Positions 1-64,000 of a DNA stretch of 64,000 bases are shown here, one piece after another. The first letter of the stretch is position 1; each line of letters begins with the position of its first letter. The notes below the pieces were generated by a model. It saw only the letters and a list, made by a program, of their open reading frames with translations. It did no database searches and was not told the DNA's origin. The position numbers were made by a program, and so were the translations under genes. Origin of the DNA: Phycisphaerae bacterium RAS1 (GTDB lineage Bacteria > Planctomycetota > Phycisphaerae > UBA1845 > Fen-1342); NCBI GenBank assembly GCA_007859745.1, contig SMLU01000005.1, forward strand, positions 62,001 to 126,000. Reading direction: 5' to 3'.

Positions 1-1214
1 ACGCTCGGCTCCGCATCGTGCAGGAAGCTTCGAATTCGCAGACGGGGGCGCGCCTGGCGCTGCTGCCGTCCATCGACGGGGACGGTTACGGCGAGATGCT
101 TATCGGCGCGCCGCTTCTCGAGAGCGGTGGATACGCCGCCGGCCGCGCGTACGTGCTCAACGGCCGTGCCGTTCGAAACCGCGGGTTGCTCGACCTGGCG
201 GAGGTGGCGTCGCCGCTGGGGACGTACCTTGACGGCACGGATTACGAGCAGGCCGGGCTGGACGTGGCCGGCGTCGGCGACGTGGACGGCGACGGAGTAC
301 AGGACTACGCCGTTGGATCGATCGGCCTGGACGGTGCGGGCGGCGTCACGGTGATCCGCGGCGGCGCGATTCCGCAGGAAGGCTATCTCGGCCAGCGCGG
401 CACGCGCATCTTCGGCAGCCGGTATGGCAGTGCACTGGGCTGGGCCATTCGCCGCGTGCCGGATGTGAACGCCAGCAGCCAGGATGAGTTCGTGATCGGC
501 GCTCCCGGCGACGGCCTGGTCCGTGGAGGCTCAACCGGGCCGGGCATCGTCTATTTCGTGTGGGGTCACGGCGGGCTCTTCACGGATTTCCCCCAAGGCT
601 TCAGCGTCGGCAACCTGGGCGACAATCCGCCGGGACGGCTGTTCGTCGGCGAGAACGACGGCGATCTGGCCGGCTACGCATTGGCGGTGGGCGATGTCGA
701 TGACGACGGCCTGATCGACCTGGTCATCGGCGCGCCGGGATATGACGGCGCCCGTGGCCGCGTTTACCTGGTTTCGAACGCCGGGAACCCCGAGCTGCCG
801 TTCATCGTTTCGCTGGCCGACGTCGGCGGCGCCGTGAGCGGCGCGGTTTTCGAAGGGCTTTCGGGCGGAGATCAGTTCGGCGCCGCGCTGGGCGTGCTGC
901 ACGACTTCGACGGCGATGGAAAGCGTGATCTGGCCGCCGGCAGCCCGGGCGCAGAGTCCGGACGAGGCGTGCTCCGCCTGGTCTACGGCGAAAAGAAGCT
1001 GAGCGGCGCGCCCGACCTGGCCCGGCTGGGCACCTGCGACCTCCCGGGACTGGAGCTGGTCGGACAGAACGCCCTGGATGCCCTCGGCCTCAGCATCAGC
1101 GGCGGCGACGGGGACGTGAACGGCGACGGCCGCAGCGACCTGGCGGTCGGCGCGCCGGGATTCAACGCCACCGGCCGGGCGTATGTTGTTTTCGGCAAGG
1201 CGGGCGACGAGTAG
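1..1214 (+). CDS. FG-GAP (integrin-alpha type) repeat protein, C-terminal part
   Basis: The frame is open through the left window edge, so the N-terminus and any signal peptide are missing. At least five FG-GAP blades are visible. Each has a calcium-binding loop of the form D-x-D-x-D-G followed by a hydrophobic strand ending in GAP or GSP (GDVDGDGVQDYAVGS, GDVDDDGLIDLVIGAPG, DFDGDGKRDLAAGSPG, GDVNGDGRSDLAVGAPG). The family folds as a calcium-stabilised extracellular beta-propeller, usually for adhesion or protein binding. The protein ends about 20 residues after the last blade, with no dockerin-like pair and no sorting signal, unlike the FG-GAP protein at 13500-14954. The specific ligand is not readable. 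Confidence 0.85.
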   Translation, partial: ARLRIVQEASNSQTGARLALLPSIDGDGYGEMLIGAPLLESGGYAAGRAYVLNGRAVRNRGLLDLAEVASPLGTYLDGTDYEQAGLDVAGVGDVDGDGVQDYAVGSIGLDGAGGVTVIRGGAIPQEGYLGQRGTRIFGSRYGSALGWAIRRVPDVNASSQDEFVIGAPGDGLVRGGSTGPGIVYFVWGHGGLFTDFPQGFSVGNLGDNPPGRLFVGENDGDLAGYALAVGDVDDDGLIDLVIGAPGYDGARGRVYLVSNAGNPELPFIVSLADVGGAVSGAVFEGLSGGDQFGAALGVLHDFDGDGKRDLAAGSPGAESGRGVLRLVYGEKKLSGAPDLARLGTCDLPGLELVGQNALDALGLSISGGDGDVNGDGRSDLAVGAPGFNATGRAYVVFGKAGDE

Positions 1215-1297
1215 GGGCGCTGGACAAATCGCGGCCGGCGCGGCATAATGAGAAACGCTAGAGAATATCGCGTTTCTTGACCGCAAGGAGTCCGCCG

Positions 1298-1621
1298 ATG
1301 GCCAAGCGCAGGCCCCAGATCAACTTCCAGGTCGATGAGGCCATGAAGATGCTGTACGAGGAGGCCCGCGCCCAGGGTCACTGGGTCACGCGCTTTTGCG
1401 CCGCCGGGTTCCTGGCCGTCGTCGAAGACCCGGCCCTGCGGCATCGCGCGATTCAGCGGCTGCGCGACTGGGAGGCCCAGTTCGAGCACGCGTCGCCGAA
1501 GCAGATTCGCGCGTTCGTCGAGGGCGCGGCAGCCGCAATGCAAGCTCCCGCTCAAGGTAATCGGCCAGCCCGCAAAGCTCCGCCTCCGCGAAAAAGGGCA
1601 AGACGGTCTGAATCCGAATGA
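1298..1621 (+). CDS. Small conserved-looking hypothetical protein, basic tail
   Basis: 107 residues. The ATG at 1298 is chosen because AAGGAG lies 7 bases upstream; an in-frame TTG at 1277 has no such site. The N-terminus MAKRRPQINFQVDEAMKMLY resembles the strand-helix start of ribbon-helix-helix proteins. It is followed by an amphipathic helical core (RHRAIQRLRDWEAQ) and a basic tail (RKAPPPRKRARR) that would suit nucleic-acid binding. No catalytic motif is visible. An antisense frame over the same bases is also open but has no ribosome site and lower-complexity composition. The DNA-binding role is inference. Confidence 0.6.
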   Translation: MAKRRPQINFQVDEAMKMLYEEARAQGHWVTRFCAAGFLAVVEDPALRHRAIQRLRDWEAQFEHASPKQIRAFVEGAAAAMQAPAQGNRPARKAPPPRKRARRSESE

Positions 1622-2080
1622 CCTGCCGCTGGCTCTGAACGTCCGCTCGATCCCGTACACCGATCATGGCGCACTCCTTCGCGGCGGCCGCTGGCTGCGC
1701 TGTTGCATCGCGGCCAGGCCGCCTGTCATGATTCCCCGCGGATGGCTCGCCGTCCGTGGCGTCCGATTCCCTGGCCAGCCGATCCGCCGTACGAGGTGGC
1801 ATCCGTCACGCCGAATTCACCTCATTGTACGGTTTTAGTTCGTATCTTCAAGTGAAATTCCTGAGGTTCCCGGGATGGCGCTGGTTCATGCCAGTCCCGT
1901 TTGCTCGCAGGCGTTCAATGCTCGTAATCGGCCGTTTCTGCCGGAGATCACTCCGGGCAAACACCTTAATCCGAGGTTTAGGCCGTTCATGGACTCGCCC
2001 CGGGGCACATGCCACGGGCAGGTCTTTGCCGACAAAGGTGGGAAAGCTGTGCCCAGAATCCCGGAAGGCCCGTTGGCTTG

Positions 2081-2110
2081 TCCGAACCCGCCGCGCCAAG
2101 CGGCGGGGTG
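2081..2110 (+). repeat. REPIN-type palindrome, single forward unit
   Basis: One copy of the TCCGAACCCGCCGCGCCAAG-type unit. CCCGCCGC pairs with GCGGCGGG around a GCCAA loop. There is no partner in reverse orientation nearby. Confidence 0.85.
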
Positions 2111-2118
2111 GCCCGGCG

Positions 2119-2278
2119 CGGGGGTGCGTGACAGTTTTTGGCGGCGGCCCACTGGGATCCGAGCCCCAAGCGCAAGCGCCTGGGCGTTTTCAGGGATGGG
2201 TGATTCTCGCTACAAACACCCGCGCGCTCGCGCTTGCGGCTCGGATTGCGACCCCGCGAAAACCGTCATGCACCCCCG
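2119..2278. repeat. Long imperfect inverted repeat (~160 bp), MITE-like or structured RNA
   Basis: The left arm (CGGGGGTGCGTGACAGTTTT, then ATCCGAGCCCCAAGCGC) is matched by the reverse complement of the right arm (CCGGGGGTGCATGACGGTTTT, then ATCCGAGCCGCAAGCGC). Arms are roughly 70-80 bases with a short AT-richer loop around 2190-2215. It ends just before the tRNA-Thr promoter. It has no coding capacity. It may be a non-autonomous mobile element or a folded transcript. Confidence 0.7.
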
Positions 2279-2302
2279 GCGCAGCGCGTGAACGACCGGA
2301 GC

Positions 2303-2331
2303 TTGATTCCAACGGGCATTCGACCTAACCT
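2303..2331 (+). promoter_or_regulatory. Possible sigma-70 promoter of tRNA-Thr
   Basis: TTGATT (2303-2308), a 17-base spacer and TAACCT (2326-2331), ending 43 bases before the tRNA. The -10 element is weak, so the call rests on spacing and position. Confidence 0.4.
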
Positions 2332-2374
2332 GTTCCACTCGCTGGTACGCGCCGCCAGGTCGGCGACGTACGCT

Positions 2375-2446
2375 GCCGATGTAGCTCAATGGTAGAGCAC
2401 GGCTTTCGTAAAGCCGGGGTTGAGGGTTCAAATCCCTCCATCGGCT
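2375..2446 (+). tRNA. tRNA-Thr (anticodon CGT)
   Basis: Full cloverleaf. The acceptor stem GCCGATG pairs with CATCGGC, the D-arm is GCTC/GAGC, and the anticodon stem CGGCT/AGCCG encloses loop TTCGTAA (anticodon CGT, reads ACG). The T-arm is GAGGG-TTCAAAT-CCCTC and the discriminator base is T. The CCA end is not encoded. Confidence 0.95.
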
Positions 2447-2463
2447 GTTGATCAACCGGATCG

Positions 2464-3042
2464 TCAACGGCGGGGCGCGGCGACTGCTTCGAGCATCCGG
2501 ATCGCGGGCAGATCGCTGCACATGATCCTCGCCACGCGCCCGAACACTTCACACGATTCGTCGCCGCCGAAATACGCCGCGATGGCCGAGTCCGCCGCGA
2601 AGCGGTAGTAGAAGCGCGGCTCGACACGCCGCAGCACGTCATGCCGTATCAGAATCTCCCCCAGCGGACGCTTCTGCTCGACGATCTCCGCCGCGACGGA
2701 CGCCGGCAGCGCGGAGAGTGCTATCCGAACAACCCCAAACTCAACCGTCGGTCCATCCGGACCGGCGGTCAGCGTGATCTCGCGGTGATACTCATTTCGC
2801 TCCGGCCGGAGGACGACGTCGCGAACGTGCAGCACCACCGGCGTGCCGTAGTGCTCCTCCAGCACGCTCGTCATGTGGCTGTTGTGAACCAGCAGCAACT
2901 GAATCGGCTGCGGCAGATCGACCGCCTGCACGGGCTCGACCTTCCAGCCGCCGGGGAGGAACGGATCACCGAAGGCATCGCACACGTCCCGCAGCGCGTC
3001 GTACGGATTGTCGGCGGGCGCGGCCGGCTGCGGCTTGCTCAC
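2464..3042 (-). CDS. Chorismate pyruvate-lyase-like (UbiC/DUF98 superfamily) protein
   Basis: 192 residues. The GTG start at 3042 overlaps the TGA of the upstream HemW-like gene (GTGA), pointing to translational coupling. The layout matches the chorismate lyase fold: a central LLLVHNSHMTSVLEEHYG segment, a strand with basic residues (YHREITLTAG), an EFGVVRIALSAL strand, then PLGEIL before the C-terminal strand. The UbiC family removes pyruvate from chorismate to give 4-hydroxybenzoate; DUF98 relatives are poorly characterised. It is the last gene of a three-gene minus-strand operon. The hydroxybenzoate-type product is inferred from fold-level resemblance only. Confidence 0.65.
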   Translation of the reverse strand: MSKPQPAAPADNPYDALRDVCDAFGDPFLPGGWKVEPVQAVDLPQPIQLLLVHNSHMTSVLEEHYGTPVVLHVRDVVLRPERNEYHREITLTAGPDGPTVEFGVVRIALSALPASVAAEIVEQKRPLGEILIRHDVLRRVEPRFYYRFAADSAIAAYFGGDESCEVFGRVARIMCSDLPAIRMLEAVAAPRR

Positions 3043-4499
3043 GTGTATCGCACGCTCCGAAACTGCGGCTCGAAGAATCGCGGCAGCAACGCGTCCACGC
3101 GCAGCAGCCCGTCCCGTGTCAGACGGATTTCGTCGCCGCACGCTGTCGCAAAACCGTCGGCGACCAGCGAATCGATCGCCTCGCCGAACTCCGCCGCGAT
3201 CTCGACGCCGAACTTGCTGCGGAAATACGCTGCGTCCAGCCGGCCCAGCTTGGTCTGAAGCGCCAGCTCGCGGATCAGCCGCTGCCGCGGCGTCATCGGC
3301 AGAGCCCGAGCGAGCGGCAGCTCGCCTCGCTGGATCGCGGCCACGTATTCGTCCCACTTGTCGAGATTCTGGAAATGCACGCCGGCCACGTGCGAAAAAG
3401 ACGCTACTCCCGTGCCGATCATGTCGCCGCCATGCCATAGCGCATCGCGGTAGACGAACCCGCCGCCCGCGGCGCGTCCCTCGCTGTCCGCCGGCTGATG
3501 TGGTATCGGCTTCCAGCCGGTGGTTTCGCTGTTTCTTTCCGGCTTCCGGCCGGCCGCTTGCGCGCGGACCAGCGTGTACCCGCTCGACACGACATACCCC
3601 GCCCGCTCAAACTGCTCGAACGCATACGCCGTCCACGCCCGCTTGGCGGCCCAGCCGACGATGGCCGGCGCGACGCCGCTGTCCTTGGCCTCGCGCGAAA
3701 TCACCGTGTTGTGCGGCAACTCCATCTGGTAAATCGTCACGCTATCGGGCTGCATGGCGACCGCCCGCTCGACCGCCGCCTTCCACTTCGACTCATCGTC
3801 GCCCAGCATGCCGGCGATCAGGTCGATGTTGATCTGCGGAAAACCGACCTCGCGGGCCCACTCATACGCGACGCCGATTTCCTTCGAGCGATGCGCGCGG
3901 CCGTTCAGCTCCAGAATGCCGTCGTCAAAATGCTCGACCCCCAGGCTCAGGCGCGTCACGCCGATCGACCGGATGGTCTCCAGCTTGCTTTTCTTGAGCG
4001 TGCCCGGCTCGCACTCAAAAGTCACCTCTCGGGCCGCCTCCCAGGTCCAGTGCTGGTTGATCCGCTCGACCAGCCGCGACAGCTGGGCGCTGCTCAGAAA
4101 CGACGGCGTCCCGCCGCCGAAGTAGACGAATTCGAACTGCCGCCCGGCCAGCGCGGGCTGATTCTTGTAGAGCGCGATCTCCCGCGCCAGCGCGTCCATG
4201 TAGAGCTCGACCTCGTCGGCGTTCTTGTCGGTGTAGACGCGAAAGTAGCAGAACTTGCAGCGCTTGCGGCAGAAGGGGATGTGGAGGTAGAGGCCGAGTG
4301 CAGAGTAGCGAGTAGCGAGTAGCGAGTAGTCATCGTGGTCCGAATTCAACTCGCTACTTGCTACTCTGAACGCGCCACTCAGCGCAGCCTGCGCCGTCGG
4401 CAGGTGTTCGCGGCCCCACGCCGAGAAGGGCGGATAGTTGGCGACGAAGTAGCTGCCGACTTCAGTCTGGGCGTCGTTTCGGAGGACGTCGAGCTGCAT
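3039..4499 (-). CDS. HemW-like radical SAM protein (coproporphyrinogen III oxidase family)
   Basis: 486 residues. The radical SAM core begins at GLYLHIPFC with the cluster motif CRKRCKFC (Cx3Cx2C), followed by FVYFGGGTPS, ECEPGTL, RLSLGVEHF and INIDLIAGM, the usual HemW/HemN series. The family binds a 4Fe-4S cluster and S-adenosylmethionine; members are oxygen-independent coproporphyrinogen oxidases, haem chaperones or radical methyltransferase-like enzymes, so the substrate is open. Two repeat-derived inserts sit in frame: about 25 residues before the core (an AGTAGCG hairpin, 4301-4374) and about 35 residues in the C-terminal half (a GGCTTCCAGCC palindrome, 3499-3562). It starts 3 bases after the aspartic protease gene and overlaps the lyase-like gene. 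Confidence 0.8.
   Translation of the reverse strand: MQLDVLRNDAQTEVGSYFVANYPPFSAWGREHLPTAQAALSGAFRVASSELNSDHDDYSLLATRYSALGLYLHIPFCRKRCKFCYFRVYTDKNADEVELYMDALAREIALYKNQPALAGRQFEFVYFGGGTPSFLSSAQLSRLVERINQHWTWEAAREVTFECEPGTLKKSKLETIRSIGVTRLSLGVEHFDDGILELNGRAHRSKEIGVAYEWAREVGFPQINIDLIAGMLGDDESKWKAAVERAVAMQPDSVTIYQMELPHNTVISREAKDSGVAPAIVGWAAKRAWTAYAFEQFERAGYVVSSGYTLVRAQAAGRKPERNSETTGWKPIPHQPADSEGRAAGGGFVYRDALWHGGDMIGTGVASFSHVAGVHFQNLDKWDEYVAAIQRGELPLARALPMTPRQRLIRELALQTKLGRLDAAYFRSKFGVEIAAEFGEAIDSLVADGFATACGDEIRLTRDGLLRVDALLPRFFEPQFRSVRYT
3499..3562. repeat. GTGGTATGGGCTTCCAGCC-type palindrome inside the HemW-like gene
   Basis: The segment TGTGGTATCGGCTTCCAGCC followed by TTCCGGCTTCCGGCCGG matches the intergenic repeat at 55647-55700. 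It is translated in frame as ...ERNSETTGWKPIPHQ..., which is absent from the usual HemW fold. Confidence 0.7.
4301..4374. repeat. AGTAGCG tandem/inverted repeat inside the HemW-like gene
   Basis: Three to four AGTAGCG units on one side face the reverse complement CTCGCTACTTGCTACTCT on the other, with a short loop. It is read through in frame as a Ser/Ala/Tyr/Asp-rich N-terminal insert. Confidence 0.75.
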
Positions 4500-4502
4500 G
4501 CG

Positions 4503-4916
4503 CTACTCGATCTCCGAAATGATGTGCCGCGGGTCGCGCGGGACGAGCCGCTGCTGCGTGCAGTCAACGACGAAATCCAGGTCTTCCAGCACGATGGCGC
4601 CGATCAGCGCCGTGTCGCGCTGCGGCTCGACGATCGCGTTAAAGACGCTGCTGCGGCCGCCGAACGTGAGCTGGACGCCCTGCGCCAGCGGACGATCCGC
4701 GGCATGTCCGTCGGCGTAGCGGACGCCGATCGAGCCGTCGATGCGCAGGCCGAGCTGCGTCGCAATAGGCTCGGGAACGACCAGGCGCGTCGCGCCCGTG
4801 TCGACTAGCGCGCTGATCGTCGCGCGACGGACGACGCTGTCGTCGATGTCGCCGGCCATCGCACGGACAACGTCGTCGTAGTTCGCCAGATCCACGTCCA
4901 CGTAGAATCGCCCCAT
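4503..4916 (-). CDS. Retropepsin-like (clan AA) aspartic protease
   Basis: 137 residues, the size of a single-domain retropepsin fold. The active-site motif is SALVDTGATRLVVP. A second hydrophobic segment ends near LIGAIVLEDLDFVVD, matching the usual second hydrophobic-hydrophobic-G element. Such proteins act as homodimers with one Asp-Thr-Gly from each subunit. The start at 4916 (MGRFYVDVDL) has a GAGAGGGG tract upstream; an upstream in-frame start would add a tail with no family resemblance. It is the first gene of the operon with the HemW-like and lyase-like genes, divergent from the XRE gene. The cellular target is unknown. Confidence 0.75.
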   Translation of the reverse strand: MGRFYVDVDLANYDDVVRAMAGDIDDSVVRRATISALVDTGATRLVVPEPIATQLGLRIDGSIGVRYADGHAADRPLAQGVQLTFGGRSSVFNAIVEPQRDTALIGAIVLEDLDFVVDCTQQRLVPRDPRHIISEIE

Positions 4917-5054
4917 CTTCGGATCCCCTCTCGGCAGGCCCTGTCCGTTCCAATCCACCATACAGAATGCTCCGTCTCCATTATACGCCAGCCGCACCGC
5001 CGCGCAGCAGATGCCCCGGGCTCGTGACCAGCATTGCGTTATAAATCAATGATA

Positions 5055-5082
5055 TTGACTTACAACGGATCGCCGCGATAAT
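5055..5082 (+). promoter_or_regulatory. Sigma-70-type promoter of the XRE-acyl carrier protein pair
   Basis: TTGACT (5055-5060), a 16-base spacer and GATAAT (5077-5082), inside an AT-rich patch (TAAATCAATGATATTGAC) that stands out in this genome. It lies 20 bases before the chosen start at 5103. Confidence 0.6.
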
Positions 5083-5102
5083 GCGTGGCCATGGAGATCC
5101 AC

Positions 5103-5537
5103 ATGGCTGAGCCTGCCGCACTCGTTCGATTTCAGGCCGTCGAACTCGACGGCGTTCGCTACGCCATCGTGCCTCACACCCTCCTTCTGCAACTGTGCCG
5201 GCGGGCGCGTCTGGCCGCAGCAGCGGTCGAACCGCCGCGCGAGCCGGACCCGCTCGAAACCCTGCTCGACCCAAGGCGAATCGCCGGGCGGCTGCTGGAG
5301 CGCCGAAAACAGCTGGGCATCTCGCAGGCGGACCTGGCGCGTCGTGCCCAACTGCGGCCCGAGACGCTTAATCGACTGGAGCGGGGCACGAGCACCCCCG
5401 ACTTTTCCACGATTCGAAAGCTGGTCGAAACGCTTCGCGAAATAGAAATCGAGAAACACGGCGCCCTGCCCCCCGCGCGCGGGCGGCCGCGCAGTCGTTT
5501 GCACGGAAGCCCCAGCGCGCTACGGAGATCACCATGA
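5103..5537 (+). CDS. XRE-family transcriptional regulator
   Basis: 144 residues. The ATG at 5103 has GGAG 6 bases upstream; earlier in-frame GTG (5085) and ATG (5091) lie at the expected transcript start and lack a site. The N-terminal half (MAEPAALVRFQAVELDGVRY) is an unrecognised domain typical of one-gene antitoxin-like regulators. The C-terminal half is a lambda-repressor-type helix-turn-helix (RIAGRLLERRKQLGISQADL, then LRPETLNRLERG). Its stop overlaps the acyl carrier protein start (ATGA), so the two are co-translated. It faces the protease/HemW-like operon across a 186-bp shared promoter region, which it may control. Confidence 0.8.
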   Translation: MAEPAALVRFQAVELDGVRYAIVPHTLLLQLCRRARLAAAAVEPPREPDPLETLLDPRRIAGRLLERRKQLGISQADLARRAQLRPETLNRLERGTSTPDFSTIRKLVETLREIEIEKHGALPPARGRPRSRLHGSPSALRRSP

Positions 5538-5827
5538 CGACGACAACCATCGAATCGATCGAGAAGACCATGTGCGAATTGGCCTCCGACGTGGTCGGCG
5601 CCGACCCAGCGGGTGTGACGCTCGACACGCACCTGGTCGACGATCTGAACTACGACAGCCTTGACCAAGTCGAATTCTCGATGAAGATCGAGGACGCCTT
5701 CGAGGTGAGCGTGCCTGACGAGGCGGCCGAGCGTGTCCGCACCGTCCGGCACGCGGTTGAGCTCCTGCTGAAACTCCGCACGTCGGCCGGGGCGGGCGAT
5801 TCGCCGCCTTCACAACCGCGACTGTGA
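5534..5827 (+). CDS. Acyl carrier protein
   Basis: 97 residues. The DSLDQVEF segment carries the serine that takes the 4'-phosphopantetheine arm, followed by an acidic recognition helix (MKIEDAFEVSVPDEAAERV). GGAGATCACC precedes the start. It is not in a fab operon: the upstream gene is an XRE regulator and downstream lies a convergent alcohol dehydrogenase, so it may serve a specialised acyl pathway rather than bulk fatty acid synthesis. The tail (about 15 residues, ending SQPRL) and stop codon are formed by a GAGCCGCGACCGTGAGGGAG-type repeat (5806-5836). Confidence 0.88.
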   Translation: MTTTTIESIEKTMCELASDVVGADPAGVTLDTHLVDDLNYDSLDQVEFSMKIEDAFEVSVPDEAAERVRTVRHAVELLLKLRTSAGAGDSPPSQPRL

Positions 5828-5836
5828 GGGAGCGGT
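5806..5836. repeat. GAGCCGCGACCGTGAGGGAGCGG-type repeat at the acyl carrier protein end
   Basis: CACAACCGCGACTGTGAGGG then AGCGGT is a near copy of the unit found at 20397, 40289, 61143 and 62558. It supplies the last codons and the TGA of the acyl carrier protein. Confidence 0.65.
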
Positions 5837-5898
5837 TGGCAGGCAGCGGGGCTCAAAGCGCTCCCCGGCCGCCTCCTTGCGTGCGCGGCTCGGATCGC

Positions 5899-7053
5899 TC
5901 ACAGCGCCGCCTCATACACGCCACGCAGCTCCGCCGCCCTGACCGGCCGCGGGTTGAACCCGGCGGTCCACTGTGCCGCTGCGTCCTGTGCCAACTCATC
6001 CAGGTCGGCCCGAGCCACGCCATACGCGGACAGCCGGGGCGGCGCGCCGGTGATCCCCCAGAGCCCCTCGATTCTCCGCGCCAGGCGCTCGGCGTCCGCG
6101 TCGAGCGCCGCGTACGGATTCACACCGCTCTCGGCGTTGAAGCGGATCACGTGCGGCAGCATCAGTCCGACGGCGACGCCGTGAACAATTCCCAACCGCG
6201 CGGTCAGCGGATTTGCGCAGGCATGTGCGGCGCCCAGCATGGATGCTTCGATGGCGCAGCCGGCCAGGTGCGCCCCCAGCAACATGTCCATCCGCGCTTG
6301 ATCATCCGAAGCATCGCGCATCGAGCGTTCGAACGCGCCCGACAGCACCCGCCAGGCGTCCTCGGAGAATTTCAGCGACGCCTCCGTTCGTACGCGGCAG
6401 CCCGCGGTTTCAACCGCGTGCGAAATCGCGTCGATCCCAACCGCGGCGGCGACGGCCCGCGGCGCCGTCCGCGTCAGCTCCGGATCGAGAATCGCAAGCC
6501 GCGGCCGCAACCCCCCTGCCGCCGGTGGGCGCCGATCGCTGCACGCCATTTTGACGCGCGTATCGGCGTCACTGATGAGCGCGAAAGACTGCGCCTCGCT
6601 CCCGGTCCCCGCGGTGGTCGGAATCAGGATCATCGGCAGTAGCGGCTTGCGGCTCGCCAGCACTTCGGCCGGCGGGTCGCCGCGGTAGTCAGCCATTTTG
6701 CCGCCGCAGCAATGAAGCAGGTTGATCCCCTTGGCGCAGTCCATCGCGCTGCCCCCGCCGAGGGCGATCAGCATGTCGGGCTGAAAATCGCGAGCCGCCG
6801 CCAACCCGGCCGCCACGTGCGCCGTGGTGGGATTCTCGCGCACCCCGTCGAAGATGCACACGACGATCGCCGCCTGTTTCAGGGCGGCGACGGCGCGATC
6901 AATGTGACCCACGGCGATCAGACCCGGATCGGTGACCAGCAGAACGCGGCGCGGCCCCTCGCCGCGCGCCAGCTCGCCCAGCCGTTCGAGCGCCCCGGCG
7001 CGCAGTACGACCCGCACACTGGACGCGGCGACCATCGCCGACAGGTCAGGCAT
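5899..7053 (-). CDS. Iron-containing (group III) alcohol dehydrogenase
   Basis: 384 residues, the usual length for this NAD(P)-dependent family. The nucleotide-binding GGGSAMDCAKG and TTAGTGSEA segments are present, as are metal ligands in GIDAISHAVE (Asp, His) and in AHACANPLTARLGIVHGVAV (two His). It would interconvert an alcohol and an aldehyde or ketone in the cytoplasm; the substrate cannot be told from sequence. It is convergent with the acyl carrier protein gene and stands alone. A role with the nearby acyl carrier protein, radical SAM and FabG genes is only suggested by proximity. Confidence 0.9.
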   Translation of the reverse strand: MPDLSAMVAASSVRVVLRAGALERLGELARGEGPRRVLLVTDPGLIAVGHIDRAVAALKQAAIVVCIFDGVRENPTTAHVAAGLAAARDFQPDMLIALGGGSAMDCAKGINLLHCCGGKMADYRGDPPAEVLASRKPLLPMILIPTTAGTGSEAQSFALISDADTRVKMACSDRRPPAAGGLRPRLAILDPELTRTAPRAVAAAVGIDAISHAVETAGCRVRTEASLKFSEDAWRVLSGAFERSMRDASDDQARMDMLLGAHLAGCAIEASMLGAAHACANPLTARLGIVHGVAVGLMLPHVIRFNAESGVNPYAALDADAERLARRIEGLWGITGAPPRLSAYGVARADLDELAQDAAAQWTAGFNPRPVRAAELRGVYEAAL

Positions 7054-7108
7054 TCCGTCTCACACGATCACTTGGCTTGTCCGGCCGGCGTCGCCTACAG
7101 GCCTCTGG

Positions 7109-8461
7109 TCAGCCGCCCTCAATGATCGCGATAAACGGGTTGATATCAAGGATGTCGATCTCGCCGTCGCCGTTCGTGTCCGCCAGGTTGCGGTCGCAGT
7201 CCGGATAGGCGGCGGCATAACCGGCCGGATCGCTGAGCGCCAGGATGAACGCGTTGATGTCGAGAATATCCACCACGCCGTCGCAGTTCAGGTCGCCCGG
7301 CGCGAAGGTCTGCGGCGGCGTCCATGTCGCCATCGAGCGCGGCGCGATGCCGCCGGTGAGGTAGATGCTCCCGCCGTTCATGGTAAACGAGCCGTTGGCG
7401 CCCAGGGCGAACGAATAGACGCCCGTCAGCCCATCCGTCGCGGTCGAGTTGTCGGTGACGAACACGCTACCGCCAAGCGAGCGCACGTCGCCCAACGTCC
7501 CCTGGAGGCCCACGTCAAACACGAACCCGGTTGGCGCCAGCACGCCCGTCCCCGCCGCCAGAGACAGCGACCGCATGGTCGCATCCGTGCCGTGACCGGC
7601 GATCACGAAATTTCCGCCGTCCGCCACATAGACGTTTGACGGCGACGCTCCGCCGGTTTGAAACGGCTGCCCGGCGATCGGCGTGAGCGAGCCGTCGCCG
7701 TTGATCTGCATCGCAACGACGTCCTGCCCGCTGCCGCTGATGCCGCCGGCCCCATACAGGTATCGGCCGTCGGGCGTCACGTTGATCTCCAGCGCGAACG
7801 GCGCGCCGGTCGGCTCGGATTCGATGAACGCCAGCGATCCGACGGGACCGATGGCATAGACGTGAATGACGCGCGCCGCCGAATCGCTGGCGTACAGATA
7901 GTCACGATTCGGGTCGACGGCCAGGTAGCCCACGCCGGTGCCGGGCGTCACGAAACCGACTGGCGTCAACGACGGCCCGGCGGGGTTCCACTCGTAGGCC
8001 GTGATGCGATCCGGACTGGCCTGCGTCAGGAGCACCGCCAGGTACGTGTCGTCCAGCCAGATCAGGTCGAGCGGCGCATCGAAACCGGCCGGCAGCGTCA
8101 CGGCCAGCCGCTGCGTGACCGAGGCGTCGGCGGCGACTTCGTACACGAACAGCCCGTCGAGATCGCCCGCCGGATGCGCGGTCGCCAGCCAGCGCCCGTT
8201 CGGGCTCAGTGCGATCTCGTACGAATTGCAGCCGGCGCAGGGCACGGTCGTGTTCGGACGGGAACCGGTCACGACGCGGTTGACAAACGTCAGCGTGCCA
8301 TCCGGGTTGACGGAAAACGCCGAAACGCTGCCTTCCAGGTTGCCATTGTTGCTGACCCAAAGCGACGGAACGGTTGACTGCGCGTACGCGAGCGTGGCGG
8401 CCAGTGCCAGCGCCCCACCGATCAGCGTACGGACAAGCGGAACAGGGTAGGTAATGAGCAT
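7109..8461 (-). CDS. Secreted lactonase-like beta-propeller protein with dockerin-like C-terminus
   Basis: 450 residues. The start at 8461 (MLITYPVPLV) has AAAGGAG 9 bases upstream and opens a clear signal peptide ending LAATLAYAQ. The middle resembles the seven-bladed 6-phosphogluconolactonase/YVTN fold (LSPNGRWLATAHPAGD, VDPNRDYLYASDSAARVIHV, VTPDGRYLYGAGG). The last 60 residues are two calcium-binding helices of the dockerin type I kind (GDLNCDGVVDILDIN and DTNGDGEIDILDIN). The same tail ends the proteins at 10884, 13500 and 56873. Enzyme activity is not assured; many such propellers only bind. The 43-44-bp palindrome array lies upstream. Confidence 0.85.
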   Translation of the reverse strand: MLITYPVPLVRTLIGGALALAATLAYAQSTVPSLWVSNNGNLEGSVSAFSVNPDGTLTFVNRVVTGSRPNTTVPCAGCNSYEIALSPNGRWLATAHPAGDLDGLFVYEVAADASVTQRLAVTLPAGFDAPLDLIWLDDTYLAVLLTQASPDRITAYEWNPAGPSLTPVGFVTPGTGVGYLAVDPNRDYLYASDSAARVIHVYAIGPVGSLAFIESEPTGAPFALEINVTPDGRYLYGAGGISGSGQDVVAMQINGDGSLTPIAGQPFQTGGASPSNVYVADGGNFVIAGHGTDATMRSLSLAAGTGVLAPTGFVFDVGLQGTLGDVRSLGGSVFVTDNSTATDGLTGVYSFALGANGSFTMNGGSIYLTGGIAPRSMATWTPPQTFAPGDLNCDGVVDILDINAFILALSDPAGYAAAYPDCDRNLADTNGDGEIDILDINPFIAIIEGG

Positions 8462-8563
8462 GAGCAGACGCTCCTTTCTCCTCAGAGTTACGACCTTGCT
8501 CCCCCCGAGCACAATCTCGCGCAACAGCAAGCTCCAGTATAGCAAAAACGCGGCCGGGTTATC

Positions 8564-8967
8564 CGTCCGAACCCGCCGCGCCAAGCGGCGGGTCGACGTC
8601 CCGCCCCGACCGAACCCGCCGCGCCAAGCGGCGGGGTGACGTCCCGCTCCGTCCGAACCCGCCGCGCCAAGCGGCGGGTCGACGTCTCCGGCCCGACCGA
8701 ACCCGCCGCGCCAAGCGGCGGGGTGACGTCCCGCTCCGTCCGAACCCGCCGCGCCAAGCGGCGGGGTGACGTCCCGCTCCGTCCGAACCCGCCGCGCCAA
8801 GCGGCGGGGTGACGTCCCGCTCCATCCGAACCCGCCGCGCCAAGCGGCGGGGTGACGTCCCGCTCCATCCGAACCCGCCGCGCCAAGCGGCGGGGTGACG
8901 TCTCCGGCCCATGAGGCGCGCTCGCCTACGATCGTCAACCCGCCGCTTGGCGCGGCGGGTTCGGAAA
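8564..8967. repeat. REPIN-like array: 8 forward palindromes plus 1 reverse
   Basis: Eight head-to-tail copies of GAACCCGCCGCGCCAAGCGG units start at 8569. The period is 43 bp except one 44-bp unit whose spacer reads CTCCGGCCCGACC. After a roughly 50-bp non-repeat spacer comes one reverse unit (CAACCCGCCGCTTGGCGCGG) at 8933-8964. The 660-bp interval 8462-9123 holds nothing else except a GC-rich tract (9040-9090) before fabG. Confidence 0.95.
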
Positions 8968-9123
8968 CGCGACCCAATGCGACGGCGTCTGTAACTATCG
9001 CGCTGACGCCCGCAAACGCAAATCACGCACGAGGATTGGCAGAACCTGGCGCCCCGCGCCCCGCTCCCTGCACCCTGTGCCCGCGCCCCGGTTATGATGC
9101 GCGGACTTTCAGGAGGAACACCC

Positions 9124-9873
9124 ATGGGACCATTAGCCGGAAAAGTCGCCCTCGTGACCGGCGCCAGCCGCGGCATCGGCCGGGCCATCGCCATCGCGCT
9201 GGCCGAGCGCGGCGCGGATGTCGCCGTCAATTACTCTTCACATGGCGGCCCGGCCGAGGACGTGTGCGAGGCCATTCACAAGCTCGGTCGAAAGGCGATC
9301 ACCGTGAAGGCCAACATCGCCAACGATGCCGAAAACCACAGCATGGTCTCGACTGTGCAGGCGGAGCTCGGCCCAATCGGCGTGCTCGTCAACAATGCCG
9401 GAATCACGCGCGACAAGTCCTTCGCCAAGATGACCTATGAAATCTGGAAGGAAGTCCTCGACGTGGACCTCACCGGTCCGGCGATGGTGACGCATGAGTG
9501 CCTGCCGAGCATGGTCGAGGCCGGCTGGGGCCGGGTCGTATTCATCACGTCGGTGATCGGCCAGATGGGCAACTTCGGCCAGAGCAACTACGCCGTCGCC
9601 AAGGGCGGGCTGATCTCGCTGACGCGCACGCTGGCCCGCGAGACGGCCCGCAAGGGCGTTACCGTGAACGCCGTCGCCCCGGGTTTCATCGAGACGGACA
9701 TGACCTCCGTCGTCGCGCCGGCAGCCCTCGAGGCGATCAAGAGCCAAACGCCGGTCGGCCGGCTGGGCAAGCCGGAGGAAGTGGCCCATGCGGTCTGCTT
9801 CCTGGCGAGTCCGATCGCGGCGTTCATCACCGGCGAGGTGATCAACGTGAACGGCGGACTGTACATGGGATAG
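9124..9873 (+). CDS. fabG: SDR-family 3-oxoacyl-ACP / acetoacetyl-CoA reductase (FabG/PhaB-like)
   Basis: 249 residues. It carries the classical short-chain dehydrogenase set: TGASRGIGRAIA cofactor loop, NNAG (VLVNNAGITRDK), catalytic Ser in ITSV, YxxxK in SNYAVAKGG, and the C-terminal VNGGLYMG. It reduces 3-oxoacyl thioesters with NADPH. The wording around KMTYEIWKEVLDVDLTGP is close to acetoacetyl-CoA reductases as well as FabG, so the acyl carrier is uncertain. AGGAGG lies 7 bases before the ATG. The gene is bracketed by two palindrome arrays (8564-8967 and 9917-10750) and has no fab neighbour. Confidence 0.9.
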   Translation: MGPLAGKVALVTGASRGIGRAIAIALAERGADVAVNYSSHGGPAEDVCEAIHKLGRKAITVKANIANDAENHSMVSTVQAELGPIGVLVNNAGITRDKSFAKMTYEIWKEVLDVDLTGPAMVTHECLPSMVEAGWGRVVFITSVIGQMGNFGQSNYAVAKGGLISLTRTLARETARKGVTVNAVAPGFIETDMTSVVAPAALEAIKSQTPVGRLGKPEEVAHAVCFLASPIAAFITGEVINVNGGLYMG

Positions 9874-9916
9874 CGCAGCCGGCGGCGGCACGCGGACTCG
9901 CGTCGCGCGCGGCCCT

Positions 9917-10750
9917 CCGTCCGAACCCGCCGCGCCAAGCGGCGGGTCGACGTCCCGCTCCGTCCGAACCCGCCGCGCCAAGCGGCGGGGTGACGTCCCG
10001 ATCCATCCGAACCCGCCGCGCCAAGCGGCGGGGTGACGTCCCGCTCCGTCCGAACCCGCCGCGCCAAGCGGCGGGGTGACGTGCCGGTCCATCCGAACCC
10101 GCCGCGCCAAGCGGCGGGGTGACGTCCCGCTCCGTCCGAACCCGCCGCGCCAAGCGGCGGGGTGACGTCCCGCTCCGTCCGAACCCGCCGCGCCAAGCGG
10201 CGGGGTGACGGCCCGATCCATCCGAACCCGCCGCGCCAAGCGGCGGGGTGACGTGCCGCTCCATCCGAACCCGCCGCGCCAAGCGGCGGGGTGACGTCCC
10301 GATCCATCCGAACCCGCCGCGCCAAGCGGCGGGGTGACGTCCCGATCCATCCGAACCCGCCGCGCCAAGCGGCGGGGTGACGTCCCGCTCCATCCGAACC
10401 CGCCGCGCCAAGCGGCGGGGTGACGTCCCGCTCCATCCGAACCCGCCGCGCCAAGCGGCGGGGTGACGTCCCGCTCCATCCGAACCCGCCGCGCCAAGCG
10501 GCGGGGTGACGTCCCGCTCCATCCGAACCCGCCGCGCCAAGCGGCGGGGTGACGTCCCGCTCCATCCGAACCCGCCGCGCCAAGCGGCGGGGTGACGTCC
10601 CGCTCCATCCGAACCCGCCGCGCCAAGCGGCGGGGTGACGTCCCGCTCCATCCGAACCCGCCGCGCCAAGCGGCGGGGTGACGTCCCGGCCTCTGGGGCG
10701 CCGCTTGCGTTCGATCGTCAACCCGCCGCTTGGCGCGGCGGGTTCGGAAA
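9917..10750. repeat. REPIN-like array: 18 forward palindromes plus 1 reverse
   Basis: The GAACCC of the first unit is at 9923 and of the last at 10654, which fits 18 units at a 43-bp period. Spacers vary only at a few bases (TCCCGCTCCATCC, TCCCGATCCATCC, TCCCGCTCCGTCC). One reverse unit follows at 10717-10748 after a short unique spacer. Each unit can form an 8-bp stem. This array and the promoter at 10785 account for almost all of the 1-kb gap 9874-10883. Confidence 0.97.
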
Positions 10751-10784
10751 AGCCGCCCGACCGGCGGCGGCCAGGAAAAATCTA

Positions 10785-10813
10785 TTGGACGTGGCCGGCG
10801 ATTTGGGTATGCT
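10785..10813 (+). promoter_or_regulatory. Sigma-70-type promoter of the choice-of-anchor B gene
   Basis: TTGGAC (10785-10790), a 17-base spacer and TATGCT (10808-10813), preceded by an A-rich AAAAATCTA stretch and 71 bases upstream of the ATG. Confidence 0.6.
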
Positions 10814-10883
10814 GTAAGTCACTTTGCCGGGTCTTCGGCTTAACGCGCTGGTCGAACCACCTGTTTCCCCAAGAGAGGCCACG

Positions 10884-13199
10884 ATGTCCAAGTTGCGGTT
10901 GGCGTTCCTGCCTGCTGTTGTTGCGCTGTCCCTCCCCGTGTGCTACGTTCTGGCTCACCCCGACGACCCCAAGATCCGCGATCGTCAGCCGGCCTACGTC
11001 GGCGACGGCTGGACCAAGGGCGGCGGCGGTTCGCTCGGCATGCAGTTCCCGTCGCAAAACGTCGAGTTGCTCGCCTGGCTGCCCCTGGGCTGGTTCAACA
11101 GCGGCGCCAACTCAGCTAACTCCTGCTGGGGCTACGTATCTCCCGGCGGGCATGAGTACGCCATCATCGGTCTCTCCAGCGGCACCGGCTTTGTCCGCGT
11201 GACCGATCCGAACAACCCCGTGCTCGTCGCGCACATCGCCGGGCCAAACAGCCTGTGGCGCGACATGAAGGTCTACCAGAACTATTGCTACTCGATCAGC
11301 GAGGGCGGCAGCGGCATCCAGGTCATGAGCATGGCCAACATCGATAGCGGCGTGGTCACGCTGGTGAATACGGTCACCACCGGCGGAACCGCCGCCACGC
11401 ACACCCTGGCGCTGAACGAGACCAGCGGCTTTCTGTATCGCGCCGGCGGCGGCAGCAATGGCATCCGCATCTACAGCCTCGCCAACCCCGCCAGCCCCAC
11501 TTTCGTCACCCAGTGGACCGACCGCTACACGCACGAAGCCCAGGTCGTCACCTATACCAGCGGCCCTTTCGCCGGCCACGAAATCGCCTTCCTCTGCGGC
11601 GGCTTCAACGGCGGATACGACCAGACCGGCCTCACCATCCTCGATCTGACCGAGGCGATCGACGGCGACGCCGACCTCACGATCACCCAGATCGGACAGG
11701 CTTACTACCCCGACGGCGAATTCTCGCACCAGGCGTGGCTCACGCCCGATCGCCACTACATGTACCTGGACGATGAGCTGGATGAGGGCACGGCCGCGAC
11801 TCCCAGCACGCGGACGATCATCATCGATGTCAGCGACCTCACGAACCCGACCTACGTCGGCGCCTTCACGACGCCCAACACCGCCATCGGCCACAACCTC
11901 TACACCCGTGACAACCTGATCTTTGAAGCCAATTACCGCAGCGGCCTGCGCGTGTTCGACGCTTCCAACCAACTGGCGCCGGTCGAAGTCGGTTTCTTCG
12001 ACACCTGGCCGAGCGACGACTTGCCCAACTTCAACGGCCTGTGGAACAACTACCCCTACCTCCCCAGCGGCATCATCCTCGGCAGCGACATCGAAAAAGG
12101 CATGTTCATCTGGCGCTACGGTCCGCCGCGCCTGAACTACAACTACCCCGGCGGCCAGCCTTCGCTGCTCGATCCGCTGGGCGCGACCATCGCCGTCGAG
12201 ATCACGGCCTCATCCGGCAACACGCTCGACCAGCTCTCGCCGACGCTCACGTACAACGCCGGCGGCGGCGATGTCACCGTGCCGCTGCAGCACATGGGCG
12301 GCGACCTCTTCAACGCAAACTTCCCGTCGCTCCCCTGTGCGGCGACCGTGACTTACTACATCTCCGCCTCCACCACCGGCGGCGACACCGTCACCAGCCC
12401 GCCCGGCGCGCCCAGCGGCGGGACATTCTCCGCCACCGTCGCCTCCAGCATCAACACCGGCTTCGCCGACAACATGGAGACCAACACCGGCTGGAGCACG
12501 CCCGCCCCCGGCGATACGGCGACCAGCGGCCTGTGGGTCCGCGTCGATCCCGTCGGAACGACCGCGCAGCCTGAAGATGACAATCCGGACGGCGTCGGCA
12601 CGTTCTGCTGGGTGACCGGCCAGGGCGTCGTCGGCGGTGCGGCGGGTACGGCGGATGTGGACAACGGCATTACGACGCTGACGTCGCCCACGCTCGACGC
12701 GACGGCCGGCTCGCTGGCGTACGTGGTGTACTACCGCTGGTACTCGAACAACCTGGGCGGCGCGCCGAACGCCGACTCAATGCCGATCCAGATTTCCAAC
12801 AACAACGGCGGAAGCTGGGTGCTGCTCGAAGACGTCACTGAAAACGCCAGCGCCTGGGTTCGCAAGGCTTGGCGCGTTTCCGACTTCGTAACGCCGACCA
12901 GCCAGATTAGCGTCCGCTTCATCGCTCGCGACCTGGCCACCGCCTCGCTCGTCGAAGCCGGCGTGGATGACGTTCAGATCATCTACTACAACTGCGACGC
13001 CGCGACGCTCGGCGACATGAACTGCGACGGGACGGTCGACATCCTCGACATCAACCCGTTCGTGCTGGCGCTCAGCGATCCGGCCGCGTACGCCGCGGCG
13101 TTCCCCGATTGCAATGTGAATCTGGGCGACATCAACGGCGACGGCGAGGTGAACGTGCTGGATATCAACCCGTTCGTCGCGCTGGTGTCGGGCGGTTGA
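10884..13199 (+). CDS. Secreted choice-of-anchor B family propeller protein with dockerin-like C-terminus
   Basis: 771 residues. The ATG at 10884 is preceded by AGAGAGG, and a signal peptide ends at CYVLAHPDD. The first half has LVIVD-like propeller blades (GFVRVTDPNNPVLVAHIAGP, IRIYSLANPASPTFVTQWTD, TIIIDVSDLTNPTYVGAFTT, LRVFDASNQLAPVEVGFFDT), typical of choice-of-anchor B proteins, where the C-terminal anchor type varies between lineages. A beta-sandwich region follows (roughly 420-700). Last come two dockerin-type calcium loops, MNCDGTVDILDIN and INGDGEVNVLDIN. It is an extracellular protein of unknown ligand, with its own promoter. Confidence 0.85.
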   Translation: MSKLRLAFLPAVVALSLPVCYVLAHPDDPKIRDRQPAYVGDGWTKGGGGSLGMQFPSQNVELLAWLPLGWFNSGANSANSCWGYVSPGGHEYAIIGLSSGTGFVRVTDPNNPVLVAHIAGPNSLWRDMKVYQNYCYSISEGGSGIQVMSMANIDSGVVTLVNTVTTGGTAATHTLALNETSGFLYRAGGGSNGIRIYSLANPASPTFVTQWTDRYTHEAQVVTYTSGPFAGHEIAFLCGGFNGGYDQTGLTILDLTEAIDGDADLTITQIGQAYYPDGEFSHQAWLTPDRHYMYLDDELDEGTAATPSTRTIIIDVSDLTNPTYVGAFTTPNTAIGHNLYTRDNLIFEANYRSGLRVFDASNQLAPVEVGFFDTWPSDDLPNFNGLWNNYPYLPSGIILGSDIEKGMFIWRYGPPRLNYNYPGGQPSLLDPLGATIAVEITASSGNTLDQLSPTLTYNAGGGDVTVPLQHMGGDLFNANFPSLPCAATVTYYISASTTGGDTVTSPPGAPSGGTFSATVASSINTGFADNMETNTGWSTPAPGDTATSGLWVRVDPVGTTAQPEDDNPDGVGTFCWVTGQGVVGGAAGTADVDNGITTLTSPTLDATAGSLAYVVYYRWYSNNLGGAPNADSMPIQISNNNGGSWVLLEDVTENASAWVRKAWRVSDFVTPTSQISVRFIARDLATASLVEAGVDDVQIIYYNCDAATLGDMNCDGTVDILDINPFVLALSDPAAYAAAFPDCNVNLGDINGDGEVNVLDINPFVALVSGG

Positions 13200-13339
13200 T
13201 CCACGCGTCGGAGCCGGGCTGAATCCTGCCGTTCCGACACGTAACCGGTGAACTCTTCGGGAGCGGCTGCGACGCAGGCCGCTCCCGCTTGTTTTGGCAC
13301 GCTCGCGTGAGCCCAGAAGTCCGGGTAAGCCCGCCGGCT

Positions 13340-13443
13340 TGTCCGAACCTGCCGCGCCGAGCGGCGCGGTGACGTCGCTGTCCAGTGTGGCGCCGATCGG
13401 CCCTCTATCGTCACCCCGCCGCTCGGCGCGGCGGGTTCGGACA
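13340..13443. repeat. REPIN-like inverted pair (diverged)
   Basis: A forward unit with substitutions (GAACCTGCCGCGCCGAGCGG) and a reverse unit ACCCCGCCGCTCGGCGCGGC face each other across about 40 bp. The change A to G in the loop of one arm is matched in the other (CCGAG/CTCGG), suggesting selection or conversion keeping the arms paired. The rest of 13200-13339 shows no gene. Confidence 0.85.
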
Positions 13444-13499
13444 GGCAGGCCCGACGCGCCCTACAATACAGAATCAACGGCAGGCACGCGGAGGCCCAC

Positions 13500-14954
13500 G
13501 TGAAGCGACCCTCAGCTTGTTTTATCGCTCGTACACTTGTTTTCTGCGTTCCGACAGTCGCGGGACTGCATTCGCCGCCGGCCGCCGCCCAGTGCCCGCC
13601 GCTGGAAGGCCCAAAATTGCTGGCCGACGACGGCAGTGTTGAGGACGCCTTCGGCCTGTCCGTCGCCATGCGGCGGGACTACGCGATCTGCGGGGCCTAC
13701 TACGTCGCCGATGGAACGGGCGCGGCATATGTGTTCAAGCGAACCGCCGGCCAATGGGCGCAGCAAGCCAGGCTCACGATCGCCGGCGGAATGCCCAGCG
13801 ACCTGGCGGCACGTGCGGTCGCGATTGACGATGACGTGGCCGTTCTCAACTCCGAGTTCGACGACGAAGGGGCGTTCGACGCGGGGGCGGCATACGTGTT
13901 CGAGCGCAGCGGCACGGTCTGGGCGCAGGTCGACAAGCTCATCGCGCTCGACGCAGCGGATGACGCAAACCTCGGACACGCGGTCGCCGTCTTCGGCGAC
14001 ACGATCGTCGTGGGCGCGCCCGGCGACAGCCCTTGCCCATCCGATCCATTCTGCGGCGCCGGTTCGGCGTACGTTTTTGTCCGCAGCCAGGCGGACTGGG
14101 TGCAGCAGGCCAAGCTGATTGCCAACGACGCGGCCGCCGACGCGGACTTCGGCTGGTCGGTGGCGGTGTTTGGCGACATGGCGGTGATCGGCGCGCCCGG
14201 CGACGACGGCGGACGAGGCGCCGCCTACGTCTTCACGCGCAGCGGGACGACATGGACGCAGGAAATCAAGCTGACCGACGTCGAAGGCAGTCTCAACGAT
14301 GCGTTGGGCTGGTCCGTCGCTGTCAGCGGCGGCACGGTCGCCGCCGGTTCGCCGCAAGCAAACAGCGGCGCGGCGGCGAGCGGCGTGACGGTCGTGTTCG
14401 CCAAGCGCGACGGTGACTGGTCCACACAGGCGCGGCTGATGCCTGACGATCCGCTCGTGGACGGGCGTTTCGGTTGGTCGGTCGCGACCGATGGCGGGCT
14501 GACGCTGGTCGGCACGCCGGGCGACGACGCCGCGTGCGCCGGCGATCCCTTCTGCGATTCGGGTGCGGCCTACCTTTTCGCTCGGTCTTTGACGACGTGG
14601 TCGCCGCGCGGCAAGCTGCGGCCGGCGGACTCGGCCGGCGGCGATCAGTTCGGCGTGGCGGTGGCGCTGAGCGACGGCGCGGGACTGATCGGCTCGCCGC
14701 TGGATGACGATCTGGGGTCCGTTTCCGGCTCGGCATACATATTTCGGGCCGGGGCGCCGCGCGGCGACATGAACTGTGATTGCGCGGCCAACGTGCTGGA
14801 TATCAACTCCTTCGTCCTGGCCCTGCTCGATCCGGCGGACTACGCGGCGCTGCACCCGTTCTGCCGAATCGAAGCCGGCGACATCAACGGTGACGGCCGC
14901 GCGGATGTGCTGGACATCAATGACTACGTGGCGCTGCTGCTGAGCGGGGGATAA
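13500..14954 (+). CDS. Secreted FG-GAP repeat protein with dockerin-like C-terminus
   Basis: 484 residues. The GTG start at 13500 has GGAG about 7 bases upstream and opens a signal peptide ending PPAAAQ. About seven repeats of the form FGWSVAVFGDMAVIGAPGDD ... GAAYVFTRSGTTWTQ-KL follow, the FG-GAP_2 variety forming a beta-propeller. The last 60 residues are a dockerin-like pair (MNCDCAANVLDIN and INGDGRADVLDIN). In the first loop Gly is replaced by Cys at DCAA, which may weaken calcium binding. It is downstream of another dockerin protein but separated by a REPIN pair, so probably transcribed on its own. Confidence 0.85.
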   Translation: MKRPSACFIARTLVFCVPTVAGLHSPPAAAQCPPLEGPKLLADDGSVEDAFGLSVAMRRDYAICGAYYVADGTGAAYVFKRTAGQWAQQARLTIAGGMPSDLAARAVAIDDDVAVLNSEFDDEGAFDAGAAYVFERSGTVWAQVDKLIALDAADDANLGHAVAVFGDTIVVGAPGDSPCPSDPFCGAGSAYVFVRSQADWVQQAKLIANDAAADADFGWSVAVFGDMAVIGAPGDDGGRGAAYVFTRSGTTWTQEIKLTDVEGSLNDALGWSVAVSGGTVAAGSPQANSGAAASGVTVVFAKRDGDWSTQARLMPDDPLVDGRFGWSVATDGGLTLVGTPGDDAACAGDPFCDSGAAYLFARSLTTWSPRGKLRPADSAGGDQFGVAVALSDGAGLIGSPLDDDLGSVSGSAYIFRAGAPRGDMNCDCAANVLDINSFVLALLDPADYAALHPFCRIEAGDINGDGRADVLDINDYVALLLSGG

Positions 14955-14966
14955 TCCCTACTCTTT

Positions 14967-15066
14967 CGGGTGGAACGGGCATCTTGCCCGTTCGTGAGAC
15001 CGCGGGGACGGGCGAGACGCCCGTCCCACCCAGATGTTCACAGCCTCAGACGCCCGTCCGACCCAG
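14967..15066. repeat. ~95-bp composite of GGGACGGGCG palindromes
   Basis: GGGTGGAACGGGCATCTTGC, then GGGGACGGGCGAGACGCCCG, then ATGTTCACAGCCTCAGACGC. The same three-part element occurs in the opposite orientation at 42299-42393 and, in part, inside imuB at 60328-60455. Here it lies between two convergent genes. Confidence 0.8.
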
Positions 15067-15085
15067 AAGTGCACATGCTCTCCCC

Positions 15086-18000
15086 TCACCGGCTGCTCCA
15101 CACCGCCGCGCCCCCGCGCCGCTCCGGGTCGTGGAAGTAGAGAAAACGGTGCAACCCTTCCTCGCCGTGGCACGCCGTGCAGGCGTTGGGCGTCGTGAAC
15201 GCGCGCAGCATCAGCCGCGCGGCGCGCTGCACCGGGGCCGAGGCGGGGAGGTCGGCGGCATCTCGTCCGTGCGGCTGGTGACACGTGCGACAGGTGATCG
15301 TCCCATTCGGGCTGCGGCGGCCAGCCGCGTCAAACAGCGGTAAGCCCCCGCCAACTTCGAACATGGGCACATCGGGATGCGACCAGATCGGTGGCAAGCC
15401 GGGCGGATCGGCCCCGCTGCAATGACATTCGACGCACAACCGGTCCGCGGTGGGCGACGACGCGACATCCAAACTGGCAACGAGGCTGGCGTACGACGCG
15501 AGCTGCCTCGGCCAGAGCAACTCGGGCTGTGTGTTGTCGTGATTCCCATGAACATTGTGGCAGGGTTGGCAGGCGTCAGTCTCGAAGCCGTGTCGCGCCA
15601 TCGTGGCCGGCGCGTGGCCGGTGTGGGCGATGTTGCGTTTCTCCGTATGACACGACGAGCACACTCGGGCCGGTGCGTCCGCCAGGAAGCTGCCGTTGGC
15701 CTCGTCATGCGGGGCATGGCAGGCCGTGCACGGAACCGCGGGGTGATTCACGTCGCCGAGCGTGCGCGACTCGCCGCAATCCCCCTGCTGGTGGCACGTC
15801 TGGCACTTCTGGGCCGTGCTCTGCCGCGGTTCGTGAATGCCGTGGCAACCGCTGCACGGGCCGCTGTCGGCGGCGGACTGGCCGGGACGAAGCGCGTGCT
15901 GCGGGCACGTGCTGCGGATGTCGTGCGAACTGCCGAAGATGGTCTGATTCTGCGAATGGCAATTCAGACAGAGTTCGCCGGTCGCCGTGGACGCCGCTAG
16001 AAGGCTGTCGCTGGATTTCGAGCGGTGCAGGGCGTGACATGAGACGCAGTCGATTCGGCCGTCCGAGGACAGGAGACTGCCGAGGTTGCTCAGAACGTCT
16101 CGCTGACCCACGGACAGGGCGGCGTTGAACGGATGCGACGCGCCCGTCGCGGCTTTCGTCGCCTGTGCCGCCGGCTCGGACGGGTCGCCATCGGCGAAGC
16201 GCGCGTCGGCGTGGCAGGATGTGCACAACCTGCGCGGGGCGTCGTTCAGGAAGCGGCCGAATTGCGGGTCGTGCGGGTTGTGGCACACCACGCACCGAAG
16301 CTGCGGGTGGTTCACATCCCCGAGCGCGCGCGCGTTGGCGCAGCGCCCGGCGCCGTGGCACGTCACGCACTGGCCGCTCGGATCGATCGTCGTCGGCGTA
16401 ATCTCGCGCGCATAGCGGTGGAACAGGTGGCAGGTGCTGCACGGCCCGCCGCTGGAGGCGGTCATGCCGAGCCGATTTCGCTCCTCGGGCGACGACAGCC
16501 GCAGATCATGCGGACTTCCCAGAAGTGTTCGACGCTCCTCGTGGCAGCTCAGGCACATCTGCCCTTCCTTCAAGTCCTGCGCCAGCAGGTAGCGCTCGCC
16601 GCGCCCGTGATGCAGCTTGTGGCAGGTGAGGCAGATGAGCTGGCCGTCCGGACCGGTGCGTGTGCCCATGCTCTCGATGACGGCGGCCTGCCGCGGAGAG
16701 ACTCGGGCCGTGAACGGATGTTCCGTGTGCGGTCCATCGCGAAACATGCCGGGGCGAATCTGGTCGTGGCACGACAGACAAAGCTGGTTGCCCTGCGTCC
16801 CCAGCACCAGAAGGTGGTCGTTGCGCGAGCCGTGCGCCATGTGGCACACCTGGCACGTCAGCTCGCGCGCGTTCGGCCCCAGCCGGGCGCCCGCGTCCAC
16901 CAACGCCTGCGGAACCGCCCACGGCATGCCGCCGGTCGGATGCGTGCCAAAACGCGGCCCCTGGGTCTTGTCCACGTGGCAGCTCATGCAGAGCTCGCCC
17001 GCCGTGTTGCGCACCCGCAGGAAAACCGCGGTGCGGATGTCGCCCTGCGGCTCGCCGAACACGTGGGCCGAATGGCACGTGCGACAGGCGAGCTGGCCGC
17101 GAACAAGCGGGAGCTTGGAGGGGACCTTGATCGACTCGGGCGGCGTGACGCCGGTGCGGTGGCCATGCTCGAGCCAGACCTTTCGGCGCGAATCGACGAT
17201 GGAGGCGTCGTGACACGAGAGGCAGACCTGCGCTCGCGCCACGAACGGCTCGTCCGGGTCGGCGGGCGGCCGCGGCATCAGGGCTGAGTCGCGGGCCTCA
17301 GAGAAGGGCGGGAGCCACTCCAGATGGCAGACCGTGCAATCCCGCGCCTGTCGTCCGGAGCCGCTGATGGCGCCCTTGGAGGCCACCGGCACGGGCGCCA
17401 GCTCCGGCGGCGTGATGCGCACCGCGCTGACGCGGTGGGCCGCGAGCTCGGTTACGTACAGCACGTCGCCGTCGGTGCTGAGCGCGATGCCGGTCGGCGA
17501 TTCGAAACGGAGCGGCCCACCGGCTGCGCTGGATACCACGCCCAGGCATCCGCCGTTGGGCGTGAAGATCTGGATCACGCCAAGAACGCTGTCGGCGACC
17601 CAGAGGTTGCCCTTCGGATCAACCGCGACGCCTTTCGGGCGATAGAGCTGTCCCGGCTCGACGCCGTAGCCGCCGAGTATCCCGGCCGCCTGTCCGGCAG
17701 GGCTGAACAGTTGCACGCGGGCGTTCAGCACGTCGCTGGTGAAGACGTCGCCGGTGCGGTTAACCGCCAGCATGAAGGGATGCTGCAACTGGCCGGCGGT
17801 GGCGCCCATCTCGCCGACCGAGGTCCACGTGCCGTCCGTGAGATTGTGCCGCAACAGCCGGCTTGCTTCGTTGTCGGCGATCCAGATCGCGTTGCCGCCG
17901 GGCGCGACGGCGACATCGGTCGGATCGCCCGCGGGGCCGCCCTCGGCCTGAGGCACGCGCAGCTCGCGCAGCAGGCCGCCGTCCTTGCCGCGCAGGACGA

Positions 18001-18340
18001 CGCGCCGATTGCCGGTGTCGGCAATCCACAGGTCGCCGGCGCCGGCGGACCGCACTCCGACCGGGCTGTGCAGGGGCGTGCCGCCGACCTCGCGAATGTC
18101 CGCTGTGAGCGCGGCGTCCGCGCTGAAAATCAGCACGCGGTCGTTGACGCCGTCGGCCACGTAGACCGTGCCGTCGTTCGCCACCGAGACGCCGGTCGGA
18201 AAACGCATGGGCGGGTCTGTCGCGGCACTGAACGTGCGTTCGACGACGCCGATGTACGCGCCGACGGGCTGGGCCACGGACGGGGCCAGCCCAGCCGCAA
18301 GCAGTGCGGCGGCAAGGCCGAAAATGCGGCGGTCGAGCAT
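15086..18340 (-). CDS. Secreted NHL beta-propeller fused to a 22-haem c-type cytochrome
   Basis: 1084 residues. The start at 18340 (MLDRRIFGLA) has AGAGG 5 bases upstream and gives a signal peptide ending APSVAQ; the frame upstream is repeat-derived. Residues about 30-345 are six NHL-type blades (FPTGVSVANDGTVYVADGVN, PKGVAVDPKGNLWVADSVLG). From about residue 355 to the end I count 22 CxxCH haem c sites, many in doubled-CxxCH units ending H-x-x-H (CVVCHNPHD, CTACHAPHD, CRTCHQPHG). It would act outside the inner membrane as an electron conduit or store. It is divergent from a NapC-like cytochrome, the likely electron donor. Substrate and partner protein are not known. Confidence 0.9.
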   Translation of the reverse strand: MLDRRIFGLAAALLAAGLAPSVAQPVGAYIGVVERTFSAATDPPMRFPTGVSVANDGTVYVADGVNDRVLIFSADAALTADIREVGGTPLHSPVGVRSAGAGDLWIADTGNRRVVLRGKDGGLLRELRVPQAEGGPAGDPTDVAVAPGGNAIWIADNEASRLLRHNLTDGTWTSVGEMGATAGQLQHPFMLAVNRTGDVFTSDVLNARVQLFSPAGQAAGILGGYGVEPGQLYRPKGVAVDPKGNLWVADSVLGVIQIFTPNGGCLGVVSSAAGGPLRFESPTGIALSTDGDVLYVTELAAHRVSAVRITPPELAPVPVASKGAISGSGRQARDCTVCHLEWLPPFSEARDSALMPRPPADPDEPFVARAQVCLSCHDASIVDSRRKVWLEHGHRTGVTPPESIKVPSKLPLVRGQLACRTCHSAHVFGEPQGDIRTAVFLRVRNTAGELCMSCHVDKTQGPRFGTHPTGGMPWAVPQALVDAGARLGPNARELTCQVCHMAHGSRNDHLLVLGTQGNQLCLSCHDQIRPGMFRDGPHTEHPFTARVSPRQAAVIESMGTRTGPDGQLICLTCHKLHHGRGERYLLAQDLKEGQMCLSCHEERRTLLGSPHDLRLSSPEERNRLGMTASSGGPCSTCHLFHRYAREITPTTIDPSGQCVTCHGAGRCANARALGDVNHPQLRCVVCHNPHDPQFGRFLNDAPRRLCTSCHADARFADGDPSEPAAQATKAATGASHPFNAALSVGQRDVLSNLGSLLSSDGRIDCVSCHALHRSKSSDSLLAASTATGELCLNCHSQNQTIFGSSHDIRSTCPQHALRPGQSAADSGPCSGCHGIHEPRQSTAQKCQTCHQQGDCGESRTLGDVNHPAVPCTACHAPHDEANGSFLADAPARVCSSCHTEKRNIAHTGHAPATMARHGFETDACQPCHNVHGNHDNTQPELLWPRQLASYASLVASLDVASSPTADRLCVECHCSGADPPGLPPIWSHPDVPMFEVGGGLPLFDAAGRRSPNGTITCRTCHQPHGRDAADLPASAPVQRAARLMLRAFTTPNACTACHGEEGLHRFLYFHDPERRGGAAVWSSR

Positions 18341-18445
18341 AAGACCTCTTCGCTGACGGCGGATATCATACCGCCGGGACGCCGATGCGCGCGTCGTCGG
18401 CAGCATCGCGCTAGTGTAGGCAGTCAGGCTGTTGGCATCTTGATT

Positions 18446-18503
18446 GGGTGGGACGGGCGTCTCGCCCGTCCCGCGCGACGGGCGAGACGCCCGTCCCACC
18501 CAT
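18446..18503. repeat. GGGACGGGCGTCTCGCCCGTCCC palindrome pair in a divergent promoter region
   Basis: Two palindromic units, GGGACGGGCGTCTCGCCCGT and its reverse form, sit between the divergent multihaem genes, within the 221-bp region that must hold both promoters. Confidence 0.85.
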
Positions 18504-18561
18504 CATGCACCGTTTTCTACTGCGCACGGCGTTCTGAACGAGTCGATGAAAGGATAATGCG

Positions 18562-20334
18562 TTGAGCGCACATCACGCGACCTCCCCCAATTCCGCGCCT
18601 CCGAACACTGACCCGCCCGCGGCGCCGCGGAAACGCCGCCGCTACCTGTTTGCCATCGGCGGCATCTTCATGGCACTGGTCATCTTCGGCGCCGCCGGCC
18701 TGGCGGGCAGCGAGTACTACACTTCCCGCCCCAACTTCTGCGGCACCTGCCACATCATGGGGCCGTACTACGAATCCTGGAGCCACGACGTGCACGGTGA
18801 AAAGCACGGCGTGCTGTGCGTGGACTGCCACTATGCCCCCGGCGAACGCCTCACCATCAAGGCCAAGTTCAAAGGCCTGTCCCAGGTGGCCAGCTACTTC
18901 AGCGGCCGCTACGGCGCCGGCCGCCCGCGGGCGCACGTCAGCGACGACTCCTGCATGCGCTCCGGCTGTCACGGCGACAACGTGTTCCTGACCAAGATGC
19001 TGCCGATCGGCGAACCGCGGAAGGAGAAACGCCTGGTCGACAACCAGGAAATCGAAATCGAGCGGCGCCCGACGGTGATGTTCTACCACACCAAGCACCT
19101 CGACGCCGACGAGAAGCTGAAGGAGGCCAAGTCCCAGCGCGAGACGATCGCCGCCCGTCTGCGCAGCGCGATCGGCGACGCCGCGTTCGAAAAAGTCCAA
19201 TCCGTCAGCCGCTCGGTCGCCCGGCCGGACGAGCGCGACGCCGCCGTCACCCTGACGCTGGACTCGCTGAAGCTTTCGGAACCGGCGCGGACCGACGCGC
19301 TGGCGCTGATCGACGCGGAGCATCGCCACCTGCGCCTGTCGCAGTTGTCCGGGCTGACGTGCGCCTCGTGCCACAATTACGACGCCAGCGGAAAAAACCA
19401 CATCGCCGTGAACCGCACCGCGTGCTACACCTGCCACTTCAACAACGAGACCTTCAACCACGGTACGGGAAAGTGCCTGACGTGCCACGAGGCGCCGTCG
19501 CGACAGATCGTGATTCACGGCAGCGCGACCTCGGCCCCCGGCTCCGGCCCCACGCTGATGGATCACAACGACGTCGTGAAGCGGAACGTCAACTGCGAGA
19601 GCTGCCATTTCGACGTGGTCCGCGGCGACGCGTCCGTGAATCCGCACGAATGCTCGAAGTGCCACGATCAGAGCCGCTTCCTTGAGGGCTTCGCGCAGCG
19701 CGACACGGACAAGGTGCGCCAGTACCACGAAGTTCACGTGGCCGGACAGCGCGCCCGCTGTGAGGACTGCCACAAGCCAATCTCACACGGGTTGCTCGAG
19801 CCGGCCCATATCGGCGACCCGGATTTTCTGTCGCCGGTGCTGAACGACTGCCAGCACTGCCATCCGGGGCACCACTCGCAACAGGTGCACCTGCTGACGG
19901 GAACTGGCGGGGCCGGCCTGGATCAGAAGGTGCCCAACGCGATGCTCGGATCTCGGCTGAATTGCCGCGCGTGCCACACCCAGACCGGCGCCGATCCGAA
20001 GGGCGACGCCGTCATTCACGCCACGCAGCAGTCCTGCGTGCACTGCCACAGCGACGACTACAGCAAGATGTACGACGACTGGAAGAGCGAAATCGCGATT
20101 GCGCTGGAGGAGGGGGAGAAGCTGCTGCAGCGCGTGGACCGGCAGGTGGCGGCGATGGTCGAGTCCGGCGCGGCCATCGACGCCGACATCCGCACCCGCG
20201 TGCAGACGGCCCGGCACAACCTGCACCTGGTGCAGACCGGCGGCGGAATGCACAACAAGCATTTCTCGCTGCAATTGCTGGATACGGCGCGACGCGAGCT
20301 GGAGTTCGTCGCCGGAAAGCTGCGCGTGGAGTAG
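18562..20334 (+). CDS. Membrane-anchored NapC/NirT-like multihaem cytochrome c (12 putative haems)
   Basis: 590 residues. The TTG start is set by AAAGGA 7 bases upstream. The N-terminus is a cytoplasmic basic patch (RKRRR), one membrane helix (YLFAIGGIFMALVIFGAAGLA) and then SRPNFCGTCHIMGPYYESW, the NapC/NrfH-type first haem region. I count 11 CxxCH sites plus one CMRSGCH (Cx4CH) site. The C-terminus is helical with few cysteines. NapC-type proteins take electrons from quinol and pass them to periplasmic cytochromes. The divergent 22-haem propeller cytochrome is the obvious acceptor (inference). It is much longer than NapC itself, closer to the larger quinol-cytochrome fusions. Confidence 0.88.
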   Translation: MSAHHATSPNSAPPNTDPPAAPRKRRRYLFAIGGIFMALVIFGAAGLAGSEYYTSRPNFCGTCHIMGPYYESWSHDVHGEKHGVLCVDCHYAPGERLTIKAKFKGLSQVASYFSGRYGAGRPRAHVSDDSCMRSGCHGDNVFLTKMLPIGEPRKEKRLVDNQEIEIERRPTVMFYHTKHLDADEKLKEAKSQRETIAARLRSAIGDAAFEKVQSVSRSVARPDERDAAVTLTLDSLKLSEPARTDALALIDAEHRHLRLSQLSGLTCASCHNYDASGKNHIAVNRTACYTCHFNNETFNHGTGKCLTCHEAPSRQIVIHGSATSAPGSGPTLMDHNDVVKRNVNCESCHFDVVRGDASVNPHECSKCHDQSRFLEGFAQRDTDKVRQYHEVHVAGQRARCEDCHKPISHGLLEPAHIGDPDFLSPVLNDCQHCHPGHHSQQVHLLTGTGGAGLDQKVPNAMLGSRLNCRACHTQTGADPKGDAVIHATQQSCVHCHSDDYSKMYDDWKSEIAIALEEGEKLLQRVDRQVAAMVESGAAIDADIRTRVQTARHNLHLVQTGGGMHNKHFSLQLLDTARRELEFVAGKLRVE

Positions 20335-20396
20335 CCGTCGGCGTTTCGATCCGAGTTCTGATCCGAGCCGCGCGCGTCAGCAAGCGGTTCTTAAGA

Positions 20397-20443
20397 CTCC
20401 GCTCCCTCACGGTCGCAGCTCGGACAGCGGTCGCGGCTCGGAC
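20397..20443. repeat. GAGCCGCGACCGTGAGGGAGCGG-type repeat
   Basis: CCGCTCCCTCACGGTCGCAG then CTCGGAC and a second GGTCGCGGCTCGGAC. Reverse orientation of the family, between convergent genes. Confidence 0.75.
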
Positions 20444-21556
20444 CTACCACGGATTCTTCACGTGGCACGCCCGGCCGTTCTTCAGAACGTAATCCTGGTG
20501 ATACTCTTCGGCCGCATAGAACGTCCGGGCCGGCTCGACCTGCGTCACAATCTTGCGACCCTTGAAGCGGCCCGCCTGAAGCTCCGCGATATACGCCTCG
20601 GCCTGCTTCTGCTGCTGCTCATTCACGCACCAGACGCCTGAGCGGTATTGATCGCCGATGTCCGGCCCCTGTCCATCGACCTGCGTCGGGTCGTGCATGA
20701 CGAAAAACGCTTCGAGCAGGCGGCGATACGTGATCTTGCCCGGGTCGTACACGACCTTCACCGTCTCGGCGTGGCCGGTCTGCTTGTAACACACGTCCTT
20801 GTAGGTCGGGTTTTCGCTTTGGCCCTGCATGAAGCCGCTGACCGCGTCCACCACGCCGGGGCCCTTCTGAAAATAATGCTCCAGCCCCCAGAAACACCCG
20901 CCGGCAAAATAGGCGGTCTCCAGAGCCGGGTGCGAGGCGGCGGCTTCCGGCCGCGGCGCAGGGCGGCTCTCGGGCGGCATTTCCTGTCCCTTTTCAAAGA
21001 ACTTCAGCGAGGCCGAGTTCAGGCAGTGCCGCTCGCCGGTCGGCTTCGGACCGTCGTCGAAAACGTGCCCCAGGTGCGCGCCGCAGCGGGCGCAGTTGAT
21101 CTCCGTCCGCAGCATGCCGTGGCTGCGGTCGCTGGCGCGCGCCACGTGCTCGGGATCGAATTCGCGATAGAAACTCGGCCAGCCGGTGCCGGAGTTGAAC
21201 TTGTGCTCGCTCGCAAACAGCGGCAGCCCGCAGACGACGCAGGCGTAGACGCCTTCTTTCTTGTTGTCGAGCAGCGTGCCGCAGAAAGGCCGCTCCGTGC
21301 CGGCGCTTTGCGTCACGCGACGCGCCTCCGGATCGAGCTTTTCGGCAAGCTCGGCGACTTTCTCGCGCGACAGCGGGCTGATGTCGTAGCCGGATTTCGA
21401 GCGCATGGCACTCATACGAACCTCGCTGGCTGATGTCATCGAGTTTTGTGCCGTCCGTACGGAAGGCTCGCCAGGCGCGGCGGCATCCGCCGGCCGGCAG
21501 CCGCCAAACGCCGGCAGGAGCAATAATAGTCCCGCAATGCCGTTTCTGCTTTGCAT
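20444..21556 (-). CDS. msrAB: MsrB-MsrA fusion methionine sulfoxide reductase, lipoprotein
   Basis: 370 residues. The start at 21556 (MQSRNGIAGL) gives a lipoprotein signal with Cys after LPAFGG. MsrB comes first: zinc cysteines in ACVVCG and CARCGAHLGH, and the catalytic Cys in RHCLNSASL. MsrA follows from about residue 205 with AYFAGGCFWGLEHYF carrying the catalytic Cys and ending CHVKNPW. Together the domains reduce R- and S-methionine sulfoxide. The order B then A is the reverse of the common A-B fusion. Envelope location next to multihaem cytochromes fits repair of oxidised periplasmic proteins (inference). Confidence 0.9.
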   Translation of the reverse strand: MQSRNGIAGLLLLLPAFGGCRPADAAAPGEPSVRTAQNSMTSASEVRMSAMRSKSGYDISPLSREKVAELAEKLDPEARRVTQSAGTERPFCGTLLDNKKEGVYACVVCGLPLFASEHKFNSGTGWPSFYREFDPEHVARASDRSHGMLRTEINCARCGAHLGHVFDDGPKPTGERHCLNSASLKFFEKGQEMPPESRPAPRPEAAASHPALETAYFAGGCFWGLEHYFQKGPGVVDAVSGFMQGQSENPTYKDVCYKQTGHAETVKVVYDPGKITYRRLLEAFFVMHDPTQVDGQGPDIGDQYRSGVWCVNEQQQKQAEAYIAELQAGRFKGRKIVTQVEPARTFYAAEEYHQDYVLKNGRACHVKNPW

Positions 21557-21686
21557 ATCAGTCCAAAGTCCTCCAGGCCTGTCGGTATTCCCGCCGGCCG
21601 ACGCGGTCGTCGCACGCCGCGACGCTCTGAGTATGATGCACGACGGAGCGGGCCGTTTCACGGCTTTTCCGGGAGCCTTCCGTCGA

Positions 21687-21775
21687 ACGGGCATCTCGCC
21701 GGCGTTTTGCCCGTTCTTGACGCGCAGGGCCGCGCGAGCCGCGCGCGATGCCCGTCCCACCAAGATTCACAGCCT
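21687..21775. repeat. Degenerate GGGACGGGCG composite repeat
   Basis: AACGGGCATCTCGCCGGCGTTTTGCCCGTTC, a GCGCGCGAGCC stem, GATGCCCGTCCCACC and ATTCACAGCCTGCGAG follow the order of the composite at 14967. It overlaps an ATG (21748) that could be mistaken for the start of the next gene. Confidence 0.65.
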
Positions 21776-21786
21776 GCGAGGTCGAA

Positions 21787-23580
21787 TTGACAGCGAAGCA
21801 GAAAAAATCGGCGAGGCGCGGGCTGTTGGAGTCGGATGCCCGGGTTATCTACTCCACCGATCGCCCCGGCCGCACGGCCCCGACGCCCGGCCGCGGCGCG
21901 CACGTCCTGCCGGCCCGCGGACGCGGTCCGATCGTCACACGCCGCGGCGACGACCGCCGGGTGAAGCCGCGGCTGACGATCGACCGGATTCTCGCCTGGG
22001 CCGATGCGCACCACGCCCGCACCGGGGAGTGGCCGGGAGCCAAATCCGGGCGCGTCCACGATGCGCCTGAAGAATCGTGGGCGGCGATTCAGCAGGCGCT
22101 GCGTCAGGGATCGCGCGGACTCCCCAGGAACCTGACCATCGTCCGCGTGCTGTATAAGCACCGCGGTATTCGCAATGCCAACCGCCCGCCGCCGCTCACG
22201 ATCGACCAGATCCTCGCCTGGGCCGACGCCTTTCGCGCCCGGCATGGCGCGTGGCCCCAGGATCACAGCGGCCCGATCCACGGCGCAGCGGGCGAAACGT
22301 GGTTGGCCTGTTCCGATGCCCTGCGCACCGGACTTCGCGGTCTGCCGGTCGGCTCGTCCCTGGCGAATCTGCTCGCACAGCAGCGCGGCGTGCGCAACCG
22401 CCGCCGTCCGCCGCCGCTGACCATCAAGCAGCTTCTCGCCTGGGCCGACGCGCATCACAAACAGACCGGCTGCTGGCCCAATACGAAATCCGGCGAAATC
22501 CCGGGCAGCGGCGGTGAGACCTGGCACCTCGTCCAGAGCGCGCTTGTCAGCGGCACGCGCCGACTTCCGCGGCGCACCACGCTGGCGCGCCTGCTCAACC
22601 AGCACCGCGGCGTGCGCATGATCAAGGCGCCGCCGCCGCTGAAATTGCGGCAGGTGCTCCGCTGGATCGACCTGCACAAGCGCCGCACGGGCCGCTGGCC
22701 GACGGCCCACGCCGGCCCGGTGCACGGGGTCGCCGGCGAGTCGTGGGCGGCGGTGGATGACGCCGTTCACCGTGGCACGCGCGGCCTGACGGGCGGGCGC
22801 TCGCTGGCGGGGATTCTCGAGCGCTATCGCGGCGTTCCGAATCGCAACCGTCCGCCGCCGCTGGCCGTCGAGCTGATTCTGCAATGGGCGGATGCCTATC
22901 ACCGGCGAGTCGGTCGCTGGCCGGGCCAGACCGCCGGCGCCATCGACGGCCAACGCGGCATCACGTGGAGTTTGGTGGACAGCGTGCTGCGGCGCGGCGC
23001 TCGCGGACTGCCGGCCGGCTTGTCGCTCCCGGCACTGCTCGTGCAGCGCCGCGGCATGCGGAACCCACGCGAGCTGCCGCTCTCGATCTCGCGAATCCTG
23101 CAATGGGCCGACGAGCACCATCGGCTGACGGGAGACTGGCCGCGGCAGCAAGCCGGCCAGGTGCGCGGCGCCCCCGGGGAGCGCTGGGCGAATATCGACG
23201 CTGCACTTCGGGTCGGGCTGCGCGGCCTGCCGGGAGACTCGTCGCTGGCCCAGTTGCTCGAAGCACGCCGCAACGTGCGCAACAAAAACGTTCGGCCGCC
23301 GCTCAGCGTTCAGCAGATTGTCACCTGGGCGCTGCGGCACAGGCGACGGACCGGTGAGCGGCCGAATGTCAATTCCGGCGACGTTACGGGCGTGAAGCAT
23401 GAGCGCTGGGACTGGATTGACGGCGCGCTCTCGAAGGGGCGACGCGGGTTGCCCGGTGGGTCGTCGCTGAAGCGCCTGCTGGATCGGGCATGGGGAGCAT
23501 CCGCGTCCCCCCGCCGTGCACCAGGCGAACGCCGACTCCCTCCGAAAGCAAACTCCCGCGGACGGCCGCGCTCGCGGTAG
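21787..23580 (+). CDS. Seven-module tandem repeat protein of unknown function (WAD...RGLP modules)
   Basis: 597 residues from TTG 21787, which has GAGG 5 bases upstream; the ATG at 21748 lies within a repeat and is less likely. After a 60-residue basic lead come seven consecutive modules of about 72 residues. Each reads PPPLT-D-ILAWADAHH--TG-WP, then SG-I-GA-GETW--ID-AL--G-RGLPGG-SLA-LL---RGVRN. Trp, Gly-x-Trp-Pro, GETW, RGLP and the closing LL-RG-RN are kept in nearly all. The modules are alpha-helical and strongly basic (Arg-rich). I recognise no named domain. The regular helical array and charge suggest nucleic-acid or scaffold binding. The last module is followed by a basic tail. Confidence 0.8.
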   Translation: MTAKQKKSARRGLLESDARVIYSTDRPGRTAPTPGRGAHVLPARGRGPIVTRRGDDRRVKPRLTIDRILAWADAHHARTGEWPGAKSGRVHDAPEESWAAIQQALRQGSRGLPRNLTIVRVLYKHRGIRNANRPPPLTIDQILAWADAFRARHGAWPQDHSGPIHGAAGETWLACSDALRTGLRGLPVGSSLANLLAQQRGVRNRRRPPPLTIKQLLAWADAHHKQTGCWPNTKSGEIPGSGGETWHLVQSALVSGTRRLPRRTTLARLLNQHRGVRMIKAPPPLKLRQVLRWIDLHKRRTGRWPTAHAGPVHGVAGESWAAVDDAVHRGTRGLTGGRSLAGILERYRGVPNRNRPPPLAVELILQWADAYHRRVGRWPGQTAGAIDGQRGITWSLVDSVLRRGARGLPAGLSLPALLVQRRGMRNPRELPLSISRILQWADEHHRLTGDWPRQQAGQVRGAPGERWANIDAALRVGLRGLPGDSSLAQLLEARRNVRNKNVRPPLSVQQIVTWALRHRRRTGERPNVNSGDVTGVKHERWDWIDGALSKGRRGLPGGSSLKRLLDRAWGASASPRRAPGERRLPPKANSRGRPRSR

Positions 23581-23582
23581 CG

Positions 23583-26500
23583 CTACCAGCGCCAGCGCTG
23601 GTCCCAGCGGGCCAACCGACCAGGCAACCTGCCGCGCGGCTGGCGTCGCATCGCCAGGAGTCCGGCGACGACCAGCGGCGCAGCCGTCAACATACCCGCG
23701 CCGCACGCGCCCGCGCCGCAGGCGTCAGGAGGCAGGTCGTCGCCCACACCGTCGTCGCTTCCTTGCGACGAGTCGTCGTCGCTGGACGAATTGTCATTTG
23801 TCCCCGCGTTGTCGTTTCCATTGGCGTTATTGTCATTCCCGTTCGTGTTTCCGCCGGAATTGTCGTTTCCGTTGGAATTGCCGTTCGTATTTCCGCCGTT
23901 GTCGTTGCCATTGCCGACGTTGTCGTTTCCATTCGTGTTGCCGTTGCCGGCGTTGTCATTCCCGTTCGTGTTCCCGTTGCCGGAATTATCGTTTCCGTTT
24001 GTGTTGTCGTTTCCATTTCCGGAGTTGTCGTTGCCGTTGGCGTTGTTGTCGTTTCCATTATTGTCGTTGCCGTTGTTGTCATTGCCGTTGTCGCCGGGGG
24101 TCGAGTCGCAGACGTTCCCGACGCCGTCCGCGTCCGTGTCCGCCTGGTCGGCGTTCGCGGTGCTCGGGCAGTTGTCGAGGCAATCGACGACGCCGTCCAA
24201 GTCTGTGTCCGCGCCATCTCCCGGCTCCGTCGCAACCGCGAGATCAAGGCGGAATACGCCCTGATCCGTGCCCGCCACAAGCACGCGCGACGCGCTCAGC
24301 GCCAGCGCGTTCACGCCCGCCGAACCGCGCGGCAAGCCGCCATTCAGGACTCGCCACGTCGCGCCGCCGTCGATCGATTCGAATAGTCCGTCGGCTGTCC
24401 CGGCGAAAACGACATCCGCGTCGACCGGATCGACCAGCAGTGCGCTCACCTGCGCCGCGGCGGTCAATCCGTCGGCGATCTGCGTCCAGTCCTGTCCGCC
24501 ATTCGTGGATTTGTAAACGCCGTTGTCGCGCGTGCCGGCGTAGAGCGTGTCCGAGTCGCCGGGATCCACCGCAAGCGAATAAGCGAAGTTAACCGGCGGC
24601 AGGCCGATGTCCTGCCAGGCGCCGCCGACCGGAAGCACGGCGACGTTAGGCGTGCCGGTCCCGCCGGCATACACACGGCCGTCGGGCGCGAAGGCGATCG
24701 CGTAGGCATGAATCTCGCCGCCGGCGAAATCCAGCACGTGCGACCAGTCAACGCCGCCATTGGTCGATCGAATCACGTAGGAATCACCCGCGATCATGCC
24801 CGCCAGGTCGCAGTCGCCCGCGAGAATCTCGTCCGCGTTCGACGGGTTGATGGCCAGCGACTTGTTCTGCTCGCCGATGTCGGCCCCGTCCGCAACCAAC
24901 GTCCAGCTTGTTCCGCCGTTCGTGCTGCGCCAGACGTCCCCGTCGCGCGTCACGGCGAAGACGCGCCCGCTGCGCGTCGCCAGCGCACGGACATCCTTGC
25001 CGGCAATCTCGCTGGTCAGCAGCGTCCAAGTCGCGCCGGCGTCCAGTGACTTGTAGACGTTTCCGCCGCCGTCCGCGGTGGCGGCGTAGACGACCGTGTC
25101 GCTGACGGCCAGCGCGCGAATAACCGCGGCCGGCACGTCATCGGCGGCGGCCCATGAGCCGCGCGGAATCGTCGAGACCTCGACGGACGCGTCGCCCTCC
25201 TCGCCCAGGTCCCGGGTTGTCACGACAAAGTGGTAGCGCTGGTTGTTCTTCAGGCACGTGATGCTCGCGGGACCGGTGAGATTCGTGTCCTGCCGGCCGC
25301 CGTCGAGCGTCGCGAAATTGGCCGGCGTCACGCCCGCCTCTTCCGCCAGGGTGACGGTGTACGAATCCGCGCCGAAGATTCGATCCCACTCGAGCGCCGC
25401 CTGGCCGTCGCCGCGCGTCGCCTGCACGACCATCGGCGGCAGCGGCTCGGCGGCCGGCGTGCTCAGCGTGCGGCGAAAGATCTCGAAATCGACCTCGCCC
25501 GCGGGCACGACGCGGTGCGCCACGAATCCGTCCGCCAGCCAGCCGTCGCTGCAGAGCTGCGTGAACGTGCCGCGATCGAAATGAACCGCCCCACCGCCTG
25601 CGACCGGCCAGAGCGCCTGGCCGCGCTGAAGCTGAAACGGAAACTCCGTGTTGACGGCCGGATTCACCGGAACGGTCTGCGCATTCGAGAGCGGCAGCCC
25701 GCCGTAGAGCAGAATTTCGCGATTGGCGCCGGTTCCCGCGTCGGCCTCCATCCACGCGACGTGCCAGCCGTCGGTGAGAACGGAGACGATCGAGCGTGTT
25801 GCGTCCGTTCGGTGCGTGAACGGCGTCGGGCCCGGATTGGCGAGCGTCGTGTTGTAAATGAAAAGCTGGTCGATGCCGCCGACCGATTTCGAATAGAGCG
25901 CCCGCCCACGGCCGATCGTCGGCTGATGGAACGATTCGTCGATCGTCTGGACGCTGCTTCCGTCGTAGTACTGAATTGAGAATGTTCCGGCCGGCGCCTC
26001 GAACGCCCAGACCGCATGGCCGCCGCTGGTGCGCACGCGCCCGATCACCCCGGGGACCGACGCGCTGCCCGTCAGGTTTGTCGCTTCGCCGGTCGAAGGG
26101 TCAACGCGGAAGAGGTGTTTGACCGCGTTGCCGGCGTCGAACGCCTGCAGCACGAAGAAAATGAAGCCGTCCGCGATCGCGACACCCTCCGGGTTCAGCG
26201 GATCGCCGGGACTGATCGGGTTTTCGGCGGTCACGAGCACAGGCGCGCCGCTGCCGCGCCATATCCAGGCAAAGTCGCTGCCGCGTCGCCAGCCCGCCAG
26301 GACTTCGCCGTCCGCGCTGCCCGTGCCCAGCGCGAAGACGACGTCGTCCACCGCGGCAAGAGAGAGGTCGCCGGCGTCGAAGAGCTGCACCGTTTCCGGG
26401 TTCGGCGTCGATCCGTCGGAGAAGAAGATGTCGTTGTTGTCGTCGAACCAGAGGATTTTCCCGTCGACGCAGACGTTGCTGCGCGTTCCCCAATTCTGAT

Positions 26501-26609
26501 CGATCGAGTCTGTCGTCACCCGGATGCCGCACGATTGGCCGAAGGCGACCGACGCGCTCGCGAGCGCGCCGAGCAACACGAAATAGTGGGATTGCACGAG
26601 AAACTCCAT
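23583..26609 (-). CDS. Large secreted BNR/Sortilin-like propeller protein with TSP3, NGND-rich stalk and C-terminal membrane tail
   Basis: 1008 residues. Signal peptide to ASVAFGQ. Then a propeller-like part (to about 380), a fibronectin III-like segment (PMVVQATRGDGQAALEWDRI) and BNR/photosystem-like blades (YKSLDAGATWTLL, WRSTNGGTSWTLV, YKSTNGGQDWTQI, FESIDGGATWRVL). After these come thrombospondin type 3 calcium repeats (DTDLDGVVDCLDNCPSTANA) and about 120 residues of Asn-Gly-Asn-Asp stalk. The tail is DACGAGACGAG, a short hydrophobic helix (AAPLVVAGLLAM) and RRQPRGR. That order (cysteine cluster, helix, arginines) looks like a MYXO-CTERM-type sorting signal, although about 15 further residues follow. 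The stop lies 3 bases from the convergent upstream gene. Confidence 0.8.
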   Translation of the reverse strand: MEFLVQSHYFVLLGALASASVAFGQSCGIRVTTDSIDQNWGTRSNVCVDGKILWFDDNNDIFFSDGSTPNPETVQLFDAGDLSLAAVDDVVFALGTGSADGEVLAGWRRGSDFAWIWRGSGAPVLVTAENPISPGDPLNPEGVAIADGFIFFVLQAFDAGNAVKHLFRVDPSTGEATNLTGSASVPGVIGRVRTSGGHAVWAFEAPAGTFSIQYYDGSSVQTIDESFHQPTIGRGRALYSKSVGGIDQLFIYNTTLANPGPTPFTHRTDATRSIVSVLTDGWHVAWMEADAGTGANREILLYGGLPLSNAQTVPVNPAVNTEFPFQLQRGQALWPVAGGGAVHFDRGTFTQLCSDGWLADGFVAHRVVPAGEVDFEIFRRTLSTPAAEPLPPMVVQATRGDGQAALEWDRIFGADSYTVTLAEEAGVTPANFATLDGGRQDTNLTGPASITCLKNNQRYHFVVTTRDLGEEGDASVEVSTIPRGSWAAADDVPAAVIRALAVSDTVVYAATADGGGNVYKSLDAGATWTLLTSEIAGKDVRALATRSGRVFAVTRDGDVWRSTNGGTSWTLVADGADIGEQNKSLAINPSNADEILAGDCDLAGMIAGDSYVIRSTNGGVDWSHVLDFAGGEIHAYAIAFAPDGRVYAGGTGTPNVAVLPVGGAWQDIGLPPVNFAYSLAVDPGDSDTLYAGTRDNGVYKSTNGGQDWTQIADGLTAAAQVSALLVDPVDADVVFAGTADGLFESIDGGATWRVLNGGLPRGSAGVNALALSASRVLVAGTDQGVFRLDLAVATEPGDGADTDLDGVVDCLDNCPSTANADQADTDADGVGNVCDSTPGDNGNDNNGNDNNGNDNNANGNDNSGNGNDNTNGNDNSGNGNTNGNDNAGNGNTNGNDNVGNGNDNGGNTNGNSNGNDNSGGNTNGNDNNANGNDNAGTNDNSSSDDDSSQGSDDGVGDDLPPDACGAGACGAGMLTAAPLVVAGLLAMRRQPRGRLPGRLARWDQRWRW

Positions 26610-27025
26610 GAGCGCGAAGTGCCACGCGCGCCAGGCCCGGTGGCGCGAGCGAAGTCACACAGCGAGCCGGCGGCGCCGCTCGATGGTGGAGGAGACGACG
26701 CGTGCGAGGCACCGCATCAAGGCACAATGCCTGAACGGCACTGGTCACGTTGACGGTGGGCGCCATGCCGACGAGTTCTGCGTCGGCACGCCCACGCAGA
26801 AGCTGTGGGCGTGGCACCCAATCCTGACCAGCACCATCTAGACTACGTGCGACGGCGGGTCGGCGTCAATGAAAACTCCGGCGGAGGTCCGACCGCGTGT
26901 GGCCATTGATTTTGGCAGAGGCCCGAGCGATGCCACGGGCGACCACGCCGAAACCGCGAACGTTGAAAATCTAGGGGATTTAGAAGCGGTTGGCATCGCT
27001 TGTAAACCCTTTGAAAATAGGGGGA
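26610..27025. other. Gene-free stretch before tRNA-Tyr
   Basis: No supportable gene. 26610-26840 is GC-rich without repeats I can place. 26940-27025 is markedly AT-richer than its surroundings (TTGAAAATCTAGGGGATTTAG, TGTAAACCCTTTGAAAATAG). It abuts the 3' end of tRNA-Tyr, where integrated elements often leave remnants; no integrase frame is visible. Confidence 0.4.
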
Positions 27026-27108
27026 TGGGCGCGGCTGGATTCGAACCAGCGTAGGCTTTCGCCAACGGGTTTACAGCCCGTTACCATTGGCCACTCGGAC
27101 ACACGCCC
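27026..27108 (-). tRNA. tRNA-Tyr (anticodon GTA)
   Basis: Class II tRNA on the minus strand. Acceptor GGGCGTG pairs with CGCGCCC, discriminator A. Anticodon stem ACGGG/CCCGT encloses loop CTGTAAA (GTA). The long variable arm (TGGCGAAAGCCTAC) is typical of bacterial tRNA-Tyr, and the T-arm is GCTGG-TTCGAAT-CCAGC. No encoded CCA. Confidence 0.95.
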
Positions 27109-27150
27109 GTCGAGCCCGACCCCGAAGGGTCGCGGCCCGGTGGACCGAGC

Positions 27151-27178
27151 ATTATAGGGAGCCGGAAGACAGGTTCAA
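27151..27178 (-). promoter_or_regulatory. Sigma-70 promoter of tRNA-Tyr
   Basis: On the minus strand TTGAAC (27178-27173), a 16-base spacer and a consensus TATAAT (27156-27151), 42 bases before the tRNA. Confidence 0.75.
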
Positions 27179-27243
27179 GCCGGCCAATGTGCGGCGTACG
27201 CGTCGGTGTGACTATGGACTTTGGCAGGTTCGGCCGGAACTTC

Positions 27244-27280
27244 TGTCCGAACCCGCCGCGCCAAGCGGCGGGGTGACGTC
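27244..27280 (+). repeat. REPIN-type palindrome, single forward unit
   Basis: TGTCCGAACCCGCCGCGCCA unit followed by GGGGTGACGTC. It stands alone directly upstream of the 27307 gene and its ribosome site. Confidence 0.9.
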
Positions 27281-27306
27281 CGGGCGCGTTCTCGATCGGA
27301 GTCTGA

Positions 27307-27663
27307 ATGACGATTGCCCTTTACGTGATTGGCCTGATCGCCGCCATCGCCATTTATCTGGCGGTGGTCTTCACACAGGTGCCGGGCGCCTTTGAGGAGC
27401 GCTTCGGAAAACTGTTCGGCGTCACCCCCCTGCCGCCGGATTGTGGTGAGTGGAAAGCCGACGAAGCATCGTCGGTGGGCATGGCAGCGCGGGCTGAGGG
27501 ACTCCGGCGTGAAGTCCGCTTCTGGGTGGACGAGCCCGGCGGCGCGCTGGGGCGGCGGCGCGTGTTGCGGCAGGTGCGTTACGTGGACGCCGGCGGGCAG
27601 GTTGTCCGCACTGAACCGGACCAGCGTGCGACCCGCAGCGAGCTCAGGCAAGCCAGCCGCTAG
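27307..27663 (+). CDS. Small single-pass membrane protein, unknown function
   Basis: 118 residues. ATG at 27307 with GGAG about 6 bases upstream. The N-terminal helix MTIALYVIGLIAAIAIYLAV has no preceding positive charge, followed by FTQVPGAFEERFGKLFGVTP. A soluble, Arg-rich C-terminal part (RREVRFWVDE, RRRVLRQVRYVDAGGQVVR) would lie on the cytoplasmic side if the N-terminus is out. No known domain is recognised. Its last 20 bases overlap the convergent small TSP3-type frame. Confidence 0.65.
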   Translation: MTIALYVIGLIAAIAIYLAVVFTQVPGAFEERFGKLFGVTPLPPDCGEWKADEASSVGMAARAEGLRREVRFWVDEPGGALGRRRVLRQVRYVDAGGQVVRTEPDQRATRSELRQASR

Positions 27664-27877
27664 TCGAATCCGGACATTCGTCAGAGCGACCAGGAACGGC
27701 GGGGTTGTACGGGGCAGGGTCCAGTGCATCGGGGACGCCGTCGTTGTCGTCGTCCTGATCGCACACATCAGGCAGGCCGTCGGCGTCGAAGTCGCGGCGG
27801 CATGCCTGCGCCAGTGAAGCGCAGCCACACGGCGCCGGCGGCCCCAGCAAAAAATGTGACGAGATGCGGATAACCAA
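27644..27877 (-). CDS. Short thrombospondin type 3-like protein or gene remnant
   Basis: 77 residues. It holds about one and a half TSP3 calcium motifs (DFDADGLPDVCDQDDDNDGVPDALDP). The first 20 residues (MVIRISSHFLLGPPAPCGC) are only weakly like a signal peptide. TSP3 repeats normally belong to larger extracellular proteins, so this may be the broken end of one rather than an intact gene. No clear ribosome site. Confidence 0.35.
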   Translation of the reverse strand: MVIRISSHFLLGPPAPCGCASLAQACRRDFDADGLPDVCDQDDDNDGVPDALDPAPYNPAVPGRSDECPDSTSGWLA

Positions 27878-28302
27878 GTCGGGGCTCCCGGGCGCCTCTA
27901 TGAGGTTCTAGCTCGCGGACGAACCGGATTTCCACCAAGTGCGGCAGTGAAGGTGGGAGTTATCGGAGTGCCGCAAGACGGAGTCAGAACGCGAAGCGCC
28001 AGCGAGCGCGTACCACAGCGGGCGCTCGCTGGCGCGTCGCATTCCGACTCCTGTCAGAACCCCGCATGGAAGTGCGGGGCCTAGCCCGCCCCTTCCGTGG
28101 CGGGTTCTGCTAGGCCTCCAGGCTACGACACGTGGGAATTGTGGGCAGACCGGGGCCTAGAATCACTGGCCGTGGGTTGGCTACTTCGAACGCCCTGATC
28201 ATCGTGGGTGGGACGGGCGTCTCGCCCGTCCCGGAGCTGATCTCCGATGTCGCGAACCATCGGTGTACCGAGGTAGCGTTGCACAACCAGGAGGCGTTCA
28301 TC
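27878..28302. other. Gene-free stretch with three hairpin elements
   Basis: It contains a TCAGAACGCGAAGCGCCAGCG inverted pair (27980-28051), two GC hairpins (CCCCGCATGGAAGTGCGGGG and CCCGCCCCTTCCGTGGCGGG, 28060-28104) bounded by GGCCTAG/CTAGGCC, and a GGGACGGGCG palindrome (28201-28236). No gene is seen. The hairpins lack T-tracts, so calling them terminators is not justified. Confidence 0.6.
27980..28051. repeat. TCAGAACGCGAAGCGCCAGCGAGCG inverted repeat
   Basis: GGAGTCAGAACGCGAAGCGC ... and the reverse GGCGCTCGCTGGCGCGTCGC ... GACTCC pair across a 9-base loop. The same unit recurs at 32569-32672 and, as a fragment, at 41407-41432. Confidence 0.75.
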
Positions 28303-29061
28303 GTGCGAGTCCTCGTTTCCTGCGCCGCGCTGTTCGGCGCCGTGGCGGCTGACCTCGCCGTCGGCGACACCGCTGTTTCAATCGTTCCGGTCGCCGACGC
28401 GTTTGTGCGCGAGCAGGATCCGACGTCCAACTTCGGCGGCGGCGGCGGGTTATCCGTCGGCGGGCCGAACTCCGTGAACGGGGGAGGGAGCTTTCGCGGG
28501 CGGTTTGATACCGTGATGCGCTACGACGCGGCCCCGTTGGTAGCCGAATTCGACAGCGTTTTCGGCGTCGGCCAGTGGACGATCAGCTCGGTTACGCTCA
28601 GCCTCAGCGAATTCGGCGCGCCGACCAGCTTGCTGTTTCCGCGCGGCCTGGGCACGTACGCGGTGAGCTGGCTGTCGGCCGACGCGTGGTCCGAGGGCAG
28701 CGGCACACCGGCGGCGCCGGAGCCTGGCTCAGGCGACGTCGTGACGTGGAACCTGCTGCAAGCGCTGGTCGCGTCGGGCAGTGAAAGCCTGCTAGGCGGC
28801 GGGGCCAATACGCAAACCAATATGACCTACACGATTCCGCTCGCGACGGACGCGGCGTTTCTCGCCGACATCGCCGCCGGCGACGCCGTCACGCTGCACC
28901 TCTCCCCCACCAGCGACGCGATCGGCTTCACCTTCCGCGCTCGCGACCACTCCGCCACGGAACTGCGGCCGATTCTCACGCTCACCGCCGTGCCGGAGCC
29001 GGCGTCGGCGGCGCTGCTGCTGTCGGCGCTGGCGCTGCGCTCGGCGGCGCGGCGGCGCTAG
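28303..29061 (+). CDS. PEP-CTERM protein with DNRLRE-type beta-sandwich
   Basis: 252 residues from GTG 28303, set by AGGAGG 8 bases upstream. It has a signal peptide (VRVLVSCAALFGAVAADLAV). The mature start IVPVADAFVREQDPTSNFGG, the RFDTVMRYDAAPL strand and TLSLSEFG resemble DNRLRE domains. The C-terminus VPEPASAALLLSALALRSAARRR is a textbook PEP-CTERM tail (VPEP, hydrophobic helix, Arg cluster), recognised by an exosortase for surface export. No exosortase gene is in this window. Its last 80 bases overlap the convergent Ton-like gene. Confidence 0.85.
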   Translation: MRVLVSCAALFGAVAADLAVGDTAVSIVPVADAFVREQDPTSNFGGGGGLSVGGPNSVNGGGSFRGRFDTVMRYDAAPLVAEFDSVFGVGQWTISSVTLSLSEFGAPTSLLFPRGLGTYAVSWLSADAWSEGSGTPAAPEPGSGDVVTWNLLQALVASGSESLLGGGANTQTNMTYTIPLATDAAFLADIAAGDAVTLHLSPTSDAIGFTFRARDHSATELRPILTLTAVPEPASAALLLSALALRSAARRR

Positions 29062-32000
29062 TCCTTCCCACGTCGAGCGAATAGAGCGGCAGATAGCGGT
29101 AATAAACCTCCAGCATCAGCGTGCACAGCGCTGTCTGGTAAATCCGCCCGCCGACCGGCGCCCACTCGCCGCGCGGCGGCCAGCTACCGGCCGCATGGCC
29201 GTCGGCTTCCTGGTGCGCCAGCAGCTCGCCGGTCAGCCGCTCGTTCCACCGCTCCCACGTTTCGCCCTGGCGGTGAAACAGCGCCAGCGTGGCGTAATAC
29301 CAATAGTACGTGTTCGTCTCGCCGCGCCAGTTGGGCAACTCTCGGACGATCGCCGCCGCGGCGCCTTCCATCTTCGGATCATCATGCGCGACGCCCAGCA
29401 GCTCATTCACGAACATCGCTTCGGCCGTCATCGACGCCGTCGCGCGACGATTCGGCCGATAGGCGTACAGCCCCGGCCGGCCGGGCGTCACCACGTTCTC
29501 CAACCAGCGGCGGGCCGAATCGAATGCTTCCGCCGGCACGTCAACGCTGCACAGCTTCGCGCTTTTCAGCGCCATGACCTGCCAGCCGAGCACCGACGTG
29601 TCTCCCGCCTGGCCCGGTTCGTAACGCCATCCTCCCGTGCGGTCATTGCGGGCGGCGGCGATGAAAGACACGGCTTTCTTCAGCGGATCGGAAAGCTGCG
29701 AATCGCCGCTCATGCCGAAGGCTTCGGACAGCGCGATGGTTGCGATTCCCTGCGTGTACATGGTCTCGTCGCCGCGCAGGTCGCCGCGCTCGTCCTGCCG
29801 CTTGAGCAGCCAGCGCAGCCCGCGCTGCACATTCTCGCGATACGGCCCGTCCTTGACGTGCGTATGGCCGGCGCCCAGGAAGCACAGCAGCGACAGGCCG
29901 GTGAGTGCGACGTCCACTTCGTATTCCGTGTCGCCGCCGCAGGAGCAGGCGTCGTCGAAGCCCGCCCCGTCCCAGTGCCCGTCGCGATGCTCGTGCTGCG
30001 CGAGCCAGTTCAGCGCGGCGGCGACGGCCTTCTCCGTTCGTTCGTTGCCGCCGCGCTGCGCGAGCATGGGCGAGCGCTGCTCCGGGTCGCGCTGCGCGTA
30101 GGGCTGGCCTTCGGGCGTCGTCTCAACCGGCAGGCGCAGACCGATCGCCGGCGGCTGGATGACCGGCGTCGTGCCGGATGGATCCGTCGTAGGCGACATG
30201 TTTCGCGAGCCGCTCGGCGCAACGACATCGACCAAGCTCTTCTCGCCGGATTTTGACGAGCCGACCGTGGGCGTCAGATCGATTCGCCGCGGAGCGCCGC
30301 CGGAGACGGGCAGCAGCGGGCCGGACGCCCGGCTCGGGCCGGGAGCAGCGGCCACGGGCGAGATGCCGCCCGACGATTTCTCCGTCACCGCGACGCCGGA
30401 GCCGAACGCGGCGCGGTCGGCCGGAAGCGCGAATCCCGCCGCCAGCTCGACCGCGGGGATGTTTGTCGCGTTCACGCTCGCTGCCGCGGAACCAGGCTGC
30501 ATCGGACCGGTCGCCAGGCTTGGCGCTGCGTGGCCATTCGTGCCCAGCGAGGGAGGCGCGACGACGATCGCGCTCAGCGCGTTTTGTCCAACCGCGCCCG
30601 TGGCGACGGGGATTGGGTTGGTCTGAGATCCAAGCGGCGCAACCGGACCAGGCAGCGAAGCGGCGCTCTCGGGCGCCGAAGCCGCGGGCGCGACGTCCTT
30701 CGGAAGGTCTAGCGCCACGGCCGGTGCATCAGGGACAGGTGTCGCGCCGGCCGGCGCGACGCCCACCGCGGGCGCCTCATCGCGGGCCGCCAGGCTTTCG
30801 GTCGAGCGCGCCGCGGTGGTAGACCGCGGCTGAATGTCGGCCAGCTTCACCGCCGGCTGCGATGCAGGCCACTCCACGTTTGGTTTCTCTGCGCGAAGCG
30901 CCATCGGCGGCGGCGCCGCGGGGATTGCTTCGCCCGCCGCGACCGGCTGCGCGTCGGCCGGCGTCTGAAGCGCGTCGATTTGCATTTCCGGTGCGGTCGG
31001 CGTCGGCGCCGCCGTCGCGGCGACGTCGGACGCCGTCAGCGAACGATCTGCCGGCTGAATGACCGGCGGTGCGATCGCCGCCAGCAGCGGTTTCTCAGCC
31101 GTCGGCGCCGGCGGCGGCAACGGCTCCAGCCGGGCTTCGACCGCCGCCAGCGTGCTCGCCTGCGTGAAATCGCCGCGAACCTGGGCATAGAGCGTGTCGC
31201 CCGCGCCGGCGGAGGCCAGCGTGATCTTGGTCTTCCCACCGCCGCCGACGGCCTTGACGATGTCCGCGGTGACGTTCCAGAAGCTCATCGCCAGCATCAG
31301 CAGCGAATGCAGCAGCAGCGAAAAGAGCAGGCAGCGGGCCAGCAGGCTCAGGCGCCGGTCACGCTGCGAGCGCAGAAACAAGAGCAGCAGCGTGACGAGC
31401 AGCAGCGCCAGAAGCAGCCAGAAAAGATTGGCCTGCAGCGCCGCCCAATCGATGTTCCGTTGGGCGAGCTCCGTCTCCGCAAAGACCTCGCGGGCCGTCG
31501 TTTGATAGACGTTGTACGCGCCGGGACGCGACCCGTCCGCCGGGCGATCGGAGCTGAAGAGCAGCGCAAAGCCCAGGTGCGCCAGGGCCGGGTCCAGCTC
31601 GTTGCTGGCCGAGTTCACCTCGGTTCCGAGGTTCGCCGGCGGCTGCCAGTCGTCGCGAACGTGGCGCGAGCGATACAAATCAAACCCGCCGCTGCCGCCG
31701 GAACGATCGGAGCAGAAGTAGAGGAAATCGCCGGCCGGGCTGAAGCACGCCGCGCCTTCGTTGGCGGCGGTGTTGAGCGCCGAAAGCCGCGCCGCGTCGG
31801 TCGGCCCCGAGTCCGTCAGCGACGACGCATACAGGTCATACGTCCGGTGCAGAAGATCCTCGCGCACCGTCGCGACCCACGCCTCCGGATTCGGCCTGAC
31901 CGCGGCATCGCCCGTCGGCCGATTCGAGGCGAACAGCAGCGTCGCGCCGTCCGGCGAAATCGCCGGACCGTAGTCATTGAACTCCGAGTTCACGCGCGGC

Positions 32001-32551
32001 CCGAGGTTGGTCGGCGTCTCCCAACCGTCGTCGCCGCGCCGTGCAACCCACAGGTCGTAGCCGCCCAGGCCGCCCGGCCGGTCGCTGTAGAAATAGAGCG
32101 CCCGGCCGTCGGGCGACGGCTCCGGACCCAGGTCGTCGTAGTCGCCGTTGATCCGCTCCAGCGGTTGCGGCTCGGCCCAGCCCGTCGGAGTGCGCGTCGC
32201 GACCAAGACGTCTGCGTCGCCGCCGGCCTTGCCGCGCACGAAAAACAGCGTCAGGCCGTCCCAACTGACGCGCGGCTCGTAGTCCTCGCCCGCGGCGCTG
32301 GCCAGGGCGGGCAATCGCTGCGCCGGGCGCCAGAGAATGTCGCGCGGGGCGACGGCGTGTTGCGGCGCGCGGATCGTATCGGCGTCGCTGAAAAAGACGC
32401 GCCGCTCCGGCTGCAGCCGCCAGATCAGCAGCGCCGCGCCGCCGCCAAAGAGAAGCGTCCCCGCCACGGCGATCAGCCACGGCCATCGCCGACGACTTCT
32501 GATCGGTGTATTGATATCACCTGGCGGCACAACTGCACCTGAACCAATCAA
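28982..32551 (-). CDS. PD40 propeller / TonB-type SxxxH helix / terpene-cyclase-fold fusion protein
   Basis: 1189 residues (TTG 32551; GTG 32530 with AGGTG upstream is an equally good start). Order: basic N-terminus and membrane helix (about 22-45), TolB-like PD40 blades (60-350; PSPDGRALYFYSDRPGG, SPDGATLLFASNRP, FSPAGDFLYFCSDRSGG), second helix (372-394) then RSQRDRR. Third helix (402-426) has Ser411-x3-His415 as in TonB. Then a Pro/Ala-rich linker (430-830) and a squalene-cyclase/prenyltransferase-like toroid (835-1165; AALNWLAQHEHRDGHWDG, GLRWLLKRQDERGD). Predicted topology puts propeller, linker and toroid in the periplasm. It lies directly after exbB and exbD, so it is probably driven by the proton motive force. 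The A/P-rich final 27 residues are antisense to a PEP-CTERM gene. Confidence 0.85.
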   Translation of the reverse strand: MIGSGAVVPPGDINTPIRSRRRWPWLIAVAGTLLFGGGAALLIWRLQPERRVFFSDADTIRAPQHAVAPRDILWRPAQRLPALASAAGEDYEPRVSWDGLTLFFVRGKAGGDADVLVATRTPTGWAEPQPLERINGDYDDLGPEPSPDGRALYFYSDRPGGLGGYDLWVARRGDDGWETPTNLGPRVNSEFNDYGPAISPDGATLLFASNRPTGDAAVRPNPEAWVATVREDLLHRTYDLYASSLTDSGPTDAARLSALNTAANEGAACFSPAGDFLYFCSDRSGGSGGFDLYRSRHVRDDWQPPANLGTEVNSASNELDPALAHLGFALLFSSDRPADGSRPGAYNVYQTTAREVFAETELAQRNIDWAALQANLFWLLLALLLVTLLLLFLRSQRDRRLSLLARCLLFSLLLHSLLMLAMSFWNVTADIVKAVGGGGKTKITLASAGAGDTLYAQVRGDFTQASTLAAVEARLEPLPPPAPTAEKPLLAAIAPPVIQPADRSLTASDVAATAAPTPTAPEMQIDALQTPADAQPVAAGEAIPAAPPPMALRAEKPNVEWPASQPAVKLADIQPRSTTAARSTESLAARDEAPAVGVAPAGATPVPDAPAVALDLPKDVAPAASAPESAASLPGPVAPLGSQTNPIPVATGAVGQNALSAIVVAPPSLGTNGHAAPSLATGPMQPGSAAASVNATNIPAVELAAGFALPADRAAFGSGVAVTEKSSGGISPVAAAPGPSRASGPLLPVSGGAPRRIDLTPTVGSSKSGEKSLVDVVAPSGSRNMSPTTDPSGTTPVIQPPAIGLRLPVETTPEGQPYAQRDPEQRSPMLAQRGGNERTEKAVAAALNWLAQHEHRDGHWDGAGFDDACSCGGDTEYEVDVALTGLSLLCFLGAGHTHVKDGPYRENVQRGLRWLLKRQDERGDLRGDETMYTQGIATIALSEAFGMSGDSQLSDPLKKAVSFIAAARNDRTGGWRYEPGQAGDTSVLGWQVMALKSAKLCSVDVPAEAFDSARRWLENVVTPGRPGLYAYRPNRRATASMTAEAMFVNELLGVAHDDPKMEGAAAAIVRELPNWRGETNTYYWYYATLALFHRQGETWERWNERLTGELLAHQEADGHAAGSWPPRGEWAPVGGRIYQTALCTLMLEVYYRYLPLYSLDVGRTSAAAPPSAAPAPTAAAPPTPAPARR

Positions 32552-32568
32552 CCGCTGTGGCTCACATC

Positions 32569-32672
32569 CTGTCAGAACGCGAAGCGCAAGCGAGCGTCGC
32601 CGGCAGGTGCGCTCCGCCTGTCAGAGCGCGAAGCGCCAGCGCGCGCGTCCGGCGGTCGCGCTCGCGTCCACG
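32569..32672. repeat. TCAGAACGCGAAGCGCAAGCGAGCG repeats between operon genes
   Basis: Two forward copies (CTGTCAGAACGCGAAGCGCA and CTGTCAGAGCGCGAAGCGCC) with GC-rich inverted segments separate exbD from the fusion gene. The 191-bp gap has no other feature. Confidence 0.7.
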
Positions 32673-32742
32673 CTAAGACTCCGCTTGCCGTCGCGCGCGC
32701 GCGTCGCGGATAGATGGCCATTCCAAGAGCCGCGAGTCACGA

Positions 32743-33156
32743 CTACTCCGCCGGAACCGTGTCGAGAAACGGCTCCTGTATCCCCGCGGCCTTGCAGATG
32801 TCCAGCACGCGGACCACGTTGGCGTAGGCCGTCGTTCGGTCGCCGCGGACGGCCACTTTTTGCTCCGGGTTGGCCGCAGCCGCGTCGTGGACCATTGTCT
32901 GAAGTTCCTCCGCCGGCATTTTCCGCCCGGCGACGACGATCTCCCCCGCGGCATCGACGTTGATGACAATCTCGCGAAGCGCCGCGCTGATCGGCCCGGA
33001 CGTCTTCGCGAACGGCAGCACGACGTTCATCTCGCGCTCGACCTGCGCAATGGTCGTCGCGAGCAGGAAGAAGATCAGCAGGTTGAAGAGCACATCGGCC
33101 ATCGGCACAAAGTCGATGTGAATGCTCGATTCAACGTCGTCGCTGCGAATCATCAT
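32743..33156 (-). CDS. exbD: ExbD/TolR-family biopolymer transport protein
   Basis: 137 residues, normal for the family. The start at 33156 (MMIRSDDVES) has GGAG 8 bases upstream. A short cytoplasmic N-terminus leads into the single helix IDFVPMADVLFNLLIFFLLATT; the Asp in PMADVLFNL is the essential protonated residue of ExbD/TolR. A periplasmic domain with VRGDRTTAYANVVRVLDICK follows. It forms the peptidoglycan-binding rotor part of the ExbB-ExbD proton channel. It starts 22 bases after exbB ends. Confidence 0.93.
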   Translation of the reverse strand: MMIRSDDVESSIHIDFVPMADVLFNLLIFFLLATTIAQVEREMNVVLPFAKTSGPISAALREIVINVDAAGEIVVAGRKMPAEELQTMVHDAAAANPEQKVAVRGDRTTAYANVVRVLDICKAAGIQEPFLDTVPAE

Positions 33157-33178
33157 GGCGAATTCTCCGCGTGGCCCG

Positions 33179-33976
33179 TCAACCGGTCGCGCCAGACAGC
33201 GCCGCACTTTCAAGAGGCGCCTCCACTGCTGCGGCTTGTCCGTGCCACCCGGAACCTTGCGCGACCGGCCTCTGGTCGGTCTTCCCGGCGTGGAGCGCCT
33301 CTTCCACCCAGTCCGTCGCCGCCTGGTCCAGGTCAACCATGCGCGCGTCGATCCGCCCGTGCAGCACGTGATAGAAAATCAGCACCGGAATCGCGACCAG
33401 CAGCCCGGCCGCCGTGCACGTCCACGCTTCAAAAATGCCGCGCGCCAGCATCTCCGTCTTGCCCAGCGACTGTCCCGACGTCGCCACCGCCTGAAACGTC
33501 TTGATCATGCCGAAAATCGTGCCCAGCAGCCCGAGCATCGTCGAAACCTGCGGCAACGCCCCCAGCAGCCGCATTCGTTGCCGCAGCCGAACCAGCTCGC
33601 GCCGCCCCGCGTCGTCCACCGCCTTCTCCGTCGCCTCGCGCCCCTCATCAATCCGCCCGGCCGCCGCCGCGAGAACGCGCCCCACCGGCGAATTCGCCGC
33701 CCGGCAGTAGTCCAGCGCCCGCTTCCGGTCCCGTCCCGCCGCGCCGAGCCCCGGCAGAAACGCCGCCGGAATCACCCGCCCGCGGCGCAGGATGATGAAT
33801 CGCTCGACGATGACCGTCAGCGCCACCAGCGAGCAGGCGGCGATGACCGCCATCGTCGGCCCGCCGCGAACCGCGTAGTCCCAGACCGATTCGAGCTTGA
33901 ACGCGGCCTCCGGCGCCGCGGCCACCGGCGCAGTCTGGGCCAGGATCAGCCATGCGGATTGGACAAGCACGGGCAT
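33179..33976 (-). CDS. exbB: ExbB/TolQ/MotA-family proton channel protein
   Basis: 265 residues from ATG 33976 (AGGTGA upstream). Signal-like start (MPVLVQSAWLILAQTAPVAAAP), then three helices: GPTMAVIAACSLVALTVIVER, VSTMLGLLGTIFGMIKTF with the channel Thr region, and GIFEAWTCTAAGLLVAIPVLIFYHVL. This is the family layout. It couples proton flow to movement of a TonB/TolA-like partner. The last 45 residues (KTDQRPVAQGSGWHGQA) are encoded by a GACCGGCCTCTGGTCGGTC repeat and look acquired. Confidence 0.92.
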   Translation of the reverse strand: MPVLVQSAWLILAQTAPVAAAPEAAFKLESVWDYAVRGGPTMAVIAACSLVALTVIVERFIILRRGRVIPAAFLPGLGAAGRDRKRALDYCRAANSPVGRVLAAAAGRIDEGREATEKAVDDAGRRELVRLRQRMRLLGALPQVSTMLGLLGTIFGMIKTFQAVATSGQSLGKTEMLARGIFEAWTCTAAGLLVAIPVLIFYHVLHGRIDARMVDLDQAATDWVEEALHAGKTDQRPVAQGSGWHGQAAAVEAPLESAALSGATG

Positions 33977-34150
33977 TGAATCACCTCGCGGACATTGAAC
34001 GACAGAGACACAGAGAATCCGGTGAGACTCGGATGGCGAATAACGAGCGCGCATGTTCCTGCGCAATTTCGCGCTGGTTGTCTCTGAACGCCTCGATCCC
34101 GGCCTTTCGCATTCTCTGTGTCTCTGTGCCTCTGTGGTTAACCTTCCGGG

Positions 34151-37075
34151 TCACTTGCTGCCGCTGCCGGCCGCGTGTCCGGGCGGCGCGGACGCCGTCG
34201 CCGCCAGCCGCTGCTGCGCCATCTCGCCCCAGCGCGTCTTTCCGTGTTTTTCCGCGACCTGTTTGTACTGCGTACGCGCGTCGCCGTTCTTGCCCAGCGC
34301 CTCAAAACAGCGACCGGCCTCAAACAGCGCCGCCGCACTCCACTCCGGGTACGCGTACAGAATGTCTACCTTCAGCAATTCGCGCACGGCGTCCTCGTGC
34401 TGCTTGAGCGCGAACAGGCACTCGCCGATCTGAAACTGCGCCCGCGCCGCCGTCGGACCCTGGTGCCGGGCCGCCACGTCGCGATAGGCGCTGATCGCTT
34501 CGTCAAAGCGCTGCTGATTCTCGCGCGCCCATCCCACGCCGAACCGCGCCGTGAACCACTGCTCCGAATCGGGAAACAACTTGAGGTAGCGGGCCAGCGC
34601 CTCCTCGCTCCGCGGCCAGCGCTGCAGCGCCGCCAGCGATTCGCCCAGCCGCAAGAGCGCCGGACCGAGCGTCTCGGCGGGCGCGTCCTGGTCGGCCAGC
34701 ACCGCCAGGCACTCCACCGCTTTTTCATGCTTACCGCCTCGCGCGTAAGCCTCCCCCGCAAAGAAGCGCGCCGACAGCGAAAGCGGCGAATCAGGCCGCT
34801 CGCTGATCAGCTTCGAAAACGTCGCCGCAGCGTCGGCAGGTTTGCCCAACTCAAACTGGCATACACCCAGGCGATAGCGCGCCTCATCGCGCAGCTCCGC
34901 CGCCAGCGACTTGTGCTCGTCCAGCTTTTCGCAGACCGGGCCAAGCAGTTTGGCCGCCTCGTCGAAGCGCCGCGCCTCGGCATGCAGACCCGCCAGCTCG
35001 ATGGCCGCCCGCGCCGCAAGGTCTCCCGCTCCCCCGCTCGAGAGCGCACGGGCGTACGCCTTGATCGCGTCGTCAGGCCGCTTCAACGATCGCAGGCACC
35101 ACGCCTGTTCGTACAGCAGCAGCGTTCGACCGGCCGCGTCCAGTGCGTCGGCGCTTCGCTCCGCCGCCTGCAGCGCAGCCAGTGCGTCCTCGGTTTTTCC
35201 GGCTCGCGAAAGCGCAATGCCGAGGTCAACGCGCGCCCGCGGCGCCAGTTCATGCGTTTCGAATCGCTTCAGGAATTCTGAAAAACAGCGCGCCGCGTCG
35301 TCATACTGCTTCGCCCCCAGCAGCGCCTGTCCGCGCTGCGCCAGCACCGCGGCGGCGGCGTCCGGCGGGCCGCCCGCGTCGCCGGCGCTTTCAAGCAATC
35401 CCGCCGCCTTCTCATAATCGCCGCGGCGCATCGCGATCGTCGCCAGGTGACGGGCGGCGGCGGCGCGCAGCGACTCATCCTTCGACTCGCCGCGAACAGC
35501 CTCCAAGTCCGCCGCGGCATCATCGGCTCGATCCAGCAGCAGCAGACACTGGCCGCGTTCAAATCGCGCGTGCAGCCGAAGTCCCGCGTCGGCCTCGGCG
35601 TCTTTGGCGACCGCGTCGAACAGCGGCAGCGCATCGGCCGTCCTGCCCAGGCGCTGCTTCGCCAGCCCGAGCTTCAGCCGGGCGGCGGCGGCATCGGGTG
35701 CGCCGTCCCGGGCCAGGTGCGCTTCCAGCAAGTCCGCGGCCTTCTGCCACTCCTGTCGATCAAAGCATGCGTTTGCCAGTTCCAGCGTCGCCGCGCTCAG
35801 GGCCGCGTCCTTCCCCGCGAGCTCCGCGGCCTGTGCGAGAAGCATCTGCGCTTCGTCATGCTTCCCGAGCCGCTGCAACGCCATCCCCAGCCGCAATTTG
35901 GCGCGCGGCGCCTGGGCGTCGGCCGCATATCGCTTCAGGAAGTCCTCGAACGTCCGAGCGGCCTCGGCATTCCTGTCCGAGAGAAACGAGTTCTCTCCCA
36001 GCAGGAACATCGCCTTGGCAGTCAGCGGCGAGTCGCCCGCACTCTTGATCAGCTTCTGACACAGTTCGCTGCTGGCGTCGTACTGTTTCTGCTGGTGGGC
36101 GCATAACGCCGCGAGGTACGTCGCATCCGCCGCCAGCGGGTGCTGCGGATTGTCGCGCAGAAACGCGGCCACGGCCTTGCCGGCGGCCTCAAGCTCACCG
36201 AGCTGATGCAAGGCCGCGGCGCGATCGTAGGCGATCTCAGGCGCCAGCGAACTCTTCGGATACTTGCGAAGCGCCGCCTCGCAGCGCTCCGCCGCCGCCC
36301 GCGCATCGCCGCGCTGCAGCGCGCACCGCGCGTGCCAGAAGGCGGCCTGCTCGGCCAGCGGTGAATCACCCGATCGTTCCAGCACCTGTGACAGGTGCCG
36401 CTCCGCCGCCGGCCAGTCGCCCGCTTCCGCAGCCGACAGCCCCGCGAAGAACGCCGCCCGCTCGCGCAGCGGGCTCTCCGGCCAGCGCGACGCGAAGGAA
36501 GCCGAAGCGCTGATCGCGTCCGCGTGCCGGCCGCCCCGATGCAGCGACTCGATCCGCAGCGCCGCCGCATCATCCGCCAGCTCGTGCTTCTCGTCCGCCG
36601 CGGCGGCCCGTTCGAAAGCGCCGGCGGCCGCGGCGTAGTCCTTCTCGGCCATCCGGCACTGGCCGAGCATCACCTGCACCTCGACCGCGTAGGTGAAAGC
36701 CCTCAGATCGGCCAGTTTCTTCAGTTCCTGCTCGGCGGCGTCGAGCTTGCTCGTGCGAAAAAGGCAGACCGCCAGGCCGTATCGTGCGACCGGGGCTTTT
36801 TCATGCGCCGCGTGCCCGCTGAGAAACTTGCGGTATTCCTCGGCGGCAAGGTCATACATGCCGCGCGTCAGCAGCCCGTTGCCGGCAAGGTAGCTTTGCA
36901 GCTCACCCTGAGATTCCCGGGGGACCCCGGTCTGAGATTCCTGGGGGACCGGTCTCTGACCGGTCTCCGGCTGCTGAGCGCCCGCACGCCCAACGAAGCA
37001 CCCCGCCGCGAGCAGGCAAACCAGCGGAGCAATGCCCGTGATCGTAGCGCGCGTGAAGAATCGAGGTTTCGACAT
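34151..37075 (-). CDS. TPR-repeat lipoprotein (CpoB/YbgF/BamD-like) of the Tol-like operon
   Basis: 974 residues. Start at 37075 (MSKPRFFTRA); lipoprotein signal with Cys after LVCLLAAG. The rest is a very long tetratricopeptide solenoid: more than 20 repeats of the type A-YRLGVCQFELGKPADAAATF and A-FWHARCALQRGDARAAAERC. In the Tol system CpoB is a TPR protein coordinating wall synthesis with outer-membrane constriction; this one is several times longer. It is first of a same-strand run with exbB, exbD and the propeller fusion, with a 174-bp gap before exbB. Just after the signal peptide, ETGQRPVPQESQTGVPRESQ is encoded by GACCGGTCTCTGACCGGTC-type repeats (36910-36970). Confidence 0.85.
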   Translation of the reverse strand: MSKPRFFTRATITGIAPLVCLLAAGCFVGRAGAQQPETGQRPVPQESQTGVPRESQGELQSYLAGNGLLTRGMYDLAAEEYRKFLSGHAAHEKAPVARYGLAVCLFRTSKLDAAEQELKKLADLRAFTYAVEVQVMLGQCRMAEKDYAAAAGAFERAAAADEKHELADDAAALRIESLHRGGRHADAISASASFASRWPESPLRERAAFFAGLSAAEAGDWPAAERHLSQVLERSGDSPLAEQAAFWHARCALQRGDARAAAERCEAALRKYPKSSLAPEIAYDRAAALHQLGELEAAGKAVAAFLRDNPQHPLAADATYLAALCAHQQKQYDASSELCQKLIKSAGDSPLTAKAMFLLGENSFLSDRNAEAARTFEDFLKRYAADAQAPRAKLRLGMALQRLGKHDEAQMLLAQAAELAGKDAALSAATLELANACFDRQEWQKAADLLEAHLARDGAPDAAAARLKLGLAKQRLGRTADALPLFDAVAKDAEADAGLRLHARFERGQCLLLLDRADDAAADLEAVRGESKDESLRAAAARHLATIAMRRGDYEKAAGLLESAGDAGGPPDAAAAVLAQRGQALLGAKQYDDAARCFSEFLKRFETHELAPRARVDLGIALSRAGKTEDALAALQAAERSADALDAAGRTLLLYEQAWCLRSLKRPDDAIKAYARALSSGGAGDLAARAAIELAGLHAEARRFDEAAKLLGPVCEKLDEHKSLAAELRDEARYRLGVCQFELGKPADAAATFSKLISERPDSPLSLSARFFAGEAYARGGKHEKAVECLAVLADQDAPAETLGPALLRLGESLAALQRWPRSEEALARYLKLFPDSEQWFTARFGVGWARENQQRFDEAISAYRDVAARHQGPTAARAQFQIGECLFALKQHEDAVRELLKVDILYAYPEWSAAALFEAGRCFEALGKNGDARTQYKQVAEKHGKTRWGEMAQQRLAATASAPPGHAAGSGSK
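36910..36970. repeat. GACCGGTCTCTGACCGGTC-type repeat inside the TPR lipoprotein gene
   Basis: GATTCCCGGGGGACCCCGGT, GATTCCTGGGGGACCGGTCT and CTGACCGGTCTCC. A related GACCGGCCTCTGGTCGGTC copy forms the end of exbB near 33270. In frame, between lipobox and TPR domain. Confidence 0.65.
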
Positions 37076-37205
37076 GGCCAACACCCGGTAGCGGCCGCGA
37101 AAGCCTGGCGCCTCGTCACGATCTCGTTCCTGGAGCGCATCGCGTCTCGCGCGTGCGCACCGACGGGACGCAGATGCTCCCCGAAATCGAGACCTTGACG
37201 ACGTA

Positions 37206-40200
37206 CTAGCGCGCTTCAGCCGGCACGGCCTCCGTCTCGCGGACCGTGTGCATCGCATCCAGCAGAGTGCCATCCTGCGACACACGCAGCAGCCCCAGCA
37301 GCCCGTTCATCAGCGGCGATGGCAGACTGCCCAGCGGGCCCAGCAGCGGCCCGACGCCGCCCAGCGTCGACGCGGGGCACCCGCCCGGCACGGGCGTCAT
37401 CACTGGCAAGGCGGCCTCCTCGTCATCCGAATCGTCATCGTCGCCGTCATCATCCGCGTCTTCGGCGGCGTCCTCATCGGCATCCGGCGCGTCCATCTCG
37501 TCGTCGATGTCGTCGTGCAGATCGAAGTTGTCGCTTGCGGAGCCGGCCAGCGCCGTGGCCGCTTCAAAATACGCCCGCAGCGCCTCATCGGCCTGCTGCG
37601 ACCAGCCGCCCTGCATCGCCGCCAGGGCGTCGTAATGATTGAACGCGAAGTCCATGTTGGACAAGTTCATCGAGAGCCGCTCGATTGCCGCCAGCGGCTC
37701 GGTCCACTCCTCGGCCCGCTCCGCGGCCTGCTCGGCCTGCCGCTCCAGCTCCTCGGCCTCGATCTCGCTGCGGCGACGCTGGCCTTCCAGTTCCCGTTTC
37801 TGATTCTCCAGCTCGCGAAGCTGCACTTCGATCTGGCGCAGCCGATCGCGGATCATCTCCGCCTTCTCCGGGCTGCCGGCGCTGCCGACCGCCTCCGCCG
37901 CCGTTTCCAGTTTCTCGCGCAGCCGCTCCTGCATCTGCTCCATCCGCCCGGCATGCCGTTCCAGTTCCTCGGCGGCCCGGCGGCGGTCGCGGGCGTAGGC
38001 CCCGCGCGTCTGCGCCATCTCGCGCGCCTGCTGCGCCATCTGCCGAGCCGCGGCCCGCATTTCCTGGGCCGCCGGCCCATGTCCGGAGAACAGGCCTCCC
38101 GGCGGCGCCATGGCCGCGGCGCCGGGGGCGCGGCGCGGCAGCGCCTTGCCGGTCGGGTGGATCAACTCGATGAACAGGCCGAGAATCTCGTGCTCGCGCG
38201 GCGTGGCCCGCGCGCCGAGCTCGTCACCGCGCGGCGTGACCAGCACGGGGATGTCATCACGCGACATGAACTTCACCAGCGCCTCAAGCTTGCTGTCCGG
38301 CAGCTTGTAAGCCCGTTCCTCCCAACCGGAGCGAACCAGCTCGACGAACGGCGCCAACATCTCATGCTGGGCCGGAGTGCCATGGACGATGATGGCGTCG
38401 TCGGCGAGTTGCACGCGCACCGGCACGTCTTCGCGGGCCATCAGTTCATAGAGCGCCTTGGCCTTGTCGCCCGGAAGCTCGTAGCGGCGCGACATGGTTC
38501 CGTCGACCGTTCCACCGAACGCGCCCGGCGGCGCCGGCGTACGACGCTGCGTCGGCGCAGGCGGGGCAGGCGCCTCCGGCGGTCGCGGCGTAGCGTGCGG
38601 GTGCTCGTGCGTTTCGTGCAGGCGGGCGCGCATCGCCTCCAGCTCGGCCCGCATCCGGTCCAACTGCTCGTTCAGCCGGTCCATGTTCTGGCCCGGGGGC
38701 GCCGGCGTCGGCGGCGCAGCCACGGCGGCGCCGCCACGGCCCTTGCCGCCGGCAGCGCCCTTGCCGCTGCGCGCGACGTAACGGTCAAACGTAACCGGAT
38801 CCTCATCCTCACCGCCCGCCTGGCCTGAGAACACCGCCACCGGAGCGCTGCCGCGGACGTGCGGAACCGCCATCACCGGCGGCGTCGCCGCGACCGGCGC
38901 CGTCGGAGCCGTCGGCGCGACCGCCGGCGCTGGCGGCGTACGCCGCGCCTGTGCCACCGGCGCCGTCGCCTTCACGTTCACCTTCACCTTCGCCTTCGCC
39001 GCTTCCTTCGCGGCTTTCTCTTCCGGCGGGCAGGACCAGGCCGGCAGCGTCGCCCATCCGAGCGTCAGCACGGTCAGAGCCACGGCCAGCCCCGGCAGCG
39101 AGCCGGCGGGGCGCTTGCGGTCGGTCATGATCATTTTCAGTCTCCTTGCAAAACGTGTGGCTCTCACGTTCGTCGTCGCCATGCCCACCACGGGCGCGGC
39201 GGAAAAATCGGGCGAACTGTAAGTGCGTGTGCGGATCAGGGCTTCGGCATACGCCCGCCGGCTCTGCGGCATCAGCCAGGTCACCCAGGCGTCGCAGCTC
39301 AGGTCGGCGTCTTCTCGAATGCGCTGCCGCAGCCACCACGCCGCCGGGTTCCACCAGAACACCGCCCCGCTCAGCATCTCCAGCCAGCAGACCCAGTGAT
39401 CGCGGCGATGAATATGGGCCAGCTCGTGGCACAGCACCGCCTTGCGCCCGACGCGGTCAAGCTGCGTCCAGAGCGGAGCGGGCAGGATCAGCCGCGTCTT
39501 GCGGCCACACCACACTAGCGGCGAGACCTGCTCATGGACCATCAGCGTCTCGGGCGCCTGCTGCATGCCCAGCGCGTCGGCGACGTCGCTCACGGCGTAG
39601 ATCACCGAGCGCGGCGCGGGAAACGCGCGCGCCAGCCTCGCCCGGACGCGCAGGACGCGAAGCGCATGCAACCCAGCGGCGAGCAGCGCACCAATCAGCC
39701 AGGCGTACCACGGAATGCTCGGGATTCGTTCGAATACTCCGCGAACGGCTCCGAGCGCGGCGTGCCACGCCTCCGTCCAACCAGTTACCAGCGGCTCACC
39801 CGCAGTCGTCGCGGCATCTTCCTCGGAAGTCTCCTCCGACTGTCCGGTTCGCGGCGCTACCGCCGGCGTTGGCGTCGTACTTGGCGACGTAGCCCGGCCG
39901 CCCTCGGCCGGCGTCGTAGCCCGGCCGCCCTCGGCCGGTGTCGTAGCCCGGCCGCCCTCGGCCGGTGTCGTAGCCCGGCCGCCCTCGGCCGGCGTTGTAG
40001 CCCGGCCGCCCTCGGCCGGTAATTCGCGGGTGGACCCGCGGCGAAACACCGCCGCCGCCGGTTTCTTCAACGAACTGTTGCCGCCACGGGCCACGGGCGA
40101 GCCCCCCGCACCACCCACGCCCGCCCCGCCAACCGCGTCACTACCAACGGGCAAATCGACATCGCGCGGCGCGGCCATCGGGCCCGGCCGCCGCACGCTG

Positions 40201-40748
40201 GAAATATCAGGCCCGCCCGAGCCGGCTGCCGGTGAGAGCCGGTCTGGCAGACGAGGCTCGGGGCGGGGTACGGTGGATCGGAAACTCACATCAGAGCCGC
40301 GACCGTGAGGGAGCGGTGCTGGATTGGCGGTCGCAACAATGCCGGAACTGCCCTGGGGAGTGCGAGCGTCCCGCCCGCGCTGGGTGGAACGGGCGTCCCG
40401 CCCGTTGACTTGGCTGGAACGGGCGTCTCGCCGATCAGATTGGGTGGGACGGGCGTCTCGCCCGTCGAGTTGAGTGGTACCGGCGTCTCCCCCGTCTTCG
40501 GCTTTTACCACGCCGACCGGGTGTTCCGCCCCCCGTTCCGCCCGCGCCGTCATCGCCGGAAGCACCGGCGACCACACCGGCAGGAAGCCGCCCACCAGCA
40601 GCCACGCCAGCACGCTCAGCCACAGCGTGTGCCGCAGCGCCGGCCGGAGCGGAATGACGCGCGTCGCCAGCGCCACCAGAATCACCAGCGTCGCACCCGA
40701 CCACGCTCCGCGCCACAGTGCGTCCGTCAGGGTCTCGATCCAGGTCAT
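37206..40748 (-). CDS. blaR1: BlaR1/MecR1-like M56 peptidase-sensor with extended C-terminus
   Basis: 1180 residues from ATG 40748 (GGGAG upstream). N-terminal helices (ATLVILVALATRVIPL, LWLSVLAWLLVGGFLPVW), a long low-complexity linker, a further helix pair, then the M56 zinc protease HELAHIHRRDH with GAVFWWNPAAWWLRQ and the E-DADLSCDAWV region. After a final helix (ALTVLTLGWATLPAW) the usual sensor domain is replaced by Pro/Ala linkers, two related alpha/beta segments (YELPGDKAKALYELMARED and YKLPDSKLEALVKFMSRDD), a coiled coil and an acidic tail. It is expected to cleave BlaI on a signal. The first linker carries three repeat families in frame. Same strand as blaI, 78 bases downstream. Confidence 0.85.
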   Translation of the reverse strand: MTWIETLTDALWRGAWSGATLVILVALATRVIPLRPALRHTLWLSVLAWLLVGGFLPVWSPVLPAMTARAERGAEHPVGVVKAEDGGDAGTTQLDGRDARPTQSDRRDARSSQVNGRDARSTQRGRDARTPQGSSGIVATANPAPLPHGRGSDVSFRSTVPRPEPRLPDRLSPAAGSGGPDISSVRRPGPMAAPRDVDLPVGSDAVGGAGVGGAGGSPVARGGNSSLKKPAAAVFRRGSTRELPAEGGRATTPAEGGRATTPAEGGRATTPAEGGRATTPAEGGRATSPSTTPTPAVAPRTGQSEETSEEDAATTAGEPLVTGWTEAWHAALGAVRGVFERIPSIPWYAWLIGALLAAGLHALRVLRVRARLARAFPAPRSVIYAVSDVADALGMQQAPETLMVHEQVSPLVWCGRKTRLILPAPLWTQLDRVGRKAVLCHELAHIHRRDHWVCWLEMLSGAVFWWNPAAWWLRQRIREDADLSCDAWVTWLMPQSRRAYAEALIRTRTYSSPDFSAAPVVGMATTNVRATRFARRLKMIMTDRKRPAGSLPGLAVALTVLTLGWATLPAWSCPPEEKAAKEAAKAKVKVNVKATAPVAQARRTPPAPAVAPTAPTAPVAATPPVMAVPHVRGSAPVAVFSGQAGGEDEDPVTFDRYVARSGKGAAGGKGRGGAAVAAPPTPAPPGQNMDRLNEQLDRMRAELEAMRARLHETHEHPHATPRPPEAPAPPAPTQRRTPAPPGAFGGTVDGTMSRRYELPGDKAKALYELMAREDVPVRVQLADDAIIVHGTPAQHEMLAPFVELVRSGWEERAYKLPDSKLEALVKFMSRDDIPVLVTPRGDELGARATPREHEILGLFIELIHPTGKALPRRAPGAAAMAPPGGLFSGHGPAAQEMRAAARQMAQQAREMAQTRGAYARDRRRAAEELERHAGRMEQMQERLREKLETAAEAVGSAGSPEKAEMIRDRLRQIEVQLRELENQKRELEGQRRRSEIEAEELERQAEQAAERAEEWTEPLAAIERLSMNLSNMDFAFNHYDALAAMQGGWSQQADEALRAYFEAATALAGSASDNFDLHDDIDDEMDAPDADEDAAEDADDDGDDDDSDDEEAALPVMTPVPGGCPASTLGGVGPLLGPLGSLPSPLMNGLLGLLRVSQDGTLLDAMHTVRETEAVPAEAR
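39889..40023. repeat. 27-bp tandem repeat x5 inside blaR1
   Basis: Five near-identical units of GTAGCCCGGCCGCCCTCGGC-CGGYGTC, each 27 bp, so each adds nine residues (PAEGGRATT) without shifting the frame. Confidence 0.95.
40289..40497. repeat. Two interspersed palindrome families in the blaR1 linker
   Basis: A GAGCCGCGACCGTGAGGGAG copy (40289-40315, read as LPHGRGSD) and four GGAACGGGCGTCTCGCCCG units about 30 bp apart (40381-40497, read as repeated GRDARxTQ). All are in frame with the gene. Confidence 0.85.
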
Positions 40749-40826
40749 CGCCAGGCTCCCAACCTTGCGGATTCTGCGATCAGCCACTCGTCGGCCGGGG
40801 CCGCATCGCGGCTCGGGCCGCTCGCC

Positions 40827-41225
40827 CTATTCCGTCGTCTTTTCCGGCTTGTCCAGGTCGTCGATGAGCTTGTGCAGTTCCTGCACTTCCGCCGGCGTCA
40901 GGCGTTCGCTTTTGACCAGTTGCAGCACCAGCGGACCGGCTGCGCCGTCGTAAAGCTGTTCGAGCAGCGACCGCAGGCGCGAGCGGCTGACTCGTTCGCG
41001 TGAAACCAAGGCCCGAAAGCGAAAGGCCGTGCCGCTGCGGTCGCTGCGGACGAAGCCCTTCTGCTCCAGGCGCGTCAGAAACGTCTGGACGGTGGTGTAG
41101 GCCAGCCGGCGGCCGCGCTCTTCCAGGTGGCTGAGCACCTGCCGCACGGAGGCCGGGCCGGCGTCCCACAGCACCTTCATCACTTCAAACTCAGCATCGG
41201 GCAATTCGTATTCGCGGGTCGCCAT
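40827..41225 (-). CDS. blaI: BlaI/MecI/CopY-family repressor
   Basis: 132 residues, the family length. Winged helix at the N-terminus (EYELPDAEFEVMKVLWDAGP, SVRQVLSHLEERGRRLAYTT, VQTFLTRLEQKGFVRSDRSG) and a C-terminal dimerisation helix (LTPAEVQELHKLIDDLDK). The family binds operators as a dimer and is inactivated by BlaR1-type cleavage. It heads a blaI-blaR1 pair with a strong promoter and palindrome upstream (41274-41302). The nearest AGGAGG lies 27 bases from the ATG, with a small GGCCGCTCGGCC hairpin between. No beta-lactamase gene is nearby; planctomycete BlaI/BlaR pairs often control other genes. Confidence 0.92.
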   Translation of the reverse strand: MATREYELPDAEFEVMKVLWDAGPASVRQVLSHLEERGRRLAYTTVQTFLTRLEQKGFVRSDRSGTAFRFRALVSRERVSRSRLRSLLEQLYDGAAGPLVLQLVKSERLTPAEVQELHKLIDDLDKPEKTTE

Positions 41226-41273
41226 GGTTTATTCGTCCGGCCGAGCGGCCTCCTCCTACATGTGTCGGAGGAC

Positions 41274-41302
41274 AGTGTACTACACTTGTCGGAGGGTGTC
41301 AA
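41274..41302 (-). promoter_or_regulatory. blaI-blaR1 promoter with overlapping BlaI-type operator
   Basis: On the minus strand TTGACA (41302-41297), a 17-base spacer and TACACT (41279-41274). The -10 box is one half of a perfect 13-base palindrome AGTGTA-G-TACACT (41274-41286). A second ACATGT palindrome lies about 15 bases downstream near 41259-41264. BlaI-type repressors use TACA/TGTA half-sites, so autorepression is the natural reading. Confidence 0.7.
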
Positions 41303-41815
41303 CAGAAATCTGCAGTCCGACGAATTCCGACCGTCAACGTAGACGAGCGGCCAAGGACCCCCCTGCCGCATTCTCCGGCCGGCCGCGACACGCGCAGCGT
41401 CCCCGTCCGAACGCGAAGCGCCGGCGATCACCCCTCGCGGCGTGCCGCTGCCTCGCTGCATGGGCGCATCGGTCCGAACCCGCCGCGCCAAGCGGCGGGG
41501 TGACGACCGCTGGCGCTCGGCGGCAGGCGGGCCAGCACGCTACCCCGCCGCTTGGCGCGGCGGGTTCGGACAGACAGGCCCGCCGAGCCTGCCAGAATCT
41601 CTAGCGCACATGCACGCGACCCATCACGACCCGTCCACGCCTCAGAACTCAGGGAAGGTTGACGCTTCCGCGCCGCCGCGCGTAGGATCGCAACCTGGGT
41701 AGGTGATTCGCGGCAGGCGTTTCCAGCCGGAACCTGTACGAATCACGCGGGCGCAGAACAGTCTATCCGCGCTCGTTGCGGTCGCACGTTACTTCCAACA
41801 TTGGAGCTGGATTCC
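41303..41815. other. Gene-free stretch with a REPIN pair
   Basis: No gene is seen. It holds a GAACGCGAAGCGCCGGCGATC fragment (41407-41432) and the REPIN pair at 41472-41572. A GTGATTCGCGG ... CGAATCAC inverted segment spans about 41703-41748 just before the histone-like gene. Confidence 0.55.
41472..41572. repeat. REPIN-like inverted pair
   Basis: Forward unit TCCGAACCCGCCGCGCCAAG..., 45-bp spacer, reverse unit ACCCCGCCGCTTGGCGCGGC..., in the region between the divergent blaI and histone-like genes. Confidence 0.92.
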
Positions 41816-42268
41816 ATGGCAAGAGGTCGCCGCAGTGCGTCGTCCGGCGCGGGCCGTAAGCCCGGCCGAGGCGGACGCCGTGCGGGGGGCGCGTCGCAGG
41901 TCAACGATGTCGTCGGCATGTTGACCGGCTATCACCGATCGCTCCTCGCGCAGCGCGCGACGCTGGATCAACAGCTCGCCGCGGTGGCCCAGGCGCTCAG
42001 CGCGATGGGCGAGACAACCGTCGCGCCGCCCGCAGCACGTGCCGCGCGCGGGCGCGGCCGGCGCGGTCCCCGTGCCGGGTCGCTCAAGGAGTACATCATC
42101 AAGGTGCTGACGACCGGCGGTGTGATGGCTGTCAAGGACATCACCAAGTCCGTCGTCCGCGCCGGGTACGACACGAAGAACAAGACCCTGGCCAAGAGCG
42201 TGGGCAATTCCCTGGCGGACATGCCGCAGGTGGCCAAGGTCGGACGCGGGAAGTTCCGTTTGAAGTAA
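41816..42268 (+). CDS. Histone-like / H-NS-like basic protein with C-terminal winged helix
   Basis: 150 residues. The ATG at 41816 has GGAG 9 bases upstream. The N-terminus is an Arg/Gly/Lys tail with RGRR and RKPGRGGRR (AT-hook-like). Next comes a helix (VNDVVGMLTGYHRSLLAQRATLDQQL), a second basic hinge (ARGRGRRGPRAG) and a compact C-terminal domain (SLKEYIIKVLTTGGVMAVKD, VRAGYDTKNKTLAKSVGNSL, VAKVGRGKFRLK) that reads as a winged helix-turn-helix. It probably organises or silences DNA. The exact family name is uncertain. Confidence 0.7.
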   Translation: MARGRRSASSGAGRKPGRGGRRAGGASQVNDVVGMLTGYHRSLLAQRATLDQQLAAVAQALSAMGETTVAPPAARAARGRGRRGPRAGSLKEYIIKVLTTGGVMAVKDITKSVVRAGYDTKNKTLAKSVGNSLADMPQVAKVGRGKFRLK

Positions 42269-42298
42269 CTCGCGGGGCAGAGGGCGTGTGAGCATTCG

Positions 42299-42393
42299 CG
42301 TGGGACGGGCGTCCGAGGCTGTGAACATCTGGGTGGGAGGGGCGTCTCGCCCGTCCCCGCAGTCTCAGGAACGGGCAAGATGCCCGCTCCACC
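42299..42393. repeat. ~95-bp composite of GGGACGGGCG palindromes (opposite orientation)
   Basis: GTCCGAGGCTGTGAACATCT, GGGTGGGAGGGGCGTCTCGC and GAACGGGCAAGATGCCCGCT in the reverse order of the element at 14967-15066. Confidence 0.8.
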
Positions 42394-42450
42394 TGAAAAA
42401 CCTCACAGGCTCAGAGCTGCACTCCCCGTCGTGGGATTGTCCGTGTTGAC

Positions 42451-42699
42451 CTAGCGCGACCGGCAGGCGGCGCAGCGAGCTGAGTGAGGCGCTTCCAACA
42501 TCTGCCGGCGGGCGAGCTTGCGGCCGCAACGGCGGCAGACGCCGATCGGAATCGGCTCACCGGGTCCGAAAAAGGATTCGTCGCGGACGTCCAGCGGCGC
42601 CGGGCGCTGAATCGGCGGAGCGTCGCCCACCAGCCGGTCGAGCATCTCCTCCACGGCTCGGCGACGCGCGACAAGTCGCTGCTGCTGAATCGAGCGCAT
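42451..42699 (-). CDS. DksA/TraR-type C4 zinc finger protein
   Basis: 82 residues, the size of a TraR-like protein. An N-terminal helix pair (QQQRLVARRRAVEEMLDRLV) replaces the long DksA coiled coil. The zinc finger is CRRCGRKLARRQMLEAPHSARCAAC with all four cysteines. DksA/TraR proteins bind the RNA polymerase secondary channel and modulate rRNA and stress promoters. It is convergent with the histone-like gene. The ribosome site is poor, so the start is uncertain. Confidence 0.75.
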   Translation of the reverse strand: MRSIQQQRLVARRRAVEEMLDRLVGDAPPIQRPAPLDVRDESFFGPGEPIPIGVCRRCGRKLARRQMLEAPHSARCAACRSR

Positions 42700-43072
42700 C
42701 GGTAATCGGTCCTATCGGAACGTCATGCGTCGAAAGTGATGCGCCGGATTCTTCGGCTGTCGCCGGCGTGAGCGTGAGTAGCGGGGGGGTGTGCCCATTA
42801 CTCCGGGAGGGCGGCTTTTCTTTCCGAACCCGCCGCGCCAAGCGGCGGGTTGAGGTGCGCACAGCGATCGGCGTCAATCTACGAAGCGCCGCCGCGAACG
42901 CGCCCGGACGTCACCTTCGCCGCTTGGCGCGGCGGGTTCGGACAAGCCGGCGGGCTGGCCCGGATTTGAGGTCACACCCACCGGTCGGTAGCGGGGAGCA
43001 TCAGCGTCGCCGATGCTCCGCGACGTGGACCGGGACTATACTGCCCGCAGTTTGTTCGCACGGAGGTGCACT
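42700..43072. other. Gene-free stretch upstream of the M2 peptidase
   Basis: It contains the REPIN pair at 42822-42943 and an imperfect GGGGAGCATCAGCGTCGCCG ATGCTCC palindrome at 42991-43021. A GACTATACT sequence (43034-43042) about 30 bases before the ATG could be a -10 region. Nothing else is recognised. Confidence 0.5.
42822..42943. repeat. REPIN-like inverted pair
   Basis: Forward unit TCCGAACCCGCCGCGCCAAG and reverse unit CGCCGCTTGGCGCGGCGGGT, separated by about 65 bp. The reverse arm has TTC in place of the usual ACCC at its outer edge. Confidence 0.88.
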
Positions 43073-44968
43073 ATGAACATCGGAAACAACGGCCACTCCA
43101 CTTCAGACGACGCGCCGCTGCGCCTCACACGCCGCGACGCCATGAAAACCGCCCTCGCCGCCGGGGCCGCCGTCGGCGGGATCGGAATCGCGGGATGCGC
43201 CAGCGGCGGCGGAACGATTGAATCGGACTCGCGCTCCGTCGGCGACACGCCGCGCGACGTGAACAAATGGCTCCGTCAGTACGAGCGCGGCTTCCAACCG
43301 CTCTATACGAAGGCTTCCTCCGCCGCATGGATCGCCGGGACGGACGTCTCGGACGAGCACACCGCCGCGTCCGTCGCGGCCCAGCAGGAACTGGACCGCT
43401 TCGTCGGCGACAAGGCGCGGATGGAGCAGATCGCCAGCCTGCGGGCGCAGACCTGGCGCAACCCCCCGCTGGTCAACCGGCAGCTTGAAAAAGCGTGGAT
43501 GGCCGCGGCGCACGCCCCCGGCTCGATCCCCGAACTGGTCAAGCAGCGGGCCGAAGCCGAGGGGAATCAGTCCAAGACGCAGGACGGCTTCGCGTTCAAG
43601 CTCAAGACGCCGACGGGCGAGAAGCCGGTCAATACAAACGACATCGATGAAGTCCTGATGAAATCGGGCAATCTCGACGAGCGCCTGGCGGCCTGGACCG
43701 CCTCCAAAGAGATCGGCGTGGCCTTGCGCCCCGGCCTCATCAAGCTTCAGGAGCTGCGCAACCGCGTCGGCCGCGAACTCAAGTTCAGCTCGTTCTTCGG
43801 ACTGGAAGTCGCCGACTACGGCGTCGCCGTCAGCGACCTGATGAGCCTGATGAAGACCGTGCTGGAACAGACGCGCCCGCTCTACGAGCAGCTTCACTGC
43901 TACGCCAAGCACAAGCTCGCCAAGAAGTTCGGTCAACCTCCGCCGCGGCGGATTCCGGCGCACTGGCTGCCGAACCGCTGGGGACAGGAGTGGCCGGGGC
44001 TGGAGGAGAGCGTCGATCTCGATCCTCTTTTCAAAGATCGCAGCCCGCAGTGGATCATCGAGCAGGCGGAGCGGTTCTACACTTCGATGGGGATGCCGAA
44101 ACTGCCCAAGACATTCTGGGCCAAGAGTGACTTGTACGACTTGCCCGCCGACGCGACCCGCAAGAAGAATCGCCACGCCTCGGCCTGGCACATCGACCTG
44201 GAGCAGGACGTCCGCTCGCTGATGAGCGTCAAGAGCGACGCAAGCTGGTTCTCCACCACGCACCACGAGCTCGGGCACATCTACTATTACCTTGCGTACA
44301 CGAACGCAAAGGCGCCGCTGCTGCTGCGCACCGGAGCGAACCGCGCGTTTCACGAGGGGATCGGCGACCTGATCGCGCTGGCCAGCAAGCAGCAGCCATA
44401 CCTTATGGAAATCGGCATTCTGAAGAGCGACTTCAAGGCCGACCCGGCCCGCTGGCTGCTGGCGCAGGCGCTGGACGGCAACTTCGTCTTCCTGCCCTTC
44501 GCCTGCGGCACGATGACCGGCTTCGAGCACGACCTCTACGAGCGCGATCTGCCGGCGGTCAAGCTCAACGCCCGCTGGTGGGAGCTGGTGCAGCAGCACC
44601 AGGGCATCGACCCGCCCGCCCCGCGCGGCGAGGAATTCTGCGACGCCGCCAGCAAGACGCACATCAACGACGACCCGGCGGGCTACTACGACTACGCCAT
44701 CGGCACGCTGATCGTGTACCAGCTTCACGACTACATCGCGCGGAAAATCCTGAAGCAGGACCCGCGGGCGTGCAATTACTACGGGCGAAAGGACGTGGGC
44801 GAGTATCTGAGCTCGCTATTGAAGCTCGGCGCGTCGCGCGACTGGCGCGAGGTGCTGCGCGATTTCACGGGCGAAGACCTGAGCGCCCGGGCGATGATGG
44901 ATTACTACGCGCCGCTGATGGAGTTTCTGAAGAAGGAGAACGCGGGGAAAGACGCGGCGTTCGCGTAG
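43073..44968 (+). CDS. M2 family (ACE-like) peptidyl-dipeptidase, Tat-type lipoprotein
   Basis: 631 residues. The ATG at 43073 has GGAGG 7 bases upstream. RLTRRDAMKTALAAGAAVGG is a twin-arginine signal and GIAGC a lipobox, so it is exported folded and anchored. The zinc site is TTHHELGHIYYYLAY (HExxH) with the third-ligand region FHEGIGDLIALAS, the exact pattern of angiotensin-converting-enzyme relatives. C-terminal elements (YYDYAIGTLIVYQLHDYI, CNYYGRKDVGEYLSSLLKLG) also match. It removes C-terminal dipeptides from peptides. Bacterial members are scattered; the local genes give no pathway. Confidence 0.92.
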   Translation: MNIGNNGHSTSDDAPLRLTRRDAMKTALAAGAAVGGIGIAGCASGGGTIESDSRSVGDTPRDVNKWLRQYERGFQPLYTKASSAAWIAGTDVSDEHTAASVAAQQELDRFVGDKARMEQIASLRAQTWRNPPLVNRQLEKAWMAAAHAPGSIPELVKQRAEAEGNQSKTQDGFAFKLKTPTGEKPVNTNDIDEVLMKSGNLDERLAAWTASKEIGVALRPGLIKLQELRNRVGRELKFSSFFGLEVADYGVAVSDLMSLMKTVLEQTRPLYEQLHCYAKHKLAKKFGQPPPRRIPAHWLPNRWGQEWPGLEESVDLDPLFKDRSPQWIIEQAERFYTSMGMPKLPKTFWAKSDLYDLPADATRKKNRHASAWHIDLEQDVRSLMSVKSDASWFSTTHHELGHIYYYLAYTNAKAPLLLRTGANRAFHEGIGDLIALASKQQPYLMEIGILKSDFKADPARWLLAQALDGNFVFLPFACGTMTGFEHDLYERDLPAVKLNARWWELVQQHQGIDPPAPRGEEFCDAASKTHINDDPAGYYDYAIGTLIVYQLHDYIARKILKQDPRACNYYGRKDVGEYLSSLLKLGASRDWREVLRDFTGEDLSARAMMDYYAPLMEFLKKENAGKDAAFA

Positions 44969-44971
44969 TCG

Positions 44972-45001
44972 CGGGTGGGACGGGCGTCGCGCCCGTCGCG
45001 C
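44972..45001. repeat. GGGACGGGCGTCGCGCCCGTC palindrome
   Basis: GGTGGGACGGGCGTCGCGCC then CGTCGCGC, directly after the M2 peptidase stop. It could fold as a transcript-end hairpin but has no T-tract. Confidence 0.8.
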
Positions 45002-45016
45002 AGCGCTTGTGAGAAA

Positions 45017-45541
45017 GTGGATGTGAATTCGCCGGAACTACCGCCAGGCGCGAACATCGAGCCGCCCGCGCCGCCCCATCGGCCAGTCGACGCGGCTTGG
45101 TTCCTTGCAGCGGGCCTGCTCGGCACATTTGTGCTCAGCAGCGTCGATGCGAGTTCACTGCGCGGCCCGCCGACGCCGGGCTTGTTCACAATGTTGGCGA
45201 TTCTAGTCTTGCCGTTGGGCGCGCATATCGCCGCCGGAGCATGGCGACAGCCGGCGGCATTCACAATCTACGGTGCTATCGGGGGCGCGTTCTTTACACC
45301 CTATTCAGTTCCGAGTTCGTGGGCTGGCCCCCAATCTGCATGGGCGTTCGCATTCGACGCGGCAGTTCGAATATCAGTGCCGGTGCTTGCCGGTGCGCTG
45401 CTCTGCCGATGGGTCGCGAATCAGCGCATCGAAAAGGACGACGCAAATCGTTGGACCGAACGCAGCCGTTGCCGTGCTTGTGGCTATCTGCTGCTCGGGC
45501 TGCCGGAGCGGCGCTGTCCGGAGTGCGGGACGCCGTTTTGA
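45017..45541 (+). CDS. Membrane protein with C-terminal zinc ribbon
   Basis: 174 residues from GTG 45017 (GTG 45023 is also possible; GAGAAA lies upstream). Four hydrophobic helices: AAWFLAAGLLGTFVLSS, LFTMLAILVLPLGAHIAAG, FTIYGAIGGAFFTPYS and VRISVPVLAGALLCRWVA. The tail CRACGYLLLGLPERRCPECG TPF is a two-knuckle zinc ribbon seen at the end of many planctomycete membrane proteins. Function unknown. It follows the M2 peptidase by 48 bases on the same strand and may be read with it. Confidence 0.75.
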   Translation: MDVNSPELPPGANIEPPAPPHRPVDAAWFLAAGLLGTFVLSSVDASSLRGPPTPGLFTMLAILVLPLGAHIAAGAWRQPAAFTIYGAIGGAFFTPYSVPSSWAGPQSAWAFAFDAAVRISVPVLAGALLCRWVANQRIEKDDANRWTERSRCRACGYLLLGLPERRCPECGTPF

Positions 45542-45572
45542 CGATCGGGTGGCACGATCAAACCCTGTTCTC

Positions 45573-45866
45573 CTACGGCCCGACGGCGCCGAGTATCCGG
45601 ATCACTTTCTGGCGCAACTCCGACTCGCCATCACGACGATGGACTTCGACGACCGAGCACGTTTGCTTCGCGGCATGGCTCAGCCCAGGCCCTCCATCCT
45701 CAGCTTTGGCATTTGAGATTCTCATTTTCATCGACCCGAGCGAGATGCCGAGCCTCTCTGCAATCTCCGAGAGAGGCAAACCCAGAGCGTGCGGACCGTG
45801 GCGAGAAAGATAGAACGCAACCAAGTCGTCAGATCGACTCCACCTGTGCTCTTCTGCAGATCGCAT
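45573..45866 (-). CDS. Small helix-turn-helix protein
   Basis: 97 residues from ATG 45866 (AGGGAG 8 bases upstream; GTG 45875 is an alternative). RSDDLVAFYLSRHG leads into LSEIAERLGISLGSMKMRIS, a clear helix-turn-helix with KMRISN as recognition helix. GGPGLSHAAKQTCSVVEVHR and ELRQKVIRIL follow. It resembles a family of short HTH proteins often found on mobile or defence-associated DNA. The target is unknown. It lies alone, convergent to the membrane protein gene. Confidence 0.65.
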   Translation of the reverse strand: MRSAEEHRWSRSDDLVAFYLSRHGPHALGLPLSEIAERLGISLGSMKMRISNAKAEDGGPGLSHAAKQTCSVVEVHRRDGESELRQKVIRILGAVGP

Positions 45867-45939
45867 TTGACGCACTCCCTGAGCGGTGAATCAGGTACAG
45901 ACGCGCCGCCTGTGTGCTGCTGCCCGGACGCAAGATGCG

Positions 45940-46155
45940 CTACGACGTCGCCGCCTCGCGCGGCGCTCCCCGATGCGCCTCATGCCGCGCGATCTCTTCC
46001 TTGAATTGGTTTATCAGCCGCATCAGAGACTCCATCGACGCCGCGCGGAGCTCCTCATCCCCGCCGCATTCGTTTCGGAGTTCCTGGTAGCTCTCTTCAA
46101 GCCGACGGAGCTTGACGCGCGTGTTCTCCACCTCGCGGTCGCTTTGAAGCCTCAC
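45940..46155 (-). CDS. Small coiled-coil partner of the DUF6932 protein
   Basis: 71 residues. The GTG start at 46155 overlaps the TGA of the upstream gene (GTGA), so the two are translationally coupled. The sequence is nearly all charged helix (VENTRVKLRRLEESYQELRN, MESLMRLINQFKEEIARHEA) and should form a coiled coil. It has no catalytic or DNA-binding motif. A small coupled helical protein beside a nucleotidyltransferase-fold protein is typical of antitoxin or chaperone partners, but this is inference. Confidence 0.7.
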   Translation of the reverse strand: MRLQSDREVENTRVKLRRLEESYQELRNECGGDEELRAASMESLMRLINQFKEEIARHEAHRGAPREAATS

Positions 46156-46538
46156 GCGATCACCTCCACCATGCCCTTGGCCGTTCCGTGCCGATCCGAC
46201 GCGAAAATCTGGTTGACCATCAGGTCGAACTCCCGCTGAAGCACGATCGCCATGCCAAGAAACGGCAGGCCGTCTTTCAACATCCGGAAAGCCTGCCGGT
46301 CCTCTCGCGCGCCGGGGCGAAACAGAAGCACGCAATCCACGTCATTCGGCTCCATTATATCCGTGACGAAGCTGCCGTTCAGGACGACCCGCTCCGCCCC
46401 CGCCGCCATCCAGCGAATGGACTCCATCTGCACGCGCCGAATCTCGGACGCATGGCCGAAACGGGCGTCGATTTCTTCCAGAGTCGCCGGGTGAACGCCT
46501 GGCGGCAGGCAGCCGAAGTCGTTGAAGGGCGGGATCAT
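46152..46538 (-). CDS. DUF6932-type nucleotidyltransferase-fold protein
   Basis: 128 residues from ATG 46538 (MIPPFNDFGCLPPGVHPATL, the hallmark start of DUF6932 proteins). The core RVVLNGSFVTDIMEPNDVDC has the GSF...D-x-D pattern of the nucleotidyltransferase active site, with both acidic residues present. The C-terminal strand (LQREFDLMVNQIFASD) may supply the third acid. The family is uncharacterised. Size and coupling to a small helical protein resemble minimal nucleotidyltransferase toxin-antitoxin modules. Confidence 0.75.
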   Translation of the reverse strand: MIPPFNDFGCLPPGVHPATLEEIDARFGHASEIRRVQMESIRWMAAGAERVVLNGSFVTDIMEPNDVDCVLLFRPGAREDRQAFRMLKDGLPFLGMAIVLQREFDLMVNQIFASDRHGTAKGMVEVIA

Positions 46539-46672
46539 GCAAGTCCCATTATCCCGGCGAAGGTGTTCCCGGCAATCGGCGCGTGGCACGGACTCCTACG
46601 GGGGTGCCACGCCGGCGCCACGGACAAGCGGAATACCGCTTGTCCGTGCCACCCAGCCACCCGGCAGCGCGG

Positions 46673-48964
46673 TTACCTCTTTAGGCCTTTCTCGAACGCA
46701 GCCTCCAGCCGCGCCAGGCGGTCCTCCAGTTCCGCAATGCGGCGGGCCTGGGACACGCTGTTCTGCTCGAGTTCGACGATGCGAGCGTCCTTGGCTTGCA
46801 CCTGGTGATTGAGCTCCTGCACCGCCGCCGCGGTGTAGACGGTGAGCGGCCAGGCGTCGACTTGCAGGATTTCGTCGCCGCCGGCGAGATGCTCGCCGCT
46901 GCCCTTCACGTAGTCTGGAAACACCTGCTGGAATTCCTGGGCGATGACGTTGTAGTAGCGGCGCTGCGGAATCTCGGGATGGGCCGCGCGGTACTCATCC
47001 GTGAATTCGAAGCTCGCCAGCCGGATGCGGTCAAGCACGTCAAGGGCTGAGCCGATCGTCTGCACATCGCGCTTGATGCGCAGATCGGAATTCACCAGCC
47101 AGAGTCCGCCCACGCTGTTCGATGCGGTTCCCCCGACCTCCAGGGCATTGATGAGCGGCGTGCGGTTCACGCCAACCAGGCCGTTGACCAGGTGCAGCCG
47201 CGTGGCGGCAAACTGCCGAAACACGATGTCGTCGTCCGCATCGTTGTCGTTCTGGATGATGAGCTGCGTGTTCTCGCCGGCCTCGACGAAGTGGAACATG
47301 CCGGCCTGATCGCCGCTGCCGCCGCCGGGGTTGGGCGTAAATGCGACGCCGCGCGTGCTGCCCGCCGCTCCCAAGGACGGAACAACCGCGCCGTTGGTGA
47401 CTGCAACATTGCCGCCGTCAGCCGCGACGCCGCCGGCGCTCACCGTGATGCCGCCGCCGTTGACATGCAGCCGCGACGCCGGCGTGCTCGTTCCGATTCC
47501 GACATTCCCGTTGGTGCCGATCGTCATGCGGGTCGAATTGGCGGTAAAGAACCCGAGCGAATGCGAGCTGACCGTCCCGACGAACTGCCCGCCTGGAGAT
47601 TGGACGCTGATTCCTCCCTGCACGACGTCAGCGAGATTCAACTCATTCCGCAACTCCAGCGCCAGATTCGATGTGTTGTTCCTGACCGTCAACGGCGCGC
47701 CGGGCGCCGCCGTGCCGATTCCGACGTTGCCGGCTGTGGTTATGACCATCCGCGTCGTGCCGCCGGTGGTCAACCCGAGATCGTGGCTTGTTCCGGTGCC
47801 AATCAGCCCGGTCGTACCGGTTGCCGTCGTGTCGACGTTCACGGTCCCATTCGTCACGCGGGCGGTTGTCGGGTTGCCGCTCTGTACGACAAATTTGACC
47901 GCCGGCGTCGTCGTGCCAATGCCGACGTTGCCGCTATTCAATACATCGAACAACTCGACGCCGGCCTGGTTCGTGATGCCAAAGCGCCCGCCCGCCGCAC
48001 CCTGGTGACGGATCAGGAAGACGCTGTCCGCGCCGCCGTTGACGTCGATGTCGCCGTTGAACCGGAAGAAGCCGTTGGCGGCGATCACTTCGAATAGCGC
48101 GGCGGGCAAGAGGGTGCCGATCCCGACATTCCCCGCCGAGTCGATGGCCATTCGGCTGACGTTGCCGCCGGTGCGAAAGTCGAAGCCCCTTGGCACGCCA
48201 AGGGTGTTGTATCGAATCGAGCCGTCGTCAGCCAGCAAGGTCGGGCCGGCGGCGCCGAATACAAGGCCCTTCTCGTTCGCGTCCGGGGACAGGATATGAA
48301 TCAACGCGTTCGCGTCGTCTTCGATCACCAGCGGCGCGCTGGCGTCGGCCGTCACCGTCCCGGCCGAACCGGCGAAGACGTGAAGCAGGCGCTCCGGCGT
48401 CGTCGTGCCGATGCCGACGTTGCCGGTCGTAAACACCGCGTTGTTGCCGCTCAGAGTGAACGGCGAAGCGCCCTGTGCGCCTTGCGCCCCCTGGGGACCC
48501 TGTGGCCCTTCCGGCCCCGCCGCACCTTGCGCGCCCGGATCGCCTTCCGGTCCCGCCGCGCCCACCGGGCCCTGCGCACCCGGATCGCCCGCTGCTCCCG
48601 CCGCCCCGGCTGCCCCCGCCGCACCGGTTTCGCCCGCCGCTCCGGCGTCGCCCTCAGGCCCCTGCGGCCCAGCCGCGCCGGCCGCTCCCGCCGGTCCGCG
48701 CTCGCCCTGCGGTCCGGCCGGACCGGGCTGGATGCGCCCGGAGAGCTGATCATCGACGATCTGCATGATCTGCGCCGTCAGCTCGGTGCTGTCCGTGGTT
48801 TGCGTCGCGCCGGTGGTCTGTCCGCTGTCCGGGCATCCGCCGGACGAAAGCACCAGCACGAGTCCCAGCGAGGCGGACAATCCCCACGTCGCCTTGCCAA
48901 TACCGGCGCGCGAACCTGCGGCGCGCGCCCGCCGAACGAGAATCACAGTCTTTTGAAACAGCAT
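46673..48964 (-). CDS. Collagen-like lipoprotein with C-terminal S74 (endosialidase chaperone) domain
   Basis: 763 residues from ATG 48964 (AGGAG upstream). Lipoprotein signal with Cys after VLVLSSGG. Residues about 75-170 are uninterrupted Gly-x-y triplets ([20 protein letters not shown]...), a collagen-like triple helix. The middle carries repeated [10 protein letters not shown] motifs as in phage tail-fibre and planctomycete surface proteins. The end ([35 protein letters not shown]) is the peptidase S74 intramolecular chaperone, which trimerises the fibre and cuts itself off. A terminal coiled coil follows. It should form a trimeric surface fibre. Confidence 0.88.
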
Positions 48965-49679
48965 GACCAGCCGCTCCTGACCAGACTTGGAAATGTCTAC
49001 CGCTGCGCCCCGCATCTGGCGATCAGGGCGTTTTGACGCGAATTTCCGGTAGCAACCGGGCACGGTCGCTCGGCACCGCCTTCGTCAACTGACGCAGATT
49101 CGTGCCAAATGCCGTGAGACCGAAGCGTCAGTTCGAGAGGGGGTCACAATCGGCCCGACGATGCCACTATGACCGGATCCTACCTACGTGCGGACGCGGA
49201 CGTCAACCTGAGATTGATACCATCACGCCAAGTCGCGCGAGCGGGGTGCATCCGGTTTCAAGCGCCGTCCCGTCCGAACCCGCCGCGCCAAGCGGCGGGG
49301 TAATGCGGTTCCGTCCGAACCCGCCGCGCCAAGCGGCGGGGTAATGCGGTTCCGTCCGAACCCGCCGCGCCAAGCGGCGGGGTAATGCGGTTCCGTCCGA
49401 ACCCGCCGCGCCAAGCGGCGGGGTGACGCCCGCTGCCTGAGTGCGCCAATCGCTCACGCTTCTCACCCCGCCGCTTGGCGCGGCGGGTTCCGAAAGACCA
49501 CCTACGCCCTCGGCCCTCTCGGCCCTGAAACTCCTTTCGCTCCCCGCCAACCCCGGGGTATACTCGTGCCACGTCGCCGGCCGCCGTCGTGCTCGCGGCC
49601 CGCGGACGCGATATCGGCCGAAGCGCTGGGAATGCGTCTCGGGCTGAGAAATCGTCATTAGCGCCAATTGGGACGCCAC
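48965..49679. other. Gene-free stretch with a 4+1 palindrome array
   Basis: Open frames here only read through the array and have no ribosome sites. 48965-49265 shows no feature I recognise. The array is at 49270-49492. 49500-49679 is the leader of the HAF-repeat lipoprotein gene. Confidence 0.6.
49270..49492. repeat. REPIN-like array: 4 forward palindromes (41-bp period) plus 1 reverse
   Basis: GAACCC begins at 49276, 49317, 49358 and 49399, an exact 41-bp period. The shared spacer TAATGCGGTTCCGTCC is found in no other array of the window. The fourth unit ends in GGTGACGCCC like the usual family. One reverse unit lies at 49463-49492. Confidence 0.96.
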
Positions 49680-50918
49680 ATGAAGGGACTCGGTACGTCC
49701 TCACATCGATCGCCCTGCGCGCTCGCCGCGCACGCGGTTTTCTGCTCGTTGTTCGCAGCAATGCTCACGGCGTGCGGCGACGTCACGCTCGACGAACTGC
49801 TGTCGAATTCGGCGTCAGACGGCGGCGCCGCGTCACTCCCCGCCGGCAACGTCATCAGCCCGCCATACAAACCCGGCGTCCCCGACGACAACTCACCCGG
49901 CTTGCCCGGAACCGAGATTGGCGACTGGACCTTCGGCGGACTGGGCACATGGCCGCCGGGCATTCGTTTCGCAGCGCCCCTGGCGATGGCGGAAGACGGG
50001 CGCGTGCTGGTCGGCCTGGGAAGGCCGACCGACGGCGGCGCGGCGCACGCCGTTCGCTGGGGGCTCGGCAGCGCCAGCGCCGTGCTCGCGCCGCTTTCGG
50101 GATCGCCCGCGTTCGCCGTCGCGTACGGCCTCTCCAGCGGCGGAGACATCGCCGTCGGCCAGAGCCGCTCGACACGCGGATTGGAAGCGGTCCGCTGGGC
50201 CGCCGGAGCCGCAACCGGATTGGGCGACCTGTCGGGCGGCGGATTTGCGAGCTGCGCAACGGCGGTTTCGGCTGATGGCTCGATCGTCGCCGGCTGGAGC
50301 GAATCCGCCAACGGAATCGAAGCTTTCGTCTGGAGCGCCGGCAGCGGCATGGTCGGTCTGGGTGATCTTCCCGGCGGCGAGTTCCTCAGCCGCGCGGTAG
50401 CCATGTCCGTGGACGGAGAGACGGTTGTCGGCGTGGCGACGTCGGAGAGCGGCGAGCGCGCCTTTCGCTGGACCGCGACCGAGGGAATGATCGACCTCGG
50501 GACGCTTCCGGGCGGGCTGTTCAGCCGCGCGACCGCCTTGTCGCCGGACGGGCGCTTCATCGTGGGCCTCAGCGAATCGCAGCGCGGCGAGCAGGCGGTG
50601 CTCTGGACCGTCGATGGCGGCACGCAGCCGCTGGGCGACCTGCCCGCGGGAGAGTTCTACAGCGTCGCTCTGGGCGTCTCCGCGGACGGCGCGACGGTGG
50701 TCGGCGCCGGCAGCGACACGAACGGGTTGACGGCGTTCATCTGGCGGGCCGACTACGGCATTCAGAGTCTGTCCTCGTTTCTTGGCGGCAGCGGGGTGGA
50801 CCTGGGGCGCTGGCGTTTGCGCGAAGCGCTGGCGATTTCACCTGACGCGACCGTGATCGCCGGTGTCGGCGAGAACGAGGGCACGGAAGAGGGTTGGCTG
50901 GCGTACATTCCGCAATAG
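49680..50918 (+). CDS. HAF-repeat lipoprotein
   Basis: 412 residues from ATG 49680. The signal peptide is followed by a lipobox (AAMLTAC-GD). About seven repeats of the HAF type follow (GGEFLSRAVAMSVDGETVVG, SESGERAFRWTATEGMIDLG, LPGG), each close to 45 residues; these form a propeller-like extracellular structure. The first 40 mature residues are a Pro/Ser/Gly linker. Ligand unknown. The next gene starts 27 bases after the stop, so the pair is probably one transcript. Confidence 0.8.
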   Translation: MKGLGTSSHRSPCALAAHAVFCSLFAAMLTACGDVTLDELLSNSASDGGAASLPAGNVISPPYKPGVPDDNSPGLPGTEIGDWTFGGLGTWPPGIRFAAPLAMAEDGRVLVGLGRPTDGGAAHAVRWGLGSASAVLAPLSGSPAFAVAYGLSSGGDIAVGQSRSTRGLEAVRWAAGAATGLGDLSGGGFASCATAVSADGSIVAGWSESANGIEAFVWSAGSGMVGLGDLPGGEFLSRAVAMSVDGETVVGVATSESGERAFRWTATEGMIDLGTLPGGLFSRATALSPDGRFIVGLSESQRGEQAVLWTVDGGTQPLGDLPAGEFYSVALGVSADGATVVGAGSDTNGLTAFIWRADYGIQSLSSFLGGSGVDLGRWRLREALAISPDATVIAGVGENEGTEEGWLAYIPQ

Positions 50919-50945
50919 AGAGCGTGCATGCGCAGGGAGCCGTTC

Positions 50946-53171
50946 ATGACCTGGCTTGCCAAGATGAGCCTGAGTATCTCGATCCTGATGCTGGTCGTCC
51001 GCGGCGCGGCGGCGCCGGTCACGTGGCAGTGCGGCACGCTCAGCCTGACCGTCGGCGACGACGGAAAAGTGACCTCGATCATCGACCGCGTCGCCGGGCG
51101 CGAGCGCGTCAAGACCAGCATCCCGGCGTACCAAAGGCATTTCTGTCTCGTCGTCAGCGGCGGCGTGCTGCAAACACCGACATCCTACAGCTTCAGCAAC
51201 GGGCAGCTTGTTTACACGTTCGGGAGTCTGTCGCCGGCGCCGGTCGTGACGCTGAGCATCGTGCCGGCGACAAATTACCTCACCGTGCGCGTACTGGCCG
51301 TCGCCAACCCGCAGCTTATTGACGAGCTGCGCTTCGTGAACCTCGAGACGCGCGGCTCGATCGATGAGGTGGTCGATCGCTTCGTGCGCTACAACGACGA
51401 CGGCGAGGACCGCTATCTGAGCGCGCATCCGCTCGATCCGTGGACGCAGGTCGCCGTCGGTCCGGCCGGCGCCGGCGGGTATCTCTGGGGCCAGGCGATT
51501 CCGAACCTGCCCTATTCGCCTCCGGTCACGATGGTCGGACGCAAGGTGGGGCTGATGGCCTGTCCCACGAGCGAGCCTGATCTGTTCACGCTGATCAACC
51601 GCATGGAGCTGGATCACAACGTGCCGATCGGCGTCGCAGCCCGCGACCACCCGGCGCTGCGCCGCTCGTGCTTCCTGTGGGACCAGTTCGAGTACTCGGA
51701 GCGGCAGCTCGCAATTCAATACACGCTGCGCGCCGGCGTCGGGCGCGTGCTATTGGCCGAGCGCATGTGGCAGGACGCCCGCCGCCCCGACCAGCCCGCC
51801 CCGGTCTGGGCCAGCAGCGCCGAGCTGCGCGGCTGGGTGAATCAGTGCAAGAGCAACGGCATCGCGGTCGGGGCGCATGTTCTCCCGTCGCAATGCGTGA
51901 AGAATTCGCGCACGTACGTGCTCGGCGGCGCGCACACCGGGCTGCGGCGCGACCTCTCGACCACGCTCGCCGCGGCGTTGTCCGCAGACCAGACCGACGG
52001 GCTGATCCAGACCGTCACGGCCCCGATCGGCTGGCCGCTGGCCGGCGGAAATCGCGACGTGGTCATTGACTCTGAGATTATCCAGTACAGCGGCTTGAAG
52101 ACCGGCTCCGCGCCTTTCGGCCTGCTGGGGCCGTTCATCCGGGCCAAGAACCAGTCCGGCCCGGGCGGACTGGGGCCGCGGGCGCACGCCGCCGCTGCGG
52201 CCGTTGGGCATCTGGTTGCAACCGACTCGGATGCAACCTACCAGTGGGGCTTGGCGGCCGGCGGAGTAGCGGAGAATTGCGCCGCGACGGCGCGGCTGGC
52301 CGATGCCGTCATCTTTGACTTCATCTACACGGACGCGATCGAACGCTCCGAGCCGCCGCTGCGCTATTCGATGGGCGCGGTTCAGCACGCGCTTTACCAG
52401 GCGCTGACGATCAAGCCGCGCTGGATGGAAAGCTCGCTCGAAACGGCCTCATTCTCGTGGTCGATGGTCGCGGTCGGCGGGCAGACCGATTACGAGTGGG
52501 GCGTCCCCTACCGCGGACAGGTGGACCAGAATGTCTCGCTCGTGAACGGGCGCTTTGATCCGTTCAGCCGCCCGCAGCTCGGCTGGGGGCTGGTCGGTTC
52601 CACCGCCAACGTGACCGATTTTGTCACGCCCGACGAATTCGAGTACCTGCTGGCGCGCAGCCTGGCGTGGAATTGCCCGTTGGTCCTCATCGCCCGCACC
52701 GACCGGTTCCTACGCTGGCCGCACCGCGACGCCAATCTCGATCTGATGAACCAGTACGAGCAGCGCCGCCTCGCCGGCTACTTCCCGCCCGACGTCGTCG
52801 AGCAGGCCCGCGCCCAGCGCGATTTCATGCTCTTCCGCGATCAGGCCGGCGGCTTTCACTTTGAGCCGGTGGCGCGGCTGCCGATCGCATCCGGCTCATC
52901 GGCCGTGCGCGGGTTCATGACGACGGCGGCCGTGTCGGGCCGGCGTTTCGTCACGCTCTGGTCCGTGCAGGAAACCCCGCTCAACTTGCGGCTCGACGGC
53001 GTTTCCGTGGACGATCTGCTCGCAAGCGACGTCCTTGGAGCGCCTGTTGTCTTGAGCACGACCCCAGACGGCGGGGTGCTCATCCCCGTGCAATCCCGCG
53101 TCTACATCGAGCTTGGCCCCGGGCCGGACCCCACGCGCCTGTTCGGATTGGCGACGGTCGAGCCGCGCTGA
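50946..53171 (+). CDS. Secreted glycoside-hydrolase-like protein, family not recognised
   Basis: 741 residues from ATG 50946 (GGGAG 6 bases upstream; ATG 50928 also possible). Signal peptide SLSISILMLVVRGAAAP. The N-terminal PVTWQCGTLSLTVGDDGKVTSIID strand pattern is typical of the super-sandwich that precedes many glycosidase barrels. The middle has barrel-like segments (NGIAVGAHVLPSQCVKN, LADAVIFDFIYTDAIERSEP, IKPRWMESSLETASFSWSMV) with acidic residues after strands, as in (beta/alpha)8 hydrolases. A C-terminal beta domain ends PVQSRVYIELG. Carbohydrate cleavage is inferred; the catalytic pair cannot be named. Confidence 0.6.
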   Translation: MTWLAKMSLSISILMLVVRGAAAPVTWQCGTLSLTVGDDGKVTSIIDRVAGRERVKTSIPAYQRHFCLVVSGGVLQTPTSYSFSNGQLVYTFGSLSPAPVVTLSIVPATNYLTVRVLAVANPQLIDELRFVNLETRGSIDEVVDRFVRYNDDGEDRYLSAHPLDPWTQVAVGPAGAGGYLWGQAIPNLPYSPPVTMVGRKVGLMACPTSEPDLFTLINRMELDHNVPIGVAARDHPALRRSCFLWDQFEYSERQLAIQYTLRAGVGRVLLAERMWQDARRPDQPAPVWASSAELRGWVNQCKSNGIAVGAHVLPSQCVKNSRTYVLGGAHTGLRRDLSTTLAAALSADQTDGLIQTVTAPIGWPLAGGNRDVVIDSEIIQYSGLKTGSAPFGLLGPFIRAKNQSGPGGLGPRAHAAAAAVGHLVATDSDATYQWGLAAGGVAENCAATARLADAVIFDFIYTDAIERSEPPLRYSMGAVQHALYQALTIKPRWMESSLETASFSWSMVAVGGQTDYEWGVPYRGQVDQNVSLVNGRFDPFSRPQLGWGLVGSTANVTDFVTPDEFEYLLARSLAWNCPLVLIARTDRFLRWPHRDANLDLMNQYEQRRLAGYFPPDVVEQARAQRDFMLFRDQAGGFHFEPVARLPIASGSSAVRGFMTTAAVSGRRFVTLWSVQETPLNLRLDGVSVDDLLASDVLGAPVVLSTTPDGGVLIPVQSRVYIELGPGPDPTRLFGLATVEPR

Positions 53172-53260
53172 CGATGCTAGTGACCCCCTGTCACCTGTCG
53201 CTTGACACCTGTCACGGTCACATGTGAGAGGTGACAGCGGTCAGGTCCCACGCGTGCCCG

Positions 53261-54787
<1,527 letters not shown>

Positions 54788-54863
54788 GCTGATTGCCGAT
54801 AATACCGCGCCGACGCCGCACCGCGTCCGACGGCCGCGCCAGACGACCGCAGGCCGCGCGCCT

Positions 54864-54964
54864 TTCCGAACCCGCCGCGCCAAGCGGCGGGGTGAACTTC
54901 ATTGTTCAACAGCGACCGGGGCGCGCGAACGTCACCCCGCCGCTTGGCGCGGCGGGTTCGGAAA
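54864..54964. repeat. REPIN-like inverted pair in a divergent regulator promoter region
   Basis: Forward unit TTTCCGAACCCGCCGCGCCA and reverse unit TCACCCCGCCGCTTGGCGCG about 45 bp apart. It lies between the sigma-54 activator and ECF sigma genes, leaving about 76 and 67 bases for their promoters. Confidence 0.93.
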
Positions 54965-55031
54965 GCAACGATATCGCTTATTCTTGCACGTCCGAACCGC
55001 CGCCGCCAGTCCAACGTACCAAGGTGTGGAT

Positions 55032-55625
55032 GTGGAAGCGAAGCGCGACGAGGAGCTGCTGGGCGAACATCTGCGTGGTACACGCGGCGCGTTCGACGCC
55101 CTCGTAACTCGTTACAGCGGCGAACTCTACGGCTTTCTCGCCCGCTTCGTCGGAAACTCCGCCGCCGCCGACGATCTCGTCCAGGAAGCATTCCTGCAGG
55201 TCTACGCCGCGGCCGGGTCGTTCGACGTGCAGCGATCGTTCAAGCCCTGGCTTTACACGATCGCCGCCAACAAGGCCCGTGATTACATGCGCTCCCGCGG
55301 CCGCCGCACGGAGCGCACGCTCGACGGGCCGGCCGGATCGGACGGCCCCAGCTTCAGCGATACGCTGGAGCACGACGCCCCGGAAACCGCCGACACGCTC
55401 GACGAGCAGGAGCGCGCGGCGCTGGTTCGAAAGCTGCTCAATACGATGCCGGAGCACCTGCGCTTGATTCTGACGCTCGGCTACTACCAGCAACTGCCCT
55501 ACGCCGACATCGCCGACATCCTCGGCATCCCGGTCGGCACCGTGAAATCGCGGCTGCACGCCGCGGTGCAGCACTTCGGGCGGCTCTGGCGGCAGACGCA
55601 GGCGTCGGCCGGCGCATCGGACTAG
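55032..55625 (+). CDS. ECF-type RNA polymerase sigma factor
   Basis: 197 residues from GTG 55032 (AAGG 7 bases upstream; GTG 55026 would leave only one base of spacing). Region 2: FDALVTRYSGELYGFLARFV, DDLVQEAFLQVYAAAGSF and FKPWLYTIAANKARDYMRSR. Region 4: MPEHLRLILTLGYYQQLPYA and IADILGIPVGTVKSRLHAAV. The linker is acidic. It would direct transcription of an envelope or stress regulon, probably held by the membrane protein encoded 88 bases downstream. Confidence 0.92.
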   Translation: MEAKRDEELLGEHLRGTRGAFDALVTRYSGELYGFLARFVGNSAAADDLVQEAFLQVYAAAGSFDVQRSFKPWLYTIAANKARDYMRSRGRRTERTLDGPAGSDGPSFSDTLEHDAPETADTLDEQERAALVRKLLNTMPEHLRLILTLGYYQQLPYADIADILGIPVGTVKSRLHAAVQHFGRLWRQTQASAGASD

Positions 55626-55646
55626 CCAATGTAGTATGGGCTGAAA

Positions 55647-55700
55647 TGTGGTATGGGCTTCCAGCCCGTTCTTTGTGGTACGGGCTTCCAGCCCGCTGAG
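55647..55700. repeat. GTGGTATGGGCTTCCAGCCCG palindromes
   Basis: Two tandem units, TGTGGTATGGGCTTCCAGCC and TGTGGTACGGGCTTCCAGCC, between the sigma and its partner gene. The same family is inserted in the HemW-like gene at 3499. Confidence 0.85.
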
Positions 55701-55713
55701 TGAGTAGTACCCG

Positions 55714-56751
55714 ATGTCCAGCGACGACCAGCAACGCTCAGACGACCACCAGCCGGACTTCGACCCGGCCCTGCTCGATCTTCATCTCGGCCGGCTTTCG
55801 CCGCCCGAGGCCGACGCGCTTCGCATTCGCATTCTCTCCGATCGAAATCTCTCGCAGCAGAGCGCCGCGCTGGCCGAGGTCTTCGCCGCGCTTCAGAGCC
55901 ACGCGCCCCAGCCGCCGGCCGACCTCGCGCAGCGCATCGCCGCCCGCATCGCCGCGGCGCCGGTGCTGAAGGTCGCCCGCGCCGACGACCGCGCCGTCGA
56001 GTCGCTGGAGCGCGAGCCGCACCGTATCTTCCGCTTCGGCAGCATGCGCGACATCCTGGCCGCCGCCGCCGCGATCGTCTTCATCGTCGGCGTCGGCATT
56101 CCCGGCGTCCTCAGCGTCCGCGAGCGCAACATGCGGATCGATTGCTCGCGCAATCTCCAGCTTCTGGGCCAGGGCGTGCAGCAATACGCCTCGGTCTTCA
56201 ATTCCAGTCTGCCCTTCGCCGGCTGGAATCCGAGCTGGTCCTGGCGCCGCAGCGACGACCCGAGCGTGCAGACCCAGCCCAACCGCCGGCACATGTACAA
56301 GCTGCTGGCCGGCTCGACGGTGAACGACCCACGGCTCTTCATCTGCCCCGCTCGCGATCACGTGCCGATGCGCAAGGATGACATCGCCCGCCGCACTGAT
56401 TTCGCCGAATCCAAGAACATCAGCTACGCCTATTTCAACATGGCCGGCCGCCGCCCGACGCTGGCTGATGACCCGAGCCTGCCGATTCTGTCGGACGACA
56501 ATCCGCTCTTCGATGACGGCCTGCCGCTCTACGACCTGCGCCGTTACACGCTCTCCGACGCGGCCCAGGCCAACTCGCGCGCCCACCGCGGCGTCGGCCA
56601 GAACGTGCTCTCGCTCGACGGGCATGTGCGCTTCATGACCAGCCCGAACGTGGGCGTCGCCGGCGACAACATCTGGACGCTCAGCAACGTCGCCGATTAC
56701 ACCGGCCACGAAGGCCCGCAGTCCGCGACGGATGCGCAGCTTCTGAAATGA
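55714..56751 (+). CDS. Putative membrane anti-sigma partner with DUF1559-like periplasmic domain
   Basis: 345 residues from ATG 55714. The cytoplasmic N-terminus of about 105 residues (LDLHLGRLSPPEADALRIRI, LSQQSAALAEVFAALQ) resembles an anti-sigma helix bundle. One membrane helix (DILAAAAAIVFIVGVGIPGVL) follows. The outer part has NLQLLGQGVQQYASVFN and HRGVGQNVLSLDGHVRF, the pattern of the planctomycete DUF1559 pseudopilin-like family. Position right after the ECF gene supports an anti-sigma role (inference). The outer domain may be the sensor. No zinc anti-sigma HxxxCxxC motif. Confidence 0.65.
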   Translation: MSSDDQQRSDDHQPDFDPALLDLHLGRLSPPEADALRIRILSDRNLSQQSAALAEVFAALQSHAPQPPADLAQRIAARIAAAPVLKVARADDRAVESLEREPHRIFRFGSMRDILAAAAAIVFIVGVGIPGVLSVRERNMRIDCSRNLQLLGQGVQQYASVFNSSLPFAGWNPSWSWRRSDDPSVQTQPNRRHMYKLLAGSTVNDPRLFICPARDHVPMRKDDIARRTDFAESKNISYAYFNMAGRRPTLADDPSLPILSDDNPLFDDGLPLYDLRRYTLSDAAQANSRAHRGVGQNVLSLDGHVRFMTSPNVGVAGDNIWTLSNVADYTGHEGPQSATDAQLLK

Positions 56752-56796
56752 GTAGCGTCGGCCCTCAGTGGCCGTCGGCCACGCAGGATTTTCACG

Positions 56797-56850
56797 CGGG
56801 GAGCATCGGCGTCTCGCCGGTGCGCACCGGCGAGACGCCGACGCTCCCCG
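56797..56850. repeat. GGGGAGCATCGGCGTCTCGCC palindrome
   Basis: A near-perfect palindrome of about 52 bp: GGGGAGCATCGGCGTCTCGC facing CGAGACGCCGACGCTCCCCG. It lies between convergent genes. Confidence 0.9.
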
Positions 56851-56872
56851 AAAACGAGACCGTGGCGAGGTG

Positions 56873-57799
56873 CTACAGGCCGGCCACGCACGTCACGAAG
56901 CCGTTGATGTCCAGCACGTCCACCACCCCGTCGTCGTTCACGTCGTTGGCGCACAGGTACTCGCACGTGTACTGCGCCTGCCACGCCGCCTGACTTTCGA
57001 TCGCCAGCACGAACGCGTTGATGTCCAGGATATTCACCTGGCCGTCGCAGTTCGCATCGCACGTGCACACCGGCCCCGGCCGGATGATCGCTTCGGGAAT
57101 CGGGCTGATCCCGCCGCCGCCGCCGGTGAAGATCGTCCCCTCATCGCCAAACCCGAGTTGGATGCGCACGTTGTTGGTCGGCAGCGGACCGCCATCCATG
57201 TTCCACGCGGACGCCAGCCCGCTGCGGATGAACAGCTCGCCCTGCGTTCCCTGAACCTCGATGTGCCCAATCAGCGTCGAACGGCCGGATGCAAACTGAT
57301 AGTGCGTATCCCACGCCATTTCCGACGGCGGCCAGTCGCGCAGACCGATTCCCGAGGCGCTGAACATCGTGATGCCGTTCCAGATGACCGGGCTGCCCGG
57401 CGATCCGCTGTTGGCCGATGCCCAGCGCTCGTCATCGTCTGGATCCTCCGGCGTGTGCAGGTCGGTCATGCGGTGGTTGTAGATCACCACGGCGTTGATC
57501 ACCGCGTCGCCGTTGTGCATCTCGAAGCCGTAATTCTGGAAGCCGTTCCAGGCGCGGCGCGGGACGACATTGCTCGCCCACAAATAGAGCCGTGCGCCGC
57601 TGGTGGCGTCCACCTCGGGATTGACCTGCGGCGGGTAGTTTCCGGGCGGCGCCGATCCGTTGTTCGGGTCATTCGGATCGCCTGCCGGGTCCTGCAAGCC
57701 GTCGGTCGAGAGATACCAGCGGACGAGGGCGGTCTGTGCAACCAGAGATGGAACTCCGCTGACTGCTGTGAGAATCGCGATGTGAAGGGCGAGACGCAT
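56873..57799 (-). CDS. Secreted protein with dockerin-like C-terminus
   Basis: 308 residues from ATG 57799 (GAGGTG upstream). Signal peptide to SGVPSLVAQ. The middle (about 25-230) is a beta-rich domain I do not recognise, with RLYLWASNVVP, FEMHNGDAVINAVVIYNHRM and an internal Gly run. The last 65 residues are the dockerin-like pair ANCDGQVNILDIN and VNDDGVVDVLDIN, flanked by extra cysteines (CTCDANC, CEYLC) that may form disulfides. The same tail is found on the proteins at 7109, 10884 and 13500, with different front domains, so the tail is the shared module. Confidence 0.8.
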   Translation of the reverse strand: MRLALHIAILTAVSGVPSLVAQTALVRWYLSTDGLQDPAGDPNDPNNGSAPPGNYPPQVNPEVDATSGARLYLWASNVVPRRAWNGFQNYGFEMHNGDAVINAVVIYNHRMTDLHTPEDPDDDERWASANSGSPGSPVIWNGITMFSASGIGLRDWPPSEMAWDTHYQFASGRSTLIGHIEVQGTQGELFIRSGLASAWNMDGGPLPTNNVRIQLGFGDEGTIFTGGGGGISPIPEAIIRPGPVCTCDANCDGQVNILDINAFVLAIESQAAWQAQYTCEYLCANDVNDDGVVDVLDINGFVTCVAGL

Positions 57800-57935
57800 G
57801 GGACACCTCGCGGTGAGATGGAAGACCGATCAGTCCACCCAGGTACCGCTCACCCCGTCCCCGGCCGATATTGAGGATAGACCGCCAAGCGGCGAACGCA
57901 AGAGGTTTTTTAGTGCTGGTCTGGTTTGCGGGGAG

Positions 57936-57993
57936 CATCGGCGTCCCGCCGGTGCAATTCTGCACTCGCACCGGCGGGACGCCGATGCTCCCC
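57936..57993. repeat. GGGGAGCATCGGCGTCCCGCC palindrome
   Basis: Arms GGGGAGCATCGGCGTCCCGC and GCGGGACGCCGATGCTCCCC with loop around AATTCTGCACTCGCA. Second well-paired copy of the family at 56797. Confidence 0.92.
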
Positions 57994-58072
57994 GCGCCGG
58001 GATCAAACTTGCCACATCCCCCGCGCCCCGACGCTCGCCGCTCTCCCCGCCACGCACCGGTACACTCCCAGA

Positions 58073-58981
58073 ATGAAAGCCCAGGCTCCGCCGCAGTCGA
58101 TCGCGGCCAGCGCGCCAACGCGGCAGCGTCGCCGTCGCATTCGCTGGGTCGTGCGGCTGGCGGTCGTGGGCCTCATCGCCGGGTGGCTCGTGTTCGTCGG
58201 ATTGGACGGCAAGTTCTATTATCCGGATCGCCTGGTCTACGACGCGCCCGACGCATTCGGCGTGACGTGCACGGACGTGGCCATCCCGACGCGCGACGGC
58301 CTGAAACTGCACGGCTGGTTTCTGCCCGCGGTCGGCGCGGCCAAAGCCACGGTGCTGCACTTCCACGGCAACGCCGCCAATGTCTCGGCTCACATCTCTC
58401 TGGTGGCTTGGTTGCCCAGCCAGGGGTTCAACGTGCTGATGTTCGACTACCGCGGCTACGGCCGATCCGAGGGCCGCGTGACGCGCGAGGGAACGATCAT
58501 CGACGGCCACGCGGCGCTGGATTTCCTGCTCGCACGCCCCGACGTCGATTGCCGCCGCATCGTGGCGTACGGCCAGTCGCTGGGCGGCGCGGTGGCGACC
58601 GTGGTTGCGGCGGAGCGGAATGAGATACGCGGCGTCGTGCTGGAGGCGACGTTCAGCAGCTATCGGCGGATCGCGGCGATGCACGTGGCGCGCCTGCCGG
58701 GGATCGGATTTTTCTCCGGGCCGTTGGCGGCGGCCACGATCTCGTCCGGCCGCGATCCGATCGATTGCATCGCGCGGCTTTCACCGCGGCCGGTGCTCAT
58801 TATTGCAGGCGAAAACGACCCCATTTGCTTCCCGGAGCTGGGGCGCGAGCTTTTCGACGCGGCGGCAGAACCAAAGGAGTTCTGGCTGGCGCCGGGCTCG
58901 GATCATCTGGAGATCCTGCTGGATCACGATGTGGAGTTGCAGGCGCGCGTGACGACGCTCATCGAGGCGGCGCTGAGATAG
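58073..58981 (+). CDS. Membrane-anchored alpha/beta hydrolase (YqiK/BAAT-like serine hydrolase)
   Basis: 302 residues from ATG 58073. A basic N-terminus (RQRRRRIRW) precedes a single helix (VVRLAVVGLIAGWLVFVGLD), so the enzyme faces the periplasm. Catalytic triad candidates: nucleophile in AYGQSLGGAVA, Asp in AGENDPI and His in PGSDHLE. The oxyanion region is LHFHGNAANVS. It resembles the widespread Bem46/YfhR-type hydrolases of unknown natural substrate. It is flanked by palindromes on both sides and is probably monocistronic. Confidence 0.85.
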   Translation: MKAQAPPQSIAASAPTRQRRRRIRWVVRLAVVGLIAGWLVFVGLDGKFYYPDRLVYDAPDAFGVTCTDVAIPTRDGLKLHGWFLPAVGAAKATVLHFHGNAANVSAHISLVAWLPSQGFNVLMFDYRGYGRSEGRVTREGTIIDGHAALDFLLARPDVDCRRIVAYGQSLGGAVATVVAAERNEIRGVVLEATFSSYRRIAAMHVARLPGIGFFSGPLAAATISSGRDPIDCIARLSPRPVLIIAGENDPICFPELGRELFDAAAEPKEFWLAPGSDHLEILLDHDVELQARVTTLIEAALR

Positions 58982-58992
58982 CGGGTCATATC

Positions 58993-59093
58993 TGTCCGAA
59001 CCCGCCGCGCCAAGCGGCGGGGTGACGTCCCCGGCCTGCATGGCGCCGATCGCTTACGATCGTCAACCCGCCGCTTGGCGCGGCGGGTTCTGA
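58993..59093. repeat. REPIN-like inverted pair
   Basis: Forward unit TGTCCGAACCCGCCGCGCCA and reverse unit GTCAACCCGCCGCTTGGCGC, between the hydrolase stop and the imuA promoter. Confidence 0.93.
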
Positions 59094-59158
59094 AACGCGG
59101 CCTTACCGCGCGTCTGCCAGAAACTTTGCCACACCTATTCGACGTTCGCAGATTTCAC

Positions 59159-59188
59159 TTGATTCTTCCAAATGTTCGTATTATGTTA
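59159..59188 (+). promoter_or_regulatory. imuA promoter with a possible LexA-type GTTC-N7-GTT site
   Basis: TTGATT (59159-59164), a 17-base spacer and TATGTT (59182-59187). Overlapping the spacer and -10 is GTTC-GTATTAT-GTTA (59174-59188), close to the GTTC-N7-GTTC direct repeat bound by LexA of alphaproteobacterial type. The patch is strikingly AT-rich for this genome. imuA-imuB genes are SOS-controlled in the lineages studied. Confidence 0.5.
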
Positions 59189-59270
59189 GGTATATAAGAC
59201 GGGCGTTTCATCGCGGCGTATCGTGGCATCCGCCGCGGACTGAGCTCGCTCTTCATCAGGGATGTTTGCC

Positions 59271-60317
59271 ATGTTGGCGGTCAAAAAGCGTGCCTCGCAC
59301 GCGGCGTGGAATGTCTGCGCGCTGCTGGACGAGGGTAGCGACCGGCGTCCCTGCCGGCCGATCGGTAGCGGCCGGCGTCCCTGCCGGCCGACGGAGGAAG
59401 CACGTCCATTAGCGGATGAAGAGTGCCCGCCTGATCTACGGCCGGCACGGGAACCGGCCGCTACCGATCGGCCGGCACGAGGGCCGGCCGCTACCCTGGC
59501 TGAATTGGCGGAGCAGATTCGCCGGCTGCACCGCCCGGCCGACAAGCGGCGCTGTCCGACCGGGCTGGCCGCGCTGGATCGTGCCTTGGGCGGCGGCCTG
59601 GCAATGGGCACAATCCACGAACTAGTCACGCCGCTCGAGGCCGCGCCGGCCCGCACCATCGCACTGCTGACGGTCATTCACGCGCCGCCCGGCGGGTGGA
59701 TCCTCTACTTCGACACCACGCTGGATTTCTACCCGCCGGCCGCGGCGCGGCTGGGCGTGCCGCTCGAACGGTTGCTCGTCATTCGCACGGCGCGGCAGGC
59801 GGACGTGTTGTGGGCCTGCGAGCAGGCGCTGCGTTGCGCGTCGGTCGCCGCGGTTGTGCTGCCGGTGCGGAGCATGGACCCCGCTGTCTCGCGTCGCCTG
59901 CAACTGGCGGCTGAAGCCGGCGGCGGCATCGGGCTGATCATTCGCCGGGACGGGACGGGACCGACATTTGCCGCAACGAGGATCAGGGTGGAGGGAGCGG
60001 GGTACAGGGAACGGGGAACAGAAAAAGGGATCAAGGGATCAAGGGATCGAGGGATCAAGGGGTCAAGGGATCAAGGGATCAAGGGATCAAAGCAACCCCC
60101 CGCGCCCTGCGCCCCGCGCCCTGCGCCCCCTTTTCCTGTGTCCTCTTTCCCCGGCGTCACGGATGTTCGCCGTTGCCTCCTCACGGTGCTCAAGCTGCGC
60201 GATGGATCGCTGCCGGAGCCATTGATGCTGGAGTTGCCCGATGCGGCGGGTGATGTGCCTGATTCTGGAGACGGCGGCGGGAGAGGATCGACGCCCTGCT
60301 CCGCAGCCGCGGGCTGA
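59271..60317 (+). CDS. imuA: ImuA-like SOS mutagenesis protein with repeat inserts
   Basis: 348 residues from ATG 59271 (AGGG 9 bases upstream; ATG 59262 would overlap that site). The recognisable ImuA core is TLAELAEQIRRLHRPADKRR, PTGLAALDRALGGGLAMGTI, APPGGWILYFDTTLDFYPPA and CASVAAVVLPVRSMDPAVSR. This RecA-like fold lacks a proper Walker A; it supports ImuB and the error-prone polymerase DnaE2 in SOS mutagenesis. Residues about 20-75 are GGCCGGCGTCCCTGCCGGCC repeats. An insert at about 240-285 holds an 8-bp microsatellite (60027-60090). It overlaps imuB by 77 bases. Confidence 0.8.
   Translation: MLAVKKRASHAAWNVCALLDEGSDRRPCRPIGSGRRPCRPTEEARPLADEECPPDLRPAREPAATDRPARGPAATLAELAEQIRRLHRPADKRRCPTGLAALDRALGGGLAMGTIHELVTPLEAAPARTIALLTVIHAPPGGWILYFDTTLDFYPPAAARLGVPLERLLVIRTARQADVLWACEQALRCASVAAVVLPVRSMDPAVSRRLQLAAEAGGGIGLIIRRDGTGPTFAATRIRVEGAGYRERGTEKGIKGSRDRGIKGSRDQGIKGSKQPPAPCAPRPAPPFPVSSFPGVTDVRRCLLTVLKLRDGSLPEPLMLELPDAAGDVPDSGDGGGRGSTPCSAAAG
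60027..60090 (+). repeat. Octanucleotide microsatellite (GGGATCAA)x8 inside imuA
   Basis: Eight units of GGGATCAA with two single-base variants (GGGATCGA, GGGGTCAA). Because the unit is 8 bp, gain or loss of one unit shifts the imuA frame. Translated as repeating GIKGSRDQ. Confidence 0.95.
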
Positions 60318-61944
60318 ATCGCCGGACGGGGTGGAACGGGCGTCTCGCCCGGGCGGGGTGGGACGGGCGTCTCGCCCGTCCGTGAATTTTCGAGGGACGG
60401 GCGAGACGCCCGTCCCACCCAAATGTTCACAGCCTCAGACGCCCATCCCACCCGAGCCGCGCGTCGACCGGGCGTGGCTGGAGAGACTGGCGGCCTGGGC
60501 GGTGCGTTTCAGCCCGATCGTCCAGCCGCTGGATCTCTCCGGCGCGCCCGGTCTCCTGCTCGACATCAGCGGCGGCGCCCACCTGTTCGGCGGCGAAGAG
60601 GCGATGGCGGCGCATGCGTTGCACGGCCTGCGGCGGCGCGGCGTCCGGGCCCGCGCGGCCATCGCCGACACGGCGGGCGCCACCTGCGCCATGGCGCTGA
60701 GCGGCCGCGCGGACTCCTGCGTGATTCCGCCGGGACTTCAGAGCGCTTATTTGTCGCCGCTGCCGCCGTGGACGCTGCGGCTGGATGCGCAGACGATTCA
60801 TACGCTGGATGTGCTGGGCGTTCGGACGATCGGCGATCTGCTGATGCTGCCGCGGGCGATGCTGCCGGCGCGTTTCGGGCCGGCGCTTCTGCTGCGCATC
60901 CAGCAGGCGCTGGGGGAGGTGTATGAAGAGATCGACGCGTACGAGGCGCCGCAGCCGCCGCACGCGCAAATCGCCTTCGAGACGCCGGTTTTCGATCTGC
61001 CGGTGGTGCAGGCCGTGGCGGAGCGGCTGCTGGGGGAGGTGTTGGAGGAGGTGGAGCAGCGCGGCGAGGCGCTGCGGGCGGTGGAGGTGGAGTTATATCG
61101 AGAGGGAACAGGGAAGAGGGAACAGGGAACAGAAAGAGGGATCGAGTCTTTCCGAGCCGCGACCGTCGAGACTTTCCGAGCCGCGACCGTCGAGACTTTC
61201 CGAGCCGCGACCGTGAGGGAGCGGGCACAAGAACCGCTTCCCGCGCCCTGCGCCCCGCGCCCCGCGCCCTCTGTTCCCTGTTCCCTGTTCCCTGCTTCCT
61301 CCTTCCAGATCGGCCTCTCACGCGCATCGCGGGCCCGCTCACACATCGCTAGGCTGCTGCGCGAGCGGATCGAGCGGATCGACCTGGGGCCGGGCGTGTG
61401 CGGCGTGTTTATCGCGGCGACGGAAACGACCGCCTGGCGGCCGGGGCAGATGGACCTGTTCGACCCGCGGCCGCGCGAAAACGACGAAGCCTTCGGCTGC
61501 CTGCTGGACCGGCTGATCGGCCGGCTGGGCGCGGCGGTGCTGCAGGCGGAATTGCGCGATGATCATCAGCCGGAGTGGGCGGTGGGGTGGAAGGCAGAGG
61601 GCGCGGGGCACAGGGCGCAGGGCGCGAGACCGCAGCAGTTCCCCGCGCCCTGCGCCCTGCGCCCTACGCCCTTGCCCGCCCGTCCCCTGCGGCTGCTGCC
61701 TCGCCCGCTGGTCGTGCGGGCGATGGCGGTCGTGCCCGACGGACCGCCGACGTGGTTTTCATACGGCGGGTGCGAATACGCGGTGGCCCAGGCGAACGGG
61801 CCGGAGCGGATCGAGACCGGCTGGTGGCGCGGGCCGGACGTGCGGCGCGATTACTACCGTGTGACGGTCGAGAGCGGCGAGCAGTTCTGGCTCTTCCGCG
61901 ACCGCGACGACGAGCGGTGGTATATGCATGGAATGTTTGAATGA
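60241..61944 (+). CDS. imuB: ImuB-like Y-family polymerase homologue, N-terminal palm replaced by repeats
   Basis: 567 residues; ATG 60241 lies inside imuA. The ImuB signature is AWLERLAAWAVRFSP, LDISGGAHLFGGEEAM, ADTAGATCAMALSG and LDVLGVRTIGDLLMLPRAML, with the typical end DYYRVTVESGEQFWLFRD ... RWYMHGMFE. ImuB bridges the beta clamp and DnaE2 and is not itself a polymerase. The usual first ~70 residues are missing: after RRVMCLILETA comes repeat-encoded sequence (RASRPSVNFRGTGETPVPP). Two more inserts lie at about 285-360 and 440-475, made of GAGCCGCGACC, GGGAACAGG and GCGCCCTGC repeats. No dnaE2 follows; ferritin is next. It may be impaired. Confidence 0.75.
   Translation: MRRVMCLILETAAGEDRRPAPQPRAESPDGVERASRPGGVGRASRPSVNFRGTGETPVPPKCSQPQTPIPPEPRVDRAWLERLAAWAVRFSPIVQPLDLSGAPGLLLDISGGAHLFGGEEAMAAHALHGLRRRGVRARAAIADTAGATCAMALSGRADSCVIPPGLQSAYLSPLPPWTLRLDAQTIHTLDVLGVRTIGDLLMLPRAMLPARFGPALLLRIQQALGEVYEEIDAYEAPQPPHAQIAFETPVFDLPVVQAVAERLLGEVLEEVEQRGEALRAVEVELYREGTGKREQGTERGIESFRAATVETFRAATVETFRAATVRERAQEPLPAPCAPRPAPSVPCSLFPASSFQIGLSRASRARSHIARLLRERIERIDLGPGVCGVFIAATETTAWRPGQMDLFDPRPRENDEAFGCLLDRLIGRLGAAVLQAELRDDHQPEWAVGWKAEGAGHRAQGARPQQFPAPCALRPTPLPARPLRLLPRPLVVRAMAVVPDGPPTWFSYGGCEYAVAQANGPERIETGWWRGPDVRRDYYRVTVESGEQFWLFRDRDDERWYMHGMFE
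60328..60455. repeat. GGGACGGGCG composite inside imuB
   Basis: GGAACGGGCGTCTCGCCCGG, GGGACGGGCGTCTCGCCCGT, its reverse, then ATGTTCACAGCCTCAGACGC. Same order as the intergenic composite at 14967-15066, here read in frame. Confidence 0.85.
61143..61310. repeat. 24-bp tandem repeat and GGGAACAGG/CCTGTTCCC inverted tracts inside imuB
   Basis: Three 24-bp units CGAGACTTTCCGAGCCGCGA-CCGT (61143-61214) end in the full GTGAGGGAGCGG form. A GCGCCCTGCGCCCC tract and CCCTGTTCCCTGTTCCC (61239-61305) follow, the latter complementary to GGGAACAGGGAACAG at about 61115-61136. Confidence 0.85.
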
Positions 61945-62031
61945 AGGCAGAAGTCAGAAGTAAGAAGTGAAGAGAATCCCCCTCTTCTGACTTCTGACTT
62001 CTGACTTCTTACTTCTTACTTCTTACTTCGC
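61945..62031. repeat. GAAGTCAGAAGTAAGAAG inverted tandem repeat
   Basis: AGAAGTCAGAAGTAAGAAGT on one side and CTTCTGACTTCTGACTTC, CTTACTTCTTACTTC on the other form a long AT-rich hairpin between the convergent imuB and ferritin genes, reaching the ferritin stop codon. It may end transcription from both sides. Confidence 0.85.
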
Positions 62032-62511
62032 CATCATGTGCCCGACCGCCGCGTCGAGCTGCAGCAGGCTGGGACCGGCCAGCTTCGCGACCTGGACCAG
62101 GTGCGCCATGGAGCTGATCTCCTCGACCTGCTCATCCACGAACCATTGCAGGAAGCTGCGCGTGGCGTAGTCCTTCTCCGTGTCCGCCAGCGCGACCATC
62201 GCGTGAATCTGGCCCGTCACGCGGTGCTCGTGGGCCAGCGCCGCCTCGATCGCCGCGAGCACCGTGGGATACTCCGCCTGCGGCTGCGGGACGGCGGCGA
62301 GCTTCACCTTGCTTTGGGCTTCGAGCAGATAGTCGAGAATCTTGAGCGCGTGCTCGCGCTCCTCCTCCGTCTGCTTCCGAAAGTAGCGCGCCAGGTTCTT
62401 CAAGCCGGCGTCGTCGAACTGGCAGGCCATCGCCAGGTAGGCCTGCGACGCGCCGAATTCGTTCGTAATCTGCTCGTTCAACTTCGCGTTCATCGCATCA
62501 GAAATCGCCAT
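62023..62511 (-). CDS. ftnA: Bacterial ferritin (FtnA type)
   Basis: 162 residues, the ferritin length. ATG 62511 with AGGA 8 bases upstream. Ferroxidase ligands fit Glu in NEQITNEFGASQAYLAMACQ, the EEEREHALKILDYL helix (Glu, Glu-x-x-His) and HEHRVTGQI further on. No haem-binding Met is evident, so it is FtnA-like rather than bacterioferritin. It assembles a 24-subunit shell that oxidises and stores iron in the cytoplasm. Useful next to a haem-rich respiratory locus only in a general sense; it is monocistronic. Confidence 0.93.
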   Translation of the reverse strand: MAISDAMNAKLNEQITNEFGASQAYLAMACQFDDAGLKNLARYFRKQTEEEREHALKILDYLLEAQSKVKLAAVPQPQAEYPTVLAAIEAALAHEHRVTGQIHAMVALADTEKDYATRSFLQWFVDEQVEEISSMAHLVQVAKLAGPSLLQLDAAVGHMMAK

Positions 62512-62557
62512 GTGAGATTCCTTTCAATTCACTTGACCTTCGCGCCGACAACCGAGC

Positions 62558-62612
62558 CGCGGTCGTCAGGGAGCGGGCCGCGCGAGCACCGCTCCCTTAC
62601 GGTCGCGGCTCT
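62558..62612. repeat. GAGCCGCGACCGTGAGGGAGCGG inverted pair
   Basis: GAGCCGCGGTCGTCAGGGAG then CGGG, faced by CCGCTCCCTTACGGTCGCGG CTCTGA. Both orientations of the family occur together here, upstream of ferritin. Confidence 0.85.
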
Positions 62613-62638
62613 GATATTCCCCATTTCGACTCGCGGCA

Positions 62639-63481
62639 TTATTGCAGCGATTGCCCCGCCGCACCATCGCGCGATCCGAAGAGCAGATACGCAATCCGGT
62701 TCCGTGCGTTGTTCAGCCGTCGAAGCGAGCGGCTCATCGCCGCGTCCTGCCCGCCGTGTGCGCCGCGCCAGTCGGCCAGTGATTGCAGATCGATCCCGTC
62801 GCAGCGGACCGAGATATCGCAAACGAACGCGGCGGGGAAGATCCGTTCGCGGCCCCGCGGCGACTCGAGCGGCCAGCGCCCCGCGCTCTCCAGCAGCGGA
62901 TGCAGCAACTGGCCGATCGCCGTGCACGCCACGCGACGCTGGTCCGCGTCACCGCGCAAGGCGAATTCGATGATCGTCTCCACCCCGCGCGTGTCGTCCA
63001 CCTCCAGCCGGCCGTGCGCGATCCCCAGGCGATCCCACGGATCGAGAATGGGCGGCTTGTCCGAAAGCGACCGAAAGACCGCCGGATCAATGCGGGCCAG
63101 CGCCAGCCAGGCCGCGTGCCGCGGATAGCCGCTGGTTCCGCAGTGCAGCTCGTCCACGACGGCCTCGAGGCTGCGCGGCTCCGGAACGCGCCCCAGGGCG
63201 TACAGGTAGGCTTCGCGCGTGTCGGGATCATCCTCTCGCCGGATTCGCTTCAGAATATCGCCGACGCCTCCGGCCAGTCCCTCTTCTGCGATGATCCAGG
63301 CCGCCTTCTGACGATCGGCGGCCTGCGGCGAGTCCAGCAGGTCGAGGGTCTCCATGCGTAGCTTGAACGCCGGCAGTGGAACAACCAGCACCCAGCCGAT
63401 CATCACAACCGCGGCCAGGCCCATCAGCAGAACCAGCAGTTTTCCACGAATCTTCATGGCGCCGCCGCGAGGTTTGCCCAT
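62639..63481 (-). CDS. Membrane-anchored HEAT-repeat-like protein
   Basis: 280 residues from ATG 63481 (GGAAAG just upstream; ATG 63457, [10 protein letters not shown], is an alternative with no ribosome site). One N-terminal helix ([20 protein letters not shown]) anchors it. The rest is alpha-helical with HEAT-like repeats: [58 protein letters not shown] and [20 protein letters not shown]. These scaffolds bind other proteins. No partner is suggested. It is divergent from ribH with a 72-bp shared region. Confidence 0.75.
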
Positions 63482-63553
63482 ACTTTCCGGGCAGGCTACA
63501 CTGGATCGACGCGCGCGCGTAGACGCCGCCCGCCGCAACCTGAGAAAGCAGCC

Positions 63554-64000
63554 ATGCCCACTACCATCTCCGCCAAGCTCGACGCCTCGCCGCATGCGTT
63601 TGCCATCGTCGCAGCCCGCTTCAACGAGTTCATCACGGCCAGACTGATCGACGGCGCGACCGACACGCTCATCCGCCACGGCGCAAAAGAAAACGCCATT
63701 ACCTGCGCCTGGGTGCCCGGCTCATGGGAGCTGCCGCTGGCCGCGCAGAAGCTGGCCGCCTCCGGCCGCTTCGCCGCGATCATTTGCGTCGGCTGCGTTA
63801 TTCGCGGCCAGACGCCGCACTTCGAATATGTCGCCGGCGAGGCTGCCAAGGGCATCGCGCAGGCTTCGCTTTCCACCGGCGTGCCCGTCTCGTTCGGCGT
63901 CATCACGGCCGAGTCGCTTGAGCAGGCGATCGACCGCGCCGGCGGCAAGGCGGGCAACAAGGGCGCCGATGCGGCGCTGGCGGCGATCGAGATGGCCAAC
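63554..64000 (+). CDS. ribH: 6,7-dimethyl-8-ribityllumazine synthase, 3' end beyond the window
   Basis: 149 residues visible from ATG 63554, open at the right edge. Active-site elements are all present: [52 protein letters not shown] with the catalytic His, and [20 protein letters not shown]. The enzyme joins 5-amino-6-ribitylaminouracil with 3,4-dihydroxybutanone phosphate in riboflavin synthesis, as a large cytoplasmic assembly. A few C-terminal residues at most are missing. The other rib genes or nusB might follow outside the window. Confidence 0.95.

Follow-up and report, generated by a model that had tools for sequence, protein, structure and literature searches.

The question raised by this locus is what load an ExbB-ExbD-type motor drives when its neighbour is a 1189-residue protein with a beta-propeller, a Ser-x3-His membrane helix, a long Pro/Ala-rich linker and an (alpha/alpha) toroid. 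TonB and TolA machines carry energy to the outer membrane and, to our knowledge, few loads of ExbBD or TolQR motors have been described: the TonB receptors, Tol-Pal and a recently proposed vWA class. On the basis of sequence and analogy, we consider it likely (probability of about 0.75) that the cassette encodes a proton-driven trans-envelope force transducer, a variant of the TonB, TolA and vWA kind.

ORF analysis and a Pfam scan of the window, the whole 64,000-nucleotide stretch from Phycisphaerae bacterium RAS1, placed the TPR gene, exbB, exbD and the transducer gene in that order and in one direction on the minus strand (Table 1). All of the parts named in a preliminary description of this DNA were located in the same-strand order that it gave; the start of the operon was misplaced, since blaI and an M56 metallopeptidase gene, about 4 kb upstream, also belong to it. 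The cassette therefore has six genes: blaI, the M56 gene, the TPR gene, exbB, exbD and the transducer gene. A search of Planctomycetota genomes, as the description had proposed, found the order TPR-exbB-exbD-transducer at most loci, across the phylum and in two Sumerlaeota MAGs, and exbD was directly upstream of 53 of 81 toroid ORFs. Since the gene order is conserved across the phylum, the architecture is not due to chance. A tRNA-Ser called by ARAGORN at 28984-29060 was rejected, as it was not backed by Rfam, which did back the other two tRNAs.

Table 1. Features of the cassette, in window coordinates, with the evidence for each.
Feature	Position	Strand	Evidence or remark
Sigma-70-like promoter TTGACA-N17-TACACT	41274..41302	-	Sequence match, upstream of blaI
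BlaI-type box 1, gacaagtgta	41290-41281	-	Inside promoter spacer
BlaI-type box 2, gacacatgta	41266-41257	-	Adjoins RBS
blaI-type repressor gene	40827..41225	-	PF03965 Penicillinase_R, E=3e-32
BlaR1-like M56 membrane metallopeptidase gene, 1193 aa	37206..40787	-	PF05569, E=1.5e-25
Large periplasmic TPR protein gene	34151..37075	-	In-frame ATG 37075; ORF open from 37285
exbB/tolQ-like motor gene	33179..34066	-	PF01618, E=4e-24; alternative start 33976
exbD/tolR-like motor gene	32743..33156	-	PF02472, E=1e-24; ORF open from 33336
Transducer gene, 1189 aa	28982..32551	-	ORF
TM1, residues 25-43, predicted inside to outside	32423..32479	-	Hydropathy; model helix 22-45
PD40 beta-propeller, residues 75-365	31457..32329	-	PF07676, E=1.5e-24
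TM2, residues 369-395 (segment 375-393), predicted outside to inside	31367..31447	-	Hydropathy and model
TM3, residues 403-436 (segment 403-421), predicted inside to outside	31244..31345	-	Hydropathy
TM3 S411	31321-31319	-	
TM3 H415	31309-31307	-	
D-box/motor-box-like strand KTKITLAS, residues 440-447	31211..31234	-	Family pattern IQVALxSPxxxxIAxQIRG
Pro/Ala-rich linker, residues 448-825	30077..31210	-	15% Pro, 21% Ala
(alpha/alpha) toroid, residues 830-1165	29057..30064	-	AlphaFold pLDDT 91

The motor next to the transducer retains its proton-path residues. ExbB S79, T183 and T218 were invariant in 73/73 sequences and P227 was present in 71 of the 73; ExbD Asp81 was invariant in all 75. In E. 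coli, ExbB Ser34/Trp38 are in contact with the Ser and His of TonB, which also connect to Pro190 (PMC12215075). The Ser and Pro matching these contact residues are conserved here (73/73 and 71/73), and the position of Trp38 is occupied by Leu or Val. The TPR protein matched TPR_16 in 13 stretches (E=2e-56) and TIGR02795 (E=6e-73). Its designation as a lipoprotein was not supported, as the orthologues have ordinary signal peptides with no lipobox.

Consistent with the preliminary description, S411 and H415 were found precisely at those residues, in a helix that is the third TM of the protein and not an N-terminal one. The His was present in 18/18 and the Ser in 17/18 sequences of alignment A4, and in alignment A5, which includes distant propeller-less forms (11-25% identity), the His was the sole invariant column across helix and linker. 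Among full-length ExbD-linked transducers, the xxxxH helix was present in 75 of 75, with Ser in 71 and Ala in four; the four transducers without it that were left out of this count were all truncated or broken ORFs. A lack of Ser/His conservation in orthologues, which would have counted against the proposal, was thus not seen. The full SHLS motif was absent, since its Leu and second Ser are not kept: His+7 is mostly F/A/L and His+11 mostly Q/E/H/R. A helix-profile search for TonB or TolA returned chance matches only (Klotho, ISG15) and no Pfam family, because the segment is too short.

A D-box-like pattern approximately at His+28 is conserved in the propeller class, and a loose form of it was present in 53 of 75 transducers. 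The strand itself (residues 440-446) appears in the model of the transducer at low pLDDT. In TonB the corresponding elements are His20 and a D-box, 45-ISVTMVT-51 (PMC12215075), a comparable spacing. The linker that follows agrees with the approximately 400 Pro/Ala-rich residues described earlier, the distance from TM3 to the toroid being 409 residues.

By hydropathy and the positive-inside rule, from which the transducer topology was predicted, the propeller would be periplasmic and anchored to the inner membrane by TM1 on one side and TM2 on the other. It was modelled as beta-blades and its best Foldseek match was TolB (2w8b, E=1e-11), but by Z-score GH43/GH62 propellers (20) exceeded TolB (18), and the propeller was not accepted as proof of TolB descent. 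As it is missing from most Pirellulales forms, the propeller is, on its sequence distribution, a clade-specific insertion. The Pfam scan of the transducer found only PD40, with no TolB N-terminal domain and no TonB_C or TolA C-terminal domain. The earlier idea that TolA and TolB had been fused was therefore not supported, the propeller being a one-clade insertion predicted to be held at the inner membrane.

Upstream of the motor genes, the Penicillinase_R repressor and M56 peptidase genes are adjacent, as in the BlaI-BlaR1 pair; at 12 of 14 named Phycisphaerae loci, the M56 gene directly precedes that of the TPR protein. The region 28500-41600 contained one promoter-like site on both strands together, compared with an average of 0.6 in shuffles. 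The pattern TACANNTGTA, with 1 mismatch, matched three times in the whole window, two of the matches being the boxes upstream of blaI, and a BlaI-type box was present upstream of the orthologous blaI in 7 of 16 regions (approximately 0.03 expected per region). No penicillin-binding sensor domain was detected on the M56 protein by Pfam, which besides M56 gave only sub-threshold metallopeptidase matches. BlaI and the M56 protease probably switch the operon on under a signal that would come from the envelope. These data also bear on an unlikely alternative, a sensing and signalling unit in which the arm, coupled to the motor, would test the state of the cell wall or outer membrane and pass this on, by way of the TPR protein or the propeller, to the M56 protein, which then cleaves BlaI. 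It draws on the blaI-M56 pair lying upstream of the operon in 13/13 related loci examined, on the M56 gene being the sole M56 gene of the genome in several relatives, on the boxes over the promoter and on the predicted placement of the propeller close to the M56 protein. Plain operon regulation, however, accounts for the same linkage, and blaI-M56 was not found at propeller-less Pirellulales operons, and M56 genes are missing altogether from some of these genomes, so that the core machine functions independently of the pair.

The C-terminal toroid had been described as squalene-cyclase-like, and the confident AlphaFold model bore this out. The Pfam match to SQHop_cyclase_C (E=7e-5) was below Pfam's cut-off, and squalene-hopene cyclases were the best structural match (2sqc; Z 26.5, rmsd 3.0, 283 residues aligned). 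An enzymatic role, with the toroid acting as a terpene/prenyl cyclase or sugar-active enzyme that the rest of the protein only positions, and with proton energy not used for force, would fit the squalene-cyclase and sugar-epimerase folds that head its structural matches. It would also fit the conserved polar and aromatic residues with which each of the six inner helices begins, where barrels of this type usually bind their ligand. Against it, the catalytic DxDD motif was absent from the window protein and occurred in only 4 of 51 relatives, as scattered chance matches at differing sites, and exchange of the toroid for another module leaves motor and arm in place; we regard this as the least probable of the readings weighed here. 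The distal module was a toroid, a carboxypeptidase-regulatory domain with a beta-sandwich, or both, and at least 7-8 swaps were counted on the motor tree, on which L063 ('toroid without propeller') and L182 owe their labels to broken or truncated ORFs. Of 38 propeller-bearing proteins analysed, 12 have another module in place of the toroid, which is therefore not the defining effector; motor and arm stay constant while the tip changes. In genomes whose transducer has lost the toroid, only distant toroids (≤45% identity) were present in trans.

No separate tonB was found in the operon, and no TonB_C (PF03544) in the RAS1 genome that could mark another partner for this exbBD. TonB_C was also missing from 26 of the 32 genomes searched, almost all of them picked for carrying the propeller-hairpin. 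The operon had no pal or OmpA-family gene, OmpA-domain proteins being encoded elsewhere in the genome, and the only other non-flagellar motor set in RAS1 was a vWA transducer operon. The cassette may replace Ton. The single genuine TonB-dependent receptor in the genome would be consistent with an ExbBD that serves this receptor or some other transducer, leaving the fusion as a passive envelope anchor or enzyme. This is very unlikely, given the lack of TonB_C, the adjacency of motor genes and fusion across the phylum and the conservation of a Ser/His helix that a passive anchor would not need. With gene order and His conserved and tonB absent from the operon, the part of the preliminary description that proposed a transducer driven by ExbBD, with a helix of the TonB/TolA Ser-x3-His type and a toroid at its tip, is supported.

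For the force transducer favoured here, ExbB-ExbD would be the inner-membrane motor and the 1189-residue protein its arm. By analogy with TonB and TolA, TM3 (S411xxxH415) would sit on ExbB, and strand 440-447, just outside the membrane, may engage the periplasmic ExbD dimer in the manner of a D-box. The linker would span the periplasm, and the toroid tip may hold on to an outer-envelope ligand or partner, which would be pulled or remodelled. Clade-specific accessory or docking roles would fall to the propeller, with its two inner-membrane tethers TM1 and TM2, and to the periplasmic TPR protein. More tentatively, at slightly below even odds, the cassette may represent a distinct proton-powered transducer lineage with a BlaI/BlaR1-type envelope-sensor switch, one motor-plus-arm platform and exchangeable distal modules, replacing TonB (or part of Tol-Pal) in many Planctomycetota. 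Varied tips on a conserved motor and arm would establish force transducers as modular. The cassette would also supply candidates for the envelope machinery of a phylum whose cell envelopes are unusual and tie an energised machine of the envelope to a sensor of the BlaR1 type, and it makes testable why many such genomes can do without TonB.

Compared with TonB-ExbBD and TolA-TolQR, the cassette shares the proton-path motor residues, the Ser-x3-His helix, the spacing of a putative D-box strand and a long, predicted periplasmic linker, but it lacks the TonB/TolA C-terminal domain, its helix is TM3 after a propeller, and the Leu and Ser of SHLS are lost. With TolB it has the PD40 fold in common; it differs in having no TolB N-terminal domain, in a propeller membrane-tethered on both sides and in an operon with no Pal gene. 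PorE, a CpoB-TolB-Pal-like fusion of Bacteroidetes (PMC12204202), also joins a TolB-like propeller to envelope domains, including a carboxypeptidase-regulatory-like one, but, as a lipoprotein of the outer membrane that bears an OmpA domain, it differs from the putatively inner-membrane, motor-linked transducer here. The toroid has the alpha/alpha fold of squalene and oxidosqualene cyclases without their DxDD motif. The regulatory genes resemble BlaI-BlaR1 pairs in their PF03965 repressor, M56 membrane protease and BlaI-type boxes over the promoter; they differ in having no detected penicillin-binding sensor domain and in their putative targets, which are ExbBD transducer genes and not beta-lactamase. 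On the transducer's architecture, the literature yielded nothing beyond the vWA-domain force transducers of PVC bacteria proposed by Williams-Jones et al. 2025 (PMC12204202). As in those systems, TPR, TolQ-like and TolR-like genes adjoin the transducer in PVC bacteria, and a TM helix with conserved Ser/His and a putative motor box lead through a Pro-rich linker to a non-TonB globular end. In contrast to them, the transducer described here has a toroid and/or a carboxypeptidase-regulatory domain with a beta-sandwich instead of the vWA fold, one exbD rather than two, two extra TMs with a propeller, and a blaI-M56 cassette.

The minus-strand order of a large TPR gene, exbB, exbD and a 1189-codon gene was confirmed, with Pfam bearing out the TPR, exbB (MotA_ExbB, E=4e-24) and exbD (ExbD, E=1e-24) assignments. 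The 1189-residue transducer was built as the preliminary description had it: a PD40 propeller (E=1.5e-24), three membrane helices by hydropathy (residues 25-43, 375-393 and 403-421), the third of which (TM3) contained both Ser411 and His415, a linker of about 400 residues (Pro 15%, Ala 21%) and a toroid. The propeller part was a beta-propeller whose top Foldseek match was TolB (E=1e-11); glycosidase propellers equalled or exceeded TolB in Z. Judging by its orthologues, the TPR protein, previously called a lipoprotein, is an ordinary secreted protein.

In an alignment of 18 propeller sequences the TM3 His was invariant and the Ser was present in 17; across 21 sequences covering propeller and propeller-less forms (11-54% identity), the His was the sole invariant column. 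An x4-His helix was found in all 75 full-length ExbD-linked transducers (first position Ser in 71, Ala in 4); since that search itself required the His, the alignments constitute the unbiased evidence for this residue. On the motor side, ExbD Asp81 (75/75) and ExbB Ser79, Thr183 and Thr218 (73/73) were invariant, and ExbB Pro227 was present in 71/73. In E. coli structures TonB Ser16 and His20 touch ExbB Ser34/Trp38 and connect to Pro190 (PMC12215075); counterparts of this Ser and Pro were kept here, whereas that of Trp38 was not. A conserved strand, IQVALxSP..., lay approximately 28 residues past the His, a spacing like that of the TonB D-box, 45-ISVTMVT-51 (PMC12215075). These components, and the way they are conserved, agree with a proton-driven force transducer. 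It would use TM3 and the D-box-like strand to dock on ExbBD, and its tip, the distal module, would act on the outer envelope, with a topology, force and load that we infer.

The genome (99% complete) contained no more than three genes each for ExbD and MotA/ExbB, in three sets: this operon, a vWA-transducer operon and a set that, because its neighbour has an OmpA domain, is probably flagellar motAB. The TonB_C domain was not found in this genome, nor in 26 of the 32 that were searched, almost all of which carry the propeller form; despite this, the present genome has one genuine, complete TonB-dependent receptor.

The toroid (AlphaFold pLDDT 91) had squalene-hopene cyclases as its closest structural relatives (Z 26.5, rmsd 3.0, 283 residues), and SQHop_cyclase_C matched this end of the protein only weakly (E=7e-5). 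The cyclase DxDD motif was not found in it, and therefore ligand binding or some other activity appears likelier than terpene cyclisation. Conserved polar and aromatic residues lay where its six inner helices start, the usual ligand site in this fold. No published description of the toroid form was found in a literature search covering few subscription journals.

The tip is exchangeable. The window's transducer is the toroid-only form; longer relatives (1330-1590 aa) carried a carboxypeptidase-regulatory-like domain (PF13620) and a conserved beta-sandwich behind the toroid, and twelve others had lost the toroid and retained only the PF13620 and beta-sandwich module. In the ExbB + ExbD tree the propeller-bearing Phycisphaerae formed one group (support 99), within which there were at least 8 changes of toroid and at least 7 of the beta-sandwich module, counts that are approximate because the tree was a quick one with some weak branches. 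No copy of the module was found elsewhere in the window protein's genome, and only distant toroids were found elsewhere in genomes with a toroid-less transducer.

Toroid relatives occurred in 322/392 sampled genomes of the phylum, and the propeller-hairpin profile matched in 82/397 genomes of the class, mostly once per genome; scanning the named genomes yielded 79 loci. The exbD gene was directly upstream in 53/81 toroid ORFs, mostly together with exbB and the TPR gene, and two Sumerlaeota MAGs (L080, L081) had the same gene order. Nine loci (L085, L087, L088, L096, L097, L109, L124, L126, L129) encoded a toroid with a single Ser-x3-His helix, exbBD not adjoining within the stretch read; L045, listed with these proteins, had a zinc-ribbon-like N-terminus. 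In one genome (L039/L094), Asn replaced the His in this helix of the toroid protein.

The unit extended beyond the operon first described, to an M56 (BlaR1-like) peptidase gene and blaI directly upstream. One BlaI-type box lay within the spacer of the blaI promoter and a second beside the ribosome-binding site, two of the three in the whole 64 kb; boxes occurred in 7/16 orthologous upstream regions (about 0.03 expected per region). M56 came before the TPR gene at 12/14 named Phycisphaerae loci, and blaI adjoined M56 in 13/13 loci read. Since several of these genomes have a single M56 gene, the linkage does not stem from M56 abundance. It was not seen at propeller-less Pirellulales operons.

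Coordinates of features in the window and elsewhere in the same genome
Feature	Position	Strand	Remark
Sigma-70-like promoter	41302-41274	-	TTGACA-N17-TACACT; ahead of blaI; only one found in 13 kb
M56 gene	37206-40787	-	long C-terminal part with repeated segment (ELPGDKAKALYELMAREDVPV / KLPDSKLEALVKFMSRDDIPV) and coiled-coil-like stretch
tRNA-Ser (ARAGORN), rejected	28984-29060		not confirmed by Rfam; in overlapping 3' ends of the transducer gene and a convergent PEP-CTERM-like ORF
Peptidase M2 gene	43013-44968		angiotensin-converting-enzyme-like; PF01401 E=2e-97
Collagen-like repeat protein	46673-49063		C-terminal Peptidase_S74 (endosialidase chaperone) domain
vWA force-transducer operon	G000:C1:549000-552200 (L054:10107-13109)		vWA-exbB-exbD-exbD; vWA protein has its own S-x3-H helix (S-LVV-H)
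TonB-dependent receptor	G000:C3, L160:8031-10064		
Toroid paralogue	L053:9374-11428		one N-terminal TM or signal, then toroid plus HEAT repeats; ExbBD not adjacent

Among described systems the vWA transducer class (PMC12204202) comes closest: it shares the gene order, helix and linker but differs in its end domain and in the propeller and BlaI/M56 switch, which are not common to both.
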